Part shown: piece by piece, positions 1 to 64,000 of the stretch
Numbering within the stretch: the first letter of the stretch is position 1
Layout of the letters: the number at the start of each line of letters is the position of its first letter
Source of the DNA: Rhizobium sp. Pop5
GTDB lineage: Bacteria > Pseudomonadota > Alphaproteobacteria > Rhizobiales > Rhizobiaceae
DNA length: 64,000 bases
NCBI RefSeq assembly: GCF_024721175.1
Contig: NZ_CP099399.1
Coordinates: 2,294,001-2,358,000, forward strand
Direction of reading: 5' to 3'
Program-made: the position numbers and the translations under genes
The notes under the pieces: model-generated
The model's input: the letters and a program-made list of their open reading frames with translations, nothing else
Databases searched by the model: none
Told to the model about the DNA's origin: nothing

Positions 1-553
1 CCGGCCGGGCGGCGAGTGCAGCCTGATTGGCGAGCGCGAACCAGACCCAAAGCCCGACGGCGGCAAGCGCCAGCGGCACGCCAACCCACAGCGATCGCAC
101 GGAATTCAATCCTTCAGCCGTGAAGGCTGTGCCATTGACGAGAGCGAGGCCGGCCACGACAAGAGCCAGTGGCATCACCAGCGATCGCCATGGCAAGGAG
201 CCCTGACGCTGATTGCCGACAACCATCAAGACGATCGGCACCAGGCCGAGGAAGGCCGGAGCGATGACCGGGCCGGCAAAAACGGCCGCGCCCGTCACCG
301 TCAGGAAGTAGCCGACATATCCGACGAAGGCGAGCCGGATGGCGTCCAGACAATTGCGAAGCGTCAGATGCCGCATGATGCCCTTGCCCGAGAACAGGAT
401 GTAAAGTCCGACGAGCGCCGAGACGACATGACGGACGAGGGCAAAATCGAAGGTGGAATAGTCGCCGATGATGAAGGGCACGACGAAATTGAGCGAAAAG
501 GCAAAGGCTGCAAAGAGAGCGGCCGACACGCCGACATAGAAGAGTTTGTCCAT
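1..553 (-). CDS. DMT/EamA-family permease, partial (N-terminal 184 residues)
   Basis: This reading frame starts at an ATG on the minus strand and runs off the left edge without a stop. The translation begins MDKLFYVGVSAALFAAFAFS and is a series of hydrophobic segments (roughly residues 3-25, 33-50, 65-90, 95-112, 125-145, 155-175) separated by short polar turns, the pattern of the ten-helix drug/metabolite transporter superfamily. The visible part would be the first EamA repeat and the start of the second. Substrate cannot be predicted. It is an inner-membrane protein. No co-directional partner is visible: the next gene, a cyclic-di-GMP protein on the same strand, ends over 400 bases upstream. 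Family assignment is from the topology and is fairly secure; function is unknown. Confidence 0.75.
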   Translation of the reverse strand, partial: MDKLFYVGVSAALFAAFAFSLNFVVPFIIGDYSTFDFALVRHVVSALVGLYILFSGKGIMRHLTLRNCLDAIRLAFVGYVGYFLTVTGAAVFAGPVIAPAFLGLVPIVLMVVGNQRQGSLPWRSLVMPLALVVAGLALVNGTAFTAEGLNSVRSLWVGVPLALAAVGLWVWFALANQAALAARP

Positions 554-995
554 CACGGCACCCCGTTGACGTTGCGTCACTGAGCCTCTGATCTCCGTGA
601 CACCGCAGGCTTCGCTCGGTTTCAAGCGAACCCCTGATCGGATGGAGAAATGTACCGACCGGGAGCCTTGCCCGGTATCCCGCGAAAATGAGAACCACCC
701 TCTCGGAGTTGATGCATCGGATGGTGAAGCGAGGGTCGCGCCAAGGGTTTCCCCTCCCCAACCCCTCCTCACAAGGAGGGGACTAACGCGCGGCCACCAA
801 CTGTGACAAAGCCCACCTCACTGCGGATAACACAGTGAATTGGGCGAGGCGATCGCAACATCGAAGCCCCTCCCCCTTGTGGGGAGGGGTTTTTAGCGGA
901 TCCGAACCGGACAGGTGTGCGTCAAATCCAGAACCGGTGCCCAAATTGTCCCTGGCGATCGGGATCCGACCGCAAGCGCCACCGTCAAAGAGCGC
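554..995. repeat. Intergenic region with two GC-rich hairpins
   Basis: No convincing gene lies here. It holds two self-complementary sites in a composite arrangement: CCCCTCCT-CACA-AGGAGGGG at 762-781 and CCCCTCCCC-CTTGT-GGGGAGGGG at 867-889. The two loops and flanks are related to each other in inverted orientation, so the stretch 750-895 looks like one mobile palindromic intergenic element of about 140 bases. Other copies of this exact type were not seen in the window. Confidence 0.5.
867..894 (+). terminator. Terminator-like hairpin with T tract
   Basis: A perfect 9-base-pair GC-rich stem (867-875 with 881-889, loop CTTGT) is followed directly by TTTTT on the plus strand. It has the form of a Rho-independent terminator for rightward transcription, although no rightward gene precedes it, so it may simply be one arm of the intergenic repeat. 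Confidence 0.4.
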
Positions 996-3776
996 TCAAG
1001 CCGCCTTCTCCACCGCCTCGCGCATCGCCTGCGGCCTGCCCAGCAGATAACCCTGCGCCTCGTCGCACTGCTCTTCGAACAGCGTATCCAACTGCGCCTG
1101 CGTCTCCACGCCTTCCGCCAGCACCGGCACATCAAGGCTGCGGCCAAGGGCCAGGATGGCCCTGATGATCGCCTTGGACTGGGCGTTGCTTTCGACCTCG
1201 GCCATGAAGCTCTTGTCGAGCTTGATCTTGTCGAAGGGGAAGGAGCGCAGCGTTTCCAGCGAGGAGTAGCCGGTGCCGAAATCGTCGATGGCGATCGACA
1301 CGCCGAGCGACTTCATCTCCCGCATAGTGCGCAGCGCCTTGTCCTTGTCGACAATGATGGAGCTTTCGGTGATCTCGATTTCGAGGCGGCGCGGATCGAG
1401 GCCGGTTTCGGAAAGAATGGCTGATATCACGGCCGCCATGTCGGCATGGCCGAGCTGGACGGGCGACAGGTTGACGGCGATCTTGTGGCCGTTGCTCCAG
1501 CTCGCGGCCTCCCGGCAGGCTTCTCGCAGCACCCATTCGCCGATCGGCAGGATCGCGCCGCATTCCTCGGCAAGGCCGATGAAATCCATCGGCGGGATAT
1601 TGCCGCGCTCGTGATGGCGCCAGCGCAGCAGAACCTCGAAGCCGGTGATCTCCCCCGTCCGCACGGATTTCTGCACCTGATAATGCAGGTGAAGCTCGTT
1701 GCGGTCGATCGAGGCCCAGAGATCGTTGGCGAGCGCGCGGCGGTGGCGCGCGGTCTCGTCCATGGCGGCCTCGTAGAAGCAGACCTTCTGCAGCAGCGAT
1801 TGCTTGGCGCGGTACATGGCAAGGTCGGCATTGGCAAGAAGCCCGTCGACGCTCTCGGCGTCGCCGGGATAGATCGCAACTCCGAGGCTGGCGCCGGTCT
1901 TGATCTCGAAGCCGTCGACGGAGACGACGCCGCCGAGCGCGGCTTCCAGGCGGGCGATGAAATCGTGGAGCGCGCTCAAATCGTCGAAGCGCTTGGTCGC
2001 CGCGAATTCGTCGCCGCCGAAGCGGGCGATGAACTCGCCCTCCTGCCGCGCCTCGCCGAGACGCCGGGTAAGCTCGACGAGCACCGTGTCGCCGGTGGCG
2101 TGGCCGTGCTGGTCGTTGACCTCCTTGAACTTGTCGAGGTCGATGCCGATCACCGCGACATGGCCCCTCACCCGCTCGGCGACCATCAGTTCTTCCGAAA
2201 CGCGCTCGCCGAACTGCAGCCGGTTCGGCAGGCCCGTCAGCCCATCATGCTTGGCGAGGAAGGCGACCTGCTCTTCGGATTTCAGCCGGTCGGTAATGTC
2301 CTCGAAGGTGACGACCCAGCCGCCGTTCGGCAGGATGTTGACTTTCTGCTGGATGGAGACGCCGCTCGGATAGGTGTGAACGGCGCTGCCGGCCCCGCCC
2401 CTGATCAGCGCCATGTTCCGGGCATAATGGGCCTCGGCCAGGGCTGCCGCCTCCGCGGCGTCTTCGGCATTGGCGGCATAGCCGATTTCGACGATCTCGC
2501 GATAAGGCATTCCCGGCCGCACCGAGCCTTCGGGGAAGCGGAAGATATCGAGATAGCGCTTGTTGCAGAGCACCAGGCGCTCTTCGCCATCGAACATGCA
2601 GATGCCCTGCCCCATATTCTCGAGCGCCACATCGAGATTGCGGGTGATCTCCTCGATCCGGTCGGCATCGGCCTTCTGCTTGCTGTTGTCCTTGGTGATC
2701 TTGGCAAAGCCGATCAGCTCGCCTGTTTCATCGTGGATCGCATCGATGACGACATGGGCCCAGAAGGAGGAGCCGTCCTTGCGATAGCGCCACCCCTGGG
2801 CTTCGAATTTGCCTTCGGTGCGCGCAGTTTCGAGCGCCCGCCGCGGCACGCCTTTCCGGCGGTCTTCCTCCGAATAGAACAGCGAGAAATCTCTGCCGAC
2901 GACCTCATCAGCGGTATAGCGCTTGACGCGCTCGGCTCCGGCATTCCAGTTGCTGACCTTGCCATCGGGGTCGAGCATGTAGATGGCGTAGTCCGTGACG
3001 CCTTGCACGAGGAACTTGAAGTTGCGCTCCGCCCTGGCGGTCCTGACCTCCGAGTGCACGGCGAAGATCGCCGCCGCAAAACCCGCCGCCAGCAGCGAAA
3101 AGGTGACGGCAGCGATGGTCGCCACCATGACTTCGGGCGAAAGCATCGTCGCGGGATCGAGCGCCACCGCGCCCGGCGTAACGGTCACGCCCGCCATCGC
3201 GGTGAAATGCAGGGCGACGACACCTGATGTCAGCAGAAGCGTCGGCGCGAACCGACCCAGAATCGACCGGTCGTCCCTGCCCGCAAATCCAAAGGCGACG
3301 ACCGAAAAGGCGATGCCGAGAAGGATAGATGCCGCGACGAAGGTGCTGTCCCAGGCGATCTCTCCCGGGAATTCGATCGCGAGCATTCCGGTAAAATGCA
3401 TCGAGCCGATGCCGGCGCCGAAGAGCACGCCCGCCAGGATATTCGCCACCCGCCCGGTATAGGCCATCTTGGCTGCGACGGCGGCCGATGTCGCGACGAT
3501 CGCGACCAGCAGCGAAACCAGCGTCAAGCCGGCACGATAGCCCACGACGACGCCGGGGTCGTATGCCAGCATGGCGACGAAATGCGTGGCCCAGATGCCG
3601 AAGCCGCCGGCCGCACCTGCCGTCGCGATCCATACCCAGCGGGCCGCGCCCTCGGACGATGTCGCCCGATGCAGCAGAACCATCGCGCAATGGCTCGCGA
3701 GGAAGCAGATCAAACCCGCGAGACCGACCAGCGCGAGATTGTGCTGCTGGGTAACGCACGTCAGAACGGTGAACAT
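996..3776 (-). CDS. MHYT-PAS-PAS-GGDEF-EAL cyclic-di-GMP signalling protein
   Basis: A 926-residue membrane-anchored bifunctional diguanylate cyclase/phosphodiesterase candidate. Residues 1-245 form an MHYT sensor with about seven helices and the three expected motifs (ATHFVAM 63-69, SMHFTGM 125-131, ALHFTAM 188-194), a family thought to bind metal and sense small gases. Two PAS domains follow (about 255-363 and 377-495). The GGDEF domain (507-665) has an intact GGDEF motif at 587-591 but lacks the RxxD product-inhibition site just upstream. The EAL domain (680-920) reads EVL at 714-716, keeps the catalytic glutamate, and has DDFGTGYSS (831-839) and QGYLLGRP (908-915), so both activities could be retained. 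It is transcribed alone. A short relic of an MHYT gene near 26210 is related to residues 101-122. Confidence 0.95.
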   Translation of the reverse strand: MFTVLTCVTQQHNLALVGLAGLICFLASHCAMVLLHRATSSEGAARWVWIATAGAAGGFGIWATHFVAMLAYDPGVVVGYRAGLTLVSLLVAIVATSAAVAAKMAYTGRVANILAGVLFGAGIGSMHFTGMLAIEFPGEIAWDSTFVAASILLGIAFSVVAFGFAGRDDRSILGRFAPTLLLTSGVVALHFTAMAGVTVTPGAVALDPATMLSPEVMVATIAAVTFSLLAAGFAAAIFAVHSEVRTARAERNFKFLVQGVTDYAIYMLDPDGKVSNWNAGAERVKRYTADEVVGRDFSLFYSEEDRRKGVPRRALETARTEGKFEAQGWRYRKDGSSFWAHVVIDAIHDETGELIGFAKITKDNSKQKADADRIEEITRNLDVALENMGQGICMFDGEERLVLCNKRYLDIFRFPEGSVRPGMPYREIVEIGYAANAEDAAEAAALAEAHYARNMALIRGGAGSAVHTYPSGVSIQQKVNILPNGGWVVTFEDITDRLKSEEQVAFLAKHDGLTGLPNRLQFGERVSEELMVAERVRGHVAVIGIDLDKFKEVNDQHGHATGDTVLVELTRRLGEARQEGEFIARFGGDEFAATKRFDDLSALHDFIARLEAALGGVVSVDGFEIKTGASLGVAIYPGDAESVDGLLANADLAMYRAKQSLLQKVCFYEAAMDETARHRRALANDLWASIDRNELHLHYQVQKSVRTGEITGFEVLLRWRHHERGNIPPMDFIGLAEECGAILPIGEWVLREACREAASWSNGHKIAVNLSPVQLGHADMAAVISAILSETGLDPRRLEIEITESSIIVDKDKALRTMREMKSLGVSIAIDDFGTGYSSLETLRSFPFDKIKLDKSFMAEVESNAQSKAIIRAILALGRSLDVPVLAEGVETQAQLDTLFEEQCDEAQGYLLGRPQAMREAVEKAA

Positions 3777-4109
3777 GGAATAGGACCCTCGATTTGCGCG
3801 GCCACGCTATGCGGCGGGCGCTTAAGGAAGGTTGAAAAGAGCCGGGCATCCATCTGGAATGACTCGGAAAACGTGGCCTGGCGGCTGCCTTGTGAACGCT
3901 GTTGTCGGATTAGCGTTTACGCCAGGTGTCTTGATATGGTGAACGGATTTCCAGTTGCTCGCGCGCCTGCGTCAGGGCGCCTGGCCGGCCGTCGCGACGA
4001 TTTCCTCCGCCAGAAGCGCGATGCCTGACGTCTGTGTTGAGCCGGCGGTCTTATCGCATCGGATGCAAGGAGACGCAAAGGGCGAGCAGGCGGTCACATG
4101 ACTCAGGCG
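3777..4109. other. Intergenic, no gene recognised
   Basis: About 330 bases between two leftward genes. It must carry the promoter of the GGDEF-EAL gene, whose start is preceded by a GAGGGT ribosome-binding site at about 3785-3790. I see no convincing ORF, RNA gene or repeat here. Confidence 0.4.
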
Positions 4110-5147
4110 TCAGCTCAGCGCGATACGTTCTCCCGTTGCCGCCGAGCGTTTTACCGCATCGATCACCCTCAAGGTTTCGAGCCCCTCACGCCCGCTGACA
4201 AGCGGCGGTTCGTCTCCGCGGATCACCTTGCAGAATTGCCTGATCTGCAGAGCGAGCGGGTCCTCGTCGTCGACCTCGATACGCTTTTGGTCAAACGGTT
4301 CCCACCAGCTCCGTTTACCGGGATTGCGCCAGACCTCGAGTGACGGAACAGCCAGCGACCCGTGCGTTCCTCCGATCATGTAACAGGATTGCTCGGTTTT
4401 GGGGTAAGCCGGATTCTCTCCGGTTGTCATCTCCCAGCTCCACGGTGCGACCACCGCGTCGGAGACTGTCGCAGTTCCCAAAACTCCATTCTTGAACTCG
4501 ATCAGGATGACAGCCGTTTCCTCAACCGCGTTGCCGCGCACCGCGTTGGACTCGCGTGCCTGAACTGCGGCGACATCGCCGAAAAGGTAGCGCAGATTAT
4601 CGACATCGTGGATGAGATTGAGGAAAACCGGCCCCGCACCGCGCTCGCGACGCCACGGGATGTCGAAGTAATCGTCGGGCTTGAACAACCAGAACATCGC
4701 ATTGACAACAAGAACGCGGCCTAGCTTCCCGCTTTCGATGATTTCCTTTGCCTTCCGCATCATCGGATTGTGTCGGCGGTGATGGCCGGTCAAAAGAGGA
4801 ACACCTTTTGCCTCTGCCGCTGCGATCAGCTTTTCCCCGGCTATAATGTCGTCGGCGATAGGCTTCTCGATGAGTGCGGCAACGCCGGCTTCAACGGCTT
4901 CCAACCCGTTCTGGACGTGAGCCTGGTTGGGCGTGGCCACGATGATCCCGTCAGGTCGGTCTGCGGCAATCATCTGCGCCAGGCTTGTGAACCACTTCAC
5001 GCCGGCTTCCTTGGCAATGGTCTCGCCAACCGGCGTAGGATCGACCACGGCACTGAGTTGCGCCGAGGGCTCGGCGAGGACGTGCTGAATATGGCGCTTG
5101 CCGATGAGACCTGCGCCAAGCACGGCCAACTTAACTGGTTGGGTCAT
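4110..5147 (-). CDS. Gfo/Idh/MocA-family NAD(P)-dependent dehydrogenase
   Basis: A 345-residue cytoplasmic oxidoreductase. The N-terminus has the Rossmann dinucleotide motif GAGLIG, followed by VATPNQAH and IEKPIADD, the family's conserved EKP element. The C-terminal alpha/beta domain contains LIHDVDNLRYLFG, where the His and Asp are the usual substrate-binding/catalytic positions. The start chosen is MTQPVKL at 5147, because GAGGTG lies at 5152-5157, and not the longer in-frame start at 5174, which would run into the gene upstream. It is the last gene of the leftward operon, 7 bases after the dehydroquinase gene. Family members act on inositols, sugars and cyclic polyols; oxidation or reduction of a quinate/shikimate-like ring is a plausible inference from context only. 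Confidence 0.9.
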   Translation of the reverse strand: MTQPVKLAVLGAGLIGKRHIQHVLAEPSAQLSAVVDPTPVGETIAKEAGVKWFTSLAQMIAADRPDGIIVATPNQAHVQNGLEAVEAGVAALIEKPIADDIIAGEKLIAAAEAKGVPLLTGHHRRHNPMMRKAKEIIESGKLGRVLVVNAMFWLFKPDDYFDIPWRRERGAGPVFLNLIHDVDNLRYLFGDVAAVQARESNAVRGNAVEETAVILIEFKNGVLGTATVSDAVVAPWSWEMTTGENPAYPKTEQSCYMIGGTHGSLAVPSLEVWRNPGKRSWWEPFDQKRIEVDDEDPLALQIRQFCKVIRGDEPPLVSGREGLETLRVIDAVKRSAATGERIALS

Positions 5148-5154
5148 AATCACC

Positions 5155-5604
5155 TCAGCCCTTGCTCGCCGCATTGATCATCGTCGCCGCGCGCCGGATG
5201 CCAAGCTGGTATCCTTCTGTTCCAAGGCCGCAGATCACGCCGTCCGCGCGGTGCGAAACGAACGAATGGTGCCGGAAGCTTTCGCGCTTGTGCACATTCG
5301 AGATGTGGATCTCGATCACCGGCCCTTCGAACGTGTTCAGAGCGTCGAGGATGGCGAGCGAGGTATGGGTGAAGGCTGCCGGATTGATGACGATGCCCGC
5401 ACCGTCTTCGCGCGCCTCGTGAATCCAATCGATGATCTCGTATTCCCGGTTGCTCTGATGAAAGCGGATTTCATGGCCGAGCTCGGCTGCCAGCTTGCGG
5501 CAGTCCGCCTCCACGTCTGCGAGCGTTTCATGCCCGTAGATATGCGGCTGGCGTTTGCCAAGCAGATTGAGGTTTGGTCCATTGAGAACGTAGATAAGGC
5601 TCAT
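5155..5604 (-). CDS. aroQ: Type II 3-dehydroquinate dehydratase
   Basis: A 149-residue type II dehydroquinase, normally a dodecamer of flavodoxin-like subunits that interconverts 3-dehydroquinate and 3-dehydroshikimate. The signature [11 protein letters not shown] at the start, catalytic Tyr23 (HIYG), the NPAAFTHTS loop, and EIHISN with His100 all fit the family, as does the length. The start is the ATG at 5604 behind GGAGGG. Its place between a Gfo/Idh dehydrogenase and a CHMI-like isomerase, in an operon with a second aroE-like gene and an importer, points to a catabolic (quinate or shikimate) role and not to the housekeeping aromatic amino acid pathway. That role is inferred from neighbours; the enzyme identity is clear. 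Confidence 0.93.
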
Positions 5605-5632
5605 AGTGCCCTCCTTGAGCACGCTGTTCTGG

Positions 5633-6001
5633 TCAGGCGAATGCGATTGCTTGAACGGCAAAATCAGGGTCCGACTCATAGAGATCTGCGCGCAAGCCGA
5701 GCCTTCCCGCTTCGAGAGCAGGCGCGGCGATCGTCCGCGCCGCCTCGAGAACGGCAGCAAGAAGCTTCTGCTTGGTCTCCGCGGTACGACCCGGTGCCAT
5801 CCGCACAATGATTTGGATGAAATGATGATCGACATGCTCATCGCCCACGCAGGAATATGTCGCCTCCCGCGCAAACGTGCGCACGGCGGAAGGTTTCACA
5901 AGGCCGCCATCGCGAACGCAGCGATGCACGGTGAGCGTCAGTCGGTCCATGGCTACATGCTCGCCTGCGCCCCGGCTATAATCGATGATGATGTGCGGCA
6001 T
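5633..6001 (-). CDS. 5-carboxymethyl-2-hydroxymuconate isomerase-family protein
   Basis: A 122-residue protein of the CHMI branch of the tautomerase superfamily (HpaF/HpcD-like). It starts MPHIIIDYS, so Pro would become the N-terminal catalytic base after Met removal, and continues with the family-like stretches [19 protein letters not shown] and [11 protein letters not shown]. The start at 6001 was chosen over a longer frame because of this Pro-2 and the length. In homoprotocatechuate degradation CHMI isomerises the semialdehyde-derived dienoate before decarboxylation. Here no HpaE or HpaG partner is visible, so the substrate may differ. It is in the leftward operon, 14 bases after the aroE-like gene. 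Confidence 0.82.
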
Positions 6002-6015
6002 TTGGGATCTCCCCA

Positions 6016-6876
6016 TCAAGCCGACAGGCGGCATAGATCCGTAAAGTGACGGGACATGCGCTCTGCGTCCGGTGCTATCCCGGTGAACAATTCGAAAGCT
6101 GCTGCTGCCTGGTAGACGGTCATGCCGCCGCCACGAAGGGTCCGGCAGCCTCTTCTTTCGGCGAGTGCAAGGAGCTCTGTGACGAGTGGCATATAGACGA
6201 TGTCGGCGACCCAATGCCTTGGCAGAAGCCATTCCGGATCGATCGGCAAACCTGGATGGCTCTTCATACCCGTCGGCGTAGCGTGGATAAGGCCGTCCGC
6301 GGAGCGCAGCGCGCTGCCGACATCCGTCGTGGCACGCGCGCATTCCCTTGAGAACCGATCGTTCAACTGCCGAGCCAAGGTTTCTGCCCGTTTCGAATCC
6401 TGGTCGAAGATCGACAGTCGCTCAATACCGAGCTTGATTGCGGCATGCGCCACGGCGACACCGGCGCCGCCGGCGCCAAGCAGGACGGCATGCGACCTCG
6501 CGACGTTCGTAAGGCCGCGCTGGAAATTCTCATAGAAACCGTACCAATCGGTGTTGTGGCCGATCCTCTCGCCGTCACGAAAGACCACGGTGTTGACCGC
6601 ACCAAGCATCTCCGCATCCTCCGAAAGGCGATTGAGATGGGCGATCACCGTCTGCTTGCACGGATGCGTAATGTTGCTCCCGGCAAAACCGCGCCGCTCT
6701 TCCTCGTCCAGGAGATCCGGCAACGCCGAGGCGGGAAGGCCTCGCTCGGCGAAGTCGAGAAGCTCGTAGCGGTAATCGAGGCCCTGGTGTCGAGCCTCCA
6801 TTTCGTGGAGCGCCGGGGACTTTGACATTTGGATGTCGGCCCCGATCAGTCCCACAAGAAATTTCTTGTCGTGCAT
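6016..6876 (-). CDS. Quinate/shikimate dehydrogenase
   Basis: A 286-residue member of the shikimate dehydrogenase family. The substrate site is complete: SKSPALHE (18-25), SNITHPCK with Lys74, and NTDWYGF with Asp110. A Rossmann motif GAGGAG occurs at 134-139. SNITHPCKQ resembles quinate/shikimate dehydrogenases (YdiB/QsuD type) more than the biosynthetic AroE consensus NVTxPxK, which together with the operon context suggests use in catabolism: oxidation of quinate or shikimate to the 3-dehydro acid. It lies between the ABC transporter ATPase gene (18-base gap) and the CHMI-like gene (14-base gap). Cofactor preference was not judged. Family assignment is secure; quinate versus shikimate preference is inference. 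Confidence 0.9.
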   Translation of the reverse strand: MHDKKFLVGLIGADIQMSKSPALHEMEARHQGLDYRYELLDFAERGLPASALPDLLDEEERRGFAGSNITHPCKQTVIAHLNRLSEDAEMLGAVNTVVFRDGERIGHNTDWYGFYENFQRGLTNVARSHAVLLGAGGAGVAVAHAAIKLGIERLSIFDQDSKRAETLARQLNDRFSRECARATTDVGSALRSADGLIHATPTGMKSHPGLPIDPEWLLPRHWVADIVYMPLVTELLALAERRGCRTLRGGGMTVYQAAAAFELFTGIAPDAERMSRHFTDLCRLSA

Positions 6877-6894
6877 TGGTATCGCCTTCGAACG

Positions 6895-7668
6895 TCAATG
6901 ATGGGCAAGGATTTCGCCGAGGAAGGTTTTCGTGCGTTGGTTCTTGGGAGACTTGAAGAAGACCTCCGGTTCGGCCTCTTCGACGATTTCTCCGGAGGCC
7001 ATGAAGATGACGCGATCAGCGACCTGACGGGCAAAGCCCATTTCGTGTGTGACACAGATCATCGTCATGCCGTCACGGGCGAGACTGATCATCGTGTCGA
7101 GCACCTCCTTCACCATTTCAGGATCGAGGGCAGAAGTCGGTTCGTCGAAGAGCATGACCTTCGGCTCCATGCAGAGCGCGCGAGCGATGGCAACGCGTTG
7201 TTGTTGTCCGCCCGATAGCTGCGCGGGATACTTGTCCGCCTGGTCGAGGATCCGAACGCGCTCGAGATATTTTCGCGCCAGTCGCACGGCATCAGTGTGG
7301 CTTGTGCCTCGAACACGCATCGGGGCGAGCGTACAGTTCTGAAGTACGGTCATATGGGGGAAGAGGTTGAAGCTCTGGAAGACCATTCCCACTTCGCGAC
7401 GTATCGCATCGATGGATTTGGTGCTTCCGTCCAGTACCTGACCCTCGACGACGACCTTGCCTTCCTCGATCGTCTCAAGGGCATTGATGCAGCGAATGAG
7501 CGTAGATTTCCCGGACCCTGACGGCCCGCAGAGGACGATTTTTTCGCCTTTGCGGACCGACAGGCTGATGGATTTCAATGCATGGAAAGCGCCGTACCAC
7601 TTCTGCACGTCCTCAAGGGAAATCAGCGTCGGTTGATCGTTTGCGGAATTGAGCACGGAACTCTCCAT
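6895..7668 (-). CDS. Polar amino acid-type ABC importer, ATPase
   Basis: A 257-residue ABC ATPase of the GlnQ/HisP (PAAT) class, acting on the cytoplasmic face of the importer encoded by the next three genes. It has Walker [10 protein letters not shown], the signature [15 protein letters not shown], Walker [14 protein letters not shown] and the H-loop in VTHEMGFA. The start at 7668 ([10 protein letters not shown]) avoids overlap with the solute-binding gene, which ends 7 bases upstream; the longer frame is a shadow extension. Enzymes for cyclic acids follow directly, so the cargo may be an organic acid such as quinate or shikimate and not an amino acid. This is inferred, since the family does include non-amino-acid importers. 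Confidence 0.93.
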
Positions 7669-7675
7669 TTGGGCT

Positions 7676-8500
7676 TTAATTGACGGTGAACGGGATGTTC
7701 GGAATTGATTCCGGGAACTTCGGCAGATCGATCGCCATCCACTTCTTCGTGATGGCAGCCAGCTCACCATCGGCCTTGATCTTGTCGACGAAGGCGTTGA
7801 CGGCTTCGTTCCAGTCCTTCTCGCCGAGACGGGTCCCGACGCCGTTGTAGGTCGTCAGAAAGTTAATCTTGCGTTCATAGGTGCCGGCACTCGCCGCATC
7901 CAGACGCTGACCATAGAACTGGTTGCCGCCAACCGCCTTTACCTGTCCGGAGATGAGAGCCTGGATGGTTGCGGCGTCGTCATCGAAGCGGCGGACCGTT
8001 GCGGTGGATCCGACGGCGTCCGTGACGGCCTTATCCTGCGAACTGGACTTTGGAACACCGATCTCCCATCCCGCAACGTCTTCAGGCTTCGCAACGGTGT
8101 CGGACTTCGCTGCATAAAGCGAAATCGTGTTAGCGGCGTAGGGCTTGCTGTATTGAATTGATTTCGCGCGTTCTTCCGTCATTGCCATCGTTGCGAACAG
8201 GATGTCGACTTTGCCGGTCGTGAGCGCCGGAATTCGGTTGGCGACGGCGAGCGGCTGGAACTGAACCTTCACGCCCAATTCCTTGGCAAAAAGGTTGGCG
8301 ATGTCAGCGTCGAAGCCATCCTGTACGCCGCTTGTGTTGACGAACCCCCATGGCGCATTGTCGCCCTGGATGCCGACCACGAGCGTGCCCTTTGCCTTGA
8401 TTTCCTCTACAGTTGCCGCAGAGGCGGCGGCAGCGCCAACGGTTGCGAAGGCAACGGTTGCCAGTGCAAGTCCGAGAAAATTCCTACGATTGTTATGCAT
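7676..8500 (-). CDS. Polar amino acid-type ABC importer, solute-binding protein
   Basis: A 274-residue periplasmic family 3 solute-binding protein. The N-terminus [14 protein letters not shown] followed by a hydrophobic run and ASA is a signal peptide; the RRNFLG element even resembles a Tat signal. The mature part begins [15 protein letters not shown] and contains [29 protein letters not shown], typical of the cluster 3 ligand site (family positions D/E and R). The start at 8500 follows an AAGGAGGAGG ribosome-binding site. It is between the ATPase and the two permease genes. The ligand is not predictable from sequence; the surrounding catabolic genes favour a cyclic hydroxy acid. Confidence 0.93.
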
Positions 8501-8541
8501 GTTTGTCCTCCTCCTTGAGAGTTTTGCTTCGAGCGAAGCGG

Positions 8542-9192
8542 CTAGCGGGCAGCTTTCGCCATCCGTTTTTCGAGGCTGCTTCCGGCATGGGAGAGCGGCC
8601 AGCAAATGATGAAGTAGATTGCCCCGACGATTCCGAAGACGAGCAGCGGACGATAGGTCTGGTTTGAAATGATCTGCCCGGCGCGAGTGAGCTCAATGAA
8701 GCCGACGATTGCCGCCAGCGACGTGCCCTTGATGAGCTGGACAAGGAAACCGATCGTGGCCGGCATCGAGATTTTCAGGGCCTGCGGCAGGATGACGTCT
8801 TTCATCCGCGAGACATAATGCAGTCCGAGGGCGTTGGCGGCTTCCGTCTGGCCCTTCGGAACAGCCTCGATGGAGCCGCGCCAGATTTCGCCCAGGAAAG
8901 CACTGGCATGGAGCGTGAAGGCGATTGCCACCGCGATCCACGCATTGACCTCGATGCCCAATAGCGCAACGCCGTAATAGACAACGAAGAGCTGCATCAG
9001 AAGGGGCGTGCCCTGGAAGAGGCCGATATAGCCTGCGGTGATCCTCCGGGCGACCTTCGTCCCCGAGGTGCGCAGCAGCGCGATGAGGATTCCGAATATC
9101 CCGCCACCGATGAACCCCACGATCGCGAGCAGAACAGTCCACTTCAAACCCTGCATCAAAAAGAAGAATTCATTTTCGCCGATGGGACCCAT
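8542..9192 (-). CDS. Polar amino acid-type ABC importer, permease 1
   Basis: A 216-residue inner-membrane permease of the HisMQ class with about five transmembrane helices. The EAA loop that contacts the ATPase is present as EAANALGLHYVSRMKDVILPQ. GGAGG precedes the ATG at 9192. The gene sits 9 bases after the second permease gene, so the two are translated together and would form a heterodimeric channel. Confidence 0.93.
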   Translation of the reverse strand: MGPIGENEFFFLMQGLKWTVLLAIVGFIGGGIFGILIALLRTSGTKVARRITAGYIGLFQGTPLLMQLFVVYYGVALLGIEVNAWIAVAIAFTLHASAFLGEIWRGSIEAVPKGQTEAANALGLHYVSRMKDVILPQALKISMPATIGFLVQLIKGTSLAAIVGFIELTRAGQIISNQTYRPLLVFGIVGAIYFIICWPLSHAGSSLEKRMAKAAR

Positions 9193-9201
9193 GGCTGCCT
9201 C

Positions 9202-9870
9202 CTATCGCGTCGGGTAGTTGAAGTAATTGCGAGAAATGAGGGCAAAGAGGCCCATCATCAGGGTCGATATAGCCAGGTAGATAGCGGTTACCGTGAAATA
9301 GACCTCGAAGCTGCGGAAGGTGTCAGACTCAATGCGCTGAGCGGCCGAGGTCAGTTCATAGGCGGCGATTGACGTGCAGACGGACGTTGTCAGTGTCAGC
9401 ATGATGAACTGGCTTGTGAGCGAGGGATAAATCGCCCGCAGTGCCGGCTTGAGCACGATGAGCCGGAAGACGTCCGCCTTGTGCAGACCAAGTGCGAAAC
9501 CTGCCTCGATCTGGCCGCGCGACACGCTTTCGACCCCGCCTCGGATGATCTCGATTGCGTAAGCCCCACCATTGATGCCGAGGGCAATGATGGCCGTAAC
9601 GGTCGGATTGAGGCGGATGCCCGTGAGAGGAAGGGCAAAATAAATAAAGAAGATCTGCACCAGGAATGGCGTATTACGCACAACCTCGACGAAGACGATT
9701 ACAAGAGTGCGCGTGATCTTCCTCTTGGAACTCCTCGCAACAACGCCCAGGATTCCAATGACGAGTGCGAGGAGCATCCCGGCCAACGCGAGGCCAAGCG
9801 TTCCAAGCGAACCCCATAGCAATTCCGGGGCGCGGTCCAGGACCGCACCGAAATCGAACGTATAACGCAT
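9202..9870 (-). CDS. Polar amino acid-type ABC importer, permease 2
   Basis: A 222-residue HisMQ-class permease with about five transmembrane helices. The EAA motif reads EAGFALGLHKADVFRLIVLKP. The start at 9870 follows a GGGAGGAGG ribosome-binding site. It is paired with the 216-residue permease immediately downstream and belongs to the operon headed by the GntR regulator. Confidence 0.93.
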   Translation of the reverse strand: MRYTFDFGAVLDRAPELLWGSLGTLGLALAGMLLALVIGILGVVARSSKRKITRTLVIVFVEVVRNTPFLVQIFFIYFALPLTGIRLNPTVTAIIALGINGGAYAIEIIRGGVESVSRGQIEAGFALGLHKADVFRLIVLKPALRAIYPSLTSQFIMLTLTTSVCTSIAAYELTSAAQRIESDTFRSFEVYFTVTAIYLAISTLMMGLFALISRNYFNYPTR

Positions 9871-9916
9871 GTAAGACTTCCTCCTCCCGACCGGCGTGCA
9901 CCGCGTCGGCGCCGGA

Positions 9917-10738
9917 TCAATGATCCGGTTTCAAAATTCCCAGTACGCAGTCATGCAGATGTTTTAGATGCGCCTCCGGGCCCATCGGCCCGACGAGTGG
10001 CACTTCAACCGAGATGGCAGCGCCGTATTCGGTTGCGACGCAGAGGTCCTTCAACGGCAATTCGCCTTCTCCCGGAGCGAACCTGCCGCTTCTCGCCTCG
10101 GCGATCATTGCGTCCGATGTTTCGGGAGCCGGCCCGCGGACGTCGCAAAGCTGGACGTGTTTTACCTTCCCTGCATTTACGCGAAGCTCGTCGATCGAGG
10201 CTCCGTTTCGAAAGAAGTGAATCCCGTCAACGAGGACACCGGCGTTCTCTGCACCACAGGAATTCACGACCGCTACGCTGTCGCGAAAGGTTCTGACTGC
10301 CCGCCAGCCCATATTTTCGATGTCGACGGACATGCCATATCGAGCCGCGAGGGCGCAAAAGTCCGAAAGGTTTGCGGCAAGACGGCCGCCGTCGCGATCA
10401 TCGCCGCAAACACTCAGCCGGCGCGCGCCTATGTTCGCAGCGGCTGCCACGGTCGCCTCATGGGAGGCCGCAACGAAGCTTTCGTCGATCACGAAGAACT
10501 CGATATCGAACACCTTGACGCCTTCGCCATCGGCAATTGTCTTGAATTCCTGGGCGCTGTGACTGCCCACCGGCAACTCGTAGAAAGGGGCGCCGGGGAA
10601 GGCAGGATGCAGACGCAGACCTATCGACGTAAAACCCGCCCGAGCAGCCGTCACGGCGAATTCATTGGGCGGCAGCGCGATGGATGAAAAATGTGCCACG
10701 CCCAGCTCAAGCCTCGGTCCTGGCGTCGCGACCGTCAT
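9917..10738 (-). CDS. TIM-barrel isomerase/dehydratase (AP endonuclease 2 family), possible 3-dehydroshikimate dehydratase
   Basis: A 273-residue protein of the sugar phosphate isomerase/epimerase superfamily. Candidate metal ligands in order are Glu in FDIEFF, Glu in VDIENMG, Asp and His in LVDGIHFFRNG, Asp in QLCDVRGP and Glu in ISVEVPL, the usual pattern of the family. The start ATG overlaps the regulator's stop (TAATG), so the two are translationally coupled; AAAGGGG lies upstream. Bacterial 3-dehydroshikimate dehydratases of the AsbF/QuiC type belong to this superfamily. With a quinate/shikimate dehydrogenase and a dehydroquinase in the same operon, conversion of 3-dehydroshikimate to protocatechuate is an attractive hypothesis. 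The sequence alone does not separate this from a sugar isomerase. Confidence 0.8.
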   Translation of the reverse strand: MTVATPGPRLELGVAHFSSIALPPNEFAVTAARAGFTSIGLRLHPAFPGAPFYELPVGSHSAQEFKTIADGEGVKVFDIEFFVIDESFVAASHEATVAAAANIGARRLSVCGDDRDGGRLAANLSDFCALAARYGMSVDIENMGWRAVRTFRDSVAVVNSCGAENAGVLVDGIHFFRNGASIDELRVNAGKVKHVQLCDVRGPAPETSDAMIAEARSGRFAPGEGELPLKDLCVATEYGAAISVEVPLVGPMGPEAHLKHLHDCVLGILKPDH

Positions 10739-11475
10739 TACAAAATCCCCTTTGTTGAGAGGTGACTACGCAGGTTGGTTCCCGTGCGGTGGATATGCTG
10801 ACGCAACATATCGCACGCATAGTCCAGATCCCGCGCGACGGCTCCCTGAGCAATCTCACTGTGTTCCTGGCTGACGTTGCGGTCACCCGACGTGCGGGTC
10901 AGAAACACCCGGCGATAACGGTCGTTGAGATTGAGAAGCAGTCTGCAGAAATGGAGCAGGATCGGCTTCCCGCAGCCAGAGATGAGTGTCAGATGATATT
11001 CGCGGTGGAGTTCTTCCCAGCGCTCCAGCGTCTCTGGCCGAGCCGCGTCGCGCTCGGTGCGGTTAAGGCGATGCAGCGCGCGCATGACGTTGCCCTCCCA
11101 TTCCACATCGCCGAGCCGCATGGACTCGCGAAGCGCAAAGACTTCAAACTCCTCGCGCAGGGTGGTGATCTCTTCCAGATTGGCCAAGGAAATTGCTGAA
11201 ACGCGGTAGCCGCGATTGTCCTCGAACTCCACCAGACCGTCCGATATCAGCCGTGCCAATCCTTCACGCAGCGGACTGAGGCTTACGTTGAACGTCTTGC
11301 GCGCCTTGTCGAGATTGATCTTGCTGCCGGCTTGAAGTTCGCCGGAGATGATCGCCTCGCGAAGACGGGATGCAAGCTGGCTCCCAATTGTGTTTTTGCC
11401 GTCATCGAGAAAGCCAGAAGACGATGGAGCATCTTCTGTCGTCGGAGCAAATGCGCCGTCGTCATCCGGTACCAT
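10738..11475 (-). CDS. GntR-family transcriptional regulator (FCD domain)
   Basis: A 245-residue FadR-subfamily repressor. A winged helix of about residues 30-95 contains the typical SQLASRLREAIISGELQAG and SLSPLREGLARL stretches, followed by a helical FCD ligand-binding domain (EEFEVFALRESM through LRQHIHRTG). GGAGGA precedes the ATG at 11475. It heads the leftward catabolic operon and faces the divergent dioxygenase operon across 250 bases containing two related AT-rich palindromes, one inside the dioxygenase promoter. The likely role is to control both operons and respond to the imported compound or an intermediate. That is inferred from position. Confidence 0.9.
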   Translation of the reverse strand: MVPDDDGAFAPTTEDAPSSSGFLDDGKNTIGSQLASRLREAIISGELQAGSKINLDKARKTFNVSLSPLREGLARLISDGLVEFEDNRGYRVSAISLANLEEITTLREEFEVFALRESMRLGDVEWEGNVMRALHRLNRTERDAARPETLERWEELHREYHLTLISGCGKPILLHFCRLLLNLNDRYRRVFLTRTSGDRNVSQEHSEIAQGAVARDLDYACDMLRQHIHRTGTNLRSHLSTKGIL

Positions 11476-11516
11476 TGTTCCTCCAAGGCCCCAAATTAAT
11501 TGTCGATGATCGATAC

Positions 11517-11530
11517 AATAAACGATTATT
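11517..11530. promoter_or_regulatory. Candidate GntR operator upstream of its own gene
   Basis: AATAAACGATTATT is an imperfect palindrome in front of the regulator gene. It shares CGATTATT with the palindrome at 11681-11692 in front of the divergent operon. Just next to it, ATTGT and ACAAT flank CGAT repeats at about 11499-11519, another possible half-site pair. Confidence 0.4.
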
Positions 11531-11673
11531 CATGTCAACTTACGACCGTTGAAATTTGAGAAAAGCCACACCCGGATTCCCTTTAAGCAAATAAAGCATA
11601 ATTAATTCAATGGTATAAATGCCAACATCCCTTTCCCCTTGGCTTCCCTGGGTCGCGAGATCGCATGGCGGCC

Positions 11674-11702
11674 TTGACAGATAATCGATTATTTGGATAG
11701 TC
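11674..11702 (+). promoter_or_regulatory. Promoter of the dioxygenase operon with operator in the spacer
   Basis: TTGACA at 11674-11679 is a consensus -35 box. A 17-base spacer contains the perfect palindrome ATAATCGATTAT (11681-11692), and a weak -10 (ATAGTC) follows at 11697-11702, 24 bases before the start codon. A repressor bound here would block RNA polymerase directly. Confidence 0.5.
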
Positions 11703-11725
11703 GTGAAAATCGGGAGGTAACCCAC

Positions 11726-12619
11726 ATGGTGATCAAAACTGAAAGCGATCTGACGCCAGCCGTCCTCGCTGTGATGAATCGCACTGAAGACCCTCGCCTG
11801 CGAGAAATCCTCGTGGCGATGGTCAGGCATCTTCATGCCTTCGTGCGCGAGGTACGACTGACGGAGGTCGAGTTTCGGGAGGCGACAGCCATGCTGAATG
11901 AGATCGGCAAGCTGCATACCGATCACCACAACGAGTTTGTGCTGATGGCCGGTTCCCTTGGCGTGTCTTCACTTGTGTGCCTGCTGAACAATGGTGACAG
12001 TGGACAGACCGAAACCTCCCAGTCGCTGCTGGGCCCATTCTGGCGCCTCAACTCTCCGCGGGTCGAAAATGGAGGATCGATCATTCGATCCGAAACGCCG
12101 GGCACTCCCTTGTTCGTGCATGCCAGGGTCGTTGACCGCGACGGCAAGCCAATTGCCGGCGCCGAAGTGGATGTCTGGCATGCATCTCCCGTCGGTCTCT
12201 ATGAAAACCAGGATCCGGACCAGGCCGAGATGAACTTGCGCGGCAAATTCATCACCGACGAGCAAGGTCGGTTCTGGTTCAGGACCGTCAAGATGGTCGG
12301 ATATCCGATACCGGTCGATGGTGTGGTCGGACGCCTGCTCAAAGCGCAGGGACGCCATCCGTATCGACCAGCGCACCTGCACGCACTGATCTTCAAACAT
12401 GGATACAAGACGCTGATTTCCCAGGTCTTCGACCCTAGCGACCCGAACATCGACTCCGATGTTCAGTTCGGTGTCACGGCAGCGCTGACCGGCGACTTCG
12501 TTCGTCATGAGGAGCCCCATCCGAGCGAAGCGGATATTCCTGGTCCGTGGTTCTCGCTCGACTACACCTATGTCATGGAGCCCGGCGAAGCGCTTTTGCC
12601 GCGCCCCCCGATCAAATAA
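11726..12619 (+). CDS. Intradiol ring-cleavage dioxygenase, hydroxyquinol 1,2-dioxygenase-like
   Basis: A 297-residue non-haem Fe(III) dioxygenase with the N-terminal helical dimerisation domain found in catechol and hydroxyquinol dioxygenases (about 1-100) and a beta-sandwich catalytic domain. The four iron ligands are recognisable: Tyr159 (VGLYEN), Tyr193 (VGYPIPVDG), His217 and His219 (RPAHLH). The YPIPVDG and RPAHLHALIFKHGYKTLISQVF stretches resemble hydroxyquinol 1,2-dioxygenases, which give maleylacetate. GGGAGG at 11712-11717 supports the start at 11726 over the upstream in-frame ATG. It is the first gene of a four-gene operon whose next two enzymes normally act after extradiol cleavage, an unusual combination. 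Confidence 0.9.
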   Translation: MVIKTESDLTPAVLAVMNRTEDPRLREILVAMVRHLHAFVREVRLTEVEFREATAMLNEIGKLHTDHHNEFVLMAGSLGVSSLVCLLNNGDSGQTETSQSLLGPFWRLNSPRVENGGSIIRSETPGTPLFVHARVVDRDGKPIAGAEVDVWHASPVGLYENQDPDQAEMNLRGKFITDEQGRFWFRTVKMVGYPIPVDGVVGRLLKAQGRHPYRPAHLHALIFKHGYKTLISQVFDPSDPNIDSDVQFGVTAALTGDFVRHEEPHPSEADIPGPWFSLDYTYVMEPGEALLPRPPIK

Positions 12620-12643
12620 ATCGCGATCACCAGAGCAAACGAT

Positions 12644-13426
12644 ATGATCACAGAAGAAGAACGCCGGGCAGTGGCAGACGCGCTGCTCAATGCTGAAATC
12701 GAGCGCGAGCCGATCATGCAGCCCAGCAAGACCTACCCTAACCTCGAACTCGAGGACGCCTACCGAATTCAGGCTTTGTGGGCTGAGGCGAGAGTAGCCA
12801 AGGGCGCACGGATCGTCGGGCACAAGATTGGCCTGACGTCCCGCGCAATGCAGATGGCTTCGAAGATGACGGAGCCGGACTACGGCTGCATCCTTGACGA
12901 CGCAGTTTACAACGACGGAGCGCAGATCAGGGCTGACTTGTTCATCAAGCCGCGCCTCGAGGTCGAGCTGGCCTTTGTAATGGGTGAGGATCTCGTCGGG
13001 CCCGGCACCAGGATTTATGACGTCATGCGCGCGACCGAGTTCGTTGTGCCTGCGCTCGAGATTATCGACTACCGGACCCAGGTCCCTCGAGCGATCACCG
13101 ATACCATTGCAGACAACGCAGCTTTCGGCGCCCTCGTCGTTGGCGGCCGTATCATTCGCCCGATGGACATCGATATCCGTTGGGTCGGAGCGACTCTTTC
13201 CAAGAACGGCATTATTGAGGAATCGGGCGTGTCGGCCGCGATCATGGGACATCCGGCAGCCGGCATCGCGTGGCTGGTCAACAAGCTTCATGCCGTGGGC
13301 GGTGGCCTGAAGAAGGGACAAATAGTCCTGGCCGGCTCCTTCACGCGTCCCGTCGATATCGCGAAAGGTGATGTGATCCAGGCCGACTATGGCCCTGTTG
13401 GCTCCATCGGCGTGTCGTTCGTGTGA
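12644..13426 (+). CDS. hpaH: 2-oxo-hept-4-ene-1,7-dioate hydratase-like (HpaH family)
   Basis: A 260-residue member of the hydratase/decarboxylase family (HpaH, MhpD, DmpE relatives), Mg-dependent enzymes of lower meta-cleavage pathways. Recognisable stretches are [41 protein letters not shown] and the C-terminal [16 protein letters not shown]. HpaH adds water to 2-oxo-hept-4-ene-1,7-dioate to give the substrate of HpaI, which is exactly the next gene. The gap from the dioxygenase gene is 24 bases. The sequence fits HpaH well; whether the natural substrate here is the homoprotocatechuate intermediate is uncertain, since HpaD, HpaE and HpaG are absent from the window. Confidence 0.88.
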
Positions 13427-13434
13427 GGTGCCAG

Positions 13435-14226
13435 ATGGAACATCCTGTCAATCGGTTCAAGCAGAAGCTTCTTGCTGGTCAAAGTCAGATCGGCCTGTGG
13501 TGTGGCTTGCCGGGAAACTACGCCGCGGAAATCGTCGCGCCTTCAGGTTTCGATTGGCTCCTGTTCGACACGGAACATTCCCCGGGTGACGTTCTGACCG
13601 TACTGCCGCAATTGCAAGCGGTCGCACCCTACGACGTTTCCCCAGTCGTCCGCCCTGCCATCAACGATCCCGTCCTCATCAAACGTTTCCTGGATATCGG
13701 CGTTCAGACACTGCTCATTCCCTACGTTCAGAACGCGGAAGAGGCGAAAGCCGCAGTCGCGGCCGTGCGATATCCTCCTGATGGAATTCGTGGTGTTTCT
13801 GCCCTGACGCGTGCCACTCGTTTCGGCCGAGTTGCGCACTATGCGCAAAATGCGGAACGGGAAATTTGCCTGTTGCTGCAAGTCGAGACGCGGGAAGCGC
13901 TTGGCAACCTGGAGGCGATTGCCTCGGTAGAGGGAGTGGATGGCGTATTCATAGGACCGGCAGACCTGGCAGCAAGTTTCGGACACAGGGGCCAACCGAA
14001 CCACCCGGAGGTGGTCGATGCAATTGTCGACGCGATTGAACGCCTGAAAGCGCTGGGCAAGCCTGCGGGCATTCTTACCCCGGATGAGAAGTTCGCGGCA
14101 CGGTGCATCTCACTGGGAACGCTATTTACTGCCGTTGGTGTCGACGTCGCTCTGCTGGCGAGGGGATCGGAAGCACTCGCGGCACGGTTTGCATCGCAAG
14201 GAGCGGACCGCAATGCCGCAACGTGA
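13435..14226 (+). CDS. hpaI: HpcH/HpaI-family class II aldolase
   Basis: A 263-residue metal-dependent pyruvate aldolase that splits 4-hydroxy-2-oxo-heptane-1,7-dioate-type substrates. His48 (FDTEHSP), Arg73 (VVRPAIND), Glu in [13 protein letters not shown] and Asp in [14 protein letters not shown] match the catalytic and metal-binding residues of HpaI. The start at 13435 lies 8 bases after the hydratase stop and behind GAGGTG, so the earlier in-frame ATG at 13423 is rejected. It works with the hydratase upstream and yields pyruvate plus an aldehyde. The last 14 bases overlap the following gene. Confidence 0.88.
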
Positions 14227-14896
14227 CGAACTCCTCGCTGAAATCGCACCGACGGGAGTCATCAGGGCGGCGGTCAACATGTCGAATGCCGCACTTGTCC
14301 AACTCGATCCAGTGACAGGCACGCTAACAGGGTCGAGCGCGCAGATAGCGGTCGAACTGGCAGCAGAACTCGACTGCGGCCTGTCGCTGGTTCAATACGG
14401 ATCGGCCGCGGACATTCTTGCGGCTGCCGAAGGTAACGAGTGGGACGTTGCGTTCATTGCATCCGATCCATCACGTGCCGATAGGTTCTCCTTCTCGCCC
14501 CCCTACACCACGGTGTCCGCCAGCTTTCTGGTGCCAGACAGTAGCCCGTTAGGCAGCTTGGAGCATGTCGATGTCGAAGGAGTGCGCATCGCCGCCGCCA
14601 GAACCGCTGCGTATACAAAGCAGCTTGAGCGATTGGTTAGAAATGCAATCGTCCTCCATACCGAAAATCCCGCCTCCGCCCTGGATATGCTTGTATCCTC
14701 CGAGTGCGACGCGGCTGCGGGCTTGACGGAGTCCCTGTCACGTTTTTGCGAAAAGAACCCAGGTTTCCACGTCGTTGATCGGGCATTCTCGAAAGTGCCT
14801 CAGGCGATCGCTGTGCATCGGAGGTGCGTTCACGCTTCAACCTTTCTGTCGGACTTCATCCAGCAGCATTACGGTGCAGGTAAGCCGAACAACTGA
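14213..14896 (+). CDS. Solute-binding-like protein (family 3 fold) without signal peptide
   Basis: A 227-residue protein resembling the ligand-binding domain of polar amino acid-type solute-binding proteins: [17 protein letters not shown] at the start, then [34 protein letters not shown], a classical family 3 stretch. No signal peptide or lipobox precedes the domain. The start at 14213 has AAGGAG upstream and overlaps the aldolase gene by 14 bases, so it is translationally coupled to it. The protein therefore appears cytoplasmic and could be a sensor, chaperone or buffer for a pathway intermediate. It could also be a domain that lost its secretion signal. Family is likely, function unknown. 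Confidence 0.75.
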
Positions 14897-15139
14897 AGTA
14901 GTTGGCGGGACTTGGGAGGAAGCCAGGTCGAGGGGACGCGACACGTCAAGTCCCCAATGGTGATGGAATCCTCTTCCCCCTCAAGCGTTCGCACTCGCAG
15001 TTCATGCTTCGTTGAGCCTCAGGTACGTTGTCGCGCAACTCTTGTTCCGGAGGGTTGGCGGTGGCCGCGCCCTGGATCATGGGCGTTTGCCTCGCAGCAG
15101 GCCATACGGCAGGCCTTTTCCTATCACCATCACGACCGC

Positions 15140-15736
15140 TCACTCCGGCTTCAAAAGCAAACCCGTCGCAAGCGCCTGAAAAGCCTCCACCGCCTTGGGC
15201 AACACGCCCTGCGGATTGTCACTCGCGGCGATCCAGAGGGCGGCATTAAGAGCGGCGCCGCTGAGCAACCGAGCCGCCGCTTCCGCGTCAACAGGCTTGA
15301 GGATGCCTTGCGCGATGAGGCGCTCGACGGCGCTTTTGGTCACCTGCAGGCAACTGTTCTGGCTTGGCCATTGCGAGGGATCGCCCAGGACTGCGGGTCC
15401 GTCGAGCAGGACGATGCGTTGCACCTCGGGATCAAGCGCCATCTCGATATAGGCCGCCCCCTCCGCCATGAGGCGCTGCCAATCATCACCCGCCGCCCGC
15501 GCCCCGATTTCCTGAGCGCGCGCCGCCATTTCCGTGTCCATCTGATCGACGACCGCCGCCAACAGCCCGCGCTTGTCTCCGAAATTGTGATAGAGCGCGC
15601 CGCGCGTCAGGCCGGCTTCGGCCGTCAGGTCGTCCATCGATGCGGCCGTATAGCCCTTTTTCGCAAAGGCCTTGCGCGCCGCCGCGATCAGCTTGACGCG
15701 GTTTTCCTGCATCGTCTCGTTTCGACTTTTCGCCAT
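15140..15736 (-). CDS. TetR-family transcriptional regulator
   Basis: A 198-residue repressor. The N-terminal helix-turn-helix is canonical (KLIAAARKAFAKKGYTAASMDDLTAEAGLTRGALYHNFGDKRGLL split over residues 15-58). The C-terminal domain is of the TetR_C type with a small-molecule pocket. It is divergent from a RidA-family gene across 151 bases that contain three copies of the same 13-base palindrome, ATACGnnnCGTAT. It most likely represses both itself and the RidA gene. The inducer is unknown. Confidence 0.92.
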   Translation of the reverse strand: MAKSRNETMQENRVKLIAAARKAFAKKGYTAASMDDLTAEAGLTRGALYHNFGDKRGLLAAVVDQMDTEMAARAQEIGARAAGDDWQRLMAEGAAYIEMALDPEVQRIVLLDGPAVLGDPSQWPSQNSCLQVTKSAVERLIAQGILKPVDAEAAARLLSGAALNAALWIAASDNPQGVLPKAVEAFQALATGLLLKPE

Positions 15737-15755
15737 CGCAACCTCGATTTTTCAC

Positions 15756-15818
15756 ATACGCGACGTATATCAACTTGACATACGAGGCGTATGCGAGATA
15801 TTTCCATACGCCTCGTAT
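15756..15818. promoter_or_regulatory. Three tandem TetR operators (ATACGnnnCGTAT)
   Basis: Perfect 13-base inverted repeats with identical arms stand at 15756-15768, 15780-15792 and 15806-15818, their starts 24 and 26 bases apart, between the divergent tetR and ridA-like genes. The repeat is specific to this interval as far as I can see. Repeated identical dyads at about two to two-and-a-half helical turns suggest cooperative binding. Confidence 0.8.
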
Positions 15819-15887
15819 ATGAAATATGGCGCCATCTGTGAAGCGTTTCCAGCATCATTGATCGCCACCAACAGAAGAGAGATCGAA

Positions 15888-16286
15888 ATGACAAAGCCCC
15901 AGCCAATCTTCCCCACCGGCAGGCACGACCTTTACGAGAAGCACGGCTATTCCGCCGCCATCAGAACCGGCGATCTACTGTTCGTCTCCGGACAGGTCGG
16001 CAGCCGCCTCGATGGCACGCCCGAACCCGATTTCGAAGGCCAGGTGCGGCTTGCCTTCGAAAACCTGAAAGCCACGCTTGCGGCAGCAGGCTGCACGTTG
16101 GATGATATCGTTGATATCACAAGCTTCCACACCGACCCGGAAAACCAGTTCGCAACCATCCTCGCCGTCAAGCAGGAGGTTTTCAGCAAGCCGCCCTACC
16201 CGAACTGGACGGCACTCGGCGTCAACTGGCTCGCCGGCTTCGACTTCGAGATCAAGGTCATTGCCCGTATTCCGCAAGCGGCGTGA
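15888..16286 (+). CDS. RidA/YjgF-family protein
   Basis: A 132-residue member of the RidA superfamily. It contains GDLLFVSGQVGSRLDG, ENLKATLAAAGCTLDDIVDITSFHTD and PPYPNWTALGVNWLAGFDFEIKVIARIP, matching the family core. The canonical catalytic Arg of enamine deaminases (R in the R-x-A near the end) is seen only as IARIP, so deaminase activity is uncertain and it may belong to one of the Rid2-7 groups. The start at 15888 was chosen because it opens the conserved domain; the upstream in-frame sequence crosses the operators. It is divergent from a TetR gene and its 3' end overlaps the convergent LysR gene by 29 bases. Confidence 0.88.
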   Translation: MTKPQPIFPTGRHDLYEKHGYSAAIRTGDLLFVSGQVGSRLDGTPEPDFEGQVRLAFENLKATLAAAGCTLDDIVDITSFHTDPENQFATILAVKQEVFSKPPYPNWTALGVNWLAGFDFEIKVIARIPQAA

Positions 16287-17139
16287 TCGGCTGCCCGGCC
16301 TGCTCGCAAAGCCAGGCGCAGAACTGGCGCGGCGCGAGCCGCGCGTCATCGGCGCGCATCAACGCAAAATGCCAGGCCGGCCCGCTCAGCACATAGGGGA
16401 AAGGGGCGATCAGCAGCCCCATCTCCACAAACGGGCGAAACAGCAAGGGCGACAGCAGCGCCACGCCTGCGCCCGCCACCGCTGCATGGGCGTCCAGCTC
16501 ATGCGTGGGGTATTCGACCGCTGCGAAGCGCAGATCGCGCGGCGGCTCGCATCCGGCGCCCCTGAACCATTCCTGCCAATCCGGATGCGGCAACAGCTCG
16601 AAATCGGCGAGCGCGCCGGGCGCCTCCAGCCTCCGCGTTCCGAGCAGACGTGGCGCCAGCATGGGCGTCACGTCAACCGGCGCGAGCCGGTATTCCTCAA
16701 GCCCTTCCCATCCGCCGAGGCCCCTCCTTATGGCGACGTCGAAGGCGCTGGGATCGCGAAGATCGGGGGAGACGTCGACCTCGATCGGCAATCCCCCGGC
16801 CAAGGAATAGCGCGCCAGCCGAGGCGCCAGCCAGCGCGAGGCGAACGTCGGAGGTGCCGTCAATCTGAGCGGCGGCGTCGCAGCCTGAAACTCATCGAGC
16901 GCGCCGGCAATGCCATCCAATGCCGCGCGAATGCGACCGGCCAGCTGAGCGGCCGCAGCCGTCGGGACGACGCGCCGCCCCGCCCGCATGAACAAGGGCT
17001 GGCCAAGCTCGGCCTCCAGCGTGCGGATCCGCAGACTGACGGCCGCAGGCGTCACACACAACCGTTCGGCGGCGCGCGCAAAGCTGGAGGCGGAAACGCA
17101 GGCTTCCAGAATTCGCAGAGACTCCAACGGCGGCCGCAT
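16258..17139 (-). CDS. LysR-family transcriptional regulator (GcvA-like)
   Basis: A 293-residue regulator. The winged helix-turn-helix reads LESLRILEACVSASSFARAAERLCVTPAAVSLRIRTLE over residues 4-41, followed by the LysR substrate-binding domain, of the shorter GcvA/DsdC-like form (PTFASRWLAPRLARY, FDVAIRRGLGGWEGL). The start at 17139 with GAGAAGAG upstream is preferred over the ATG at 17181. It is divergent from a DUF3237 gene 211 bases away, its likely target. Its stop lies inside the convergent RidA gene. Confidence 0.9.
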   Translation of the reverse strand: MRPPLESLRILEACVSASSFARAAERLCVTPAAVSLRIRTLEAELGQPLFMRAGRRVVPTAAAAQLAGRIRAALDGIAGALDEFQAATPPLRLTAPPTFASRWLAPRLARYSLAGGLPIEVDVSPDLRDPSAFDVAIRRGLGGWEGLEEYRLAPVDVTPMLAPRLLGTRRLEAPGALADFELLPHPDWQEWFRGAGCEPPRDLRFAAVEYPTHELDAHAAVAGAGVALLSPLLFRPFVEMGLLIAPFPYVLSGPAWHFALMRADDARLAPRQFCAWLCEQAGQPITPLAEYGQ

Positions 17140-17350
17140 GATCTCTTCTCTTTTGATGAGTTTTGCTTGTGAGGATCTCAAGCAAAGCGCGTTTTGGGGA
17201 CAAGGCGCCTTCAGCTAGAGCTTGTCGGGCAAACTGTAGAGCAGCTTTGCGATCACGATAGACGCAAAACCGAAGACCTCAAGCGCGGCAGGCGGATCTG
17301 AAAGATTGCGACGCGCTTTAAGGCTTCATGCAAACAATAGGCGATCTCCC

Positions 17351-17809
17351 ATGCCCCTGCAATCCAGGCACCTGATGACACTCTTCATCACCCTTCATCC
17401 GGCCCTCGATCTCGGCCCGACGCCGGCGGGCGGCCGCCGCATATTTCCCGTGTCCGGCGGCCATTTCCGGGGCGAGCGGCTGAAGGGAGAGGTGTCGCCG
17501 CTGATCGGTTCCGATCTCCTGCTCGCACGCGCCGACGGCACGGTGCAGCAGGATGTCCGCCTCCTGCTCGTTGCTGACGACGGCGGTCTGATCCTGATGA
17601 CCTATCGCGGCGTCAGACGCTCCTCCCCATCAGTCGATGAGCGCCTCGCGAAGGGCGAAGCGGTCGATCCCTCGGAATATTATCTCCGGTCGACCCCATA
17701 TTTCGAAACGGCGGCGCCACAGCACGCATGGCTCAACCAGATCGTCGCGGTCCAGCAGGGCGGCCGGCATCCGGGCGGTGTCGAATACGACGTCTTCGAA
17801 ATTCTATGA
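17351..17809 (+). CDS. DUF3237-family protein
   Basis: A 152-residue protein of the DUF3237 beta-barrel family: PALDLGPTPAGGRRIFPVSGGHFRGERLKGEV, then DGTVQQDVRLLLVADDGGLILMTYRG and PYFETAAPQHAWLNQIVAVQQG, all typical. No catalytic residues are established for this family. Either the ATG at 17351 or the one at 17375 could be the start; neither has a strong ribosome-binding site. It faces a LysR gene and ends 9 bases before a long hairpin. Confidence 0.82.
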   Translation: MPLQSRHLMTLFITLHPALDLGPTPAGGRRIFPVSGGHFRGERLKGEVSPLIGSDLLLARADGTVQQDVRLLLVADDGGLILMTYRGVRRSSPSVDERLAKGEAVDPSEYYLRSTPYFETAAPQHAWLNQIVAVQQGGRHPGGVEYDVFEIL

Positions 17810-17818
17810 GTTCAGCCG

Positions 17819-17846
17819 CACCATTCCGGCGCATGCCGGAATGGTG
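17819..17846. terminator. Hairpin at the end of the DUF3237 gene
   Basis: CACCATTCCGGC and GCCGGAATGGTG form a perfect 12-base-pair stem with a GCAT loop, 9 bases after the stop codon. There is no T tract on either strand, so it is an atypical terminator or an mRNA 3'-end stabiliser. Confidence 0.5.
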
Positions 17847-17971
17847 AAACGACAGCTCTTGGCGGATATTGTTGAGAAACTCGATCGACTGGCTGCCGTC
17901 CAGCCGTTTGAGCATTTTTGGGCAGTGAGCTATGCGTTGCTGGTCCTCGCGCCTCGCGTCGAAATCGACAA

Positions 17972-18208
17972 CTAGCGACGACCGACGCGGTTAACTGGAC
18001 CACCTTTGTTTACAGCAGTTCCTTGCGTCACTGTCCCACGCGCTGCACGAGCAACCGGGCGCGGCCTCAGTACCACCCCGGGTCTTACGACGCAGCCCGC
18101 CGGATAACTGATATATTGACAATAGACGACAGCATTTGCGGTATCCATAGGCGGCGCCGTAAATCCAATCGTTAGAAAGGCAAGTGACGCGGCGGCAATT
18201 CTTTTCAT
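17972..18208 (-). CDS. Small secreted protein of unknown function
   Basis: A 78-residue protein with a clear signal peptide (MKRIAAASLAFLTIGFTAPPMDTANA), giving a mature peptide of about 52 residues that contains two Cys (VYCQYISYPAGC) and a basic, Val/Arg-rich tail. AGGAGGA precedes the ATG at 18208, which supports the call. Two cysteines nine residues apart could form a disulphide in the periplasm. No function is recognised. It ends 163 bases from the convergent DUF3237 gene. Confidence 0.7.
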   Translation of the reverse strand: MKRIAAASLAFLTIGFTAPPMDTANAVVYCQYISYPAGCVVRPGVVLRPRPVARAARGTVTQGTAVNKGGPVNRVGRR

Positions 18209-18557
18209 ATTGTCCTCCTATGTCCTCGATACTTCCCAGAAGTGCTACGGTTGCTCCCACTTCCACGGATAGGCCTGTGGAATGATCAATGACATTGAAC
18301 AAGCCAGGTGCGTACGAACGCTTTGATGATGCGGAGCGTCAGAACTGGTCATGGCAGGCCCTCCCACAAACGGCCGTATCATAACATTCGAACCAATTCT
18401 TGGCCCGTAACATCACGTAGAATCGGTTCCGTGCTGCGGTGCCAGGAGCGTGATTGGGCTGCGGCTGCCGATCAGCGCCGGGAGCGGACCGACCGGTTCC
18501 GGCCCCAAAGCGGCCACGACCTCCCTTCGGGTGGAGCATCTGCCACCGAATTCCGGT
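18209..18557. other. Intergenic, no gene recognised
   Basis: About 350 bases between two leftward genes. It carries the ribosome-binding site and presumably the promoter of the small secreted protein. I see no convincing coding frame or repeat. Confidence 0.35.
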
Positions 18558-19549
18558 TCAGAGCCGCAACGCCAGCTTGCCGATGCTGGAGCGGTCCTCC
18601 AATGCCGCGAGCGCCTTCGGCCCGTCGGCAAGTTCGTAGACGGTTGGCTGGACGGGGGGCAATATGCCTGCGCCGATGAGTGCGAACAACTCGCCCATGA
18701 CGGCACCGAAGATCTCAGGCGCGGCCTGGATCAGCGCCCCCATGTTGAAGCCGATAATGTGGACCTGATGTTTATAGACGAGGTTCCAATTGGTGAGCGA
18801 TGCTTTGCCGGCGGGCAATCCTGTCACGACGACGCGGCCGCTGACGCGCCGCGCTGACGCCAGGCTGGCCTCAAAAGTCTCACCCCCGACCGACTCGATG
18901 ACCAGATCCGCGCCGGCGTTGCCTGTCAGACCAAGCACTTCGGCGGCGATATCGGCGGTGCGGGAGTCGAGGACGTGATCGGCACCCAGGGATCGCACGA
19001 TCTCGTGCTTTTCCGATGAGGCGGTCGCAATCACGGTCGCGCCATAGTGCTTGGCGATCCTGACCGCGGCTTGGCCGGTAGCACCCGCCGCCGCATGGAT
19101 CAGCGCGGTCTGACCCTTCTCGATCTGCCCCAGCAGCTTGATCGCCGCCACTGCCGTCGGCAGGTTCACGACCAGGCCAAGCGCCTGCTCGTCCGACCAA
19201 CCCTTGGGGACCGGTACTGCAGCCATCGCCGGAAGCACCATGTAGTCGGCAAAGGCGCCATATCCGACCCCGATGACATGAGCGCCGGGCGCCGCCGTCG
19301 TCACCCCTCGCTGGGAATCACGACCTCACCCACCCCCTCGAAGCCGGCAATATAGGGAGGCTGCGGGCCTCCGCGAAACGTGCCGTAGGCCTGGGAGATG
19401 TCGGCCATGTTGATACCGCCGGCAGTGACGCGGATGAGGATTTCGCCGCGACCGGGAACCGGCACCGGCGCATCGGTGATCATCCGCAGATCCTGCGGGC
19501 CGTTGAAGGATGTCTGCTGCAAGGCACGCATGAAGGCGGGGACGCTCAT
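18558..19549 (-). pseudogene. NADPH:quinone oxidoreductase (zinc-binding dehydrogenase family), frameshifted
   Basis: The two halves of a medium-chain quinone oxidoreductase lie in different frames. The N-terminal part starts at 19549 (MSVPAFMRALQQ) and stops at 19301 after GEVVIPSEG. The rest starts at the overlapping GTG at 19304 (TTAAPGAHVIGVGYG), carries the cofactor motif AAGATG and ends at 18558. Both align end to end with one family protein of about 330 residues. The break falls on a run of four G (minus strand); five would restore GEG-VTT. It is divergent from a TetR gene with paired operators, so it is probably that regulator's target. The lesion may be real, a sequencing error, or an inefficient slippage site. 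Confidence 0.85.
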
Positions 19550-19586
19550 TGGGATCGGTCCTTGTTCAAGGTGATAGCGAGATTTG

Positions 19587-19658
19587 TTTGTCGATCGACA
19601 AATAAATAAATGCATGGCGCTCCGGCATTCGTCAAGCTATAGTTTGTCGATCGACAAA
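19587..19658. promoter_or_regulatory. Two identical TetR operators
   Basis: The perfect 16-base palindrome TTTGTCGATCGACAAA occurs at 19587-19602 and again at 19643-19658, between the quinone oxidoreductase gene and the divergent TetR gene. One copy lies close to each start codon, which suits co-repression of both transcription units. Confidence 0.85.
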
Positions 19659-19673
19659 CAAAACGGAGATGAG

Positions 19674-20306
19674 ATGGCGACGCGCGGCAGGCCGATGACA
19701 TTTGACCGGGACGTCGCTTTGCGAAGCGCCATGGACCTGTTTTGGGAGCGCGGCTACGAAGGAACCTCGATGAAGGACCTGAGCGAAGCCATGGGAATTG
19801 CTTCGGCCAGCATCTATGCCTCTTTCGGAAGCAAGGAAGCCCTGTTCCGGCAAGCCGTGGCCCTCAATGCCGCGACCCAGGGGCAGCCCCCGAGGCTCGC
19901 ACTTGCCGAGCAGCCCACGGCCTGCGCGGCGATCCACGCCATGTTGCGCGCCGTGGCCGATACCATCACCATTCCCGGTTCGCCGCGTGGATGCATGCTG
20001 GTCCTCGCAGCGCCGACCGGCGCGCTGGAGAACCACCCGATACGGGAATTCCTGGCCGACGTTCGCCGGGCGCAATTCGAGGAGATCAGGGAGCGGCTGG
20101 TCAGAGGGGTCCGTGATGGCGACCTCGCTGCCTCGACCGACAGCCTGACGGCCATCGCCCGCTACTATACCACGGTGATGCACGGCCTATCGGTGCAGGC
20201 GCGCGACGGCGCAAGCCGCGCCGAACTCGAGACGGTCATCACGCTCGCCATGGCCGCCTGGAAGACGCTGGCACCGGATGGTCCCGAGGGTCAGCAGCCG
20301 AATTAG
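19674..20306 (+). CDS. TetR/AcrR-family transcriptional regulator
   Basis: A 210-residue regulator with a standard N-terminal domain (RGRPMTFDRDVALRSAMDLFWERGYEGTSMKDLSEAMGI followed by ASIYASFGSKEALF) and a C-terminal TetR_C domain (SPRGCMLVLAAPTG). It is related to the YxaF/NemR-like regulators that control oxidoreductases. The start at 19674 follows CGGAGATGAG. Two identical palindromes between it and the quinone oxidoreductase gene are its likely binding sites; it probably senses an electrophile or quinone. The sensing residue cannot be assigned with certainty. Confidence 0.92.
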   Translation: MATRGRPMTFDRDVALRSAMDLFWERGYEGTSMKDLSEAMGIASASIYASFGSKEALFRQAVALNAATQGQPPRLALAEQPTACAAIHAMLRAVADTITIPGSPRGCMLVLAAPTGALENHPIREFLADVRRAQFEEIRERLVRGVRDGDLAASTDSLTAIARYYTTVMHGLSVQARDGASRAELETVITLAMAAWKTLAPDGPEGQQPN

Positions 20307-20392
20307 GCCGCGGGCACAGCCCGACTTTGCGACCGTCGCAAAAGTCGGCAACTGCCGGTTTCGCAAATTCTTGCCAATCCGCTTTTAGTGGG

Positions 20393-20423
20393 TTGACTTA
20401 GAGTGCGCTCTAACCGGTAGCTT
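20393..20423 (+). promoter_or_regulatory. MerR-type promoter/operator
   Basis: TTGACT at 20393-20398 is followed by a long 19-base spacer to TAGCTT at 20418-20423. The spacer begins with the second half of a perfect 16-base palindrome TTAGAGTGCGCTCTAA (20398-20413). A palindrome within an overlong -35/-10 spacer is the hallmark of MerR-activated promoters; the regulator gene starts 30 bases downstream. Confidence 0.8.
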
Positions 20424-20453
20424 CCCATGCGTCGTGACGAAAGAAGGGCGTTT

Positions 20454-20882
20454 ATGAAGATTGGCGAACTGGCAAAGCGTTCGGGACTGTCAGCCTACAC
20501 CATCCGCTATTATGAGCGGATCGGGTTGCTGCCCCATGCCGACAGAGACCAATCGGGCCAACGTGATTACGACGCATCAATCCTGACCTGGATAGAGTTT
20601 CTCGACCGTCTCAAATCGACCGGGATGCCTATTCGGGAAATGCTGCGCTACGCAGCTCTACGGGAGCGCGGCGTCGGCACGGAAGCGGAGCGCGGCGCGC
20701 TGCTTGAACAGCACCGTGAACGTGTCCGTGCCCATGTGGCCGAACTGCAAGCCTGCCTTCTCGTCCTCGACGCCAAGATTGCCGGATATGCCGGCACGGA
20801 ACAGAGGAACAATGACCATGACGCACCAATCCCCGAAGACAGGCGAAAGCCGGCTGGAACGCGGCAAGCGGGCGCTCGCTGA
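20454..20882 (+). CDS. MerR-family transcriptional regulator
   Basis: A 142-residue regulator beginning MKIGELAKRSGLSAYTIRYYERIGLLPHADR, the standard MerR winged helix, followed by a dimerisation coiled coil (EQHRERVRAHVAELQACLLVLDAKIAGY). There is no metal-binding Cys cluster, so it is of the small-molecule or redox-type group. It starts at 20454, the domain's own Met. Its promoter is itself MerR-type, so autoregulation is expected. It overlaps the downstream carboxymuconolactone decarboxylase-family gene by 71 bases, forming a two-gene operon. Confidence 0.92.
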   Translation: MKIGELAKRSGLSAYTIRYYERIGLLPHADRDQSGQRDYDASILTWIEFLDRLKSTGMPIREMLRYAALRERGVGTEAERGALLEQHRERVRAHVAELQACLLVLDAKIAGYAGTEQRNNDHDAPIPEDRRKPAGTRQAGAR

Positions 20883-21261
20883 AATCGACGGCGCTGCCGG
20901 CCACAATGTCATCGCCGCTCTGGCGGACATCGCCCCCGACTTCGCAAATTACGTGTTCGAGTTTCCATTTGGCGACATCTACAGCCGCCCGGGCCTCGAT
21001 CTGCGCGCCCGCGAGATCGCCACGATCGCGGCGCTGACGGCGATGGGAACCGCCACTCCTCAACTGAAGGTTCATATAGAAGCGGGCCTGAACGTCGGTC
21101 TGACCAGGGAGGAAGTTACCGAGATCATGATACAGATGGCCGTTTACGCCGGTTTTCCAGCAGCACTCAATGGCCTGTTCGCAGCCAAGGAAGTCTTTGC
21201 GGCCCGGTTCCCCGCACCTGGCGAGCAGGAGCAATCGATCGAACACCCGTTTTCAAGGTAA
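20812..21261 (+). CDS. Carboxymuconolactone decarboxylase-family protein
   Basis: A 149-residue protein of the CMD/AhpD-like superfamily: PDFANYVFEFPFGDIYSRPGLDLRAREIATIAALTAMGTATPQLKVHIEAGLNVGLTREEVTEIMIQMAVYAGFPAAL (shown in parts: LDLRAREIATIAAL, QLKVHIEAGLNVG, EIMIQMAVYAGFP). It has no CxxC, so it is not an AhpD peroxidase, and is closer to the gamma-carboxymuconolactone decarboxylase type. The start at 20812 or 20818 follows AGAGGA. It lies in an operon with the MerR regulator. Actual substrate is unknown; MerR-CMD pairs often respond to reactive carbonyl stress. Confidence 0.85.
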   Translation: MTMTHQSPKTGESRLERGKRALAEIDGAAGHNVIAALADIAPDFANYVFEFPFGDIYSRPGLDLRAREIATIAALTAMGTATPQLKVHIEAGLNVGLTREEVTEIMIQMAVYAGFPAALNGLFAAKEVFAARFPAPGEQEQSIEHPFSR

Positions 21262-21490
21262 ACGCTAGCATCGGGCACCACTGCCGAGACGCCGCGCGCC
21301 CTGAAGCGGATCATGTCTTTCGCCAGGCGACGATCCAGGGCCGGCATCTCGGCGACCGCCCTTTCCCCAGCCCCCAATTGTGACGTTTTCGCATCACTTT
21401 CCGTCAGGTTGTAATTTCCCGCTTGGCAATGGCGAATTCCTTCGTTACATAAAGCTCACCGCTCCAGATCGAACATAAGGGAGGCGTTGC

Positions 21491-21541
21491 ATGCGACCAG
21501 CAAACATCGAAACCTTCCCATGGGGAATGAACCTACACTAG
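21491..21541 (+). CDS. Putative 16-residue leader peptide
   Basis: The frame ATG 21491 to TAG 21541 encodes MRPANIETFPWGMNLH. It has a strong ribosome-binding site, GGGAGG at 21479-21484, six bases before the ATG, which is better than the exporter gene's own. It ends 14 bases before the first stem of the leader structure, so ribosome stalling or release would affect folding. No known leader peptide is recognised. Confidence 0.5.
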   Translation: MRPANIETFPWGMNLH

Positions 21542-21677
21542 GTCATTTCCATTCGCGGCCCGCCACGGGCGCGATATGCGGTTTTTCCTCCTCATGGCCC
21601 GATTGATCTGACGGGATCACTGTGTCTCCCGCGCGGGCCGTGTCTTTTAACTCTCTATTTTGAGGACCGGTCGCCGC

Positions 21678-21695
21678 ATGGCGCCGGGCGATTAA
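21678..21695 (+). CDS. Putative 5-codon upstream ORF
   Basis: ATG-GCG-CCG-GGC-GAT-TAA ends one base before the exporter ATG at 21697. TGAGGA at 21661-21666 is positioned to serve this ORF; no Shine-Dalgarno sequence directly precedes the exporter start. The exporter may thus depend on re-initiation after this mini-ORF. Confidence 0.35.
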   Translation: MAPGD

Positions 21696-21696
21696 A

Positions 21697-23487
21697 ATGA
21701 CTCGCAAGAAGCTCGATTTCCGCGCCGATGCCTATCGTCACGTGCTCGGCTTTGTTTTCCATCATTGGACCCATCGGCCTTTGCTGGTGGGTGGCATCAT
21801 CGTGCTGGTGATCGCAAGCACGCTGGCCGAGGTCATGGTGCCGGTATTTTCCGGCCGGATCGTCGATGCCATCGCCGGCGGCAATGCGGCCGATGGCGCG
21901 CTCAGCGCCTTCGTCATCGTCGTGGCTCTGGGCCTCACCAGCGTCGCGCTGCGCTGGTTCATCTTCAACGGCATCGTCAAGCTGACGCTGCGCACCATGG
22001 CGGATGTGGTCAATAACGGCTTCCACAAGGTGCAGCGTTTCTCCACAGACTGGCACGCCAACAGCTTTGCCGGCTCGACGGTGCGCAAGATCACCCGCGG
22101 CATGTGGGCGCTGGATTCGCTGAACGACCTGCTGCTGGTCGCGCTCTTGCCCTCCATCGTCATGCTGGTCGGCGCCAGCATCGTGCTCGGCAGCTACTGG
22201 CCGGTCATGGGCCTGATCGTGAGTGCTGGATCGCTGATCTATATCGGCGTGACCGTGGGGCTTTCCACCGGCTTCGTGTCGCCGGCGGCAAGGCTTGCCA
22301 ATGCCTGGGACACCAAGCTCGGCGGCGCGCTCGCCGACGCCATCAGCTGCAACTCCGTGGTCAAGGCCTTCGGCGCCGAAAACCGCGAGGAAAAGCGGCT
22401 CAGCCACGTGCTCGCCAGATGGGACAGCCGCACGCGGCGGACATGGAAGCGCGGCAACCTGAGCGGCACGCTCCAGGGCTTCCTGATGGTCTCCATGCAG
22501 GCGGGCATCCTGGGAACGGGCCTCATCATGTGGCGGCAGGGGCTGGCGACGCCTGGTGACATCACCTTCGTGCTGGCGATGTTCTTCGTCCTGCAGGGCC
22601 ATCTGCGCGATGTCGGCCAGGACATCCGCAATCTGCAGCGGGCCGTCAACGACATGGAGGAACTAGTGCTGCTCGACAAAACGCCACTCGGCGTCGACGA
22701 CAGGCCGAACGCCACGCCGATCAAGGTCGAGAGCGGCGAGATCGTCTTCGATCGCGTCACCTTCCAGTATGGCGCGCATCCCACCCCGCTCTATGACGAC
22801 TTCTCGGTCATCATCAAGCCGGGGCAGCGCGTCGGGCTGGTGGGGCATTCGGGATCGGGCAAGACGACCTTCGTCAAGCTCATCCAGCGCCTCTATGACG
22901 TGAACGCGGGCGCCATCCGCATCGACGGTCAGGATATCGCGCGGGTCAGGCAGGCAAGCCTGCGCAGCCAGATCGCCATCGTGCAGCAGGAGCCGATCCT
23001 GTTCCACCGCACGCTGGCAGAAAACATCGCCTATGGCAGGCCGAACGCCACGCGGCGCGAGATCGAGCAGGCGGCGAAACAGGCGAGCGCCCACGACTTC
23101 ATCATGGCCCTTCCCAAGGGCTATGAGACGCTTGTGGGCGAACGCGGCGTCAAGCTCTCGGGCGGCGAGCGCCAGCGCGTCGCCATCGCCCGCGCCTTTC
23201 TCGCCGATACGCCGGTGCTGATCCTGGACGAGGCGACCTCGAGCCTCGACAGCGAGAGCGAAGTGCAGATCCAGCAGGCGATGGAACGCCTGATGGTCGG
23301 CCGCACCACGCTCGTCATCGCCCATCGCCTGTCCACGGTCCGCGCACTGGACCGGCTGCTCGTCTTCGACAAGGGCAAGATCGTCGAAGAAGGCGACCAC
23401 CAGGCGCTGATCCGGCTGCATGACGGCATCTATCGCCGGCTGTTCGAACGCCAGGCGCTGGAACTGACCAAGGGTCTGGTGGCCTAG
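21697..23487 (+). CDS. ABC transporter, exporter type (fused membrane and ATPase domains)
   Basis: A 596-residue half-transporter that would work as a homodimer in the inner membrane. Residues about 20-330 form a six-helix ABC transmembrane domain; the C-terminal ATPase has Walker A GHSGSGKTT at about 385, Q-loop QQEPILF, signature LSGGERQRV at about 486, Walker B ILILDEATSSLD-type (VLILDEATSSLD) at about 507 and the H-loop in IAHRLSTV. Close in design to MsbA/multidrug or lipid exporters; substrate unknown. A strong terminator hairpin lies 9 bases after its stop. An unusual leader with a small peptide ORF precedes it, suggesting regulated translation, as seen for some drug-induced transporters (inference). 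Confidence 0.93.
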   Translation: MTRKKLDFRADAYRHVLGFVFHHWTHRPLLVGGIIVLVIASTLAEVMVPVFSGRIVDAIAGGNAADGALSAFVIVVALGLTSVALRWFIFNGIVKLTLRTMADVVNNGFHKVQRFSTDWHANSFAGSTVRKITRGMWALDSLNDLLLVALLPSIVMLVGASIVLGSYWPVMGLIVSAGSLIYIGVTVGLSTGFVSPAARLANAWDTKLGGALADAISCNSVVKAFGAENREEKRLSHVLARWDSRTRRTWKRGNLSGTLQGFLMVSMQAGILGTGLIMWRQGLATPGDITFVLAMFFVLQGHLRDVGQDIRNLQRAVNDMEELVLLDKTPLGVDDRPNATPIKVESGEIVFDRVTFQYGAHPTPLYDDFSVIIKPGQRVGLVGHSGSGKTTFVKLIQRLYDVNAGAIRIDGQDIARVRQASLRSQIAIVQQEPILFHRTLAENIAYGRPNATRREIEQAAKQASAHDFIMALPKGYETLVGERGVKLSGGERQRVAIARAFLADTPVLILDEATSSLDSESEVQIQQAMERLMVGRTTLVIAHRLSTVRALDRLLVFDKGKIVEEGDHQALIRLHDGIYRRLFERQALELTKGLVA

Positions 23488-23495
23488 AACAGAAA

Positions 23496-23517
23496 CGCCA
23501 GGGCTGATGCCCTGGCG
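23496..23517 (+). terminator. Hairpin after the ABC exporter gene
   Basis: CGCCAGGGC and GCCCTGGCG form a perfect 9-base-pair stem with a TGAT loop, 9 bases after the exporter stop. The same 22-base hairpin, extended by one pair, recurs at 23904-23927, so it is both a terminator candidate and part of a small repeat. Confidence 0.6.
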
Positions 23518-23628
23518 TCAGCTTGATTACATCCCATGCACCATCAGAGTAGCGTCCTTCACCGGATTTCGCTCTATTCCTCTCTCATCCTCGCGAGGCC
23601 GAAAGGGAACGGACAAGGCGACTGCTTG

Positions 23629-24012
23629 CTCCCTCATTCCTGTGCTCGTCACAGGAATCCAGTGCGCCCAAGTCCTTGGGCGCGAAAGGCTCTCTTGCTT
23701 CATTCACGGCGCGGACGCGCCGTGGCTGGCTTCCTGTGACAAGCACAGGAATGAGGGAGCTTGGAGAAACGTTCCTTCTAAATTTTCTGCTGGCATTGCC
23801 GACAGCTGTGCATCGGCGGAGAAGGTGAGAGGCAGCCATCGGCGCGAACTGGATAGCAACGGCCTCGTGCCGAGGATGACGTCGGGGTAAACGACGAGGT
23901 TCGGCGCCAGGGCTGATGCCCTGGCGCTCATCGGGCACGAGGCCCAAGGGGAACGGGCAAGCTCTCCAAACTCCCTCATTCCTGTGACGAGCACAGGAAC
24001 GAGGGAGCGTGG
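23629..24012. repeat. Cluster of palindromic repeats with CATTCCTGTG arms
   Basis: No gene lies between 23488 and 24073. The stretch contains three dyads built from CATTCCTGTG/CACAGGAATG with 5-base loops (about 23632-23658, 23729-23758 and 23970-24008) plus a second copy of the CGCCAGGGC-TGAT-GCCCTGGCG hairpin at 23904-23927. The same CATTCCTGTG palindrome occurs, in its most perfect form, at 50584-50622. This is a dispersed intergenic palindromic repeat, here in a composite of several copies. Confidence 0.7.
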
Positions 24013-24073
24013 GAATGCTCCCGATAAATAACTCTCCACGGGCGTTGCCGACATGCCCCAGCGCGGCGCGAAA

Positions 24074-24604
24074 TCAAGCCGGAACGTAAGTCAACCTGAT
24101 CACGTCCTCGTCCATCCGGTCCGTGGCCGTCAGGCGCAGCCGCGATCGCGGGCCGGCGAAGAACGGCGTGCCCTGCCCCACCACGACCGGGTGCAGGTAG
24201 ATCTGATACTCGTCGATCAGGCCAAGTTCGGTCAGGCTTTGCGCGAGCTTCGGGCCGGCAACTCCGATCCCCCCGTCGCGCCCGGCCTTCAAGGCGCGGA
24301 TCGCGCCCTCGAGATCACCTTCGATAAGCGTGGCGTTGGGGCCGACAGACTTCAGCGTGCGCGAGACGACCCATTTCGGCAGTTTCCGCCACGCCGCCGC
24401 GAAGGCCTGTTCGTCCGCACTCCATTCGGGATGTTCGTCGTCCCAGTAACGCATGACCTCATACATCTTGCGGCCGTACACACTGCCCGCAGAGCGATCA
24501 ACCTCCTCGATGAAGTGGCGGAAGAGCGCAGGGCCCGGCGCGAACGCCATATGATCGACGTAACCGTCCAGCGACTGGTTCATTCCGAAGACGAGCTTGG
24601 CCAT
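24074..24604 (-). CDS. Dihydrofolate reductase-like (RibD C-terminal family) protein, copy 1
   Basis: A 176-residue cytoplasmic protein of the DHFR/RibD-C family (MAKLVFGMNQSLDGYVDHMAF start, GSVYGRKMYEVMRYWDDEHPEW, KWVVSRTLKSVGPNATLIEG, GVAGPKLAQSLTELGLIDEYQIYLHPVVVGQG). These are putative NADPH-dependent reductases of unknown substrate, not genuine folate enzymes. The start at 24604 is the domain Met behind GAAGGAAG. A nearly identical gene of the same length lies 1.5 kb away at 25590-26120, with the same palindrome in front of it. The pair arose by duplication of about 600 bases. Confidence 0.88.
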   Translation of the reverse strand: MAKLVFGMNQSLDGYVDHMAFAPGPALFRHFIEEVDRSAGSVYGRKMYEVMRYWDDEHPEWSADEQAFAAAWRKLPKWVVSRTLKSVGPNATLIEGDLEGAIRALKAGRDGGIGVAGPKLAQSLTELGLIDEYQIYLHPVVVGQGTPFFAGPRSRLRLTATDRMDEDVIRLTYVPA

Positions 24605-24638
24605 GTCAGCTTCCTTCTCGATGGCATATTCGGAGAGT

Positions 24639-24659
24639 CTGATTGCATCATGCAATCAG
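24639..24659. promoter_or_regulatory. Palindromic operator, copy 1 (CTGATTGCAT-N-ATGCAATCAG)
   Basis: A perfect 21-base inverted repeat, 35 bases in front of the first DHFR-like gene. The same element with one mismatch stands at the same distance (36 bases) from the second copy. It is likely the binding site of an unlinked regulator. Confidence 0.65.
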
Positions 24660-24848
24660 TTATGGACGAGATCAACCGGTTTTATGTCACGATTGATTTT
24701 TAGAGTGCGCATGCCTGGGCGGATTATTGAAGAAGAATACGTATCTGCCGGTTCATGATCTGGCTGAAGACGGCGGAGTAGATGGGACGGCTTGACCAGG
24801 ATGGAGCAATTTCACCGAGGTAGCGGACTTGGATGAGGGGTATCTGGT

Positions 24849-25451
24849 ATGTCGATCTTGCTGAGAAGCCTGTCGCTGCTGGTTGGGATAACATTGGCGG
24901 TGCCGGCCTTTGGCAATTGCCTGACCGCCAACGAGACCAGACAGGGCGTGCTGCTGACCAGAGAAGCGCCTTTCTATTCCGTATTCTACAAGCCCGACGG
25001 CTCGCGTCTCACCGAACAACGGCTGATGGAGCGCGACGGTTCGCTGCAGCCGGTGTCGGCCGTCTATCTGCACCCCTTGCTCGTCGAAAAGAGAGTGAGT
25101 GCCAGCGGGACGCATGAGCTGAAATACGCGAATGCGATCGCGTTGGACGATCTACCGGAGAAGAAGAACTGGCAATCCGACACCACGCTTTTCATCAATG
25201 GCAAAAAATCCGATTCAGGCACGACTTTTATGAGGTTCGACGGCTTGGGAGAGGAAACGATTGCATCTTGTTCCTACAAAGTCTGGGCCATCAACAGCCG
25301 TCTGAAACTGACGGAATTGCCTCCGATTATTTTCGAACAATACTATTCCCCCGAACTTCATCTCGTTCTTCGTTCGGTAAGGCTGAGCGCCTCCAACCGG
25401 CCGTTGAACGAGGTTCGATTTGACCGGTTCCAAATCGGCTGGGGCAACTGA
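24849..25451 (+). CDS. Secreted protein of unknown function
   Basis: A 200-residue protein with a signal peptide (MSILLRSLSLLVGITLAVPAFG) and a mature part containing two Cys (GNCLTANETR and TIASCSYKVW) that could pair. The sequence is rich in beta-strand-type alternation (FYSVFYKPDGSRLTEQRLMERDG, IFEQYYSPELHLVLRSVRLSASN), with no motif I recognise. It sits between the two DHFR-like copies on the opposite strand. The duplication that made those copies either flanked it or inserted beside it. Base composition seems a little less GC-rich than its neighbours. Confidence 0.7.
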   Translation: MSILLRSLSLLVGITLAVPAFGNCLTANETRQGVLLTREAPFYSVFYKPDGSRLTEQRLMERDGSLQPVSAVYLHPLLVEKRVSASGTHELKYANAIALDDLPEKKNWQSDTTLFINGKKSDSGTTFMRFDGLGEETIASCSYKVWAINSRLKLTELPPIIFEQYYSPELHLVLRSVRLSASNRPLNEVRFDRFQIGWGN

Positions 25452-25589
25452 TCGATCATGGCTGACACCCCTTTCGTCATGCTCGGGCTTGTGCCCCAAG
25501 CATCTGCAACCGGTCGATAGGGCAGCCGATCCTCGGCATAAGCCGCCTTGTCCGTTCCCTTGCCGACCCGGGCCGCCGGCGGCGCGAAA

Positions 25590-26120
25590 TCAAGCCGGAA
25601 CGCAAGTCAGCCTGATCACATCCTCGCCCATCGGCTCGCTTGATGTCAGGCGCAGCCGCGTTCGCGGGCCGGCGAAGAATGGTTTGCCATGACCCACCAC
25701 CACCGGGTGCAGGTAGATCCGATACTCATCGATCAGGCCAAGATCAGTCAGGCCCTGCGCCAGCTGCGGGCCGGCAACTTCGATCTCGCCGCCGCGCTCG
25801 GCCTTCAACACGCGGATTGCGCCGCCAAGATCACCTTCAACGAGCGTGGCGTTGGGGCCGACCGATGTCAGCGTGCGCGAGACGACCCATTTCGGCTGCT
25901 TCCGCCACGCCGCCGCAAAGGCCCGTTCCTCCGCGCACCATTCGGGATGCTCCTCGTCCCAATAGCGCATGACCTCATACATCTTGCGGCCATAGACACT
26001 GCCCGCCTGCCGCTCGGTCTCCTCGATGAAGTGGCGGAAGAGCCCCGGCCCCGGCGCAAACGCCATATGATCGACATAACCGTCCAGGGACTGGTTCATT
26101 CCGAAGATAAGCTTGGCCAT
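25590..26120 (-). CDS. Dihydrofolate reductase-like (RibD C-terminal family) protein, copy 2
   Basis: A 176-residue paralogue of the 24074-24604 product, colinear over its whole length with scattered substitutions (for example MAKLIFGMNQSLDGYVDHMAF, EETERQAGSVYGRKMYEVMRYW). Similarity extends beyond the genes on both sides: a common GGCGCGAAATCAAGCCGGAACG at the stop end and the palindrome about 35 bases before the start. Both copies are intact and keep the same charged and aromatic positions, so both may be functional NADPH-dependent reductases. It is next to the restriction-modification island. Confidence 0.88.
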   Translation of the reverse strand: MAKLIFGMNQSLDGYVDHMAFAPGPGLFRHFIEETERQAGSVYGRKMYEVMRYWDEEHPEWCAEERAFAAAWRKQPKWVVSRTLTSVGPNATLVEGDLGGAIRVLKAERGGEIEVAGPQLAQGLTDLGLIDEYRIYLHPVVVGHGKPFFAGPRTRLRLTSSEPMGEDVIRLTCVPA

Positions 26121-26156
26121 GTCAGCTTCCTTCCTCGATGGAGTATGCGTGGGAGT

Positions 26157-26177
26157 CTGATTGCATTATGCAAGCAG
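26157..26177. promoter_or_regulatory. Palindromic operator, copy 2
   Basis: CTGATTGCAT-T-ATGCAAGCAG, the same 21-base dyad as at 24639-24659 with one mismatched pair, 36 bases before the second DHFR-like gene. Preservation after duplication argues that it is functional. Confidence 0.55.
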
Positions 26178-26209
26178 TCATGAGGGAGAACAACTGGTTT
26201 TATTGGGCG

Positions 26210-26279
26210 CCGGCTCGGGAGAGCACGCCCGCCAGAATATTCGCCGCCCGCCTGCCATAAGCCATCTTGGCCGCGGGGA
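26210..26279 (-). pseudogene. Relic of an MHYT-domain gene
   Basis: About 65 bases match, with few differences, the part of the GGDEF-EAL gene near 3415-3480 that encodes AAKMAYTGRVANILAGVLFGAG; here the minus strand reads AAKMAYGRRAANILAGVLSRAG. No other part of such a gene is present. The remaining sequence to 26542 has no recognisable gene. It marks the left edge of the restriction-modification island and suggests that a GGDEF-EAL-type gene was deleted or replaced here. Confidence 0.7.
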
Positions 26280-26542
26280 TGTGGTGAAGACTAATGCCGT
26301 GATGTCCAGCGAGGGACGGCTTTGGGGCCGAAGGCGGACAAGCAGCTCTGAGCTCAATACCTACGAAAGCCCACATTAGCTTGGTCGTTGGATGGGACAA
26401 CCCAATCTTCGTTAGAGGTAAGGACCTTACGGCGCTGCACATTAAGCGCCGCAAAGACAGCCTCGCATTTTTCGGGAGCTGGCGAGGAAAATACGCCTGG
26501 TTGCACTGACTCAGTACATATGTCATTGGACTGACGGAGCAA

Positions 26543-28690
26543 ATGGACGTCCGGGGAATGGCAGGAATTCAGGATTCTGCCGAGACGGAGATATTTACGG
26601 TGAGGGCCGAAAACCCTATAAACTGGCTGATTGAGCTTTCCTACGAGGACACCAAAAGCAGCATCGATGGGCTGGTTCTGGTGAAAGGTTTCCGCGCGCT
26701 CGATCTTCCGCCCGAACAATATGAGATGATGGAGAAGGCGGAGAGTTACGGGGCGCATTCGGTCTTTTTCGAGGCTAGTCGGAACAACCGGTCGCAGGTG
26801 GCTCAGGCTTTCATCTACGTCAGCGATCATCCCGGCGCGAGCGATAAATTCGCTCTCCTGCACAAGAGGCTGTGGAGTTGGGGCGGCGTTCCCCTGCTCT
26901 ATCGTAAGACACCCGGGAAAGTGGAGCTGTTCCGCTGCGCCAGCAAGGCAGACTTCGACCAGAACACAGAGATTCCCAAGTATCGCGCCTATGATACGCT
27001 AACCGTCGCCGCCAACATCGCGAACGCTGAAAGCGCCACGGCCGCATGGTGGGATTTCGGCCGCCTGCGCAATGGCACCTTATGGGACGACCCTACCGTC
27101 TGCGAGCACCTGCTGTCGGACACGGCGTCGGCGCATCGGCACCTCGTTGGCAATATCTTCGGTCTCTACAAGAAGATTAGAGCGGATGCGCTACTCAGCG
27201 AAAGCTTGCAGCGTCGGCTGCTGATCTTGTCGCTGCTGATCGCGTACCTCGACGAGCGCAACGCGCTCGAGACCGACTATTTCGCGCAGTTCCAGCCCGG
27301 AGCCACGACCTTCGCCCAAGTGATGCGTAGCGGTCCGGCCCTGGTCAAGCTGCTGGCCGCCCTCGAAAAGCGCTTCAACGGCCATGTGTTCGAACTCGAC
27401 GACGATCTCCGCGCGGAACTTGTCGAAAGCACGCAGCTTGGAGCCTTCGCCGACCTCATCGAAGGGCAACTGGATGCGCATGGCCAAGGAAGTTTCTGGC
27501 GGCTCTACTCATTCCGTGACCTGCCAGTAGAACTGATCAGCAACATTTATCAGTTGTTCGTCGAGGACAAGGATAGCTCGATCTACACGCCGCCGGCGCT
27601 TGTCCGCCTGATGCTTGACGAGGCCTTGAGCTGGGAGCGTTTAGATTCGCTGGTCGAACGCGACGAGATCATTCTCGATCCGGCGTGCGGTTCGGCAGTC
27701 TACCTAGTGGAGGCTTATAAGCGCCTCGTTCTTCACTGGCGGATGCGAAACGGATGGAAAAGGCCCAAGACCGCAGATTTGAAGGCGTTGCTCGCTCGCG
27801 TTCATGGCGTCGATCTGGAGCCCGGCGCGATCAAGCTCGCCGCTTTCAGTCTCTGCCTTGCGCTGTGCGAAGCGCTTGAACCCGAACATATCCGCAAAAG
27901 CGTCCAATTGTTCCCCGAGCTCGAGGGCAAGACTTTGCATCTCAGTTGCTTCTTCGAGGCAATCGAGCGGGGGGTGATTACGAGAAATGTTGGCGTGATA
28001 GTCGGTAATCCGCCATTCAAGTCCAAGCTTTCGACGCCGGCAGCTCTGCGCGCCGCCGCCGCGTTCAAAACAGAACTGGGTAGCAAGCTGCCTGATGACC
28101 AGCTTGCTTACCTATTCCTCGTTTATGCGAAGAGCCTCCTCGCGGAGCGCGGGGTCATCAGTATGATCCAACCGGCCGGGTTCCTCTACAACCTGAACCC
28201 CGAAGCGATACGCAGGCATCTTTTCGAGAAGTGGAATGTTCGCGAGATTCTCGATTTCGTGTCGGTTCGAGGATTGTTCTCCAAGGGCGACGCGGACACG
28301 AAAATCATCGTCGTCGTCGCCTCAGCGGGCGAACCCGACCCCACGCGGAAGGTCCTGCACGCCATATTCCGTCGCAGCGGCAAGGCGGATGCGGAGCAGA
28401 GTTTCGACATTGATTATTACGATATGCACTGGCTCTCCAGGACCCCGGATTTGGCCGATCATCGCACGTGGCGCTCTGGGCTTCTCGGGAGCCAGCGCGT
28501 CGCCGCCTTCGTCCAGCGGTTGACAAAGATGCGGACGCTGGGCGTGTTCGCAAATGAGAAAGGTTGGATATTCGGCCAAGGCTTCATTCGTGGCAACAAG
28601 GCTCATAGGCATTCGCTCGACCACATCTGGGGCAAGAAAATGGTGCCCCAGGCGCAATCGGCCCGTTCGGGATCGACAGAAGCAAAGTGA
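26543..28690 (+). CDS. N6-adenine DNA methyltransferase of a restriction-modification system, N-terminal part (frameshifted)
   Basis: A 715-residue class I DNA methylase related to the large Eco57I-like/Type IIG enzymes. After about 340 residues of helical N-terminal region come YTPPALVRLM (348-357), the AdoMet motif DPACGSA (379-385) and the catalytic NPPF motif (489-492), then a region ending near FGQGFIRGNKAHRH. The frame stops where a target-recognition region should begin. The following ORF (28687-29469) supplies just that region in the -1 frame. One extra C in the run CCCC near 28647-28650 would join them into about 970 residues, the usual length. It is followed by a nuclease gene. Confidence 0.85.
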   Translation: MDVRGMAGIQDSAETEIFTVRAENPINWLIELSYEDTKSSIDGLVLVKGFRALDLPPEQYEMMEKAESYGAHSVFFEASRNNRSQVAQAFIYVSDHPGASDKFALLHKRLWSWGGVPLLYRKTPGKVELFRCASKADFDQNTEIPKYRAYDTLTVAANIANAESATAAWWDFGRLRNGTLWDDPTVCEHLLSDTASAHRHLVGNIFGLYKKIRADALLSESLQRRLLILSLLIAYLDERNALETDYFAQFQPGATTFAQVMRSGPALVKLLAALEKRFNGHVFELDDDLRAELVESTQLGAFADLIEGQLDAHGQGSFWRLYSFRDLPVELISNIYQLFVEDKDSSIYTPPALVRLMLDEALSWERLDSLVERDEIILDPACGSAVYLVEAYKRLVLHWRMRNGWKRPKTADLKALLARVHGVDLEPGAIKLAAFSLCLALCEALEPEHIRKSVQLFPELEGKTLHLSCFFEAIERGVITRNVGVIVGNPPFKSKLSTPAALRAAAAFKTELGSKLPDDQLAYLFLVYAKSLLAERGVISMIQPAGFLYNLNPEAIRRHLFEKWNVREILDFVSVRGLFSKGDADTKIIVVVASAGEPDPTRKVLHAIFRRSGKADAEQSFDIDYYDMHWLSRTPDLADHRTWRSGLLGSQRVAAFVQRLTKMRTLGVFANEKGWIFGQGFIRGNKAHRHSLDHIWGKKMVPQAQSARSGSTEAK

Positions 28691-29469
28691 CGGACGCGCC
28701 GCAGGTTCCGATCTCGGACGTGAAGTCCGAGCAGGCATTTCAATCGCCGCTCCTCCTCATCCGGAAGCACCAGGATCTCGACCACGGGGTGTGGACCGAC
28801 GGTTATATGACCTTCGCGGATGAGATCGTTGGCTTCTCGGGGGCTGAAAGGAGCGCGAAGTCGCTGCACCAAGTCGCGGAGTTTCTGTCGGCCAATCGAG
28901 ATGCGCTATCGGCCTATGTCGCCGCAACCAGCTTCCGGCTGTATAATAAGAAGGCAACTGTGACGAGCACTGGCGACATTCTCGACCTTCCGTTTCCAGA
29001 GACGGGAGATCTCGCACTGAGCGCCAGCGAATCCATTCTCGTTCAGGATATCGTGAAGTTTCAGCGCGAACTCATCCGGATGGGCGATAAATCTTTCGCG
29101 CTGAAAAGCACCGGGCATAATGTGATGCCCCAATTCAACGAGACGCTCCTCGCTTCGATCAATCGCTTTTACGGCGACAACCCACTGATTGCTCATCCAT
29201 ACCACTCCTGGCCCGGGATCATCTGCCAGCCTTATTCGTTTGGCCCGACCGAAATCGACTGGGCGGAAAGTGATAAACTGCGCAGCCGGCTCGACGTACT
29301 CATCAGGGAGCAACGCAGCGAAACAATCTCGGTGACCCGGATTGCCCGAATCTACGACGATAATCTTCTTTTCCTGATCAAACCAGACAGGCTCCGCTTC
29401 TGGATGCGGTCAATCGCTTTGCGCGACGCCGACGAGGTGCTCGCTGATCTTCGTGCGCAAGGGTACTAG
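28687..29469 (+). CDS. Target-recognition/C-terminal part of the DNA methylase
   Basis: A 260-residue ORF starting at a GTG that overlaps the methylase stop. It reads like the C-terminal recognition region of Eco57I-like methylases: SPLLLIRKHQDLDHGVWTDGYMTFADEIVGFSGA, then FLSANRDALSAYVAATSFRLYNKKATVTSTGDILDLPFPE, a stretch that normally follows the catalytic domain in one chain. In its frame the upstream sequence also reads sensibly (GPFGIDRSKVTDAPQ), so it is the displaced end of the same protein rather than a separate specificity subunit. A separate translated subunit starting at GTG remains possible because the overlap would allow coupling. Confidence 0.75.
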   Translation: MTDAPQVPISDVKSEQAFQSPLLLIRKHQDLDHGVWTDGYMTFADEIVGFSGAERSAKSLHQVAEFLSANRDALSAYVAATSFRLYNKKATVTSTGDILDLPFPETGDLALSASESILVQDIVKFQRELIRMGDKSFALKSTGHNVMPQFNETLLASINRFYGDNPLIAHPYHSWPGIICQPYSFGPTEIDWAESDKLRSRLDVLIREQRSETISVTRIARIYDDNLLFLIKPDRLRFWMRSIALRDADEVLADLRAQGY

Positions 29470-29472
29470 CTT

Positions 29473-30189
29473 ATGCTGGCGGACCGGGGGGAGGAGGGGC
29501 CGGTAAGACAGGGACTGAGAGTAGGACTCCACCTGCCCTCGACCCAATTTCGAAAACTCGTGGCCTTTATCGCGGCCGCACTGCCATTCTGGCGAGACGA
29601 TGAACTCCGCAGGTCGGAGACAGCCGAGGATGCTCTCTCCGACCAGCTCTGCGACTTCCTCAACGACGCCGCGCGAAATTCACCAGGGTTCGACGCCTTC
29701 AAGTTCCAGCGCGAGACCCGCGACGACAGCAAGGGCGGGCGTAATCTAGACATCACTGCAAAGCCGAGCGGATGCTCGATTTGGATTGGCGACCGCCATT
29801 ATTCACCCTACGATATATTCCTGCCGATCGAGTGCAAGCGCCTCCCCACCCCTGCCGCCACAAAGCGCGATCCACGCGAGTATCTTTTCAGTGGCAGCAG
29901 TTCGACCGGGGGCGTCCAGCGTTTCAAGAGCGGCGCGCATGCCGCCAATCATGCATTTGCGGCGATGATCGGATATGTCCAGGATCAGGATATTCCACAT
30001 TGGCAACAGGAACTCGACAAGTGGGTTGATGAGTTGTCGACATCAGCCGAGCCGTTATGGAGCGCGAACGATCGCCTCGAACTTGAGCATCATGACAAGG
30101 GCGGACGCCACGCGATCCTCAATTCCAACCACGCCCGCGCCGACGGTCTCAACGATATCGCTATGAGTCATCTCTGGATCGAAATGTAA
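29473..30189 (+). CDS. Putative restriction endonuclease, PD-(D/E)XK type
   Basis: A 238-residue cytoplasmic protein. It starts 3 bases after the methylase C-terminal ORF. The nuclease core is visible as Glu52, Asp93 in GGRNLDI and the ECK of LPIECKRLP (Glu120, Lys122), spaced as in PD-(D/E)XK enzymes. Further on come YLFSGSSSTGGVQRFKSGAHAANHAFAAMIGYVQ and LNDIAMSHLWIEM. Located after a methylase, it is the likely cleaving partner. No named restriction enzyme is recognised, so specificity and subtype are unknown. It may need the frameshifted methylase for protection, which would make an intact methylase important in the living strain. Confidence 0.7.
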   Translation: MLADRGEEGPVRQGLRVGLHLPSTQFRKLVAFIAAALPFWRDDELRRSETAEDALSDQLCDFLNDAARNSPGFDAFKFQRETRDDSKGGRNLDITAKPSGCSIWIGDRHYSPYDIFLPIECKRLPTPAATKRDPREYLFSGSSSTGGVQRFKSGAHAANHAFAAMIGYVQDQDIPHWQQELDKWVDELSTSAEPLWSANDRLELEHHDKGGRHAILNSNHARADGLNDIAMSHLWIEM

Positions 30190-30354
30190 GTACGCCCGGG
30201 GCACAGGTTCAAGAGGGACGCGGCCGGGATTGACGCAATATGGACATTCCGCCGTCAGCCGGGAGTGCCCGGCTTTAAGTTAGCCCGTGCTTGCCTGGAA
30301 CGAGCGAAAAGCAGTGTCGGAGCGTATGCGTTGGGAAACGTATAAGACTGCCTC

Positions 30355-30377
30355 GGGGCCGTCGGTGGAACGGCCCC
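30355..30377. terminator. Hairpin between convergent genes
   Basis: GGGGCCGT and ACGGCCCC form an 8-base-pair GC-rich stem with a 7-base loop between the nuclease gene and the convergent secreted-protein gene. There is no clear T tract. It could serve as a terminator in either direction. Confidence 0.4.
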
Positions 30378-30448
30378 TTCCTAGATGGTAGCGCCGAAGG
30401 TCGACCTTCGTATTCAGCCTGGTGGGCCGACTGCAGGGACGACGGCCT

Positions 30449-30889
30449 TTACTTTACCGTGATGGCCATACCGCTGATATCGGCGTTGACCTGCAGGCCT
30501 ACCTGCTTGCCTGAGAGTTCGAGTTCGGCGCCCTTCTCATTGGTCATGACGATCATCTGGGCCCCTTTGCCGACCGCGCCACCACCACCCGCCGCACCGT
30601 AGACCCCGCTCACATCTCGAGCCCGGCGAATATGGCGAACGGTACCATGAAAATTGGTCTTGGAAGCCCCGAAGGCGAGGCCGCCCGAGATGCCGCCGAT
30701 AGAGATGGGATAATGGCGACCATGGAAGGTCAGCGTGCCCTCGCCTCCAGAACCACCCACAAAGAAGGCAGCCTTGTAGACCGAGAAGCTGATCGTACCG
30801 CTGTCGGCATACGCAGAGCCGGCAAAGCTCACTCCCGCTGCTGCGATAAGCGCAACCGCGACTGAACGAAATCTGGACGAAATCTTCAT
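30449..30889 (-). CDS. Secreted glycine-rich protein of unknown function
   Basis: A 146-residue protein with a signal peptide (MKISSRFRSVAVALIAAAGVSFAGSAYA) and a mature part rich in Gly and Ser: VGGSGGEGTLTFHGRHYPISIGGISGGLAFG, then GVYGAAGGGGAVGKGAQMIVMTNEKGAELELSGKQVGLQVNADISGMAI (in parts). The alternating pattern suggests a beta-sheet-rich, possibly lipid-associated fold. The start at 30889 follows TGAGGAG. I do not recognise a named family with certainty; homologues are probably periplasmic or outer-membrane associated. Confidence 0.75.
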   Translation of the reverse strand: MKISSRFRSVAVALIAAAGVSFAGSAYADSGTISFSVYKAAFFVGGSGGEGTLTFHGRHYPISIGGISGGLAFGASKTNFHGTVRHIRRARDVSGVYGAAGGGGAVGKGAQMIVMTNEKGAELELSGKQVGLQVNADISGMAITVK

Positions 30890-31101
30890 GATGCGAATCT
30901 CCTCAAAATCGAGGCTTACCCAGCCAGGAGGGCACGTCAGCGTCAAGTCACAGCTGAAACTGTCTTGCCCGTCATTGGTTCCCGGCAGGTGGCCAGAATC
31001 CGGCCGGGAGAAGGCCGCCACGTGCCTTTATCAATGGCACGTGAATTTGCGTCGGCCTTGTACTGATTCCCGACTGTGGGTGGAGGGGAATAAGCAGCGG
31101 C

Positions 31102-31288
31102 GTGCCGTGCGGCCCCCTCAACCGGCTGCCGCCACCTTCTCCCCGCTGGGGAGAAGGGGAATGCCGCGATGTTTCGTCCTTATCGCTCCTCAAGAAGCAT
31201 GAGGATTGGCGAGGCGCAAGGCTTGCTCCCTCTTCTCCCCAGCGGGGAGAAGGTGGCCCGAAGGGTCGGATGAGGGGGCCACACGGCA
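31102..31288. repeat. Palindromic intergenic repeat, family A, copy 1
   Basis: The 430 bases before the beta-galactosidase stop contain no gene but this element: GTGCCGTGCGGCCCCCTCA at the left end is matched in inverted orientation by the right end, and each arm carries CCTTCTCCCC-GGGGAGAAGG. Related elements lie at 42979-43158 and 56729-56942. It resembles the Rhizobium intergenic mosaic element type; that relation is an inference. Confidence 0.8.
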
Positions 31289-31320
31289 CAGCCTACATTA
31301 TCAACCCTTAGCGTGTCCCC

Positions 31321-33453
31321 TCACCCCTCCAACTCCACAATCGCACACCCATACCCCGCAAGCTCCAGCCTCCCCGCGACCGGCTTCCCATCATCCAGCA
31401 GATCCCGCCCGGCCGGCACGCCGCCGACGGTCGCAGCCTGATCCGTATAATTCTGCACAAACAGCAGCCGCCGCTCGTCGTTCATCCGCATCGTCACCTC
31501 CACGCCCGCCGGCAGCCCGCCCACCAGCGGCTCGATGCCCGCCGGCGCGAACAGCCGTTCCGTCAGCGCTTCCGTCAGCTCCGGCGTAAGATACGCCCCG
31601 AGATAGACCACCTGGCCCTTGCCGAGCTTGCGGGAGGTCGCCATCGGCTGGCCTTCGGCGTAGCGGTTGGACCAGGCGGCGATCACTTCGACGTCGGGCT
31701 CGACGGTGAGGTTTTCGTAGAAGTGGCCGGCGGTCAGTTCGCGGTTGCCGATCTTGAAGCGGCGCTGGCGGTGGTGGGATTCGGCCGGTTTGCTCGGCGG
31801 GATCACCAGTCCGCCGGAGCGTTCCATCACGTCGAAGAGGCCGTTGGCGCCGGGTGCGGCCAAGCGGCCGAAATCCTCGACGCGCACGCCGGTCAGCTTC
31901 GAGAGTGCCGTGCCCGGCGCGGTCTCGCGGATGACGTGGTTATCCTCGTTGCGGGTGCCGGTGCGCGCGCCGATGACGACGGTGCCGCCGGAGGCCGCAA
32001 AGGCTTCGAGTTTTGCGGTCCATTCGTCCTTCCACATCACCCAGTGGGGCACATAGAAGAGCTTCAGCCTGGAAAGATCGTCCTCGGGGTGGATGAAGCC
32101 GCAGGCAATGCCCTTGTCATAGCAGTGCTGGTGCACGAGGATCGCATCGTCCTGCGGGCTCGGCAGGCCGATCGGATAGGTCTTGTGGGCTTCCTGATTG
32201 TCGAAATCCGAGCCGGCGATGCCGACATCCATGCGCACATAGGTGCCGAGGATCTTCGGCTGAAGCGCCGTCATCTCGGTCGCAAAGCGCATCGCCTCCT
32301 CATAGCGGTGGCGGCCGATATCGTCATGGTCGATGATGCCCATCCAGTAGATCTCGGCGCCGAAATGGGCCGGCCGCCAGCGGAAGAACATCAGCCCGTC
32401 GGCGCCGTGCGCGACCGAGGAGAGCGCCATGCGGCGCAGTTCGCCCGGCTCCGGCGTCAGCGTGCAGAAGCCCGGCTGGCTGCCGAAGCCCGATTGCTGC
32501 TCGGGCACGATGTAATTGCCGGAGAAGCCGCGGCAGATATCGAGATGCAGCGCCTGCACCTTGGCGTGGTTGCCGAGCCGCTGGAACTCGTCATAGAGCA
32601 AGGGATAAATGTCGTAACCGACGAAATCGAGATCCTTGCTGAACTGGCCGCGGAAATCGATATCCCGGAGGCCCCCGAGATTGTGGAAGACGAACCAGGA
32701 GGATTTCACCTCCCTGAGAATCTCCACCTGGTCGTGCTGGAAGCGCGCGGTGGAGAAGGCGAGGAAGCGGTGGTAATCCTGCACATGGCCGGGGCTCGGA
32801 AAGGTCGGGCCGAACTCGATCGGCAACACCACCTGATCGAAGCTGTCATAGGCCGTCGCCCAGAAATCGCCGCCCCAGGCGCGGTTGAGCTCGGCAATCT
32901 CACGATATTTATCGGCAAGGAACAGCTGGAATTCGCTGAGCGTCGCCTTCGAGAAGCTCTCCGGCATGCTGGTGTTCAGCTCGTTGTCGGTCTGCCAGCC
33001 GACAACGAAAGGATTGTCGCGATAGTGCTCGGCCATCGCCTTGGTGATGCGCTTGCTGTGCTCGCGGAAGACCGGGCTTGCCGTATCGCAATGCTGGCGC
33101 GAGCCGTGGCTCATCGGCCGGCCCTTGCCGTCGACCCTTAAAATTTCAGGGTGGGCAGCAGTCAGCCAGCGCGGCGGGGTGGCCGTCGGCGTGCACATGA
33201 TCGTATCGATGCCGTGGCGGCCGAGCATTGATATGGCGCGGTCGAAGAGATCGAAATTGTAGGTGCCGAGCTTGGGTTCCAGAATGTGCCAGGCGAACTC
33301 GGCCATGCGCACCACGTTGAAGCCGGCTTTCGCCATGCGCTCGGCATCGCGCTCCCAATAGCTTTCATCGACATGCTCGGGATAATGCGGCGCACCGACC
33401 AGAAAGCGGTCTGTTTTGACGGGGTTCCATACGGAGAGGGTCTTGTCGGACAC
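31321..33453 (-). CDS. GH42 beta-galactosidase
   Basis: A 710-residue glycoside hydrolase of family 42, presumably cytoplasmic (no signal peptide). The acid/base Glu158 is in GWQTDNELN and the likely nucleophile Glu318 in VPEQQSGFGSQPG; FLVGAPHYPEH at the start and PTATPPRWL are family features. A trimerisation-like domain and a small beta domain follow. The start is a GTG at 33453 behind AGGAAGA. It is the last gene of the operon encoding a sugar ABC importer, 16 bases after the ATPase gene. The operon therefore probably imports and cleaves a beta-galactoside, possibly from plant cell-wall or galactooligosaccharide sources. Confidence 0.94.
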   Translation of the reverse strand: MSDKTLSVWNPVKTDRFLVGAPHYPEHVDESYWERDAERMAKAGFNVVRMAEFAWHILEPKLGTYNFDLFDRAISMLGRHGIDTIMCTPTATPPRWLTAAHPEILRVDGKGRPMSHGSRQHCDTASPVFREHSKRITKAMAEHYRDNPFVVGWQTDNELNTSMPESFSKATLSEFQLFLADKYREIAELNRAWGGDFWATAYDSFDQVVLPIEFGPTFPSPGHVQDYHRFLAFSTARFQHDQVEILREVKSSWFVFHNLGGLRDIDFRGQFSKDLDFVGYDIYPLLYDEFQRLGNHAKVQALHLDICRGFSGNYIVPEQQSGFGSQPGFCTLTPEPGELRRMALSSVAHGADGLMFFRWRPAHFGAEIYWMGIIDHDDIGRHRYEEAMRFATEMTALQPKILGTYVRMDVGIAGSDFDNQEAHKTYPIGLPSPQDDAILVHQHCYDKGIACGFIHPEDDLSRLKLFYVPHWVMWKDEWTAKLEAFAASGGTVVIGARTGTRNEDNHVIRETAPGTALSKLTGVRVEDFGRLAAPGANGLFDVMERSGGLVIPPSKPAESHHRQRRFKIGNRELTAGHFYENLTVEPDVEVIAAWSNRYAEGQPMATSRKLGKGQVVYLGAYLTPELTEALTERLFAPAGIEPLVGGLPAGVEVTMRMNDERRLLFVQNYTDQAATVGGVPAGRDLLDDGKPVAGRLELAGYGCAIVELEG

Positions 33454-33469
33454 GGGGTTCTTCCTGTGA

Positions 33470-34615
33470 TTATCTGTCGAGAATGGTCTTGCGGGCGCTG
33501 ATCGTGCGGCCGCCGTCTGGGGAAAAGAGATAGAGTTCGCTCGTCTCGAGCTTCAGCGCCACCTTCTGCCCGGCGGCAAAGGGCGCGACGTAGCTCAGCT
33601 GCGAGGTGATGTTGCCGGTGCCGCTTTCCGAAGCGATGGTGCGGAGATTGCCGGCATCGACATAGAGGATGGTCTCGCGGCCGAGATGCTCGACGAGGCG
33701 CACCTCGCCATGCACGGCCCCTTCCCCGCTGCCCTCGGCAACCATGGAGATCGCCTCCGGCCGCACGCCGAGCGTCAGGCCCGTGCCTTTCGGGAGCGTC
33801 GTCGGCTGCGCAAGCTCCACCGTCAGCGGCGCAAGGCCGGGGGCCGAAACCGTGAGGCTGCGGCCGTTGACGGCATCGAGGGTGACGCCGAGGAAATTCA
33901 TCCGCGGCGCGCCGAGGAAGCCGGCGACGAAGAGATTGTCGGGGTTGCGGTAGAGCTCCAGCGGCGAGCCGACCTGCTCGATGATGCCCTGGTTGAGCAC
34001 GACGATGCGGCTTGCCATGGTCATCGCCTCCACCTGGTCGTGGGTGACATAGACCATGGTGGCGCCGAGCTCGGCATGCAGGCTGCTGAGTTCCACGCGC
34101 ATCTGCGTGCGCAGCGCCGCATCGAGGTTCGACAGCGGCTCGTCGAACAGGAAAACCTCGGGCGAGCGGGTGATCGCCCGGCCGATCGCCACGCGCTGGC
34201 GCTGGCCGCCGGAAAGCTGCTTCGGCCGCTTGTCGAGCTGGTCTGTGATGCGCAGGATCTTGGCGGCGCGGGCGACCGCCGCATCGATCTCGGCCTTCGG
34301 GCGCTTGGCCATCCTGAGGCCGAAGCCCATATTTTCGGCCACCGTCATATGCGGATAGAGCGCGTAGGACTGGAAGACCATGGCGATGCCGCGCTCACCC
34401 GGCTCCCGCCGCGTCACATCCCGGCCGTTGATCACGATCTGGCCCGACGAGATCGTCTCCAGCCCGGCAATGGACTTCAGCAGCGTGGACTTGCCGCAGC
34501 CTGACGGACCGACCATGACGATGAACTCGCCTTGCGCCACGGAAAGATCGATGCCGCGCAGCGCATGATAGGCGCCGTAATTCTTGTTGATCTCACGGAG
34601 TTCGAGACTGGTCAT
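33470..34615 (-). CDS. Sugar ABC importer, ATPase (UgpC/MsmK class)
   Basis: A 381-residue CUT1-family ATPase with Walker A GPSGCGKST, signature LSGGQRQRVAIGRA, Walker B VFLFDEPLSNLD and a C-terminal OB-fold/TOBE regulatory region from about residue 240 (NLFVAGFLGAPRMNFLGV). It energises the importer of the neighbouring permease and binding-protein genes. The gap to the GH42 gene is 16 bases and to the permease gene 37 bases. The substrate is inferred to be a beta-galactoside from the neighbouring hydrolase. Confidence 0.94.
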   Translation of the reverse strand: MTSLELREINKNYGAYHALRGIDLSVAQGEFIVMVGPSGCGKSTLLKSIAGLETISSGQIVINGRDVTRREPGERGIAMVFQSYALYPHMTVAENMGFGLRMAKRPKAEIDAAVARAAKILRITDQLDKRPKQLSGGQRQRVAIGRAITRSPEVFLFDEPLSNLDAALRTQMRVELSSLHAELGATMVYVTHDQVEAMTMASRIVVLNQGIIEQVGSPLELYRNPDNLFVAGFLGAPRMNFLGVTLDAVNGRSLTVSAPGLAPLTVELAQPTTLPKGTGLTLGVRPEAISMVAEGSGEGAVHGEVRLVEHLGRETILYVDAGNLRTIASESGTGNITSQLSYVAPFAAGQKVALKLETSELYLFSPDGGRTISARKTILDR

Positions 34616-34652
34616 ATCCTGGCCCTCTCTTGTTGAAACGGAAGACGCTTGC

Positions 34653-35504
34653 TCATCCCTTCACCGCGCCCATGGTGAGGCCGGCGATGAAATGCCGCTG
34701 CATCAGGAAGAACATCACGACCGGCGGCACCGCGACGATGATCGTGCCTGCCGAAATCAGGTTCCAGGCCGAGACCCACTCGCCGCGCAGATTGGCAAGA
34801 CCAGCCGTGACGGGCTTGACGCTGTCGCTGACGGTCAGCACCACGGCCCAGAAATAATCGTTCCAGACGAAGGTGAAGATCAGGATGGCAAGGGCGGCCA
34901 GCGCCGGGCGCACCAGCGGGATCGCCACATGGATGAGCGTCTGGAAGGGCGACGCGCCTTCGGCGCGCGCCGCCTGGAACAGCTCGTCCGGCAGGGCGGC
35001 GATGAAATTGCGCATGAAGAGGGTGGCAAATCCCGTCTGGAAGGCGACGTGGAAGATGATCAGCGCCGCCGTCGTGTCGATCAGGTCGAGGCGCACCATC
35101 AGGTCGCGCACCGGGATCATCATGATCTGGTGCGGCAGGAAATTGCCGCCGACGAAGAGCGCGAAGATCAGCATGTTGCCGCGAAAGCGGTAGCGCGACA
35201 GCACGTAGCCGGCGAGCGTGGAGAGAACAAGCACGCCGATCACCGAGGGGATGGTGATGATCAGGCTGTTGAGGAAGTAACGCGCCATCGGCGTGTCGGT
35301 GAAGACGGCCCTGTAATTGTCGATCAGACCGATTTCGGTCGGCCAGCCCCAGAGATTGCCGCCCATCACATCTTCAGTCGAGCGGAAGGAGGTGAGGACG
35401 ATCGCAAACAGCGGGCAGAGCCAGAGCAGGAGCACGATGACGACGGCGAGCACATAGAACCTGCGCTGCCAGATCGCGGTTTCGGGAATGGGTCTGGGAT
35501 ACAT
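34653..35504 (-). CDS. Sugar ABC importer, permease (MalG type)
   Basis: A 283-residue inner-membrane protein of the CUT1 family with about six transmembrane helices and an EAA loop (AARAEGASPFQTLIHVAIPLVRPALA) of the MalG type. Its start codon overlaps the stop of the other permease gene (TGATG), which ensures equal synthesis of the two channel halves. Confidence 0.94.
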   Translation of the reverse strand: MYPRPIPETAIWQRRFYVLAVVIVLLLWLCPLFAIVLTSFRSTEDVMGGNLWGWPTEIGLIDNYRAVFTDTPMARYFLNSLIITIPSVIGVLVLSTLAGYVLSRYRFRGNMLIFALFVGGNFLPHQIMMIPVRDLMVRLDLIDTTAALIIFHVAFQTGFATLFMRNFIAALPDELFQAARAEGASPFQTLIHVAIPLVRPALAALAILIFTFVWNDYFWAVVLTVSDSVKPVTAGLANLRGEWVSAWNLISAGTIIVAVPPVVMFFLMQRHFIAGLTMGAVKG

Positions 35505-36388
35505 CAGCCTCCCCTCTCTTCGCTGCGGATGATGTGGGTGAGATACCAGGCGATGAAGACGGCCATGATCACGAAGAGCACCGAGGCGATCGCCGCGCCG
35601 TAGCCGAAGCGGTAGGAAAAGATCGACTGCTCGTACATCTGGTAGGCGAGCACCGAGGAGGAGCCGAACGGCCCGCCCGATGTCATGACCGAGATCATGT
35701 CGAAGGAGCGCAGCGCGCCAACGACGGTGACCGCAATGGCGATGAAGGTGACCTGCGTCAGCTGCGGCAGCACGATATGGCGCAGCATGTTCCAGCCCCG
35801 CGCCCCGTCGACCCGGCCAGCCCCGATCAGCTCTTCGCTTAAGTTATTGAGGCCGGCGAGATAAAGCACCATGCAGAAGGTGATCTGCGGCCAGAGGGCT
35901 GCGATGACGATGGCGAAAGTGACGAAATGCTCGTCTGATAGCACGGCCGGCGCCACCGCCCCGAATGCCCGGAAGATCAGCGCCAGCAGCCCGAACTCAG
36001 GCGTATAGACCCAGGTGAAGACCACGCCGACGGTAACCGAGGCGAGCACCAGCGGAATGAAGAACAGCGACTTCAGGAAGCGCATGCCCGCGATTTTCTG
36101 GTTGACCAGCAGCGCGATCGCAAGCCCGATCGGCGGTGCGGCCATGAACATCACGAGCCAGATCAGATTGTTCTTCAGCGACACGTAGAATTGCGGATCG
36201 TTGTAGAGCTCGACGTAATTGCCGAGCCCGACCCACACCATCGGCCCGAAACCGTCCCACTCGTGAAAGCTGATCCAGACGCTCCTGACCGCCGACAGCA
36301 GGATGACGGTGAAGAACAGCAGGATCGCCGGCGCGATGAGCAAAACCGGGGTAAGCCACCAGCGCTGGCGGCGCCATAAAGTCTGCAT
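35504..36388 (-). CDS. Sugar ABC importer, permease (MalF type)
   Basis: A 294-residue CUT1 permease with about six helices, EAA loop in IGAGRVDGARGWNMLRHIVLPQL. The start at 36388 (MQTLWRRQRWW) is the one at the first helix; the upstream in-frame Met at 36481 would run through the hairpins between this gene and the binding-protein gene. Partner of the MalG-type permease downstream. Confidence 0.93.
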   Translation of the reverse strand: MQTLWRRQRWWLTPVLLIAPAILLFFTVILLSAVRSVWISFHEWDGFGPMVWVGLGNYVELYNDPQFYVSLKNNLIWLVMFMAAPPIGLAIALLVNQKIAGMRFLKSLFFIPLVLASVTVGVVFTWVYTPEFGLLALIFRAFGAVAPAVLSDEHFVTFAIVIAALWPQITFCMVLYLAGLNNLSEELIGAGRVDGARGWNMLRHIVLPQLTQVTFIAIAVTVVGALRSFDMISVMTSGGPFGSSSVLAYQMYEQSIFSYRFGYGAAIASVLFVIMAVFIAWYLTHIIRSEERGG

Positions 36389-36457
36389 GTCGAGAACCTC
36401 GTCGTGACGGGAACAGGCCAATGCCTGCTCCGGCTGCCCAGGCATCAAGCCTCTTCT

Positions 36458-36512
36458 CCGGGGAGTGGGGACAAGCCCCACTCCCCGGGCAGGAGCAGAT
36501 CTGATCTGCTCC
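36458..36512. promoter_or_regulatory. Two strong hairpins between binding-protein and permease genes
   Basis: A 13-base-pair stem (36458-36470 with 36476-36488, loop ACAAG) is followed by a 9-base-pair stem (36492-36500 with 36504-36512, loop CTG). They lie just after the binding-protein stop at 36525 and before the first permease. Such stems usually protect the upstream message, or cause partial termination, so that the binding protein is made in excess over the membrane proteins. Confidence 0.75.
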
Positions 36513-36524
36513 TTGGGAGAGCCC

Positions 36525-37811
36525 TCAAATCTTATAGATCCGCTTCCGCGTCCCCTCGAGCCGCGTCAGGATCGCCTGGCGCCGCTCGGGCTTGGCCATG
36601 AATTCCTGGAAGCCGACAAGGCCGGCCTGGGCCATGTCGGGATCGCTGTCGCGGTCGTAATATTGCGAGGCGCCCTGCACCGTCTTCATGGTCTCGACAG
36701 CGACATTGACGAGCGGATCCTTGCTTGGCGGCAGGTCGTGGCGCGGCGGCACGTTGCCGCCCGGCTCCATGTAAACAGCCAGGTTCTCCGGCTTGTAGAA
36801 ATAGGCGAGGAAATCGCGCGCGCCCTGCTTGTTCTTGGCCTTGGCGGGAATATGGACCGAATTGACCGAGAATTCCTCGAAATGGCCGATCTTGGGGTCG
36901 AGCACCGGGAAGGTCGCATAGGTGAGCTGCGGCATATCCTCTTCGGTAAAGGCCGAGCGCAGGAAGGCCCCGAGGTTCATCATGCCGGCCTTCTTCTGGG
37001 CGAGCAGCGCTGCCGCTTCCTGCCAGCCGAAGGACGTGTGGTTCGGCGTGAAGAAGCCATTTGAGATCATCGCCTCCCACTGGTCGAAAACCGGGGTCAG
37101 CGCCGGATCGAGATAGCTCATCTCGCCGTTCATCAGCGCCATGTGCCTGTCCAGCCCGTTGATGCGCAGGTTCATCTGGTCGAACCAGCCGGCCGCCGGC
37201 CACAATTCCTTGGTGCCCATCGCAACCGGCGTGATGCCGGCCGCCTTGCACTTTTCGCCATAGGCGAGGAACTCGTCGGCGGTCTTCGGCATGGTCAGCC
37301 CATATTGCTCGAACACGTCCTTGCGGTAGAACATGCCCCAGAGCGTGCCGCCGGTGGGAAGGCCGTATTGCTTGCCGTTATCGGTGACGGCGCCGGTGGT
37401 CGCACCGAACACGTCCTTGTATTTTTCCTTCTCGAAGAGATCGGAAATATCGTCGAACAGGCCGCGCTTGACGAAGGCACGCATGCGGTTTCCCGAAAAC
37501 CAGAAGCAGATATCGGGCGCGCCGGCGACGAGGTAATTGCGGATCGCCGTCTTGTGCGCCTCGTGATCCATATTGTTGATGACGACGTTGACGCCGGCTT
37601 CCTTGCCGAAATTGGCGGCGATCGTCTTCAGCGCATCGAGTGCGGCGGCATTGTTTTCGGACGAAATGATCGTGACGTCCTGCGCCTGCGCGATCGCGGG
37701 GATCGGAAAGCTGCCCACCGCCGTGCCCGTGACCGCGGCTGCGGAAACCATGCCCGCCCCCTTCAGGAAGCTTCTGCGGGTGGTTGCCGGAAATTGCTTC
37801 GAAAATGCCAT
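36525..37811 (-). CDS. Sugar ABC importer, solute-binding protein
   Basis: A 428-residue family 1 solute-binding protein, exported to the periplasm. The N-terminus TTRRSFLKGAGMVSAAAVTG is a good Tat signal (RRSFLK), with cleavage likely after AIAQA. The mature protein contains the family stretches (APDICFWFSGN, GLPTGGTLWGMFYRKDVFEQYG, PTKADEFLAYGEKCK-like). GGGAGGA precedes the ATG at 37811. It is the first gene of the leftward galactoside operon, opposite the ROK repressor gene, and is followed by two stable hairpins. Confidence 0.93.
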   Translation of the reverse strand: MAFSKQFPATTRRSFLKGAGMVSAAAVTGTAVGSFPIPAIAQAQDVTIISSENNAAALDALKTIAANFGKEAGVNVVINNMDHEAHKTAIRNYLVAGAPDICFWFSGNRMRAFVKRGLFDDISDLFEKEKYKDVFGATTGAVTDNGKQYGLPTGGTLWGMFYRKDVFEQYGLTMPKTADEFLAYGEKCKAAGITPVAMGTKELWPAAGWFDQMNLRINGLDRHMALMNGEMSYLDPALTPVFDQWEAMISNGFFTPNHTSFGWQEAAALLAQKKAGMMNLGAFLRSAFTEEDMPQLTYATFPVLDPKIGHFEEFSVNSVHIPAKAKNKQGARDFLAYFYKPENLAVYMEPGGNVPPRHDLPPSKDPLVNVAVETMKTVQGASQYYDRDSDPDMAQAGLVGFQEFMAKPERRQAILTRLEGTRKRIYKI

Positions 37812-37824
37812 CGAATTCCTCCCA

Positions 37825-37838
37825 GTTGATCGATCAAC
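37825..37838. promoter_or_regulatory. Palindrome near the solute-binding gene start
   Basis: GTTGATCGATCAAC is a perfect 14-base dyad 14 bases before the start codon of the binding-protein gene, inside the likely 5' leader. It could be an operator for the ROK or another regulator. Confidence 0.4.
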
Positions 37839-37980
37839 ACCGCCTGGTGAGCCGCCTCCTCCTTGGAACGCGCTCCATCAGGCATTCAACGCGCCGATCC
37901 CTTGAATTCCAGCCTATATCGGCTTGCGTTCGGTTGATCGGCGGCCGAACTTATGCATAGATTATCCCGGCCCGCAATAA

Positions 37981-37997
37981 TTAATTTACAAAATTAA
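37981..37997. promoter_or_regulatory. Candidate ROK operator (TTAATTT-ACA-AAATTAA)
   Basis: A perfect 17-base inverted repeat with a 3-base centre, 11 bases before the ROK start codon, in the shared control region of the ROK gene and the leftward transporter operon. AT-rich dyads of this form are typical NagC/Mlc/XylR-type ROK binding sites. Confidence 0.65.
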
Positions 37998-38007
37998 GGA
38001 ATGTATC

Positions 38008-39219
38008 GTGAAGCTCAAAGGCGACCAGACCACGGCGAGAGCCATGAACCGACGCCTGATCCTCAACCTTCTCCGCCGCGAAGGGCCGAGGAGCCGCGCC
38101 GATATCGCGACGGTGATCGGCCTCAGCCCCGCCGCCGTCACCTTCGTTGTTTCAGATCTTCTGGAGGAAGGCATCGTCACCGAGGGCAAGGCCGTTCCCG
38201 GCCCCGCCGGGCGCCGGCCGATCCCCGTCGAGATCAATTACGAGCACTCGCTCGCCGTCGGCTTCAAGCTGATGGTGGATTCGGTGGAATGCGTGGCGAC
38301 CGATCTCGCCACCAATCCCGTCGCCGCCATGCGGGTCACTCTTCAGGACCACGATCCCAATGCCGTCGCAGACCTGCTGGCGGCCACCGTGCCTGAACTG
38401 GTGAAGCTCGCCGGCCGGCCGAAAGCCAGGCTCGCCGGCATCGGCATCTCCATGCCCGGCGTCATCAACCACGAGCAGACAGCCTGCGTGCGCAGCCACC
38501 GCTTTCAATGGGACAACGTGCCGCTGGCCTCGCTGGTGGCAAGCCGCGTCCATGTGCCGGTCTGGCTGGAGGACGATACCAACGCCTACGCCATCGCCCA
38601 GCAGCTCTTCGGCCTCGGCCGCCAGCACCGCAACATGGCGGTGCTCGCCGTCGGCGTCGGCATCAGCTGCGCCCTCGTCATCGACGGCAAGCTCTATCGC
38701 GGCGCCAATGGTGCCGCCGGCAAATTCGGCCACACGCTGTTCGAAGAGAACGGCCGCCTCTGCGAATGCGGCAAACGCGGCTGCCTGATGGCCTATCACT
38801 CCGAGCTCTCGATGCTGCGCCGCTGGCGCGAAGCGACCGGCAGCAGTCAGGAACTCGGCCTGCCCGAACTCTGCGAAGCACTCGCATCAGGCGATGCCAC
38901 CGCGACCGCCCTCGTCGCCGATTCCGGCCGCGGCATCGGCACCGCCCTTGCCAATCTCGTCAACATCACCGACCCTGAAGTCATCGTCGCCGGCGGCGAA
39001 GCCGTCTCCCTCGGCGACCCTTTCCTCATCCCGCTCCGCGAATCCCTCGCCGCCCGCACCTTCCGCACCGCCCCGCCGCTCCTGCCCGACTGGGAAGACA
39101 ATTCCTGGGCAAGGGGCGCGGCCGCGCTGGTGACACAAAAGATCTTCGACTTTGAATCGTCAGGGGGCGTGACGGATATTGCGACGCTTGGGGTGAGAGG
39201 CTCGACGTCGGCGGCGTGA
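38008..39219 (+). CDS. ROK-family transcriptional repressor
   Basis: A 403-residue regulator with a winged helix N-terminus (NRRLILNLLRREGPRSRADIATVIGLSPAAVTFVVSDLLEEG), an ASKHA sugar-binding fold and the ROK zinc motif CECGKRGCL. The start is GTG at 38008, with AAGGA 7 bases upstream; an ATG at 38001 is in another frame. Divergent from the beta-galactoside transporter operon and probably controls it in response to the imported sugar. It is a repressor, not a kinase, as judged from the fused DNA-binding domain. Confidence 0.93.
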   Translation: MKLKGDQTTARAMNRRLILNLLRREGPRSRADIATVIGLSPAAVTFVVSDLLEEGIVTEGKAVPGPAGRRPIPVEINYEHSLAVGFKLMVDSVECVATDLATNPVAAMRVTLQDHDPNAVADLLAATVPELVKLAGRPKARLAGIGISMPGVINHEQTACVRSHRFQWDNVPLASLVASRVHVPVWLEDDTNAYAIAQQLFGLGRQHRNMAVLAVGVGISCALVIDGKLYRGANGAAGKFGHTLFEENGRLCECGKRGCLMAYHSELSMLRRWREATGSSQELGLPELCEALASGDATATALVADSGRGIGTALANLVNITDPEVIVAGGEAVSLGDPFLIPLRESLAARTFRTAPPLLPDWEDNSWARGAAALVTQKIFDFESSGGVTDIATLGVRGSTSAA

Positions 39220-39255
39220 GGCGCGCGGGAATGGCGGACCGCCTTGTCGCCGCCT

Positions 39256-40014
39256 TCACGCCACAGGGCGACCTGTCTCGCGGAACCAGGCCTGCGCATC
39301 CGCCCCGGCAGGGCTTCGCATCGGCGCGTCCGGCTCCGTTACCGCACGCCAGACGGCCTGGGCCACATCTTCCGGCGTCGTCACCTCGGTCCCTGTGCGC
39401 AAGGCCGTGAGATAGTCGTGAACGAATGCACTGTAAGGCTGGGGGATCTCCATTCCCATGCGCGCCACTGCATTCTTCCCGAAGGCGGTCGTCGGAGCCG
39501 AACCGGGCAGCACCAGCCGTGTACGCACGCCGAAGAGCGCAGCCTCAAGGGCAAGGCTTTCGGTGAAAGCGTTCAAAGCCGCCTTGCTGGCGCTGTAGAC
39601 GGACAGTGCAGGCAGCGGCTTGATGGTAACGCTGGAACTGACATTCACGATGACACCCGCCCCCCGGACCCGCATCTGCGGAAGGACCGCTTTGGTCAGC
39701 GCGATCGCGCCACAGACATTTGTCTCGAAGAGATCGCGGACCTTCGACATCTCGGCACCTTCCAGCACGTTCAGCATGCCGACACCGGCATTGTTGACCA
39801 GAGCATCGATCGGCCCGGCGGTTTCGACGGCCCTTGCGATGCTTTCCGCATCGGTGACATCCAACGCAATCACTTGAAGGCTTTCAGCAGCCGGAAGCAG
39901 GTCGGTCCGCGGGGTACGCATGGTCGCGGCCACGTCCCATCCGGCCTGCAGAAAGGTGCGCGCGATGGCGAGCCCAAATCCGGAAGAGCAACCGGTGATG
40001 AGGATCTTTGGCAT
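39256..40014 (-). CDS. Short-chain dehydrogenase/reductase
   Basis: A 252-residue classical SDR. The cofactor motif TGCSSGFG (8-15), NNAGVG, Ser in NVSSSV and the catalytic YSASK are intact. The protein is cytoplasmic and NAD(P)-dependent; the GCSSGFGLAIA start is like that of the 17beta-HSD-like or retinol-type bacterial SDRs. AGGAG lies ahead of the ATG at 40014. It is divergent from an AraC-type regulator (100 bases), its likely activator or repressor. Substrate unknown. Confidence 0.92.
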   Translation of the reverse strand: MPKILITGCSSGFGLAIARTFLQAGWDVAATMRTPRTDLLPAAESLQVIALDVTDAESIARAVETAGPIDALVNNAGVGMLNVLEGAEMSKVRDLFETNVCGAIALTKAVLPQMRVRGAGVIVNVSSSVTIKPLPALSVYSASKAALNAFTESLALEAALFGVRTRLVLPGSAPTTAFGKNAVARMGMEIPQPYSAFVHDYLTALRTGTEVTTPEDVAQAVWRAVTEPDAPMRSPAGADAQAWFRETGRPVA

Positions 40015-40050
40015 GTGTCTGTCTCCTGACGATGACGGTGCCCAAGAGAT

Positions 40051-40110
40051 GGACTATTTGTGCCGGACTATCTATGTTGGTTTGTCCGAAATAATTTAGC
40101 ATAAGTCCAA
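40051..40110. promoter_or_regulatory. Candidate AraC-type binding repeats
   Basis: GGACTAT occurs twice as a direct repeat (40051-40057 and 40065-40071), 14 bases apart, and a related inverted form, TAAGTCC, lies just before the AraC start. The spacing is compatible with regulator half-sites, but the repeats are short. Confidence 0.3.
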
Positions 40111-40113
40111 TTC

Positions 40114-41046
40114 ATGACCGACCCCATTGCAGAAGTCGTTTCCCTGCTGAAGCCGATCCCGTCGATATCCAAATTGGTGACAGGCGGCGGCCGCTGGCTC
40201 GTCGAGCGCACGGAGCTCGGAAGCCCATTCTATTGCGCCGTGGTCGAAGGTCGTTGCCGGATGACCATCGCTGGTCGTGAGCCGATGCTGCTGACAGCAG
40301 GTGACTTCGTGCTGGTTCCGGAAGTCTTCTCGTTCACAATGAGCAGTTTGGAACCACCGCATCGCGGAGCGCTTGCGCAGCGTCTTGAGACCAGTCCGGG
40401 TGTATTCCGGTTGGGAGATCCTGATGCGCCGGCCGAGTTCAGCGCAATGGTTGGACATTGTGCTTTCGGCTCGGATGACAAGGCTCTTCTCGTCTCGCTG
40501 CTGCCGGAGGTCATTCATATCCGCGGTGAAGACCGCCTGACCGTGTTGGTCCGGATGATAAACGAAGAAACCCGACACGACCGGACCGCCCGAGAAATGG
40601 TGCTTCGCCGGTTGCTGGAGGTGCTGTTGATTGAGGCGCTACGCTCAACGGGCGGTGCGGCTGCCCCCCCGGGCCTCTTGCGCGGCATGGCCGATCCGCA
40701 GCTGGCGCCCGCACTGCGGCGGATTCACGAAGATCCAGGGCGCAGTATAACCGTGGACGCACTGGCCCAGGATTCAGCCATGTCACGTTCAACCTTCTTC
40801 GAGCGGTTCCGGAGAGAGGTTGGCGTGGCCCCTATCGAATACGCAATCGGCTGGCGGATGGCACTGGCCAAGGAACTCCTTCGCAGTGACATTGCAAAGG
40901 CAGAGATTGCACAACGCGTTGGCTATGGCTCGGCAAGCGCATTCAGCGTGGCATTTAGCCGGCACGTGGGAACATCGCCAGGCGCCTATGCGAGATCAAA
41001 TGCGGGGGTAACGGAGGGCGTGATCGTGTCCACGGAGGTCGTATAG
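40114..41046 (+). CDS. AraC-family transcriptional regulator (cupin-type sensor)
   Basis: A 310-residue regulator. The N-terminal cupin domain (GGGRWLVERTELGSPFYCAVVEGRCRMTIAGREPMLLTAGDFVLVP) belongs to the group common in this family's aldehyde or amide-responsive members. The C-terminal AraC domain has two helix-turn-helix motifs (ITVDALAQDSAMSRSTFFERFRREVG and KAEIAQRVGYGSASAFSVAFSRHVG). Divergent from the SDR gene, which is its likely target. No inducer can be inferred. Confidence 0.92.
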   Translation: MTDPIAEVVSLLKPIPSISKLVTGGGRWLVERTELGSPFYCAVVEGRCRMTIAGREPMLLTAGDFVLVPEVFSFTMSSLEPPHRGALAQRLETSPGVFRLGDPDAPAEFSAMVGHCAFGSDDKALLVSLLPEVIHIRGEDRLTVLVRMINEETRHDRTAREMVLRRLLEVLLIEALRSTGGAAAPPGLLRGMADPQLAPALRRIHEDPGRSITVDALAQDSAMSRSTFFERFRREVGVAPIEYAIGWRMALAKELLRSDIAKAEIAQRVGYGSASAFSVAFSRHVGTSPGAYARSNAGVTEGVIVSTEVV

Positions 41047-41125
41047 CTCGACCCGCTCCGGCCTGTTCAGCCAAAGGGGACAGGTATATACTTCTCCCCC
41101 GCCAAATTAGCCGGGGGAGAGCGAG

Positions 41126-42037
41126 ATGCGCGGGCTGATAGGGGGCATATTCATCTACGCAAGTGTTCTTGCAACGTCCAATGCCGGTCAACTTCATGAG
41201 GCGGCCAAGAGCGGCGACGTGGCCGCGATCGCCGCGGCCCTCGACCAAGGGGCCGACATCGAGGAGCAGGACAAGGGAGCCACGGCTCTCCTGCTCGCAA
41301 TTCGCAGCAGCCATCCCGAAGCAGCGGAATTGCTGATCGAGCGCGGGGCAAGCGTAACCAAGGAGTCCGGGCTTGGCCTGCCTCTTACGGCTGCCGTCCT
41401 GAACAATTCCGCCGATCTCATGCGTTTGCTGCTGGCGCACGGCGCCGACCCCAATGCCGCCGTCAGGGGCGAGCGTATGCTCCACTTCGCAGTCGCCGGC
41501 GATTGTCTCGACTGCGTCAAGGTGCTTGTGGAAGCCGGAGCGGATGTCAACGCCGTCTGGGTGCGGGGCGATCCCACCCGCAACCCTGCCATCGTGACGG
41601 CCTATCATCTGGCAAGGCACGACAATCGTGCCGAGATCGCCGACTATCTCTTGGCGCACGGCGTCATCATAAAGAGGCCCGAGCCGATTTCGGCGAAACT
41701 GGCAATGGCTGACGCGGCAAAGGGGGCGACCTTCTTTGCCTCCAACTGCTCCAGCTGCCATGGCAAACGTCCGCAGGACATACCCACCAAAGGCCCCAAT
41801 CTGTGGAACGTCGTCGGACGCGACAAGGCATCGACCAAATTCGGCGGCTATTCCAAAACCCTGATGGCTTGGGACGGCGCATGGACCTATGAAGACCTCA
41901 ACATTTTCATCGCCGGCCCTACCCTCACGACGCCTGGCGTAAACATGGACGTTCGCGGCGCGCCCGACGAAACAGACCGCCTGAACGTGATCGCTTATCT
42001 GAGAACGCTGAGCGACGCGCCGGCTCCGCTGCCCTGA
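41126..42037 (+). CDS. Ankyrin-repeat/cytochrome c fusion protein
   Basis: A 303-residue exported protein: signal peptide in residues 1-20 (GLIGGIFIYASVLATSNA), about four to five ankyrin repeats (23-185; for example GATALLLAIRSSHPEAAELLIERGASV, RMLHFAVAGDCLDCVKVLVEAGADVN) and a mono-haem class I cytochrome c domain (190-303). Haem attachment is CSSCH at 208-212 and the distal Met is in PGVNMD (Met274). The domain looks like mitochondrial-type c (NVVGR, GAWTYEDLNIFIAGP). The protein is periplasmic. GGGGGAGAGCGAG precedes the ATG. No oxidase or dehydrogenase gene is adjacent. Confidence 0.9.
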   Translation: MRGLIGGIFIYASVLATSNAGQLHEAAKSGDVAAIAAALDQGADIEEQDKGATALLLAIRSSHPEAAELLIERGASVTKESGLGLPLTAAVLNNSADLMRLLLAHGADPNAAVRGERMLHFAVAGDCLDCVKVLVEAGADVNAVWVRGDPTRNPAIVTAYHLARHDNRAEIADYLLAHGVIIKRPEPISAKLAMADAAKGATFFASNCSSCHGKRPQDIPTKGPNLWNVVGRDKASTKFGGYSKTLMAWDGAWTYEDLNIFIAGPTLTTPGVNMDVRGAPDETDRLNVIAYLRTLSDAPAPLP

Positions 42038-42173
42038 GGACCGTGCCGCGCCCATGGCTGCTAACCTGCCGGCCATCTCCCACGGCCCGGTTGCAATTCG
42101 CGCTCACCCGACTACCTTTCATCCGAGGCCACTCTCCCCTCAGTGGCAAACAGAAATCACCCGTGAGCAAGCC

Positions 42174-42440
42174 ATGTGCCGAAACATAAAACCTCTGTTC
42201 AATTTCGATCCGCCGGCGACGGACGACGAGATTCATGATGCCGCGCTCCAGTTCGTGCGCAAGCTGAGCGGAGCGACCAAGCCGTCGAAGCGCAATGAGG
42301 CCGCGTTCGAGCGCGCGGTCGGTTCGATCGCTGCTTGCGCCCGTGAACTCATCGATTCGCTGGAGACGTCTCAACCGCCTCGCGATCGCGAGGAGGAAGC
42401 AGCGAAGGCGCGGGCGAGAAACGCGATCCGGTTCGCGTAA
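42174..42440 (+). CDS. DUF2277-family protein
   Basis: An 88-residue protein starting MCRNIKPLFNFDPPATDDEIHDAALQFVRKLSG, the exact hallmark of DUF2277 (the initial MCRNI is nearly invariant), and ending in a charged helix. Small, cytoplasmic, function unknown. It starts at 42174; the longer frame upstream is not conserved. Confidence 0.85.
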   Translation: MCRNIKPLFNFDPPATDDEIHDAALQFVRKLSGATKPSKRNEAAFERAVGSIAACARELIDSLETSQPPRDREEEAAKARARNAIRFA

Positions 42441-42585
42441 GTCTCATGAGAGATCTCAGCCCGGTCTCTCGATACACTCGCTTACAAAAATACGGGTTTC
42501 CAGACACATGCCTGGTTCAATCATCGACTGAAATGGCGATGCGGCCGATGAGCCGACAGATGGTCAATTCAGCAAGGATGACACG

Positions 42586-42972
42586 ATGAAAACGATCCAG
42601 GTCATGGCGCTCGCACTCGCTCTCGGCACTGCAGCGGCAGCGCATGCGGAACAGCCGCTGCAGCGCACCGATCTCGTCAAGAACGATATCGACGTGCCCG
42701 GCCACGAGGCCGTTCAGGTGCGCGTCGACTTCGCGCCAGGCGTTCTGGCGCCCAACCACTCGCATCCCGGCGAAGAGATCGCCTTCGTCATCGAGGGCAC
42801 GCTGGAATACCGGCTCGAAGGCAGGGAGCCGGTAACACTCAAGGCCGGCCAGTCCCTGTTCATTCCCGCCGGCACCGTTCACTCGGCAAAGAACGTCGGC
42901 AGCGGCAAGGCCTCGGAACTGGCGACCTATATCGTGCGCAAGGGCGAGCCGCTGGTGGTGCCGGCAAAGTGA
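42586..42972 (+). CDS. Secreted cupin-domain protein
   Basis: A 128-residue protein with a signal peptide (MKTIQVMALALALGTAAAAHA) and one cupin_2 barrel. The two cupin motifs are visible: NHSHPGEEIAFVIEGTLEYRLEG (metal ligands His, His, Glu) and the second with FIPAGTVHSAKN (His). It may be a periplasmic metal-binding enzyme or sensor. The next stretch is the second copy of the family A intergenic repeat. Confidence 0.88.
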   Translation: MKTIQVMALALALGTAAAAHAEQPLQRTDLVKNDIDVPGHEAVQVRVDFAPGVLAPNHSHPGEEIAFVIEGTLEYRLEGREPVTLKAGQSLFIPAGTVHSAKNVGSGKASELATYIVRKGEPLVVPAK

Positions 42973-42978
42973 GGCTGG

Positions 42979-43158
42979 GTGCCGTGCAGCCCCCTCATCC
43001 GCCTGCCGGCACCTTCTCCCCGAGGGGAGAAGAGATTCGTGGCGGCGCCTCGCTTTTTATCTACCGCCGTGGCTTGAATGTGCGCTCGGCGCTGCCGCAA
43101 GTCCCTTCGCCCCTCGGGGAGAAGGTGGCGGCAGCCGGATGAGGGGGCTGCACAGCAC
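42979..43158. repeat. Palindromic intergenic repeat, family A, copy 2
   Basis: Two inverted arms (GTGCCGTGCAGCCCCCTCATCC and its complement at 43135-43158), each with an inner CCTTCTCCCC-AGGGGAGAAG hairpin. Located between the cupin gene and the chemoreceptor gene; same element as at 31102 and 56729. Confidence 0.8.
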
Positions 43159-43241
43159 CACCCTCACCATCCCCCTCCTCGCCAATGGGACTTCCTAACT
43201 CCACCTTCCCATCATTCACTCGCTAACCCGAACGACAACGC

Positions 43242-44894
43242 TCAGAACTCGTCCCACTGTCCACTCGCCAGCGCCGCATTTCCCTGAGCCTGATACGCCC
43301 TGCCGACCCTGGCCCTGAGCTCGCGTGCCGGAGAGCCGGCATCGGCAGGCTGTGTGGGCGCCGGCCGGCGCGACTGCACTGCGCCTGTCTTCTCGATATT
43401 GAACTCCCGGAGCATCTCGGCGATCCGGCCGATCTCGCGCACCAGCGCGTGGCTTGCGGCCGTGGATTCCTCCACCATGGCGGCGTTCTTCTGGGTGCCC
43501 TGATCCATGGCGTTGACGGCCGTGTTGATCTCGGCGAGCGCGGTCGCCTGTTCGCGGGCGGCCTCGACGATCGAGCCGATGTGGCGGTCGATCTCCTTGA
43601 CCTCGTCGACGATGACGCTCAGCGCCTCGCCTGTTTCCCCGACCAGCGAAACGCCGGTCTTCACGTGTTCGCCTGACGTGTTGATCAGTCCCTTGATCTC
43701 CTTGGCCGCCTTGGCCGAACGCTGGGCAAGCTCGCGCACCTCCTGGGCGACGACGGCAAATCCCTTGCCCGCCTCCCCGGCGCGCGCGGCCTCGACACCG
43801 GCATTCAACGCCAGCAGGTTCGTCTGGAAGGCGATCTCGTCGATGACGCCGATGATGCTTGATATCTCGCGCGAGGAACTGTCGATCGCGCCCATCGCCG
43901 TCACCGCTCGCTCGACGATCTGACCGGACAGTTCCGCGCCTGTGCGCGCCTTTCCGACCAGTTCGCCGGCCTCTTCCGCACGCCGGCTGGAATCCTTGAC
44001 CGTGGTGGTGATCTCTTCGAGTGCGGCCGCCGTCTCCTCGATCGAAGCGGCCTGCTGCTCGGTCCGCCTGGCGAGGTCGTCGGCGGCGGCGCGGATTTCC
44101 TGCGATCCGGCATTGATCTGCGAGGCGCCGGAATCGATCTCGCGGATCGTGCCCGTCAATTGCTCGAGCGCGTGGTTGAAATCGTCGCGCAGCCGGTGAT
44201 AGGCGGCGGGCAGCTCGTCGGTGATGCGGTAGCTGATATCCTTGGCTGCGATGGCGGCCATCGCCTTGCCGAAAACGTCGCTCACCAGCTTCTGCTCGCT
44301 GGCGATCGCATCCGCCTGCGCCTTCTGCTTGGCGACCTCGGCCTCGTCGATGTAGACCGAAATGGCGAGATCCATGTCGAGCATCGCGGCCTTGACGAGG
44401 CTTGCGAGCGCCTTGCCGAACTCCGCCGGCTTCATGCTCTTCCGGGAAAACATCCCCTGGGGAAACATCTCCTCTACGGCGCTTTTGATCAGATGATCGA
44501 CGATGATCGCGTAGCCGCCGATATACCATCTCGGCTCCAGGCCGATGCGGGCGTGAACGGCGCCGATGGTGCGGACCTTGCCGACATAATCTTCGCCGAG
44601 ATTGCCATCTGATATATTGACCCAATGGCCCATCTGGGCGCCCTTGGCCCGGGCGATGTGCTCGTCGGAGGAAAAGAAGCGCTTGACTTCGGGGCTGTTG
44701 CGCAGCTGCGCATAGAACTTGTCGAGCCCATGCGGCAGCTCCCGCTGGATCAGAGCCTTCAACGAACGGATGCCGGCGCGTCCCTGTTCGTCGAGGCCCA
44801 TGAATTCGAGGCGGCGCTCGATATCCCCGCTTCGCGAGGCAGCATCGGCCTGACGAGAGTGCTGACCGGTATGCGCATGAAAATGGTTCTGCAT
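43242..44894 (-). CDS. Globin-coupled methyl-accepting chemotaxis protein
   Basis: A 550-residue soluble chemoreceptor with an N-terminal protoglobin/HemAT-like haem sensor (about 25-185; proximal His114 in [20 protein letters not shown]) and a C-terminal MCP signalling domain (about 240-505) with the highly conserved hairpin tip [41 protein letters not shown] (shown in part). It has no membrane segments, so it should signal oxygen or redox levels to CheA from the cytoplasm. The chain ends GQWDEF, an xWxxF pentapeptide like the CheR/CheB tether of some MCPs. AAGGGGG precedes the start at 44894. No other che genes are near. Confidence 0.94.
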
Positions 44895-45462
44895 TAATGC
44901 CCCCTTGAAAACAGAATCGGCAAACGATGCGGCGCGGGAATCTGTCTCCGAAATCCGTATTCCCAGCAGCCTGTCATGCTGCCCCCGCGCCCGTCGGCCG
45001 AGATCGAATTGATGCCCGCATGGTTTCCGAAGTGTAAATCGCCTCGATGGGCCGGCACTTTTCCGCGCAAAATGGATAGAAATGCCAAGCTCGGATGTCG
45101 TCTCGGCGCAACACTTCCGCTATAAGGGATGGCCGTCCGACCGGATGCTACATAAGACGCAGAATTAGTTGCATTTCAACGACTTAGATCAACGCCTTTA
45201 AGTTGCAACCGCAAATCATTTTCGTTCCCCCACCGCGGCGCGCATCGCTTGCCAGGTGAAATTCGCCGGCCCCGAACAGATTCCGACGCCCTAAATTCCT
45301 GCCCGCCAAGCCAAGGCAAAACCCGCCACTTCCCCGTGTCATCCTCTTGCGGTGCACCTACGGCGCCGCCTATCCTCGGCCTGGCGGTCGCGTCTCCGAT
45401 TCAGGGGGCGCGTTTGGGGAACCGCGAGATTTGACGATGCTTTGCATCGCAAGGGAATGACG
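44895..45462. other. Intergenic, no gene recognised
   Basis: A 568-base divergent region between the chemoreceptor and a secreted-protein gene. It must contain promoters for both. AGTTGCA occurs twice as a direct repeat (about 45168 and 45200), but otherwise I see no coding frame or clear structure. Confidence 0.35.
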
Positions 45463-46896
45463 ATGCTTCGCATATTGACCGGATTTTTCAGCCTTCTTCT
45501 ATTGTCCTGCCTCACCTCGCCGGCCCTTGCCGCGGGTAAGCTCTGCCCGCAAAGGGAAACGATCCTCGCCTTCAGCGATATCGTGCTCGCCGATTGGGCC
45601 ACCTTCGCGCCTACGGCTCCTTACAAGTATGGCGCGGAGGCCGCCTATCTCAAGATCCGCTATACGCCACTTCCCGACGAGCAAATCCTCGTCCTGCTGG
45701 CAAACCTGCTTCAGCAAAACAAATACGCCTCCGCCGACGATCTCGCCGGAGCTTGGTACTTACACCATTTCGGTTACAAGGCCATTCAAGCCTCGGCTGG
45801 CGCGAAATTTGACCAGACCTTTTCGGGCATTGGCATATCCGGCATCCGAGCGCTGCTGCTGCAGGAAGGCGGCGAAGACGTAATGATGAAGCATTTCGCC
45901 GCTACTCCCTTCATGCCGACCGACGATTCGGGTCAAGCGTTCACGGTCGCAGGCGGCATTGTTGCCGCCGCCATCGCCGATCAGTCGGACGAATTCAAGG
46001 AGAGGGTCGTCCACGCGGCGGAAGCCCACGGCTTGAATGATATTGCAAACTCCGTCTCCGCCAGCGAAATCGATACCTCGGCATGGGACCGTTTCATGGC
46101 GCGTGGCAGCGCACAGGACAATCCAGATAAGCTGGTCTATTACGCCAATTATACACGAGCCATGGTTGGCCACCCCTGGGTCAAACCGGCTAAATCACTG
46201 CAGGAGGAACGATTCCAGCGGATCATGGCGGGCGCGGGATTCGAGCCTGAGGAGAGCTTTCTTATGCACGCGAGGGCAATCGACGGCGGGGATGATATCG
46301 CTGCTCTGATTGCCGGGCGTCTGGTGGAGCCGATTCTGCTTCACGGCGTGATCAGGAGGAGCGGCACGATGGATGCCGCCTGGCTGTTTGAATATCGAGC
46401 CGCCGTCGCTCTCGCCGGGCGATCGGCGGTCGAGACTGCTTTCGACGCCAGACCCTATGACGGCAATCGTTACGTCAGGACATCAGCTGTCTTCACCATC
46501 CGCGACGTCATAGATCGCCTGCTCGCCGTCGAAGCTCTACAGCCTTACCTGACAGGCAAGGTCGACGCCATGCCGCCGAAACCCGAGGACCTGTCCAACA
46601 AGATCGACTGGCCACGCTGGACCGAGATGGCAACCAAGGTTCGCGATGGCGCCGTCTCGCCCACTCTCGCCGCTGATCTCGAAACCTTCGGCATCGTGAC
46701 GGAACTTCTCCTCGCCAAGGGCGATCAGGAAGTTTTGCGGGCCTTCGTCCAGCAGGCGCCGAGCGGTGAAACCCGCCTCTCCGTCGCCAACGATTTCGCC
46801 ATGCGCCTCGACCGTGCCTGCGCCGCCTATCTCTACCATCCAGGCGAAGCCTTTACGCTCAACGGCCGCCCGATCTTCAAATTCGATACGGAGTGA
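45463..46896 (+). CDS. Secreted protein of unknown function
   Basis: A 477-residue exported protein with signal peptide MLRILTGFFSLLLLSCLTSPALA. The mature protein is acidic and largely helical, with no recognised motif; there is one early Cys (GKLCPQ) and another near the C-terminus (RACAAYLYHPGEAF). The start at 45463 was chosen because AAGGGA is 6 bases upstream, while the in-frame ATG at 45457 directly abuts it. It may be a periplasmic enzyme or scaffold; function unknown. Confidence 0.75.
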   Translation: MLRILTGFFSLLLLSCLTSPALAAGKLCPQRETILAFSDIVLADWATFAPTAPYKYGAEAAYLKIRYTPLPDEQILVLLANLLQQNKYASADDLAGAWYLHHFGYKAIQASAGAKFDQTFSGIGISGIRALLLQEGGEDVMMKHFAATPFMPTDDSGQAFTVAGGIVAAAIADQSDEFKERVVHAAEAHGLNDIANSVSASEIDTSAWDRFMARGSAQDNPDKLVYYANYTRAMVGHPWVKPAKSLQEERFQRIMAGAGFEPEESFLMHARAIDGGDDIAALIAGRLVEPILLHGVIRRSGTMDAAWLFEYRAAVALAGRSAVETAFDARPYDGNRYVRTSAVFTIRDVIDRLLAVEALQPYLTGKVDAMPPKPEDLSNKIDWPRWTEMATKVRDGAVSPTLAADLETFGIVTELLLAKGDQEVLRAFVQQAPSGETRLSVANDFAMRLDRACAAYLYHPGEAFTLNGRPIFKFDTE

Positions 46897-46973
46897 GAAA
46901 AGCTTGGAACGCAGCGCCCGGCCAAACGGCGAGCGCTGCTTCCGGAGAAAACGGCGGGGCGTGTTGTAACGCC

Positions 46974-47420
46974 TTACTTCTGCTGCGGCTTCGCCGGCGG
47001 AGTGCCGATCTTTTCCAGAACCTTTTTGGCGAGAGCCGGGTCGCTCTGCACGGCCGTCAGGATCGACGAATATTCCTCGACGGAAATGTTTTGTGAGGCC
47101 TGGACCGTGTCGACCATCTGTTTCTTGGCTTCATCCTGCAGCTTTTGCTTGGCAGCCTCGTCCTTCGTCGCGTCGATCTTGGCCGAATAGGCCTGCCGGA
47201 CCTTGTCGACCTGGAGATAGGCAACGGCAAAGGCCTCGAGTTTCTGATCGCTGACGGCGGCTGGCGCAGCCGTGCCGCCGCTCTGGTCCTGCATCGGCGC
47301 CGTGCCTTGTGCGGCCGGCTGCTGCGCCTGGGCCATCTCGACGGCCGATGCCGGACCGAAAGCAAGCAGGGTGAACACGGCAGCGGACATCATTGCCAGG
47401 GATGTGTAACGAGTGATCAT
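46974..47420 (-). CDS. DUF4168-type secreted protein
   Basis: A 148-residue protein with a signal peptide (residues 1-26), a Gln/Ala-rich linker (AQAQQPAAQGTAPMQDQSGGTAAPAAV) and a DUF4168-like helical domain (QKLEAFAVAYLQVDKVRQAYSAKIDATKDEAAKQKLQDEAKKQMVDTVQ in parts) ending SPALAKKVLEKIGTPP-like. AAAAGGA is ahead of the ATG. Periplasmic, function unknown; family members are often induced by stress. Confidence 0.8.
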   Translation of the reverse strand: MITRYTSLAMMSAAVFTLLAFGPASAVEMAQAQQPAAQGTAPMQDQSGGTAAPAAVSDQKLEAFAVAYLQVDKVRQAYSAKIDATKDEAAKQKLQDEAKKQMVDTVQASQNISVEEYSSILTAVQSDPALAKKVLEKIGTPPAKPQQK

Positions 47421-47642
47421 ATTCGTTCCTTTTCACGTGCATGATTTGAGCGGCAGGACCGCCTCGCTCGATCGCTCAGCCGATTTGGGGCTGGCGAGGT
47501 CGCGACGATGAAGCCCGAAAAGGGCTCGATGCGGCGATACCGGGGCCATTTCCTGACGATTGAACGGCGGCTTTGTGACGGGGACCGGCCCATCCGCGCC
47601 GCGCCCGCATCGCCTGACGCAGCATTCTGGCTGTGGTGACAG

Positions 47643-47727
47643 ATGACGTTGTTCGACCCCGGCGGCAATCGTATGGTCCTGCACTACGCCAAACGGAGGA
47701 GCCCAAATGTCCATCGCCGCTTTACCT
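47643..47727 (+). pseudogene. Relic of a VOC/glyoxalase-type protein
   Basis: The frame from 47643 reads MTLFDPGGNRMVLHYAKRRSPN, matching the C-terminal FDPxGN-x-LxLhY signature of vicinal-oxygen-chelate proteins. In-frame stop codons lie just upstream, and it runs into the start of the ABM-domain gene. It is a short remnant of a lost gene or a fragment from recombination. Confidence 0.45.
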
Positions 47728-48042
47728 GAACCGCCCTATTACATGGTCAGTTTTTCCTCTCAACGAACCAAGGTCGACGATGGCTATGGCGAGATGGGAT
47801 ATGCGATGACGGAACTTGCAAAACTGCAGCCCGGATATCTCGGTTTCGAAAGCGCGCGCGGCGCAGACGGCTTCGGCATACTCATCTCTTACTGGAAGGA
47901 TGAGGACAGCATTCGAGCCTGGAAATCAGTCGTCGACCATATCGAGGCGCAAAATCGCGGCCGGTCGGATTGGTACACCCGCTACGAAATTCGCGTTGGG
48001 CGCGTCGAGCGAGCCTATGGCTTCGACATCGAAGAGGCGTGA
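47707..48042 (+). CDS. ABM-domain (antibiotic biosynthesis monooxygenase-like) protein
   Basis: A 111-residue dimeric alpha/beta-barrel-type small protein with YYMVSFSSQRTKVDDGYGEMGYAMTELAKLQPGYLGFESARG and GILISYWKDEDSIRAWKSVVDHIEAQNRGRSDWYTRYEIRVGRVERAYGF (in parts), standard for the ABM/YdhR-like group. Such proteins act on small aromatic or haem-like molecules, or simply lack enzymatic activity. GGAGGAG sits 8 bases before the ATG. It is preceded by a VOC-gene relic. Confidence 0.88.
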   Translation: MSIAALPEPPYYMVSFSSQRTKVDDGYGEMGYAMTELAKLQPGYLGFESARGADGFGILISYWKDEDSIRAWKSVVDHIEAQNRGRSDWYTRYEIRVGRVERAYGFDIEEA

Positions 48043-48094
48043 ATGGGCTTAACGAAGAAACTTGGCGTCGAACCCTTCCGTCACCGGACCCTTT

Positions 48095-48958
48095 CTACCG
48101 CGCAAACCTCCTTGCACCGGCGACGCACAGAATGACGGCAACCGTCACGCCGAGCATGGCGGAGGTGACCGGCTCGTGCAGCAGCGTGGCGGCGAGCGCC
48201 AGGCCGAAAAAGGGCTGGAGCAGCTGCAGCTGACCGACGGCGGCGATGCCGCCCTGCGAGAGACCGCGATACCAGAAGATGAAGCCGATCAGCATGGAGA
48301 ATAGCGAGACATAGGCAAGGCCGATCAGCGCCGGCGTTTCGATCCCGGCGAAACTGGCCGGCCGGTAGACAAACGCGACCGCGATCATGATCGGCAGCGA
48401 TAGGACCAGCGCCCAGGAAATCACCTGCCAGCCGCCGAGCGTGCGCGACAGCCTGCCGCCCTCGGCATAACCGAGGCCGCAGACGAGGATCGCCGCCAGC
48501 ATCAAGAGGTCGCCGACCGGCGAGGCCGTCAGTCCTTGCGCCAGGGCGAAACCCGCCACCAGCGCGCTGCCGAGAATGGAGAAGAGCCAGAAGGCCGGCT
48601 TCGGCCGTTCGCCACCGCGGATCACCGCGAAGCTCGCCGTGGCAAGCGGCAGCAGGCCGACGAAAACGATCGAATGGGCTGATGTGACGTGCTGCAGGGC
48701 GAGCGCCGTCAGCAAGGGAAAGCCGACCACCACGCCGAGTGCGACGACGGCAAGCGAGAGGATCTCGCGCCCCGAGGGCCGCCTCTGCCGGAAGACGATG
48801 AGCAGGCAAAGCGCCAGCAGCCCGGCGATTGCCGCGCGCGCCACTGTGAGGAAAACGGGATCGAACTGCGCCACCGCCACGCGGGTCGCCGGCAGTGAGC
48901 CGCTGAAGATCACCACCCCGATCAAACCATTGATCCATCCTGCCGTCATGCGCTCCAT
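48095..48958 (-). CDS. DMT/EamA-family transporter
   Basis: A 287-residue inner-membrane exporter with about ten helices in two EamA repeats (VARAAIAGLLALCLLIVFRQR; LAYVSLFSMLIGFIFWYRGLSQGGIAAVGQLQLLQPFFGLALAATLLHEP in parts). The start at 48958 (MERMTAGW) has GGAAGGA about 6 bases upstream; the in-frame ATG at 48964 touches that sequence. Divergent from a MocR-type regulator 180 bases away, a common arrangement in which the regulator controls the exporter. Amino acids or related metabolites are typical substrates. Confidence 0.9.
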   Translation of the reverse strand: MERMTAGWINGLIGVVIFSGSLPATRVAVAQFDPVFLTVARAAIAGLLALCLLIVFRQRRPSGREILSLAVVALGVVVGFPLLTALALQHVTSAHSIVFVGLLPLATASFAVIRGGERPKPAFWLFSILGSALVAGFALAQGLTASPVGDLLMLAAILVCGLGYAEGGRLSRTLGGWQVISWALVLSLPIMIAVAFVYRPASFAGIETPALIGLAYVSLFSMLIGFIFWYRGLSQGGIAAVGQLQLLQPFFGLALAATLLHEPVTSAMLGVTVAVILCVAGARRFAR

Positions 48959-49138
48959 CTGCATTCCTTCCCGGATGCATGTCGGCGAGACCGCTTGGGT
49001 CTCAGAGAACGGCATGCATAAAAACAATGACCTAAGGCGCATTACCTGAATCAAATTCCGAGGAACGGCCGATCATCCTTATCCGCCAAAACGGATAGCC
49101 ATCACAGGGACGGTCTGATACGATTTCGCAAAACTGTT

Positions 49139-50560
49139 ATGGTGCGGGAAGCAGTACGGATGAACGAAGAGATGGCGGGGCGCACGCGCGTCGAGATGGT
49201 GATGGGAACGATCCGGCAGCGCATCGCCGGGCGCAGCCTGACGCCGGGCGCAAGGCTGCCTTCGGTGCGCGGGCTTGCGGCCAGCTTGAAGCTCTCGACC
49301 TCGACCGTCGTCGATGCCTATGAGCGTCTGGTCGCGGAGGGCGCGATCCTTTCACGGCCGGGTTCGGGCTTCTATGTCGCCAATCAGGCGGCACCCTTCG
49401 CGCTCACCGAAGCCGGGCCGAAACTCGACCGGGCGGTCGACCCGTTCTGGATCTCGCGCCAATCGCTGGAGGCCGACGAAGCCGATCTCAAGCCCGGTTG
49501 CGGCTGGCTGCCGCCCTCCTGGCTGCCTGGGGAAAGCATGCGCCGGGCGCTCCGGACGCTTGCCCGCGCCGACGGCCCGGCCCTTGCCGATTACGGCTCG
49601 CCGCTCGGTCTGCCGCCCCTGCGCCAGCTGATTTCGCGGCGCATGGGCGAGCGCGGCATCGAGGCCTCGCCGGATCAGCTCCTGCTCGCCGATTCCGGCA
49701 CACAGGCGATCGACCTGCTCTGCCGTTTCCTGCTCGAACCCGGCGACACCGTGCTGGTCGACGATCCCTGCTACTTCAACTTCCACGCACTCCTGCGCGC
49801 CCACCGGGCGAAGATTGTCAGCGTGCCCTACACGCCGTCCGGCCCCGATCTCGAGCGTTTCGCTGAGGTCGTCGCCGAGCATCGGCCGCGGCTCTACATC
49901 ACCAACTCCGCCATCCACAATCCCACAGGCGCCACACTCTCCCCGGTCACGGCTCACCGCGTCCTCAAACTCGCCGACCAATTCGACCTGACCATCATCG
50001 AGGACGATATCTTCGCCGATTTCGAGCATATGCCGGCCCCGCGCCTTGCCGCCTTCGACGGGCTTGAGCGCGTCATCCATATCGGCAGCTTCTCGAAGAC
50101 GCTTTCCGCCTCCGCCCGCTGCGGCTTCGTCGCGGCCAAACCCGAATGGATCGACGGCCTCACGGACCTCAAGATCGCCACCTCCTTCGGCGGCGGCCGG
50201 ATGACGGCCGAAATCGTGCTGAACGCCTTGAGCGACGGCAGCTACCGCAAGCACATGGAAACGCTGCGCCAGCGGTTGGCCCGCACGATGGGCGAGGTCT
50301 CGGCCCGGCTGAAGGGTCTCGGCATCACTCCCTGGCTGGAACCCCAGGCCGGCATGTTCCTCTGGTGCCGCCTGCCCGACGGCCTCGACGCGGCTGACGT
50401 GGCGCGGGCAGCATTGGAAAAGCGGATCGTGCTGGCGCCGGGCAACGCCTTCAGCCTCTCGCAGTCGGCGACGGATTTCATGCGGTTCAACGTGTCGCAG
50501 ACGCTGGATGACAGAGTGTTCGAGGTGCTGAGGGATGTGTTGGCGAGGCAGAGAAGATGA
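49139..50560 (+). CDS. MocR/PdxR-family regulator (GntR DNA-binding plus aminotransferase fold)
   Basis: A 473-residue regulator with a winged helix of the GntR type (RTRVEMVMGTIRQRIAGRSLTPGARLPSVRGLAASLKLSTSTVVDAYERLVAEG) followed by a fold type I aminotransferase domain. The PLP-binding Lys is in SFSKTLSASARCGF; ITNSAIHNPTGATL and the later Arg-containing C-terminus are also conserved. The domain usually senses an amino acid or PLP rather than catalysing. An ATG at 49160 with GGGAAG 8 bases upstream is an alternative start. Divergent DMT exporter at 48095 is the likely target. A perfect hairpin follows the gene. Confidence 0.92.
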   Translation: MVREAVRMNEEMAGRTRVEMVMGTIRQRIAGRSLTPGARLPSVRGLAASLKLSTSTVVDAYERLVAEGAILSRPGSGFYVANQAAPFALTEAGPKLDRAVDPFWISRQSLEADEADLKPGCGWLPPSWLPGESMRRALRTLARADGPALADYGSPLGLPPLRQLISRRMGERGIEASPDQLLLADSGTQAIDLLCRFLLEPGDTVLVDDPCYFNFHALLRAHRAKIVSVPYTPSGPDLERFAEVVAEHRPRLYITNSAIHNPTGATLSPVTAHRVLKLADQFDLTIIEDDIFADFEHMPAPRLAAFDGLERVIHIGSFSKTLSASARCGFVAAKPEWIDGLTDLKIATSFGGGRMTAEIVLNALSDGSYRKHMETLRQRLARTMGEVSARLKGLGITPWLEPQAGMFLWCRLPDGLDAADVARAALEKRIVLAPGNAFSLSQSATDFMRFNVSQTLDDRVFEVLRDVLARQRR

Positions 50561-50583
50561 GAGATACGCGGCTCCAGCCCCAC

Positions 50584-50622
50584 CCTCCCTCATTCCTGTG
50601 CTTGTCACAGGAATGAGGGAGG
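50584..50622. terminator. Perfect hairpin of the CATTCCTGTG repeat type
   Basis: CCTCCCTCATTCCTGTG and its exact complement form a 17-base-pair stem with a CTTGT loop, 24 bases after the MocR gene's stop. It is the same palindrome found three times between 23629 and 24012. It probably works as a bidirectional terminator here, between convergent genes, although no T tract follows. Confidence 0.65.
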
Positions 50623-50750
50623 AGAGGTTCGCGCCAGAATCAATCATCACGGCTCGTACTCCTCCGATTAAGTGAAGGTCGTCCAGCGACCTCGAGTTCT
50701 GTCGAGAAGCCTGACTCCAGCAGCGCCAGCGCAGCCCCCGCCACCACCCA

Positions 50751-51152
50751 TCAAAACGACCGATTGACCGCCTTGTCGTTCTCCAGCCGCGTCACGCAGC
50801 CCTCCAGCTTGGCGAGCAGCAAATCAAAATCGAGCGGCTTCGTCAGATAATCCGCAGCCCCGGCGCGCAAGCCCGCGAGCGTGTTTTCGCGATCGGTCAG
50901 CGCCGTCAGCAGGATGAAGGGGATGTTGGAGAATTGCGGGTGGTTGATCTGGATTTCCGCCAGCAGCTGGTGGCCGTCCATGACGGGCATGGAGATGTCT
51001 GAGATGACGATGTCGGGCCATTTCGACAGGATCATCTCCAGGCCTTCGGCGCCGTTTGCGGCCTCGAGCGTCCTGTATCCGGCTTCGTTCAGCTCCTCGA
51101 CGAGCAGGTTCCGGATCTCGACTTCATCTTCTATGCACAGGACGGTGACCAT
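50751..51152 (-). CDS. Response regulator (receiver domain only)
   Basis: A 133-residue CheY-like single receiver domain. The phospho-acceptor Asp52 (VISDISMP), Thr83 (LLTALT) and Lys105 (YLTKPLD) are all present. It has no output domain, so it would act through protein contacts or phosphotransfer. Encoded 10 bases after the histidine kinase gene, so the two form a two-component pair. Start behind TGAGGAACAGC. Confidence 0.94.
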   Translation of the reverse strand: MVTVLCIEDEVEIRNLLVEELNEAGYRTLEAANGAEGLEMILSKWPDIVISDISMPVMDGHQLLAEIQINHPQFSNIPFILLTALTDRENTLAGLRAGAADYLTKPLDFDLLLAKLEGCVTRLENDKAVNRSF

Positions 51153-51162
51153 AAGCTGTTCC

Positions 51163-52985
51163 TCAGGCTGCGATCGGTTGATCCTGCAACAGGCGCGCTA
51201 TTGGCAGGAGAATGGTAAAGGTGGTGCCCTTGCCGAGCGCGCTCGCCACCTCGACGGTGCCGCCATGCAGCTCGACGACCTGCTTGACGACGTTGAGGCC
51301 GATGCCGGTTCCGGCAATGCCGGTCGCGCTGCGGGCGCGGAAATAGGGCTGGAAGAGTTTCGGCAGGTCCTCGGCATCCATGCCGATGCCGTTGTCGGCG
51401 ACCGAAATCTCCACCGTCTTCTCGTCGGTCCGGGCGCGGATATGAATATCGGGCGCGTCAGGCGAATATTTGACGGCGTTGGAAATCAGGTTGGTGAACA
51501 CCTGCTCCATGGCGCTGCGATCGAAGGTGAGCGACGCCGGCAGCGGCTCGATATCGAGATGGAACACATGCGAGCGGCTGAGCGGACGCTGCCTCTCGCA
51601 GCACTCGACGAGCAGGGCCTTCAGGTCGCCTTCGCTGCGTTTGAGGATGATCTGTCCGGTTTCCAGCCTGCCATTGGCAAGGATGCTCTCCATGAGGCCG
51701 ACCATGCGCACGACGGCGCTGCGGATGACGCCGGCTTTTTCACGAACATAGTCTCCGCCGACAGTGGCGGTCGAGCGGCAGAGCCGCTGGGCGGCGGCAT
51801 CGATGATGGCAAGCGGCGTGCGGAACTCGTGCGAGGCCATGGCGACGAACTGGCGCTGCAGTGCGTTCACTTGGCGCTCATGCGCGAGCAGCCTGTCGAG
51901 CTCCTGCCTCTGCCTTTCGATCTCGGCCGTCCTGTCGGCCACCATCTCTTCCAGATGGTTGCGGTGGTGGGTAAGCTCGGCTTGACTATCCAGAAGGGTG
52001 AGCGAGGTGCGGTGAAGCCCCCCCCCAGCCAGAACACCACGGCCATCAGCACCGCCAGGCAGGCAAGCCCCATCGGCGCGATCTGCTGGATCAGCATGAA
52101 GCCGGGCCGGATCGGCGGCCAGACGAGATAGCCGATCGTGCCGCCGTCATGGGAGGACACCGGCACCTCGGCCCGCTCGTCCAGGCCCTTCGAAGCCGTG
52201 AAATGCAGGCCTTCGAGGCGCGCATAATGGGCGATGTTTTCGCTCGCCTTGCCATCGATGAACTTCACCGAGACGGCGATGAATTCCTGCCCCGCCTCGA
52301 TCTGCATCCTGGCCGAACTCGGCAGGATCGGTCGCGCGCTTGCGATCGCCGGCCTGCCGCCGATAATGATCGTGCGCACATGCGCCAATTGCCCGAGCGG
52401 CTCGGCGCCGGACTTTGTGGCCCGCTCGACAAGGGCGGCGCGCATCTCGCCGGCAAGGGCGGTCATTTCGCTCGCGTCATCGTCCCCCAGCCGCGCCGGC
52501 ATGACATCCCCGCCGTCGCGAAACGCAAACATCAGCCGGTTCGTATCGTCGAAGATATAGGTCCGGTCGTGGCCGAAATACTGGCTCGTCCACAGGCCGA
52601 TATTGTCGAGCAGCCATTCATGATTGCGCTGCTTGGCGTAAAGGAAGGCGTCATCCCATTTGGTGACGCTTTCCTGCTCCCGCGGCAGCGCCCCGATCTG
52701 TTCTTCCAATCCCTGGTTGACGAAATCGGCCTGCCGGCGCAACGAAATGTCGTCGACCTTGACGGCGGCAAGCCAGGCAAATCCGCACAGCAACACCGCC
52801 GCCGCACAGGTAAGCGTCACCAGGACAAACGTGATGTGCGAAGTGAGCCTGACCTTCAATACCCGCAACCCTTTGATGGCACCGCCGCCGAGAATTTGAC
52901 ACGTAAAGGTTGACGGACGGTGAATTGCTCGCTTGGGCAATTGTGGACATCGTGGCGGTTGGACCTGAGAGCCCATTAACTCCAT
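51163..52985 (-). pseudogene. Hybrid-free sensor histidine kinase with CHASE4 domain, frameshifted at a G tract
   Basis: Two reading frames together encode one kinase of about 600 residues. The upstream frame (52985-51867) has a membrane anchor, a periplasmic CHASE4-type sensor (EEQIGALPREQESVTKWDDAFLYAKQRN) and a second helix ending VVFWLGGG. The downstream frame (from 51945) starts MVADRTAEIERQRQELD and has the H-box SHEFRTPL, N-box NLISNAVKYSP and G-boxes VADNGIGM and GTGIGL. The shift falls on nine consecutive G (minus strand) at 52018-52026; ten would give GGGLHRTSLTLLDSQAELT and restore the frame. The response regulator gene follows. The pair could be phase-variable, decayed, or a sequencing artefact. 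Confidence 0.85.
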
Positions 52986-53004
52986 CAGCGCAACAAAAAC
53001 GGGA

Positions 53005-53856
53005 CTAGAGATTGGCCTTCAGGAACGTGCTCATGGTCTCCGGCGCGCGTCCGAGCATCCTGGCCAGCGCAGGGTCAATGGCCCTAAATTCGCCTGCACG
53101 AGCGGCGCGGTAATATCCCAGCATGACGGCAATGGAGCCGTCCGGCATGCCTGCGTTGCGTGCTGTCGCTTCCATGCTCTCCTCGCTCACAACTGTCCGT
53201 TCGATCGGCTTGCCCAGCATCCTGCCTGCGAGTTCTGCGATGTCGGCAAGATCCAGCGCCTCGCTGCCCGTCAGCGGCGGGGTCGGGCCGTCGATCACTT
53301 CGTCCCCGGCGAGCAGGGCAGCGTCGGCGGCCGCGAGGTCGTCATGCGTCGCCCATGCAACCTTGCCGTCTTCAGGACCTTCCAGCTTACCCGCGTCGAA
53401 ACCGCGTTTGTGCATCATCAGCGCACTTGCGGCATAGAAACCATGACGCATGGCCGTCCAGGCAATTCCCGACTCCGCCAGCATCTTCTCCGTGGCGGCA
53501 TGATCTCGGCCAGGCGGGAAATGAGAAGTCGCGGAGCTTGATACCTGACTTGTGTAGAAAATGCGCTCTACGCCAATTTCGCGTGCGATGCGTATGGCGA
53601 TAGCATGCTGTTCCAACGGGTCGCCACCTGTTGCAGCGGCGTTGGACGAGATCAGGAGAAGACGCCTGGCACCGATCCAGGCGTGGCGCAGACTCGCGGC
53701 GTCGCTGAAATCCCCTTGGCGCACGCGTACCACGATATCCGAAACCTTTTTCGGATCACGCACGCTGACGCCGATCTCGTCGGCAGGCACATGAAGCAGC
53801 AGGTTTTCTACGACCTTGCGGCCGAGCTTGCCAGAGGCACCCGTGACGATGAACAT
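53005..53856 (-). CDS. NmrA/QorB-like NAD(P)-binding protein
   Basis: A 283-residue atypical SDR of the NmrA group. MFIVTGASGKLGRKVVENLL contains the GxxGxxG motif; later stretches include LLLISSNAAATGG, TEKMLAESGIAWTAMRHGFY and SEALDLADIAELAGRMLGKPIERTVV (in parts), all close to the QorB type of quinone oxidoreductase. Possibly a redox sensor or quinone reductase; cytoplasmic. AAGGAA precedes the ATG at 53856. Divergent from a LysR regulator about 110 bases away. Confidence 0.9.
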   Translation of the reverse strand: MFIVTGASGKLGRKVVENLLLHVPADEIGVSVRDPKKVSDIVVRVRQGDFSDAASLRHAWIGARRLLLISSNAAATGGDPLEQHAIAIRIAREIGVERIFYTSQVSSSATSHFPPGRDHAATEKMLAESGIAWTAMRHGFYAASALMMHKRGFDAGKLEGPEDGKVAWATHDDLAAADAALLAGDEVIDGPTPPLTGSEALDLADIAELAGRMLGKPIERTVVSEESMEATARNAGMPDGSIAVMLGYYRAARAGEFRAIDPALARMLGRAPETMSTFLKANL

Positions 53857-53966
53857 TGCTCTATTCCTTCAGTTTGATGCCTTTGCTCGGACGATGGCTG
53901 CGGAAGCAAACCTAATTGCAGTTCATTTGATTGATAATCCGCCAGATCTCGAATAGCCTGTTCTCC

Positions 53967-54875
53967 ATGAAGAACAATGTGCCGCCGAACGACCTCCAGG
54001 TGTTTCTGACTGTGCTGAACGAAGGAGGTTTCCGGGCTGCAGCAAAACGGCTGGGCGTCGCGCCTTCGAAAATAAGCACGACGGTCTCGCGGATCGAGAA
54101 GCAACTCGGTGTGGCGCTTCTCCTGCGAACCACCCGGAGTATCCGGGCCACGGAACAAGGTCAGGCACTGGCAAGCCGCATCCAGCCTCTGATGATCGAA
54201 ATGGACGCGGCTTGTCTGGAAGCGACACGCTCGACGGACGTCGTACAAGGACGCTTGAAACTCAACGTTCCCGGTGCGGTCATGCCGGACATCCTGCCGC
54301 GTCTCATCGTGGAATTCCAGCAAAGGCATCCGAAAGTGGAAGTCGAGATCGTGATGGAGAACAGTCTCGTCGACATCGTCGAGGCAGGATGTGACGCGGG
54401 CATCCGCTATGGCGGATCTATCGAGAAAGACATGATCTCCATTCCGATTGGTCCTCGTCTCCAGCAGATGGCGCTTGCAGCGGCACCGTCCTACATCGGG
54501 AAGCACGGCCAACCTGAAAATCCAGCCCAACTGACGGACCATTACGCGATCCGATACAGGTTGCCCGGCGGACCGCTTCTTCCCTGGGCGTTGCGAAACG
54601 GAGACAAAACGGCAAACGTGAAGCCTTTGACGCGTCTGGTTCTGAGCGTGAACGCATTGAACACCGGATTGAGCTATGCGCGAGCCGGACTGGGCATCAT
54701 CGGCACGTTCCGCAACTGGCTTGACGATGACTTCCGCGCCGGGACTCTGGTTTCCGTATTGCCCGACTGGTGGGCTGAGCAGGAGGGGCCGCGCCTCTAT
54801 TATCCAAGGCGCTTCACATCCACGCCGCTGCGTGCATTCATCGATGTCTGCCGCAGCGAAACCACGATGAGGTGA
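53967..54875 (+). CDS. LysR-family transcriptional regulator
   Basis: A 302-residue regulator starting MKNNVPPNDLQVFLTVLNEGGFRAAAKRLGVAPSKISTTVSRIEKQLG, a standard winged helix, followed by the substrate-binding domain (VQGRLKLNVPGAVMPDILPRLIVEFQQRHPKVEVEIVMENSLVDIVEAGCDAGIRYGG in parts). It resembles the regulators that neighbour quinone or aldehyde oxidoreductases. The start at 53967 is the domain Met. Divergent from the NmrA-type gene, its likely target. Confidence 0.92.
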   Translation: MKNNVPPNDLQVFLTVLNEGGFRAAAKRLGVAPSKISTTVSRIEKQLGVALLLRTTRSIRATEQGQALASRIQPLMIEMDAACLEATRSTDVVQGRLKLNVPGAVMPDILPRLIVEFQQRHPKVEVEIVMENSLVDIVEAGCDAGIRYGGSIEKDMISIPIGPRLQQMALAAAPSYIGKHGQPENPAQLTDHYAIRYRLPGGPLLPWALRNGDKTANVKPLTRLVLSVNALNTGLSYARAGLGIIGTFRNWLDDDFRAGTLVSVLPDWWAEQEGPRLYYPRRFTSTPLRAFIDVCRSETTMR

Positions 54876-55085
54876 AGCGCTGTCATTCGTCCGCTTCGGG
54901 CCAGCAGGAGGACAACGTGGTGAGGGAATACCGGTTACCCCCGCCTCGTCCCTCGCCCTCAGGATGAATGCTCTCTCGGCCGCCGGCGCTCGGAGTAAGT
55001 TCGCCTGGGCGTTCAATAATCGCTTCAGCACACGCGCGGATTTAGCTACAAATCGGCATCGTCGGTCGCCATGGCAGGAGAGAAA

Positions 55086-55598
55086 ATGGACACCGGAGCG
55101 GACATGTCAGCCGTCAGGATCGAACCGATTACAACAGCCCATATTGACGGCTTTCACCGCGCACTCGACATAGTCGCGCGGGAGAGGAAATATCTGAGCA
55201 TGCTTGAGGCATCGCCCCTGCCGCAGACGCGCGATTTCGTGATGGGGATGATCGAAAAAGGCAATCCGCAATTCGTCGCCGTCATCGCAGACGAGGTCAT
55301 CGGCTGGTGCGATATCTCACGGCATTTCTTCCCCTCGCACGCCCATCGCGGCCGCCTCGGAATGGGCATCCTTCCCGCCTATCGCGGCAGGGGTCTAGGA
55401 CGACGGCTCATCGAGACGACGTTGAGAACGGCAAGGGAAGCCGGTTTCGCCAGGGTCGAACTCGACGTCTACGAAGACAATAGCCGTGCGATCGCCCTTT
55501 ATGAAAAGGTGGGCTTCAAGCGGGAAGGCATCATCCGGCGCGCAGCGCGGATCGACGGCCGGTTCATCGATGCGATCGGGATGGCGCTTTTGTTTTGA
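55086..55598 (+). CDS. GNAT-family N-acetyltransferase
   Basis: A 170-residue acetyltransferase. The acetyl-CoA-binding motif A is RGRGLGRRLIETTLRTAR (R/QxxGxG/A type), with the preceding strand GRLGMGILPAY and the C-terminal VELDVYEDNSRAIALYEKVGFKREG, all typical of RimI/RimJ-like or small-molecule GNATs. The start at 55086 follows AGGAGA. Not in an operon; substrate unknown. Downstream it converges on a phosphotriesterase-like gene 25 bases away. Confidence 0.92.
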   Translation: MDTGADMSAVRIEPITTAHIDGFHRALDIVARERKYLSMLEASPLPQTRDFVMGMIEKGNPQFVAVIADEVIGWCDISRHFFPSHAHRGRLGMGILPAYRGRGLGRRLIETTLRTAREAGFARVELDVYEDNSRAIALYEKVGFKREGIIRRAARIDGRFIDAIGMALLF

Positions 55599-55623
55599 GG
55601 AGGGATAGGTGCTGCCGCTCCCC

Positions 55624-56538
55624 TTACCGGGCGAAAGCCTCGAAAGGGTTGTCGTGGGTCAGGCGCATCAGCGTCCCGTCGTCCACGCCCCGCCGTTTCA
55701 GCTCGGGCAGCAGGATCGTGGAAAGATGGGTGTACGGCTTGGGTGTCCCGCCCATCGGCAGCGCCGGATCGTACCAGCCCCGGTCATGGCTCAACAACAG
55801 ACGGTCGCCGCAGCCGGCCTCCAGCGCCTTGATCACCAGCTCGGCCACCTCGTCGTCCGCGGCGCGGCCGACATGGTCATACTCGATCCAGGCGCCTCGC
55901 TCGGCAACGGCGACATTATAGGCGAAGTCCTTTTCTTCCTGCGTGTGGATCGAGATGAACCTGTCGGCCCGATAGCCTTCCGCCTCGATGACATCGAGCT
56001 GGTCCATGACGACCCGCCCCTTGATCGTATGGCTGCCGATGACGGCGTCCGTCTGCGCCGCGGCGCGCGCGGCTGCCCGCAGGATTTTCGTCTCGAGCGC
56101 CGTCATGCCGTCATCCCCGGCGCTAAGCTTGATCCAGCCTGCCTGAAACCCGGTCTCGCCGATCTCATCCGTCAGTTCGCGCAGCATCCACGCCTCCAGC
56201 TGCTTTTCCGATGCATGGCGGACCCATTCGGGAATCCAGGGCTCGCGGTAATTGCCTGTCGGAACGACGATCGGAAAATCCGTCGCAAGCGACACGGCAA
56301 GATCGATATCCGCACGGCGTCCGACGCCGCCCGTCGAGCATTCCACAAGTGCTGTCACCCCGAGCTTCTTGATCTTCTCGATTTCGGGGGCCATCAGCCG
56401 AACGACGTGTTCGGCCTCCGCTTCGGCATAACCGGGCTGATCGGGTGTCCTGAGGTCGACGAAGACGTGCTCGTGCGGCAGGATCATACCAAGTTCGGAT
56501 TTGCTCTTGGGCCCGAGCGTCGTGCGCAGATGTTTCAC
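55624..56538 (-). CDS. Phosphotriesterase-family (PHP) metal hydrolase
   Basis: A 304-residue TIM-barrel enzyme of the phosphotriesterase/lactonase group. The metal ligands are visible in order: His and His in PHEHVF, Lys in IKLSAG (expected carbamylated Lys), His in VIGSHT, His in ISIHTQ and Asp in LSHDRGW. This suggests a lactonase or organophosphate-like activity; similar proteins in rhizobia act on lactones. The start is GTG at 56538 behind GGGGGAAG. Transcribed alone, convergent with the GNAT gene. Confidence 0.9.
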   Translation of the reverse strand: MKHLRTTLGPKSKSELGMILPHEHVFVDLRTPDQPGYAEAEAEHVVRLMAPEIEKIKKLGVTALVECSTGGVGRRADIDLAVSLATDFPIVVPTGNYREPWIPEWVRHASEKQLEAWMLRELTDEIGETGFQAGWIKLSAGDDGMTALETKILRAAARAAAQTDAVIGSHTIKGRVVMDQLDVIEAEGYRADRFISIHTQEEKDFAYNVAVAERGAWIEYDHVGRAADDEVAELVIKALEAGCGDRLLLSHDRGWYDPALPMGGTPKPYTHLSTILLPELKRRGVDDGTLMRLTHDNPFEAFAR

Positions 56539-56728
56539 AGTCTTCCCCCCCGGATCACGTTAGCGTTGCGTCCAGCCTCGACACTGCCGCGAAACTAGAT
56601 CGTCGGGTGACGAAATCAATCGCTCACTGGCAGACAGCGGCGGAGTATTCGCAATTCAGATTCTATTCGGCACGGCCCTCGATCAGCCCTCATGCCGAGG
56701 TTCGATCCACAGGATCGCCTCGAATGAC

Positions 56729-56942
56729 GTGCCGCGTGGCCCCCTCATCCGCCTGCCGGCACCTTCTCCCCGCCGGGGAGAAGACAGCTGCCGCGCCGGC
56801 AAATTTGCTTTTACCCACATCGACATCCGAAGGGGCGCCTCGAAGGAAAAGGGCAGGTGATGCGTGCCCGCGCCTTGCCTTCCCTTCTCCCCGCCGGGGA
56901 GAAGGTGGCCCGAAGAGTCGGATGAGGGGGCTGCACGGCACA
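56729..56942. repeat. Palindromic intergenic repeat, family A, copy 3
   Basis: Arms GTGCCGCGTGGCCCCCTCATCC and its inverted match at the right end (GGATGAGGGGGCTGCACGGCAC), each with an inner CCTTCTCCCC-CGGGGAGAAGG stem. It fills most of the gap between the phosphotriesterase-like gene and the beta-propeller gene. Same element as at 31102 and 42979. Confidence 0.8.
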
Positions 56943-56966
56943 CGTCCAAAACAAGTATGAATCCAA

Positions 56967-57605
56967 TCACTTCCCCTTCGGCCGGCGCACCGCGCGGATC
57001 TTGCCGCTGCTGCCTCCGCCGCAGAAAAAGCAGTCGGCGCCGTCGGATTCGAGGCCGGAGACGGCGGTGCCTTCGGGCATCTCCAGCCGCTCCAGCACCT
57101 CGCCGGTCTCGGGGTCGATCCGCCTGACGTCACTCTCATCCCCTTCCCAGGTGCCGTGCCAGAGCTGGCCGTCGACCCAGGTGACGCCGGTGACGACGCG
57201 GTTGGATTCGATGGTGCGCAGGATCTCGCCGGTCTCGGGATCGATCTGGTGGATCTTGCGGCCGCGATGCTGGCCGACCCAGAGCGTGCCTTCGGCCCAG
57301 GCAAGGCCGGAATCGCCGCCATTGCCGGGGGCCGGGATGGTGGTGAGGATCTGGCCGGTCTTCGGGTCGACCTTGTGAATGACGCTCTCGGCGATCTGAT
57401 AGAGGAATTCGCCGTCGAAGGCCGTGCCGGCATGCGAGGCGACCTCGATGGAGCGCACCAGCGCGCCGCTGTCGGGGTCGAACGCATTCAGCCTGTCGCC
57501 CGAGGCGAACCAGACGTGCCGGCCGTCGAAGGTGACGCCGTTGACGCGGGCGGCGTCCGGGAAGGGTCCATATTCACGCAGGATCGTCGCAGCCGATTTC
57601 TTCAT
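56967..57605 (-). CDS. Beta-propeller-type protein with repeated (W/G)-IDPETG motifs
   Basis: A 212-residue protein of tandem 40-residue blades: LNAFDPDSGALVRSIEV, IHKVDPKTGQILTTIPA, IHQIDPETGEILRTIES and VRRIDPETGEVLERLEM, each after a WVG/WFA-like segment. This is the SMP-30/glutaminyl cyclase-like/PQQ-type repeat pattern. No signal peptide; the C-terminus has FFCGGGSSGKIRAVRRPKGK. Possibly a lactonase-like or binding protein; function unknown. GGAGAAAAAG precedes the ATG. Confidence 0.8.
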   Translation of the reverse strand: MKKSAATILREYGPFPDAARVNGVTFDGRHVWFASGDRLNAFDPDSGALVRSIEVASHAGTAFDGEFLYQIAESVIHKVDPKTGQILTTIPAPGNGGDSGLAWAEGTLWVGQHRGRKIHQIDPETGEILRTIESNRVVTGVTWVDGQLWHGTWEGDESDVRRIDPETGEVLERLEMPEGTAVSGLESDGADCFFCGGGSSGKIRAVRRPKGK

Positions 57606-57632
57606 CTTTTTCTCCTTGTAGGTTGCCCCATA

Positions 57633-58850
57633 CTAGTCGCTCGGCAGCGGTCCGGGGAGTAACAAGATCGTCGGGAAACCGGAGAGCGGCGGGCTCATCC
57701 AGCGGCGCGCGCGCCCGCGCCCGATCGCCTGCGCCTTGCCCTCGCCGGCAAGCGAATCCAGCGCCCGCTGCACCGTCCGCGGGCTGGCGCCAAGGGCGAT
57801 CGAAAGCGCCGAACTCGACCACGCCTCGCCATCGGCGAGAAAGGCGAGCACCGCCGCATGCGGCCCTTCGACGAGGGGCGCGAGCACCGCGATCTCGCCC
57901 CCGCCATGCGGTGAAAGCGTAAAACCGCGTTTCGTCGCCGAGACCGCCGCCAGCCCGGCAAGCTCGGTGCGCAGCCGGCCGATCTCGACGCGCAGCCGGG
58001 CGCGATGCGATTCATCGGCATGTTTGCCGCGGAAGGCGCGCGCAATCAGCACTCCCCGGGAGACATCCGACGGCCAGGCTTCTGCAAGCGCCCGGGCAAG
58101 CGCGAAAAGCACCGGTCGGGACCCCAAAGGCACGACCGCACTGGGCCCGCGCACGACATGGCGGCAGGCATCGACGACGAGCGTGCGGGAAAACAGCGCC
58201 TCCACCTCGGCAAGCAGCAGCGGTCGCTCATCCCCACGCAAAATCAGCCGCGCCGCCGGGAGGTCGAGCACGCGGGCGGCGGTTTCGACCTCCGCCGTCA
58301 GCACAGGCATGCCGGCCTGCCGCGCCGCAAGCCTCGCCCGGTCGAGCGCGGCGCGCGCCGCCTCCGTCCGCAGGCGGCGAACGGCGATGCCGGCGGCGAC
58401 AAGCTCATGGGCGGCCCGCAGTGGCGGCGGCAGCGGCGTCGGGTCGAGCGCGGCGAGAGACTGCTCGGCTTCATCAAGCCGGCCGATCAGCACCAGCCGG
58501 CGAATGGCGATGTTGCCGGCATGGGCTGAATTGACCCGGTCGCCATGCGCTTCCAGCACCTTGCTCGCCGCATCCAGCGCCTTCGGCGGCCAGGTGAGAT
58601 CGCGCGAGACGAGTGCGATCTCGGCCTCGGCAACGACGCAGCGCGCCCGCGCCACTGCTTCCCGCGGCCCGAAGGCGCGCGCCGCATTCTTCAAAAGCGC
58701 CTTGGCGCGGACGAGATCGCCGAGCTGCGCCATCGCAATGCCGCGCAACGCCAGCGCCGGCGCATCGTCGCGCAGCGCCACCCGTTTCAGCGCGCCCAGC
58801 GCATCGCCCGATGCCAGCGCCAATGCGGCGGCCGTGATCAGCGAGTCCAT
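57633..58850 (-). CDS. Putative DNA-binding regulator with helical repeat N-terminus
   Basis: A 405-residue protein. The first 200 residues are Ala/Leu/Arg-rich helices of TPR-like type (ALRGIAMAQLGDLVRAKALLKNAARAFGPREAVARARCVVAEAEIALV); a C-terminal winged-helix segment (SSSALSIALGASPRTVQRALDSLAGEGKAQAIGRGRARRW) is a plausible DNA-binding domain. I know no named family that fits with certainty. It is divergent from the DUF899 gene 115 bases away, so it may regulate that gene. The gene ends 27 bases before the beta-propeller start. Confidence 0.75.
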   Translation of the reverse strand: MDSLITAAALALASGDALGALKRVALRDDAPALALRGIAMAQLGDLVRAKALLKNAARAFGPREAVARARCVVAEAEIALVSRDLTWPPKALDAASKVLEAHGDRVNSAHAGNIAIRRLVLIGRLDEAEQSLAALDPTPLPPPLRAAHELVAAGIAVRRLRTEAARAALDRARLAARQAGMPVLTAEVETAARVLDLPAARLILRGDERPLLLAEVEALFSRTLVVDACRHVVRGPSAVVPLGSRPVLFALARALAEAWPSDVSRGVLIARAFRGKHADESHRARLRVEIGRLRTELAGLAAVSATKRGFTLSPHGGGEIAVLAPLVEGPHAAVLAFLADGEAWSSSALSIALGASPRTVQRALDSLAGEGKAQAIGRGRARRWMSPPLSGFPTILLLPGPLPSD

Positions 58851-58965
58851 TCAAATCCCGTCACACTTGTCACTCCCCCCATCCGCCCATCCGGCCGTAA
58901 TCTTCTCTCGGCCGGCGGCAACCGCGCCGGATGCTACGACGATTGACAGGCAAAGGAGAAGCCCC

Positions 58966-59763
58966 ATGACGGCACAGCTGAATGCAACACGCGAGCAATG
59001 GCTGGCGGCGAGGCTCGATCTGCTCGAGCAAGAGAAGGAACTGACGCGGCAAAGCGATGCGCTGGCGGCCAAACGCCAGCAATTGCCCCGTGTCAGGATC
59101 GACAAGCAATATCGCTTCGACACCGAAGGCGGCGATGCCTCGCTGAAGGATCTCTTCGGCGGGCGCTCGCAGCTTCTCGTCTATCACTTCATGTTCGGGC
59201 CGGATTACAGCGCCGGATGCCCATCCTGCTCGTCGATCGCCGACGGCTTCAACGGCTTCTTCGTCCATCTCCAAAACCACGACGTCGCCTTCACCGCAGT
59301 CTCGCGCGCGCCGCTCGAAAAGCTCCAGGCCTTCAAGCGGCGCATGGACTGGAGCTTTCCCTGGGCGTCTTCCGCCGGCAGCGATTTCAACGCCGATTTC
59401 AGCGTCTTGTTCACGCCCGAGCAGCAGCGCGCGGCCGGCATAGAGTATAATTACCGGCGCGAACCGGCCGCCCCCGGGCCGCTTGCGGACAAGACAATCG
59501 CAGAATCTCAGACCAGCGGCGGCGAAGGACCGGTCGGCCAGATGGCCGCCATGACCGGCACCGACATTCCCACCTACACCCGCGACCGGCCTGGAGTCAG
59601 CGCTTTCGAACTCATCGACGGCGCCGTCTACCACAGCTATTCCACCTATGCGCGCGGGCTCGACGGCCTGTGGGGCATGTTCCAATGGCTCGACCGCGCC
59701 CCCAAGGGCCGCAACGAAACCGGCATCTGGTGGCGCCACCACGACCGCTACGGCACGGAGTGA
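58966..59763 (+). CDS. DUF899-family thioredoxin-like protein
   Basis: A 265-residue protein with the DUF899 pattern: TREQWLAARLDLLEQEKELTRQSDALAAKRQQLP coiled start, then SQLLVYHFMFGPDYSAGCPSCSSIADGFNG with a CPSC thioredoxin-like pair, VSRAPLEKLQAFKRRMDWSFPWASS and the C-terminal GLWGMFQWLDRAPKGRNETGIWWRHHDRYG. Probably a redox or thiol-dependent protein. The start at 58966 follows AAAGGAGAA; the very long frame upstream in the same register is antisense to the HTH gene and is not real. Confidence 0.9.
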   Translation: MTAQLNATREQWLAARLDLLEQEKELTRQSDALAAKRQQLPRVRIDKQYRFDTEGGDASLKDLFGGRSQLLVYHFMFGPDYSAGCPSCSSIADGFNGFFVHLQNHDVAFTAVSRAPLEKLQAFKRRMDWSFPWASSAGSDFNADFSVLFTPEQQRAAGIEYNYRREPAAPGPLADKTIAESQTSGGEGPVGQMAAMTGTDIPTYTRDRPGVSAFELIDGAVYHSYSTYARGLDGLWGMFQWLDRAPKGRNETGIWWRHHDRYGTE

Positions 59764-59768
59764 CGGTG

Positions 59769-60191
59769 ATGGCCCTCTCCCTCCACAGCGTGAAAGGAGG
59801 CGGCGATCCGGCCGCCTCGGCTGGCCTGGCGATCCCGGATGGCAGTGCCGCTCTCAACGCCGCCGAATGGCTGTCCCTCGCCGCCGCAGCGGACGGATCA
59901 GCGGGCTGGCGAGGCAAACCCGCCCGCTACGCCGCAGCCGATTGGCTCTCGCTCGCCGCCGCCCCGACCTTCGCCGTCATGGCGCTGCTGACGGCCGCGA
60001 CCGGTAGTCCTGATATGATCTGCATGTCCACACCGGATGCCTTTCCTCTCGGCGGAATGGTGCCGATGTACCTGCTGATGAGCGGCTTTCACCTGGCTCC
60101 GTGGCTGAGGCTCGTTTCAGCTTGGCAGGGCGGAGCACCCCCCTCTGCCCTGCCGGGCATCTCCCCCACAAGGGGGGAGATCGGCAAGTAG
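59769..60191 (+). CDS. Small membrane protein with repeat-derived C-terminus
   Basis: A 140-residue protein: an Ala-rich N-terminal part with two WLSLAAA motifs (EWLSLAAAAD and DWLSLAAAPTFAVMALLTA), a membrane segment, and MVPMYLLMSGFHLAPWLRLVS, which is the end of the conserved part. The last 20 or so residues (WQGGAPPSALPGISPTRGEIGK in parts) are encoded by the family B intergenic repeat that begins near 60124. The repeat has thus supplied the stop codon. The gene is 5 bases after the DUF899 gene and is probably co-transcribed. Confidence 0.7.
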   Translation: MALSLHSVKGGGDPAASAGLAIPDGSAALNAAEWLSLAAAADGSAGWRGKPARYAAADWLSLAAAPTFAVMALLTAATGSPDMICMSTPDAFPLGGMVPMYLLMSGFHLAPWLRLVSAWQGGAPPSALPGISPTRGEIGK

Positions 60192-60325
60192 CCCGAACTC
60201 CACCCTGATCTACCGTTTCGCCCGACTGCGACGCCAGTTGTTTGGGGAGACCATCGCACCCATCCGATCTCTCCCCTTGTGGGGGAGATGCCCGGCAGGG
60301 CAGAGGGGGGTGCCACACGCACCGT
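60124..60325. repeat. Palindromic intergenic repeat, family B, copy 1
   Basis: Two inverted arms with CCCCCCTCTGCCCTGCCGGGC and ATCTCCCCCACAAGGGGGGAGAT-type inner hairpins (about 60130-60190 and 60268-60320), spaced by about 80 bases containing TTGTTTGGGGAGACCATCGC. It overlaps the 3' end of the small membrane protein gene. Related copies are at 62143-62330 and 63560-63762. Confidence 0.8.
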
Positions 60326-60437
60326 ACAAGAATCCAGAACTGCGTACTATGCAGCCGTGCTACCGCCTACCAAAACTGGTGCCGGCCGCGCAAAGCCAGT
60401 CGCCGACGCGGCGGCGTTCTCAGTGTAGCGGCGCCAT

Positions 60438-60719
60438 TCACAGGCACGCAATCGCGGTGGGCGCATGTCCGTTCGAAAGCAGGAACTCGACGGATTCCGT
60501 AGTCCAGCCCTTCTGCTTCAGCCATTCCACGAGCTTTTCGCTGGTGGGGAAGACCGGGCTCACAGGGGAGCCTTCGCTGACATTTTCATAAAGCTGGAAG
60601 GCGGTCTTGGAAGCGCTGTCCATGTAGTAAAGCGGCTCATGGTGTCCCCCGACCACGAGTTCACCCTCCTCTTCCGGGTGATGCCAATCAACGGGAACGC
60701 GGACTATCTCGACTCCCAA
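60438..60719 (-). CDS. Small conserved-looking protein of unknown function, TTG start
   Basis: A 93-residue protein: VEIVRVPVDWHHPEEEGELVVGGHHEPLYYMDSASKTAFQLYENVSEGSPVSPVFPTSEKLVEWLKQKGWTTESVEFLLSNGHAPTAI (in parts). It starts at TTG 60719 with AGGAGA about 9 bases upstream. The composition (acidic, aromatic-rich, Trp-His-His near the start) resembles small proteins carried by phages and plasmids, but I cannot name the family. It lies between the family B repeat and the GDPD gene. Confidence 0.6.
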   Translation of the reverse strand: MGVEIVRVPVDWHHPEEEGELVVGGHHEPLYYMDSASKTAFQLYENVSEGSPVSPVFPTSEKLVEWLKQKGWTTESVEFLLSNGHAPTAIACL

Positions 60720-60846
60720 AGCTCAATCTCCTGATATCTGCTGCGACCTGAAATGCCTCCGGGGAAGCATCGGTATTTTGGCGTTGGGCGCAAGTTCCGT
60801 TTGCACCTGACATACGCGGCTGGCGGCGTCCCCATTGGAAATCCCC

Positions 60847-61677
60847 TCACCTCAGCCGCGCCTCGATATAGGCCTTGAGCGCGGCCGGCTGGTCGGTCTG
60901 GATGACGCTGACGCCAGCCGCCATCATCCGGCCCCAGACTGCATCGGGATCGGCAAGGGCCGCGCAGTCGGTCAGGCCGCCGGAGGAGACCTGATCGAGC
61001 GTATTGACCCAGAGCGAGATCCCGGCCTCGCGAAGGCGCTGATGCAGCCCGGCCAGCGTCTCCAGCCGATCGAACTTGGCTTCGCACATGAAAGGCCGGA
61101 TCGAGAGGATCGCCTCGGCTGTCTGATCGGCGCTTTCCTCATGGAAGGTGGCCAGCCCGATGAAGGGGATGCCGTCGATCCCGCGCTGCCCGGCAAGCCA
61201 GGCGAGCGCCTCCGGCGTGCCGGCGGGCGCCTTGAGGTCGACCTGGTCGACCATGCCCATTTCCTTGATCTTGGCCGCGACGATCTCCATCATCTCCAGG
61301 TGCTTGATATCAAGATCGACGAAGATACGGCCGCGCGCGGTTTCGAGCAGCTGTTCCAGCGTCGGAACGGTCTCGGTCGTAAACGGCTGGTTCGGACCGC
61401 CATCGGCCATGCGCAGCCTCAGGCTGGTGATTTCGGCGATCGTCATTTCCTCGGGAATGAGGTCGAGGCCCGCCATGCGCTCCAGCGTATCGTCATGCAG
61501 GATGAACAGCACACCGTCGGCGCTGCGGCGGATATCCACTTCGACGATGTCGTAGCCGGCGGCAATCGCCTTTTCGATCGCCGCAAGGCTGTTCTCGGGA
61601 GCCTCATGCCAGGCGCCGCGATGGGCGACGATGGCGCAAGGACGCGACGGATCGGCAATATGATCGATATATTTCAT
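60847..61677 (-). CDS. Glycerophosphodiester phosphodiesterase
   Basis: A 276-residue GDPD-family TIM barrel. The catalytic motifs are clear: VAHRGAWHEAPENS (His, Arg), IVEVDIRRSADGVLFILHDDTLERM (Glu-x-Asp and His) and the later Lys in DQVDLKAP. No signal peptide, so a cytoplasmic hydrolase of glycerophosphodiesters releasing glycerol-3-phosphate (UgpQ-like). The start at 61677 follows AAGGAAC. No transporter is adjacent here. Confidence 0.92.
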   Translation of the reverse strand: MKYIDHIADPSRPCAIVAHRGAWHEAPENSLAAIEKAIAAGYDIVEVDIRRSADGVLFILHDDTLERMAGLDLIPEEMTIAEITSLRLRMADGGPNQPFTTETVPTLEQLLETARGRIFVDLDIKHLEMMEIVAAKIKEMGMVDQVDLKAPAGTPEALAWLAGQRGIDGIPFIGLATFHEESADQTAEAILSIRPFMCEAKFDRLETLAGLHQRLREAGISLWVNTLDQVSSGGLTDCAALADPDAVWGRMMAAGVSVIQTDQPAALKAYIEARLR

Positions 61678-61740
61678 GGGAAGTTCCTTCAATTTGCGCC
61701 GGAGCATGATGCCGAAAGCGTTGAGCGGCTTTCGAGCCAC

Positions 61741-62461
61741 ATAGCGCTACAACCATTTGATTAAACTCACGGATTCTGAGTTAGGCCGACAGAGCTGATA
61801 TCCGGATCCATGAGCGCCTGGTCCGCCGCCCGCCCGATCGAGGAGATACAGGCGGGAGGCCGGGAATGTGAGAGCTGGCTAGGTCCGTCGCCGGCAGGTA
61901 ATGAAAAAGTCATTACACACAACGTGTAGAAATTTGGTGACTGGCGTAACACGCTCGTGGCGACATAGTGCCGCTGCCGGGCTGCAGGAACGGAAACGCC
62001 GAAAGCGGCGGCTTGCTGTTGAGATTGGGTATGTGATCGGCGCGAGCGGAAACCGACTCGCGCTCAATTGCTTAAGGGGATTGCCTCTCTTTTCGCTTGA
62101 GGAGAGCTCGGGCCGAGCGATCGCGGCTGATTCTATAAAAGGCGTGCCGTGTGGTACCCCCCTCTGCCCTGCCGGGCATCTCCCCCACAGGTGGGGAGAT
62201 CGGCCGGACGCAACGGTTTCCCCAAACAATTGGCCTTGCAGCTCGACGACACGGTAGAGAGACCGGAAGGTCTAGCCACTTGCCGATCTCGCTCTTTGTG
62301 GGGGAGATCGGCAAGTGGTTAGGGGGTATCAAGTGCGCGAACGCACGAAGGAAGACGCAACCGCCGCAAGCCAGCGCCCGCCGGTTCCGATTGTCATCCG
62401 CGCCCAAACTGTGCCATGACCCGTTGACCACAAGCGCAACAGACCAAGGTGCGGCATCAGC
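61741..62461. repeat. Intergenic region containing family B repeat, copy 2
   Basis: No gene is recognised in these 720 bases. The repeat spans about 62143-62330: a left arm GTGCCGTGTGGTACCCCCCTCTGCCCTGCCGGGCATCTCCCCCAC (in parts) and a right arm with CCGATCTCGCTCTTTGTGGGGGAGATCGGCAAG, degenerate compared with copy 1. The rest, 61741-62140, shows no clear structure. Confidence 0.6.
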
Positions 62462-63484
62462 ATGAAGAAGATCGGTTTTCTCTCGTTCGGGCATTGGACG
62501 CCCTCGCCCCAGTCGCAGACGCGCTCGGCGGGTGATGCGCTGCTGCAGTCGATCGACCTTGCGGTGGCGGCCGAGGAGCTCGGTGCCGATGGCGCCTATT
62601 TCCGCGTCCACCATTTCGCCCGCCAGCTCGCAGCACCCTTCCCGCTGCTGTCAGCCGTCGGCGCCAGGACCAGCCGGATCGAGATCGGCACCGCGGTCAT
62701 CGACATGCGTTACGAGAACCCGCTCTACATGGCCGAGGATGCGGGTGCGGCCGACCTCATCGCCGGAGGGCGGCTGCAGCTTGGCATCAGCCGCGGCTCG
62801 CCCGAGCAGGTGATCGACGGCTGGCGCCATTTCGGCTATGGCCCGCCGGAAGGCGAGAGCGATGCCGACATGGCGAGGCGCCACGCCGAAGTCTTCCTCG
62901 AAGTGCTGCGCGGCGAAGGCTTCGCCAAGCCGAACCCACGGCCGATGTTTCCGAACCCGCCGGGCCTGCTGCGTCTCGAGCCGCATTCGGAAGGCCTGCG
63001 CGAGCGCATCTGGTGGGGCGCAAGCTCCAACGCCACCGCCGTCTGGGCCGCCAAGCTCGGCATGAACCTGCAGAGCTCGACGCTGAAGGACGACGAGACG
63101 GGCGAGCCCTTCCACGTCCAGCAGGCCGCCCAGATCCGCGCCTATCGCGAGGCCTGGAAGGCGGCCGGCCATACGCGCCAGCCGCGTGTCTCGGTCAGCC
63201 GCAGCATCTTCGCGCTGGTCGATGAGCGCGACCGCGCCTATTTCGGCTATGGCGGCGAAGAAGGCGACAAGATCGGATTCATCGACGAAAAGACCCGCGC
63301 GATCTTCGGCCGCAGCTACGCCGCCGAACCCGACGTGCTGATCAAGCAGCTCGCCGAGGACGAGGCGATCGCCGAGGCCGACACGCTGCTGCTCACCGTG
63401 CCCAACCAGCTCGGCGTTGAGTATAACGCCCATGTCATCGAAGCCATCCTGACCCACGTCGCGCCGGCGCTCGGCTGGCGTTGA
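62462..63484 (+). CDS. LLM-class flavin-dependent oxidoreductase
   Basis: A 340-residue bacterial luciferase-like TIM-barrel monooxygenase: MKKIGFLSFGHWTP start, AAEELGADGAYFRVHHFARQLAAPFPLLSAVGARTSRIEIGTAVIDMRYENPLYMAEDAGAADLIAGGRLQLGISRGSPEQ (in parts), typical of the family. It would use FMN or F420-type reduced flavin supplied by a separate reductase. Substrate unknown. The gene is alone, after repeat copy 2 and followed by copy 3. Confidence 0.93.
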   Translation: MKKIGFLSFGHWTPSPQSQTRSAGDALLQSIDLAVAAEELGADGAYFRVHHFARQLAAPFPLLSAVGARTSRIEIGTAVIDMRYENPLYMAEDAGAADLIAGGRLQLGISRGSPEQVIDGWRHFGYGPPEGESDADMARRHAEVFLEVLRGEGFAKPNPRPMFPNPPGLLRLEPHSEGLRERIWWGASSNATAVWAAKLGMNLQSSTLKDDETGEPFHVQQAAQIRAYREAWKAAGHTRQPRVSVSRSIFALVDERDRAYFGYGGEEGDKIGFIDEKTRAIFGRSYAAEPDVLIKQLAEDEAIAEADTLLLTVPNQLGVEYNAHVIEAILTHVAPALGWR

Positions 63485-63874
63485 GGGTTGCGTTGACGGC
63501 TTGATTGACGAGCGGGCTTTGGGCGTGGGCATCGTCTTGTCAGGGCGACCAAGAGCGGACGTGCCGTGTGGCACCCCCCTCTGGCCTGCCGGCCATCTCC
63601 CCCACAAGGGTGGAGATCGGCAAGAGGCTTGACCATCGCTCGCTCTCTAACGGCAGCGACAACCACGACGCCTAATTGTTTGGGGAAGCCAGTACGCCCA
63701 GCCAATCTCCCCACCTGTGGGGGAGATGGCCGGCAGGCCAGAGGGGGTGCCGCACGGCATGCCGCCAACATTCGGCGTCCCCTCCCTGATCGCCTCGACG
63801 CGCGTCCACAGCCCAAACCTTGAACCATTGCATGGCTGACCGAGTTATGGCCGTAGAACCGCTCGAGTTGCCTC
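63485..63874. repeat. Intergenic region containing family B repeat, copy 3
   Basis: The repeat spans about 63560-63762: GTGCCGTGTGGCACCCCCCTCTGGCCTGCCGGCCATCTCCCCCACAAGGG (in parts) on the left and its inverted partner CCACCTGTGGGGGAGATGGCCGGCAGGCCAGAGGGGGTGCCGCACGGCA on the right (in parts). This is the most regular of the three copies. No other gene lies in the interval. Confidence 0.8.
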
Positions 63875-64000
63875 ATGCCGCGCACCAACCTGAACGATAT
63901 CCTGATCTTCATGGCCGTCGTCGATGCCGGAAGCTTTATTGCCGGTGGGCAGGCCATGGGGTTGTCGCGTTCGGCGGCGGGAAAGGCGGTCATCCGCCTG
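63875..64000 (+). CDS. LysR-family transcriptional regulator, partial
   Basis: The frame from ATG 63875 is open to the window edge and gives 42 residues, MPRTNLNDILIFMAVVDAGSFIAGGQAMGLSRSAAGKAVIRL, a LysR winged helix-turn-helix N-terminus (VVDAGSF, SRSAAGKAV). The DNA-binding and effector domains continue beyond the right edge. The start codon follows the family B repeat by about 110 bases. Confidence 0.8.
   Translation, partial: MPRTNLNDILIFMAVVDAGSFIAGGQAMGLSRSAAGKAVIRL

Follow-up and report, generated by a model that had tools for sequence, protein, structure and literature searches.

A divergent gene cluster of Rhizobium sp. Pop5 combining quinate/shikimate genes with an intradiol ring-opening module, possibly for gallate

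Related pathways and the composition of the cluster

The qsu clusters of Corynebacterium and the qui clusters of Acinetobacter and Pseudomonas combine a quinate/shikimate dehydrogenase with a type II dehydroquinase and a dehydratase-like TIM barrel. In the gal pathway of Pseudomonas putida, the LigB-type extradiol dioxygenase GalA and later enzymes lead over oxalomesaconate and carboxy-hydroxy-oxoadipate to pyruvate and oxaloacetate, while the hpa (homoprotocatechuate) pathway couples extradiol ring opening to a CHMI-family tautomerase, the hydratase HpaH, and the aldolase HpaI. Furthermore, one report describes cyclohexadienyl dehydratase (CDT) as an enzyme derived from a solute-binding protein and names Glu173 as a catalytic residue (PMC7683729).

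A cluster sharing features with these systems is found in Rhizobium sp. Pop5, within the 64,000-nucleotide stretch of contig NZ_CP099399.1 that was analyzed (positions 2,294,001 to 2,358,000; hereafter the window). Its positions 4110–14896 carry 14 intact open reading frames (ORFs), ten leftward (minus strand) and four rightward (plus strand), which flank one 250-bp control region and are separated by gaps of 7–46 bp or small overlaps. A first-pass annotation had described this divergent arrangement around a single GntR-type control region; both points hold, the GntR gene being the first of the leftward ten. Ten of the genes were assigned to families by Pfam/NCBIfam, and the four ABC genes take their names from ORF translations only.

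Like qsu and qui, the cluster contains the dehydrogenase, the dehydroquinase, and the dehydratase-like TIM barrel; unlike them, it also encodes ring-opening enzymes, an aldolase, a GntR/FCD switch, and an ABC importer of the polar amino acid type. It resembles hpa in its CHMI, HpaH, and HpaI homologues but has no HpaD, HpaE, or HpaG among its 14 genes and an intradiol instead of an extradiol dioxygenase. With the gal pathway it would share the proposed intermediates and end products, whereas neither GalA nor the families of the later gal enzymes are represented in the cluster. Over the whole genome, no LigB-type extradiol dioxygenase exceeded the cut-off (PF02900, best 20.3 versus 26.3 bits), and no LigK/GalC aldolase is present in the cluster (TIGR02798, best 189.8 versus 304.5 bits, on another replicon). 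No described cluster with this gene set was found in open-licence papers, as the first-pass annotation had supposed. The "unusual composition" that it had claimed applies to the genes and not to the bases: GC content is 0.57–0.60 at 4–16 kb and 0.60–0.68 over the rest of the window, but the region at 24–30 kb is similarly low (0.58–0.59), so that the gene set is the unusual point.

The quinate/shikimate half

The leftward operon encodes an ABC importer composed of a polar amino acid type ATPase (6895..7668), a periplasmic solute-binding protein with a signal peptide, judged from its hydrophobic N terminus (7676..8500), and two permeases (8542..9192 and 9202..9870). The binding protein is presumed to be the quinate/shikimate receptor, and the importer would take in quinate or shikimate for oxidation by the quinate/shikimate dehydrogenase (QSDH, 6016..6876). 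The latter scores 444.1 bits against the shikimate dehydrogenase subfamily model NF009201 (cut-off 235), and its closest PDB match is the Corynebacterium glutamicum quinate/shikimate enzyme 3jyo (E 1.6e-65); it falls below the NAD+ quinate/shikimate equivalog PRK14027 (238 versus 515). The type II 3-dehydroquinate dehydratase AroQ (5155..5604; TIGR01088, 189.7 bits versus 169.85) would then dehydrate dehydroquinate to dehydroshikimate, the presumed source of the aromatic acid for the rightward enzymes. AroQ is 86–99% identical among loci with the full gene set, and the genome has a further copy at C2:1474915. The KRQP and AFTHTS changes that separate AroQ from the housekeeping copy had suggested an altered substrate, an idea that was dropped because such changes occur in other dehydroquinases too. 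The conversion of quinate or shikimate to dehydroshikimate, as read from these sequences, is thus supported.

Two further leftward enzymes may act on dehydroshikimate. The TIM barrel (9917..10738; AP_endonuc_2) has the dehydroshikimate dehydratase QuiC1 among its best profile and structure relatives, with QuiC1, Lmo2234, and IolI tied in the structure comparison. Its residues E141, D171, and E245, invariant in 24 rows, correspond to the Glu/Asp/Glu metal ligands conserved in AsbF, QsuB, and Qa-4; we take these ligands to be common to sugar epimerases of the same fold and therefore not specific to dehydratases. Dehydrogenase, dehydroquinase, and dehydratase occur together here as in known quinate/shikimate clusters, the dehydratase by resemblance only. 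TIM-barrel relatives adjoin shikimate dehydrogenases in Janthinobacterium and Rhodococcus, and one (P0282) is fused with AroQ. The TIM barrel may turn dehydroshikimate into protocatechuate for the genome's pcaHG, which lies on C3. The Gfo/Idh/MocA dehydrogenase (Gfo, 4110..5147; Pfam), whose EKP motif is conserved across an alignment of 38 rows (present in at least 95%), is a candidate oxidant of dehydroshikimate (at C5) or of quinate; no LigC-type dehydrogenase model matched it in the profile search, a miss that proves nothing. According to two reports, plant shikimate dehydrogenases form gallate from dehydroshikimate (PMC4892741, PMC7752791).

The control region and the cluster in other genomes

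The GntR/FCD regulator (10738..11475, minus strand; GntR and FCD profiles) faces a 12-bp palindrome, ATAATCGATTAT (11681..11692, plus strand), which occurs once in the 6.74-Mb genome; a second copy with one mismatch lies at 11518..11529 (plus strand). Within the window alone, three matches with up to two mismatches compare with 0.9 expected, and 9 of 100 shuffles were equally high. Across genomes, a copy with at most one mismatch is found within 300 bp upstream of all 47 HpaH-linked dioxygenase genes, versus 28 of 940 random 300-bp stretches from the same loci, some of which are the operators themselves (L069, with no dioxygenase call, was left out of this control). When HpaH is not in the locus, 1 of 32 dioxygenase genes has the palindrome (L039), and this is the GntR-side copy at a contig end with TIM-barrel and GntR genes. 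We infer that GntR binds the palindrome; it would repress both operons until released by an intermediate.

The cluster is widespread and by no means confined to this genome. Sinorhizobium, Rhizobium, Shinella, Neorhizobium, and some Mesorhizobium conserve it, and reduced versions occur in other alphaproteobacteria. By strict count all 14 genes are present in 25 of 80 retained loci, and 7 more miss only the ATPase, which is visible on reading them; these full and near-full loci indicate that the gene set is more than chance. The TIM barrel is present in all 47 HpaH-linked loci, even in some where Gfo, AroQ, and QSDH were not found. CHMI is absent from Sagittula (whose compact operon encodes Gfo) and others, the rightward operon's last gene, sbpC, is absent from Bosea and two Microvirga loci, and Gfo is missing by count in 11 of 47, some of them at contig ends. 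An RraA/HMG-aldolase-family gene follows HpaI in the same two Microvirga loci, and Microvirga L064 carries pcaHG-like genes upstream of the cluster. HpaH searches of further genomes gave matches in 1 of 43 and 3 of 297, namely L085 (already known), L136 (HpaH without the dioxygenase), G446, and G700.

On other plasmids, tetrahydrofolate-dependent O-demethylases replace the quinate genes beside the ring-opening module, which is thereby swapped between contexts. On pAt 186 and pAt2, the dioxygenase-HpaH-HpaI genes, a close GntR gene, and the palindrome adjoin a demethylase gene of the LigM type (854 and 822 bits versus a cut-off of 580, with a model whose name covers 3-O-methylgallate); LigM also acts on vanillate, yielding protocatechuate. 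One Bosea plasmid has the same module near a DesA-like demethylase (513 bits, under the cut-off of 800), and a second shows folD and purU only, within the stretch read. GntR identity is 75–79% in the two Agrobacterium demethylase-type plasmids and 61–62% in the two Bosea plasmids. In two Agrobacterium plasmids, the TIM barrel is the sole quinate gene that accompanies GntR-dioxygenase-HpaH-HpaI within the stretch read. With the four demethylase-type plasmids as one label, the dioxygenase tree requires three changes, at least two of them forced by well-supported branches; L137 was labeled demethylase on folD and purU alone, and L085 "other" merely for its short stretch, though TIM barrel, GntR, and HpaH are present. 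A Bosea PobA-like protein was rejected as a protocatechuate-to-gallate hydroxylase since it retains by alignment the residues with known roles in PobA, and it should also give protocatechuate.

The ring-opening enzymes and their candidate substrate

The rightward operon starts with an intradiol dioxygenase of the catechol type (IDO, 11726..12619), whose closest solved relatives are the hydroxyquinol 1,2-dioxygenases 1tmx and 3n9t. The Tyr and His iron-ligand positions are kept (by eye), whereas IDO has Gly76 in place of the Asp of five aligned hydroxyquinol-type PDB chains, residue 83 in 1tmx, which we take to have an active-site role. Gly76 is found in 57 of the 60 rows listed, with Asp in L086, L105, and L116. 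Because IDO lacks this discriminating Asp and the 14 genes include no maleylacetate reductase, hydroxyquinol was set aside as substrate.

IDO is followed by an HpaH-type hydratase (12644..13426; TIGR02312, 352.9 bits versus the equivalog cut-off of 351.5, a margin of 1.4 bits) and an HpaI-type pyruvate aldolase (13435..14226, alternative GTG start at 13423; TIGR02311, 418.9 versus 368.8); on pAt2 and in Sagittula, the corresponding aldolases stay under the latter cut-off (352.0 and 323.9). The 2-oxo-enoate that HpaH and HpaI require can result from intradiol cleavage only when the substrate is a 1,2,3-triol, which points to a vicinal triol such as gallate as the substrate of IDO. Intradiol cleavage of protocatechuate gives carboxymuconate, which offers no 2-oxo-enoate. 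The earlier proposal that quinate or shikimate is converted to a diol opened by the second operon was therefore partly right: the dehydrogenase, AroQ, the QuiC1-like TIM barrel, and a ring-opening operon are all there, but a diol does not fit HpaH and HpaI.

We consider it quite possible, at slightly under an even chance, that the regulon serves the uptake of quinate or shikimate and their conversion to a ring-openable aromatic acid, most likely gallate. Gallate would arise from dehydroshikimate by C5 oxidation (Gfo or QSDH) or come from outside, and IDO would cleave its ring between two hydroxyl groups; the product, 4-carboxy-2-hydroxymuconate, is the enol form of 4-oxalomesaconate. The CHMI-family protein (5633..6001, minus strand, with a Met-Pro start; PF02962, 67.7 bits versus 26.5) and/or SbpC could tautomerize or isomerize this compound, HpaH would hydrate it, and HpaI would split 4-carboxy-4-hydroxy-2-oxoadipate into pyruvate and oxaloacetate. 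The complete version is doubtful: an intradiol gallate route with CHMI, HpaH, and HpaI taken from the homoprotocatechuate pathway and a cytosolic binding-protein-fold oxalomesaconate isomerase, in a swappable, often plasmid-borne regulon of plant-associated bacteria fed by quinate/shikimate through dehydroshikimate or by methoxylated lignin acids. To our knowledge, intradiol-type ring opening is not used for gallate in any described pathway. Besides the needs of HpaH and HpaI, gallate is favored by the demethylase-type plasmids with the ring-opening module, by the genome's pcaHG together with the lack of LigB- and LigK-family genes over cut-off, by Gly76 in IDO, by AroQ next to IDO in L067 and L084, by the RraA/HMG-aldolase-family gene of the two Microvirga loci, by tricarboxylate genes near some SbpC relatives, and by the plant shikimate dehydrogenases that form gallate. 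Against gallate speak the resemblance of the TIM barrel, constant in the HpaH-linked loci, to a dehydratase whose product is protocatechuate, the protocatechuate expected from LigM (on vanillate) and from the PobA-like protein, the position of Bradyrhizobium IDO relatives between pcaF and pcaHG, the loci without CHMI, SbpC, or Gfo, and the low HpaI scores of pAt2 and Sagittula. No tannase or other gallate-specific gene came to notice. A report on a yeast intradiol enzyme bears on both sides: cleavage of pyrogallol is a precedent for a triol, yet expected products came only from catechol, pyrogallol, and hydroxyquinol, with gallic acid among the substrates tested (PMC9204233).

That same assay, in which a catechol-type enzyme took pyrogallol and not gallate (PMC9204233), favors pyrogallol or another decarboxylated triol as the substrate, which would pass through 2-hydroxymuconate and 4-hydroxy-2-oxoadipate to pyruvate and malonic semialdehyde. 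CHMI, HpaH, and HpaI suit 2-hydroxymuconate well; nevertheless, we regard this as improbable, as no gallate decarboxylase-like or malonic semialdehyde dehydrogenase-like gene is among the 14 and some SbpC relatives sit among tricarboxylate genes. IDO might instead act on protocatechuate, with HpaH, HpaI, CHMI, and SbpC remodeled for a new carboxymuconate route (or with extradiol cleavage): the TIM barrel, LigM, and the PobA-like protein can each yield protocatechuate by their usual reactions, and the Bradyrhizobium IDO lies within a pca operon. This is improbable given that HpaI scores 50 bits over its equivalog cut-off and that the host pcaHG would make such an activity redundant; we also know of no chemistry that joins carboxymuconate to HpaI.

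It is likewise unlikely, if less so, that one switch governs two funnels with no joining enzyme, quinate/shikimate running over protocatechuate to pcaHG and the rightward operon serving outside gallate, such as that derived from galloyl-quinate esters or demethylated lignin acids. The QuiC1-like TIM barrel with its relatives beside shikimate dehydrogenases and its AroQ fusion fits such a division, as do the host pcaHG and the pcaHG-like genes of L064. However, it leaves Gfo without a role, the TIM barrel is retained with the ring-opening module in the two Agrobacterium plasmids although the stretch read shows no further quinate genes, and AroQ adjoins IDO in L067 and L084, where neither HpaH nor the TIM barrel was seen.

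The gallate route would assign a catalytic role to the last rightward gene product, SbpC (14213..14896; SBP_bac_3), which the first-pass annotation had called solute-binding-like. The fold stands (AF2 model, pLDDT 90.8), the nearest folds listed being amino acid binding proteins and the AncCDT/CDT line at 16–23% identity in the fold matches. Judging from its sequence, SbpC is probably not part of a transporter: no signal peptide was seen by eye in 46 family rows (45 distinct), and the best 12-residue N-terminal hydropathy is 0.66–1.89 in the family versus 1.87–2.52 in the true binding protein. SbpC thus shares the fold of cyclohexadienyl dehydratase but differs from it in lacking a signal peptide and in its operon, and CDT-like dehydration was set aside because the likeness concerns the fold only. 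It is a candidate oxalomesaconate isomerase or tautomerase, for which the relatives among tricarboxylate genes speak, while the neighbors of the Phytobacter and Burkholderia relatives say nothing of tricarboxylates. The aconitate isomerase of Pseudomonas WU-0701 may be a further analogue.

If the gallate route is true, it would represent another bacterial way of gallate ring opening and, in root-nodule bacteria and related groups, a single regulon joining quinate/shikimate to gallate. SbpC would be one more soluble enzyme derived from a binding-protein fold, and public annotations of the IDO, TIM-barrel, and SbpC types would then need correcting. In public records such genes are called catechol 1,2-dioxygenase, sugar phosphate isomerase/epimerase, and transporter substrate-binding protein.

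Gene content and spread of the cluster

The first-pass annotation had described a divergent cluster of ten plus four genes at 4110-14896 of the window, and all 14 genes are present there and complete, in a genome of 6.74 Mb. From the control region leftward, the order is a GntR/FCD regulator (GntR), a dehydroshikimate-dehydratase-like TIM barrel, two permeases, a solute-binding protein, an ATPase, a quinate/shikimate dehydrogenase (QSDH), a CHMI-family tautomerase, a type II dehydroquinase (AroQ), and a Gfo/Idh dehydrogenase (Gfo). The rightward genes encode an intradiol dioxygenase, HpaH, HpaI, and SbpC, a signal-less protein of binding-protein fold. Intergenic spacing is 7-46 bp, or the genes overlap; the ten non-ABC genes were assigned to families by family models. 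The 14-gene cluster is real and conserved and looks dedicated. Its quinate half is standard, and its ring-opening half is, as far as searches of the open-licence literature can tell, a combination without earlier description. Elsewhere in the window (26543-30189), a three-gene block in a lower-GC stretch encodes two partners and a large protein that by eye resembles N6-DNA methylases; an island for restriction or defence is one possibility.

A DNA search with the whole cluster matched 65 records, 18 of them over at least 80% of its length. Fourteen Sinorhizobium plasmid records are 92.5-93.8% identical with 96-100% of the length covered, and the Rhizobium and Shinella records among the 20 listed show about 76-78% identity. 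Of 385 genomes drawn evenly from the class, 23 gave a match at E 1e-60, and five of these, the host included, exceeded 60% identity; at this sampling density, close relatives are thus uncommon. Of 502 encoding stretches, the best 80 formed the comparison set; 47 of these contain HpaH, accompanied by the TIM barrel (47), HpaI (46), GntR (46), AroQ (43), SbpC (41), QSDH (38), CHMI (38), and Gfo (36), part of the absences being due to contig ends or gene-calling limits. For example, the stretch of L072 stops short of HpaI, and the locus gene listings show that L044 does have GntR and seven loci do have the ATPase, although the count missed them. HpaH is not in the stretch for the other 33, of which 19 carry Bradyrhizobium in their title; in L045, the sole Bradyrhizobium-titled locus scanned by family models, the dioxygenase gene lies between pcaF and pcaHG.

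Several relatives are rearranged. Deletion variants occur in Rhizobium cremeum (L030, 5802-7181), where one frame is ATPase-like at its start and matches Gfo further on, and in Rhizobium sp. BK650 (L031, 7041-8187), which lacks the importer and most of QSDH. In Methylobacterium nodulans (L112, 5147-5570), the AroQ homologue adjoining the cluster gives a match in two pieces and may be a pseudogene; the neighbouring gene, annotated as ThiF family, contains a shikimate dehydrogenase domain. The 428-aa protein P0282 combines TIM-barrel and dehydroquinase Pfam domains.

Ring opening and the candidate substrate

The substrates of HpaH and HpaI are 2-oxo-enoates and 4-hydroxy-2-oxo acids, and to our knowledge intradiol cleavage yields a product of the 2-oxo-enoate type only from three neighbouring hydroxyls. 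Opening of gallate by the intradiol dioxygenase would lead to 4-carboxy-2-hydroxymuconate (the enol form of 4-oxalomesaconate), which could be converted to pyruvate and oxaloacetate with no further genes needed. Gallate as the substrate of the ring-opening half within the cluster's regulon is our leading reading, held at somewhat less than an even chance. Gly76 of the dioxygenase is found in 57 of the 60 subfamily rows listed (33 further rows at ≥88% identity stand outside this count) and is invariant in a separate 11-row alignment (A1), whereas five aligned chains of hydroxyquinol-type dioxygenases have Asp at this position, as does the L116 dioxygenase. LigB-type extradiol dioxygenase, LigK aldolase, and LigM O-demethylase genes were not found in the host genome over the cut-offs tested, so the intradiol route could be the host's only gallate route. 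The host does have pcaHG, and the dioxygenase would therefore be redundant as a protocatechuate route.

A yeast intradiol enzyme cleaves pyrogallol with a Km of 0.1 mM and a kcat of 10.6 per s, and 2-hydroxymuconate is discussed in that pathway; in the excerpts of this source, gallic acid is on the list of assay substrates, and expected products are given for catechol, pyrogallol, and hydroxyquinol only (PMC9204233). For Aspergillus flavus, 4-carboxy-2-hydroxymuconate has been reported from gallate, which an excerpt of PMC10512348 takes to suggest an extradiol enzyme.

Natural variants and a shared palindrome

Natural variants of the cluster are the best evidence. In Sagittula, a single operon encodes an FCD regulator, TIM barrel, AroQ, Gfo, dioxygenase, HpaH, an HpaI-like protein, SbpC, and an MFS transporter; QSDH and CHMI are not part of it. 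On two Agrobacterium plasmids, TIM-GntR stands opposite dioxygenase-HpaH-HpaI, with SbpC too in A. vitis and no further cluster genes found within the stretch read. Plasmids pAt 186 of A. tumefaciens and pAt2 of A. fabrum carry the genes for dioxygenase, HpaH, HpaI, and SbpC and, after these, one for a LigM-type vanillate/3-O-methylgallate O-demethylase (scores of 854 and 822 bits, respectively, with the cut-off at 580; the pAt2 protein matches PDB LigM at 2e-224) together with methyl-THF genes; their GntR is 75-79% identical to that of the window. Two Bosea plasmids join the dioxygenase-HpaH-HpaI trio to folD, purU, and a GntR 61-62% identical to the window's; one has a DesA-like demethylase (below its cut-off) and a PobA-like hydroxylase further along, and the other has the PobA-like gene, with no demethylase seen within the stretch read. 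Placed on the dioxygenase tree, the demethylase-type label requires three changes, at least two forced by well-supported branches. A single ring-opening module has thus been combined with two sorts of supply, demethylase-type and quinate-type.

The 12-bp palindrome ATAATCGATTAT, which occurs once in the genome, starts 45 bp ahead of the dioxygenase gene, and a second copy with one mismatch lies on the GntR side of the control region. Within the best 80 of 502 loci, every one of the 47 dioxygenase genes linked to HpaH has it at ≤1 mismatch in the 300 bp upstream, 37 as an exact copy and 10 with a single difference; of the 32 dioxygenase genes without HpaH link, one (L039) does. Beyond these loci, pAt 186, pAt2, and the A. 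vitis plasmid carry exact copies. Methylobacterium and the two Bosea plasmids have the palindrome with one mismatch, and Sagittula lacks it. The natural reading of these sequences is that one regulator, the putative binder of the palindrome, senses something common to both cluster kinds.

Adjoining the demethylase-type cluster of pAt2 (L114, 17504-20891) are genes annotated as a CBASS defence cluster. The SbpC of L110/L118 matches 19 plasmid records at ≥99%; those listed, ten in number, belong to A. tumefaciens from walnut, and the records may stem from one sampling effort; gallate is made from dehydroshikimate in walnut, according to an excerpt of PMC7943615. In L116 and L117, related dioxygenases are accompanied by an SDR enzyme, a 3-keto-5-aminohexanoate cleavage protein, and a cupin, perhaps another lower pathway without description.

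SbpC as a candidate isomerase

The SbpC model (pLDDT 90.8) has a type-3 binding-protein fold, its nearest folds being amino acid binding proteins and the cyclohexadienyl dehydratase line, with the top matches of both groups, from Z 22.6 downward, lying no more than about 2 Z units apart. Arg88, which we take to be the usual carboxylate ligand position, is invariant in 28 aligned proteins, including P0186 with its long, signal-like N terminus. Among relatives of 30-39% identity, that of Pantoea adjoins an aconitase, an MFS carrier, and a citrate-type carrier, and those of Paracoccus and Variovorax adjoin tripartite tricarboxylate transport genes. Pantoea is among the genera isolated as users and producers of trans-aconitate, in an excerpt not concerned with an SbpC-type protein (PMC13188880). 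The gene neighbours of the Phytobacter and Burkholderia relatives give no tricarboxylate sign. Because oxalomesaconate is a homologue of aconitate, SbpC is, as a guess, a candidate isomerase. In two Microvirga loci counted as missing SbpC, HpaI is followed by an RraA-family gene (217 bits vs. 136 with the RraA model and 180 vs. 196 with the HMG-aldolase model), a mild hint that may point to the same intermediate, oxalomesaconate.
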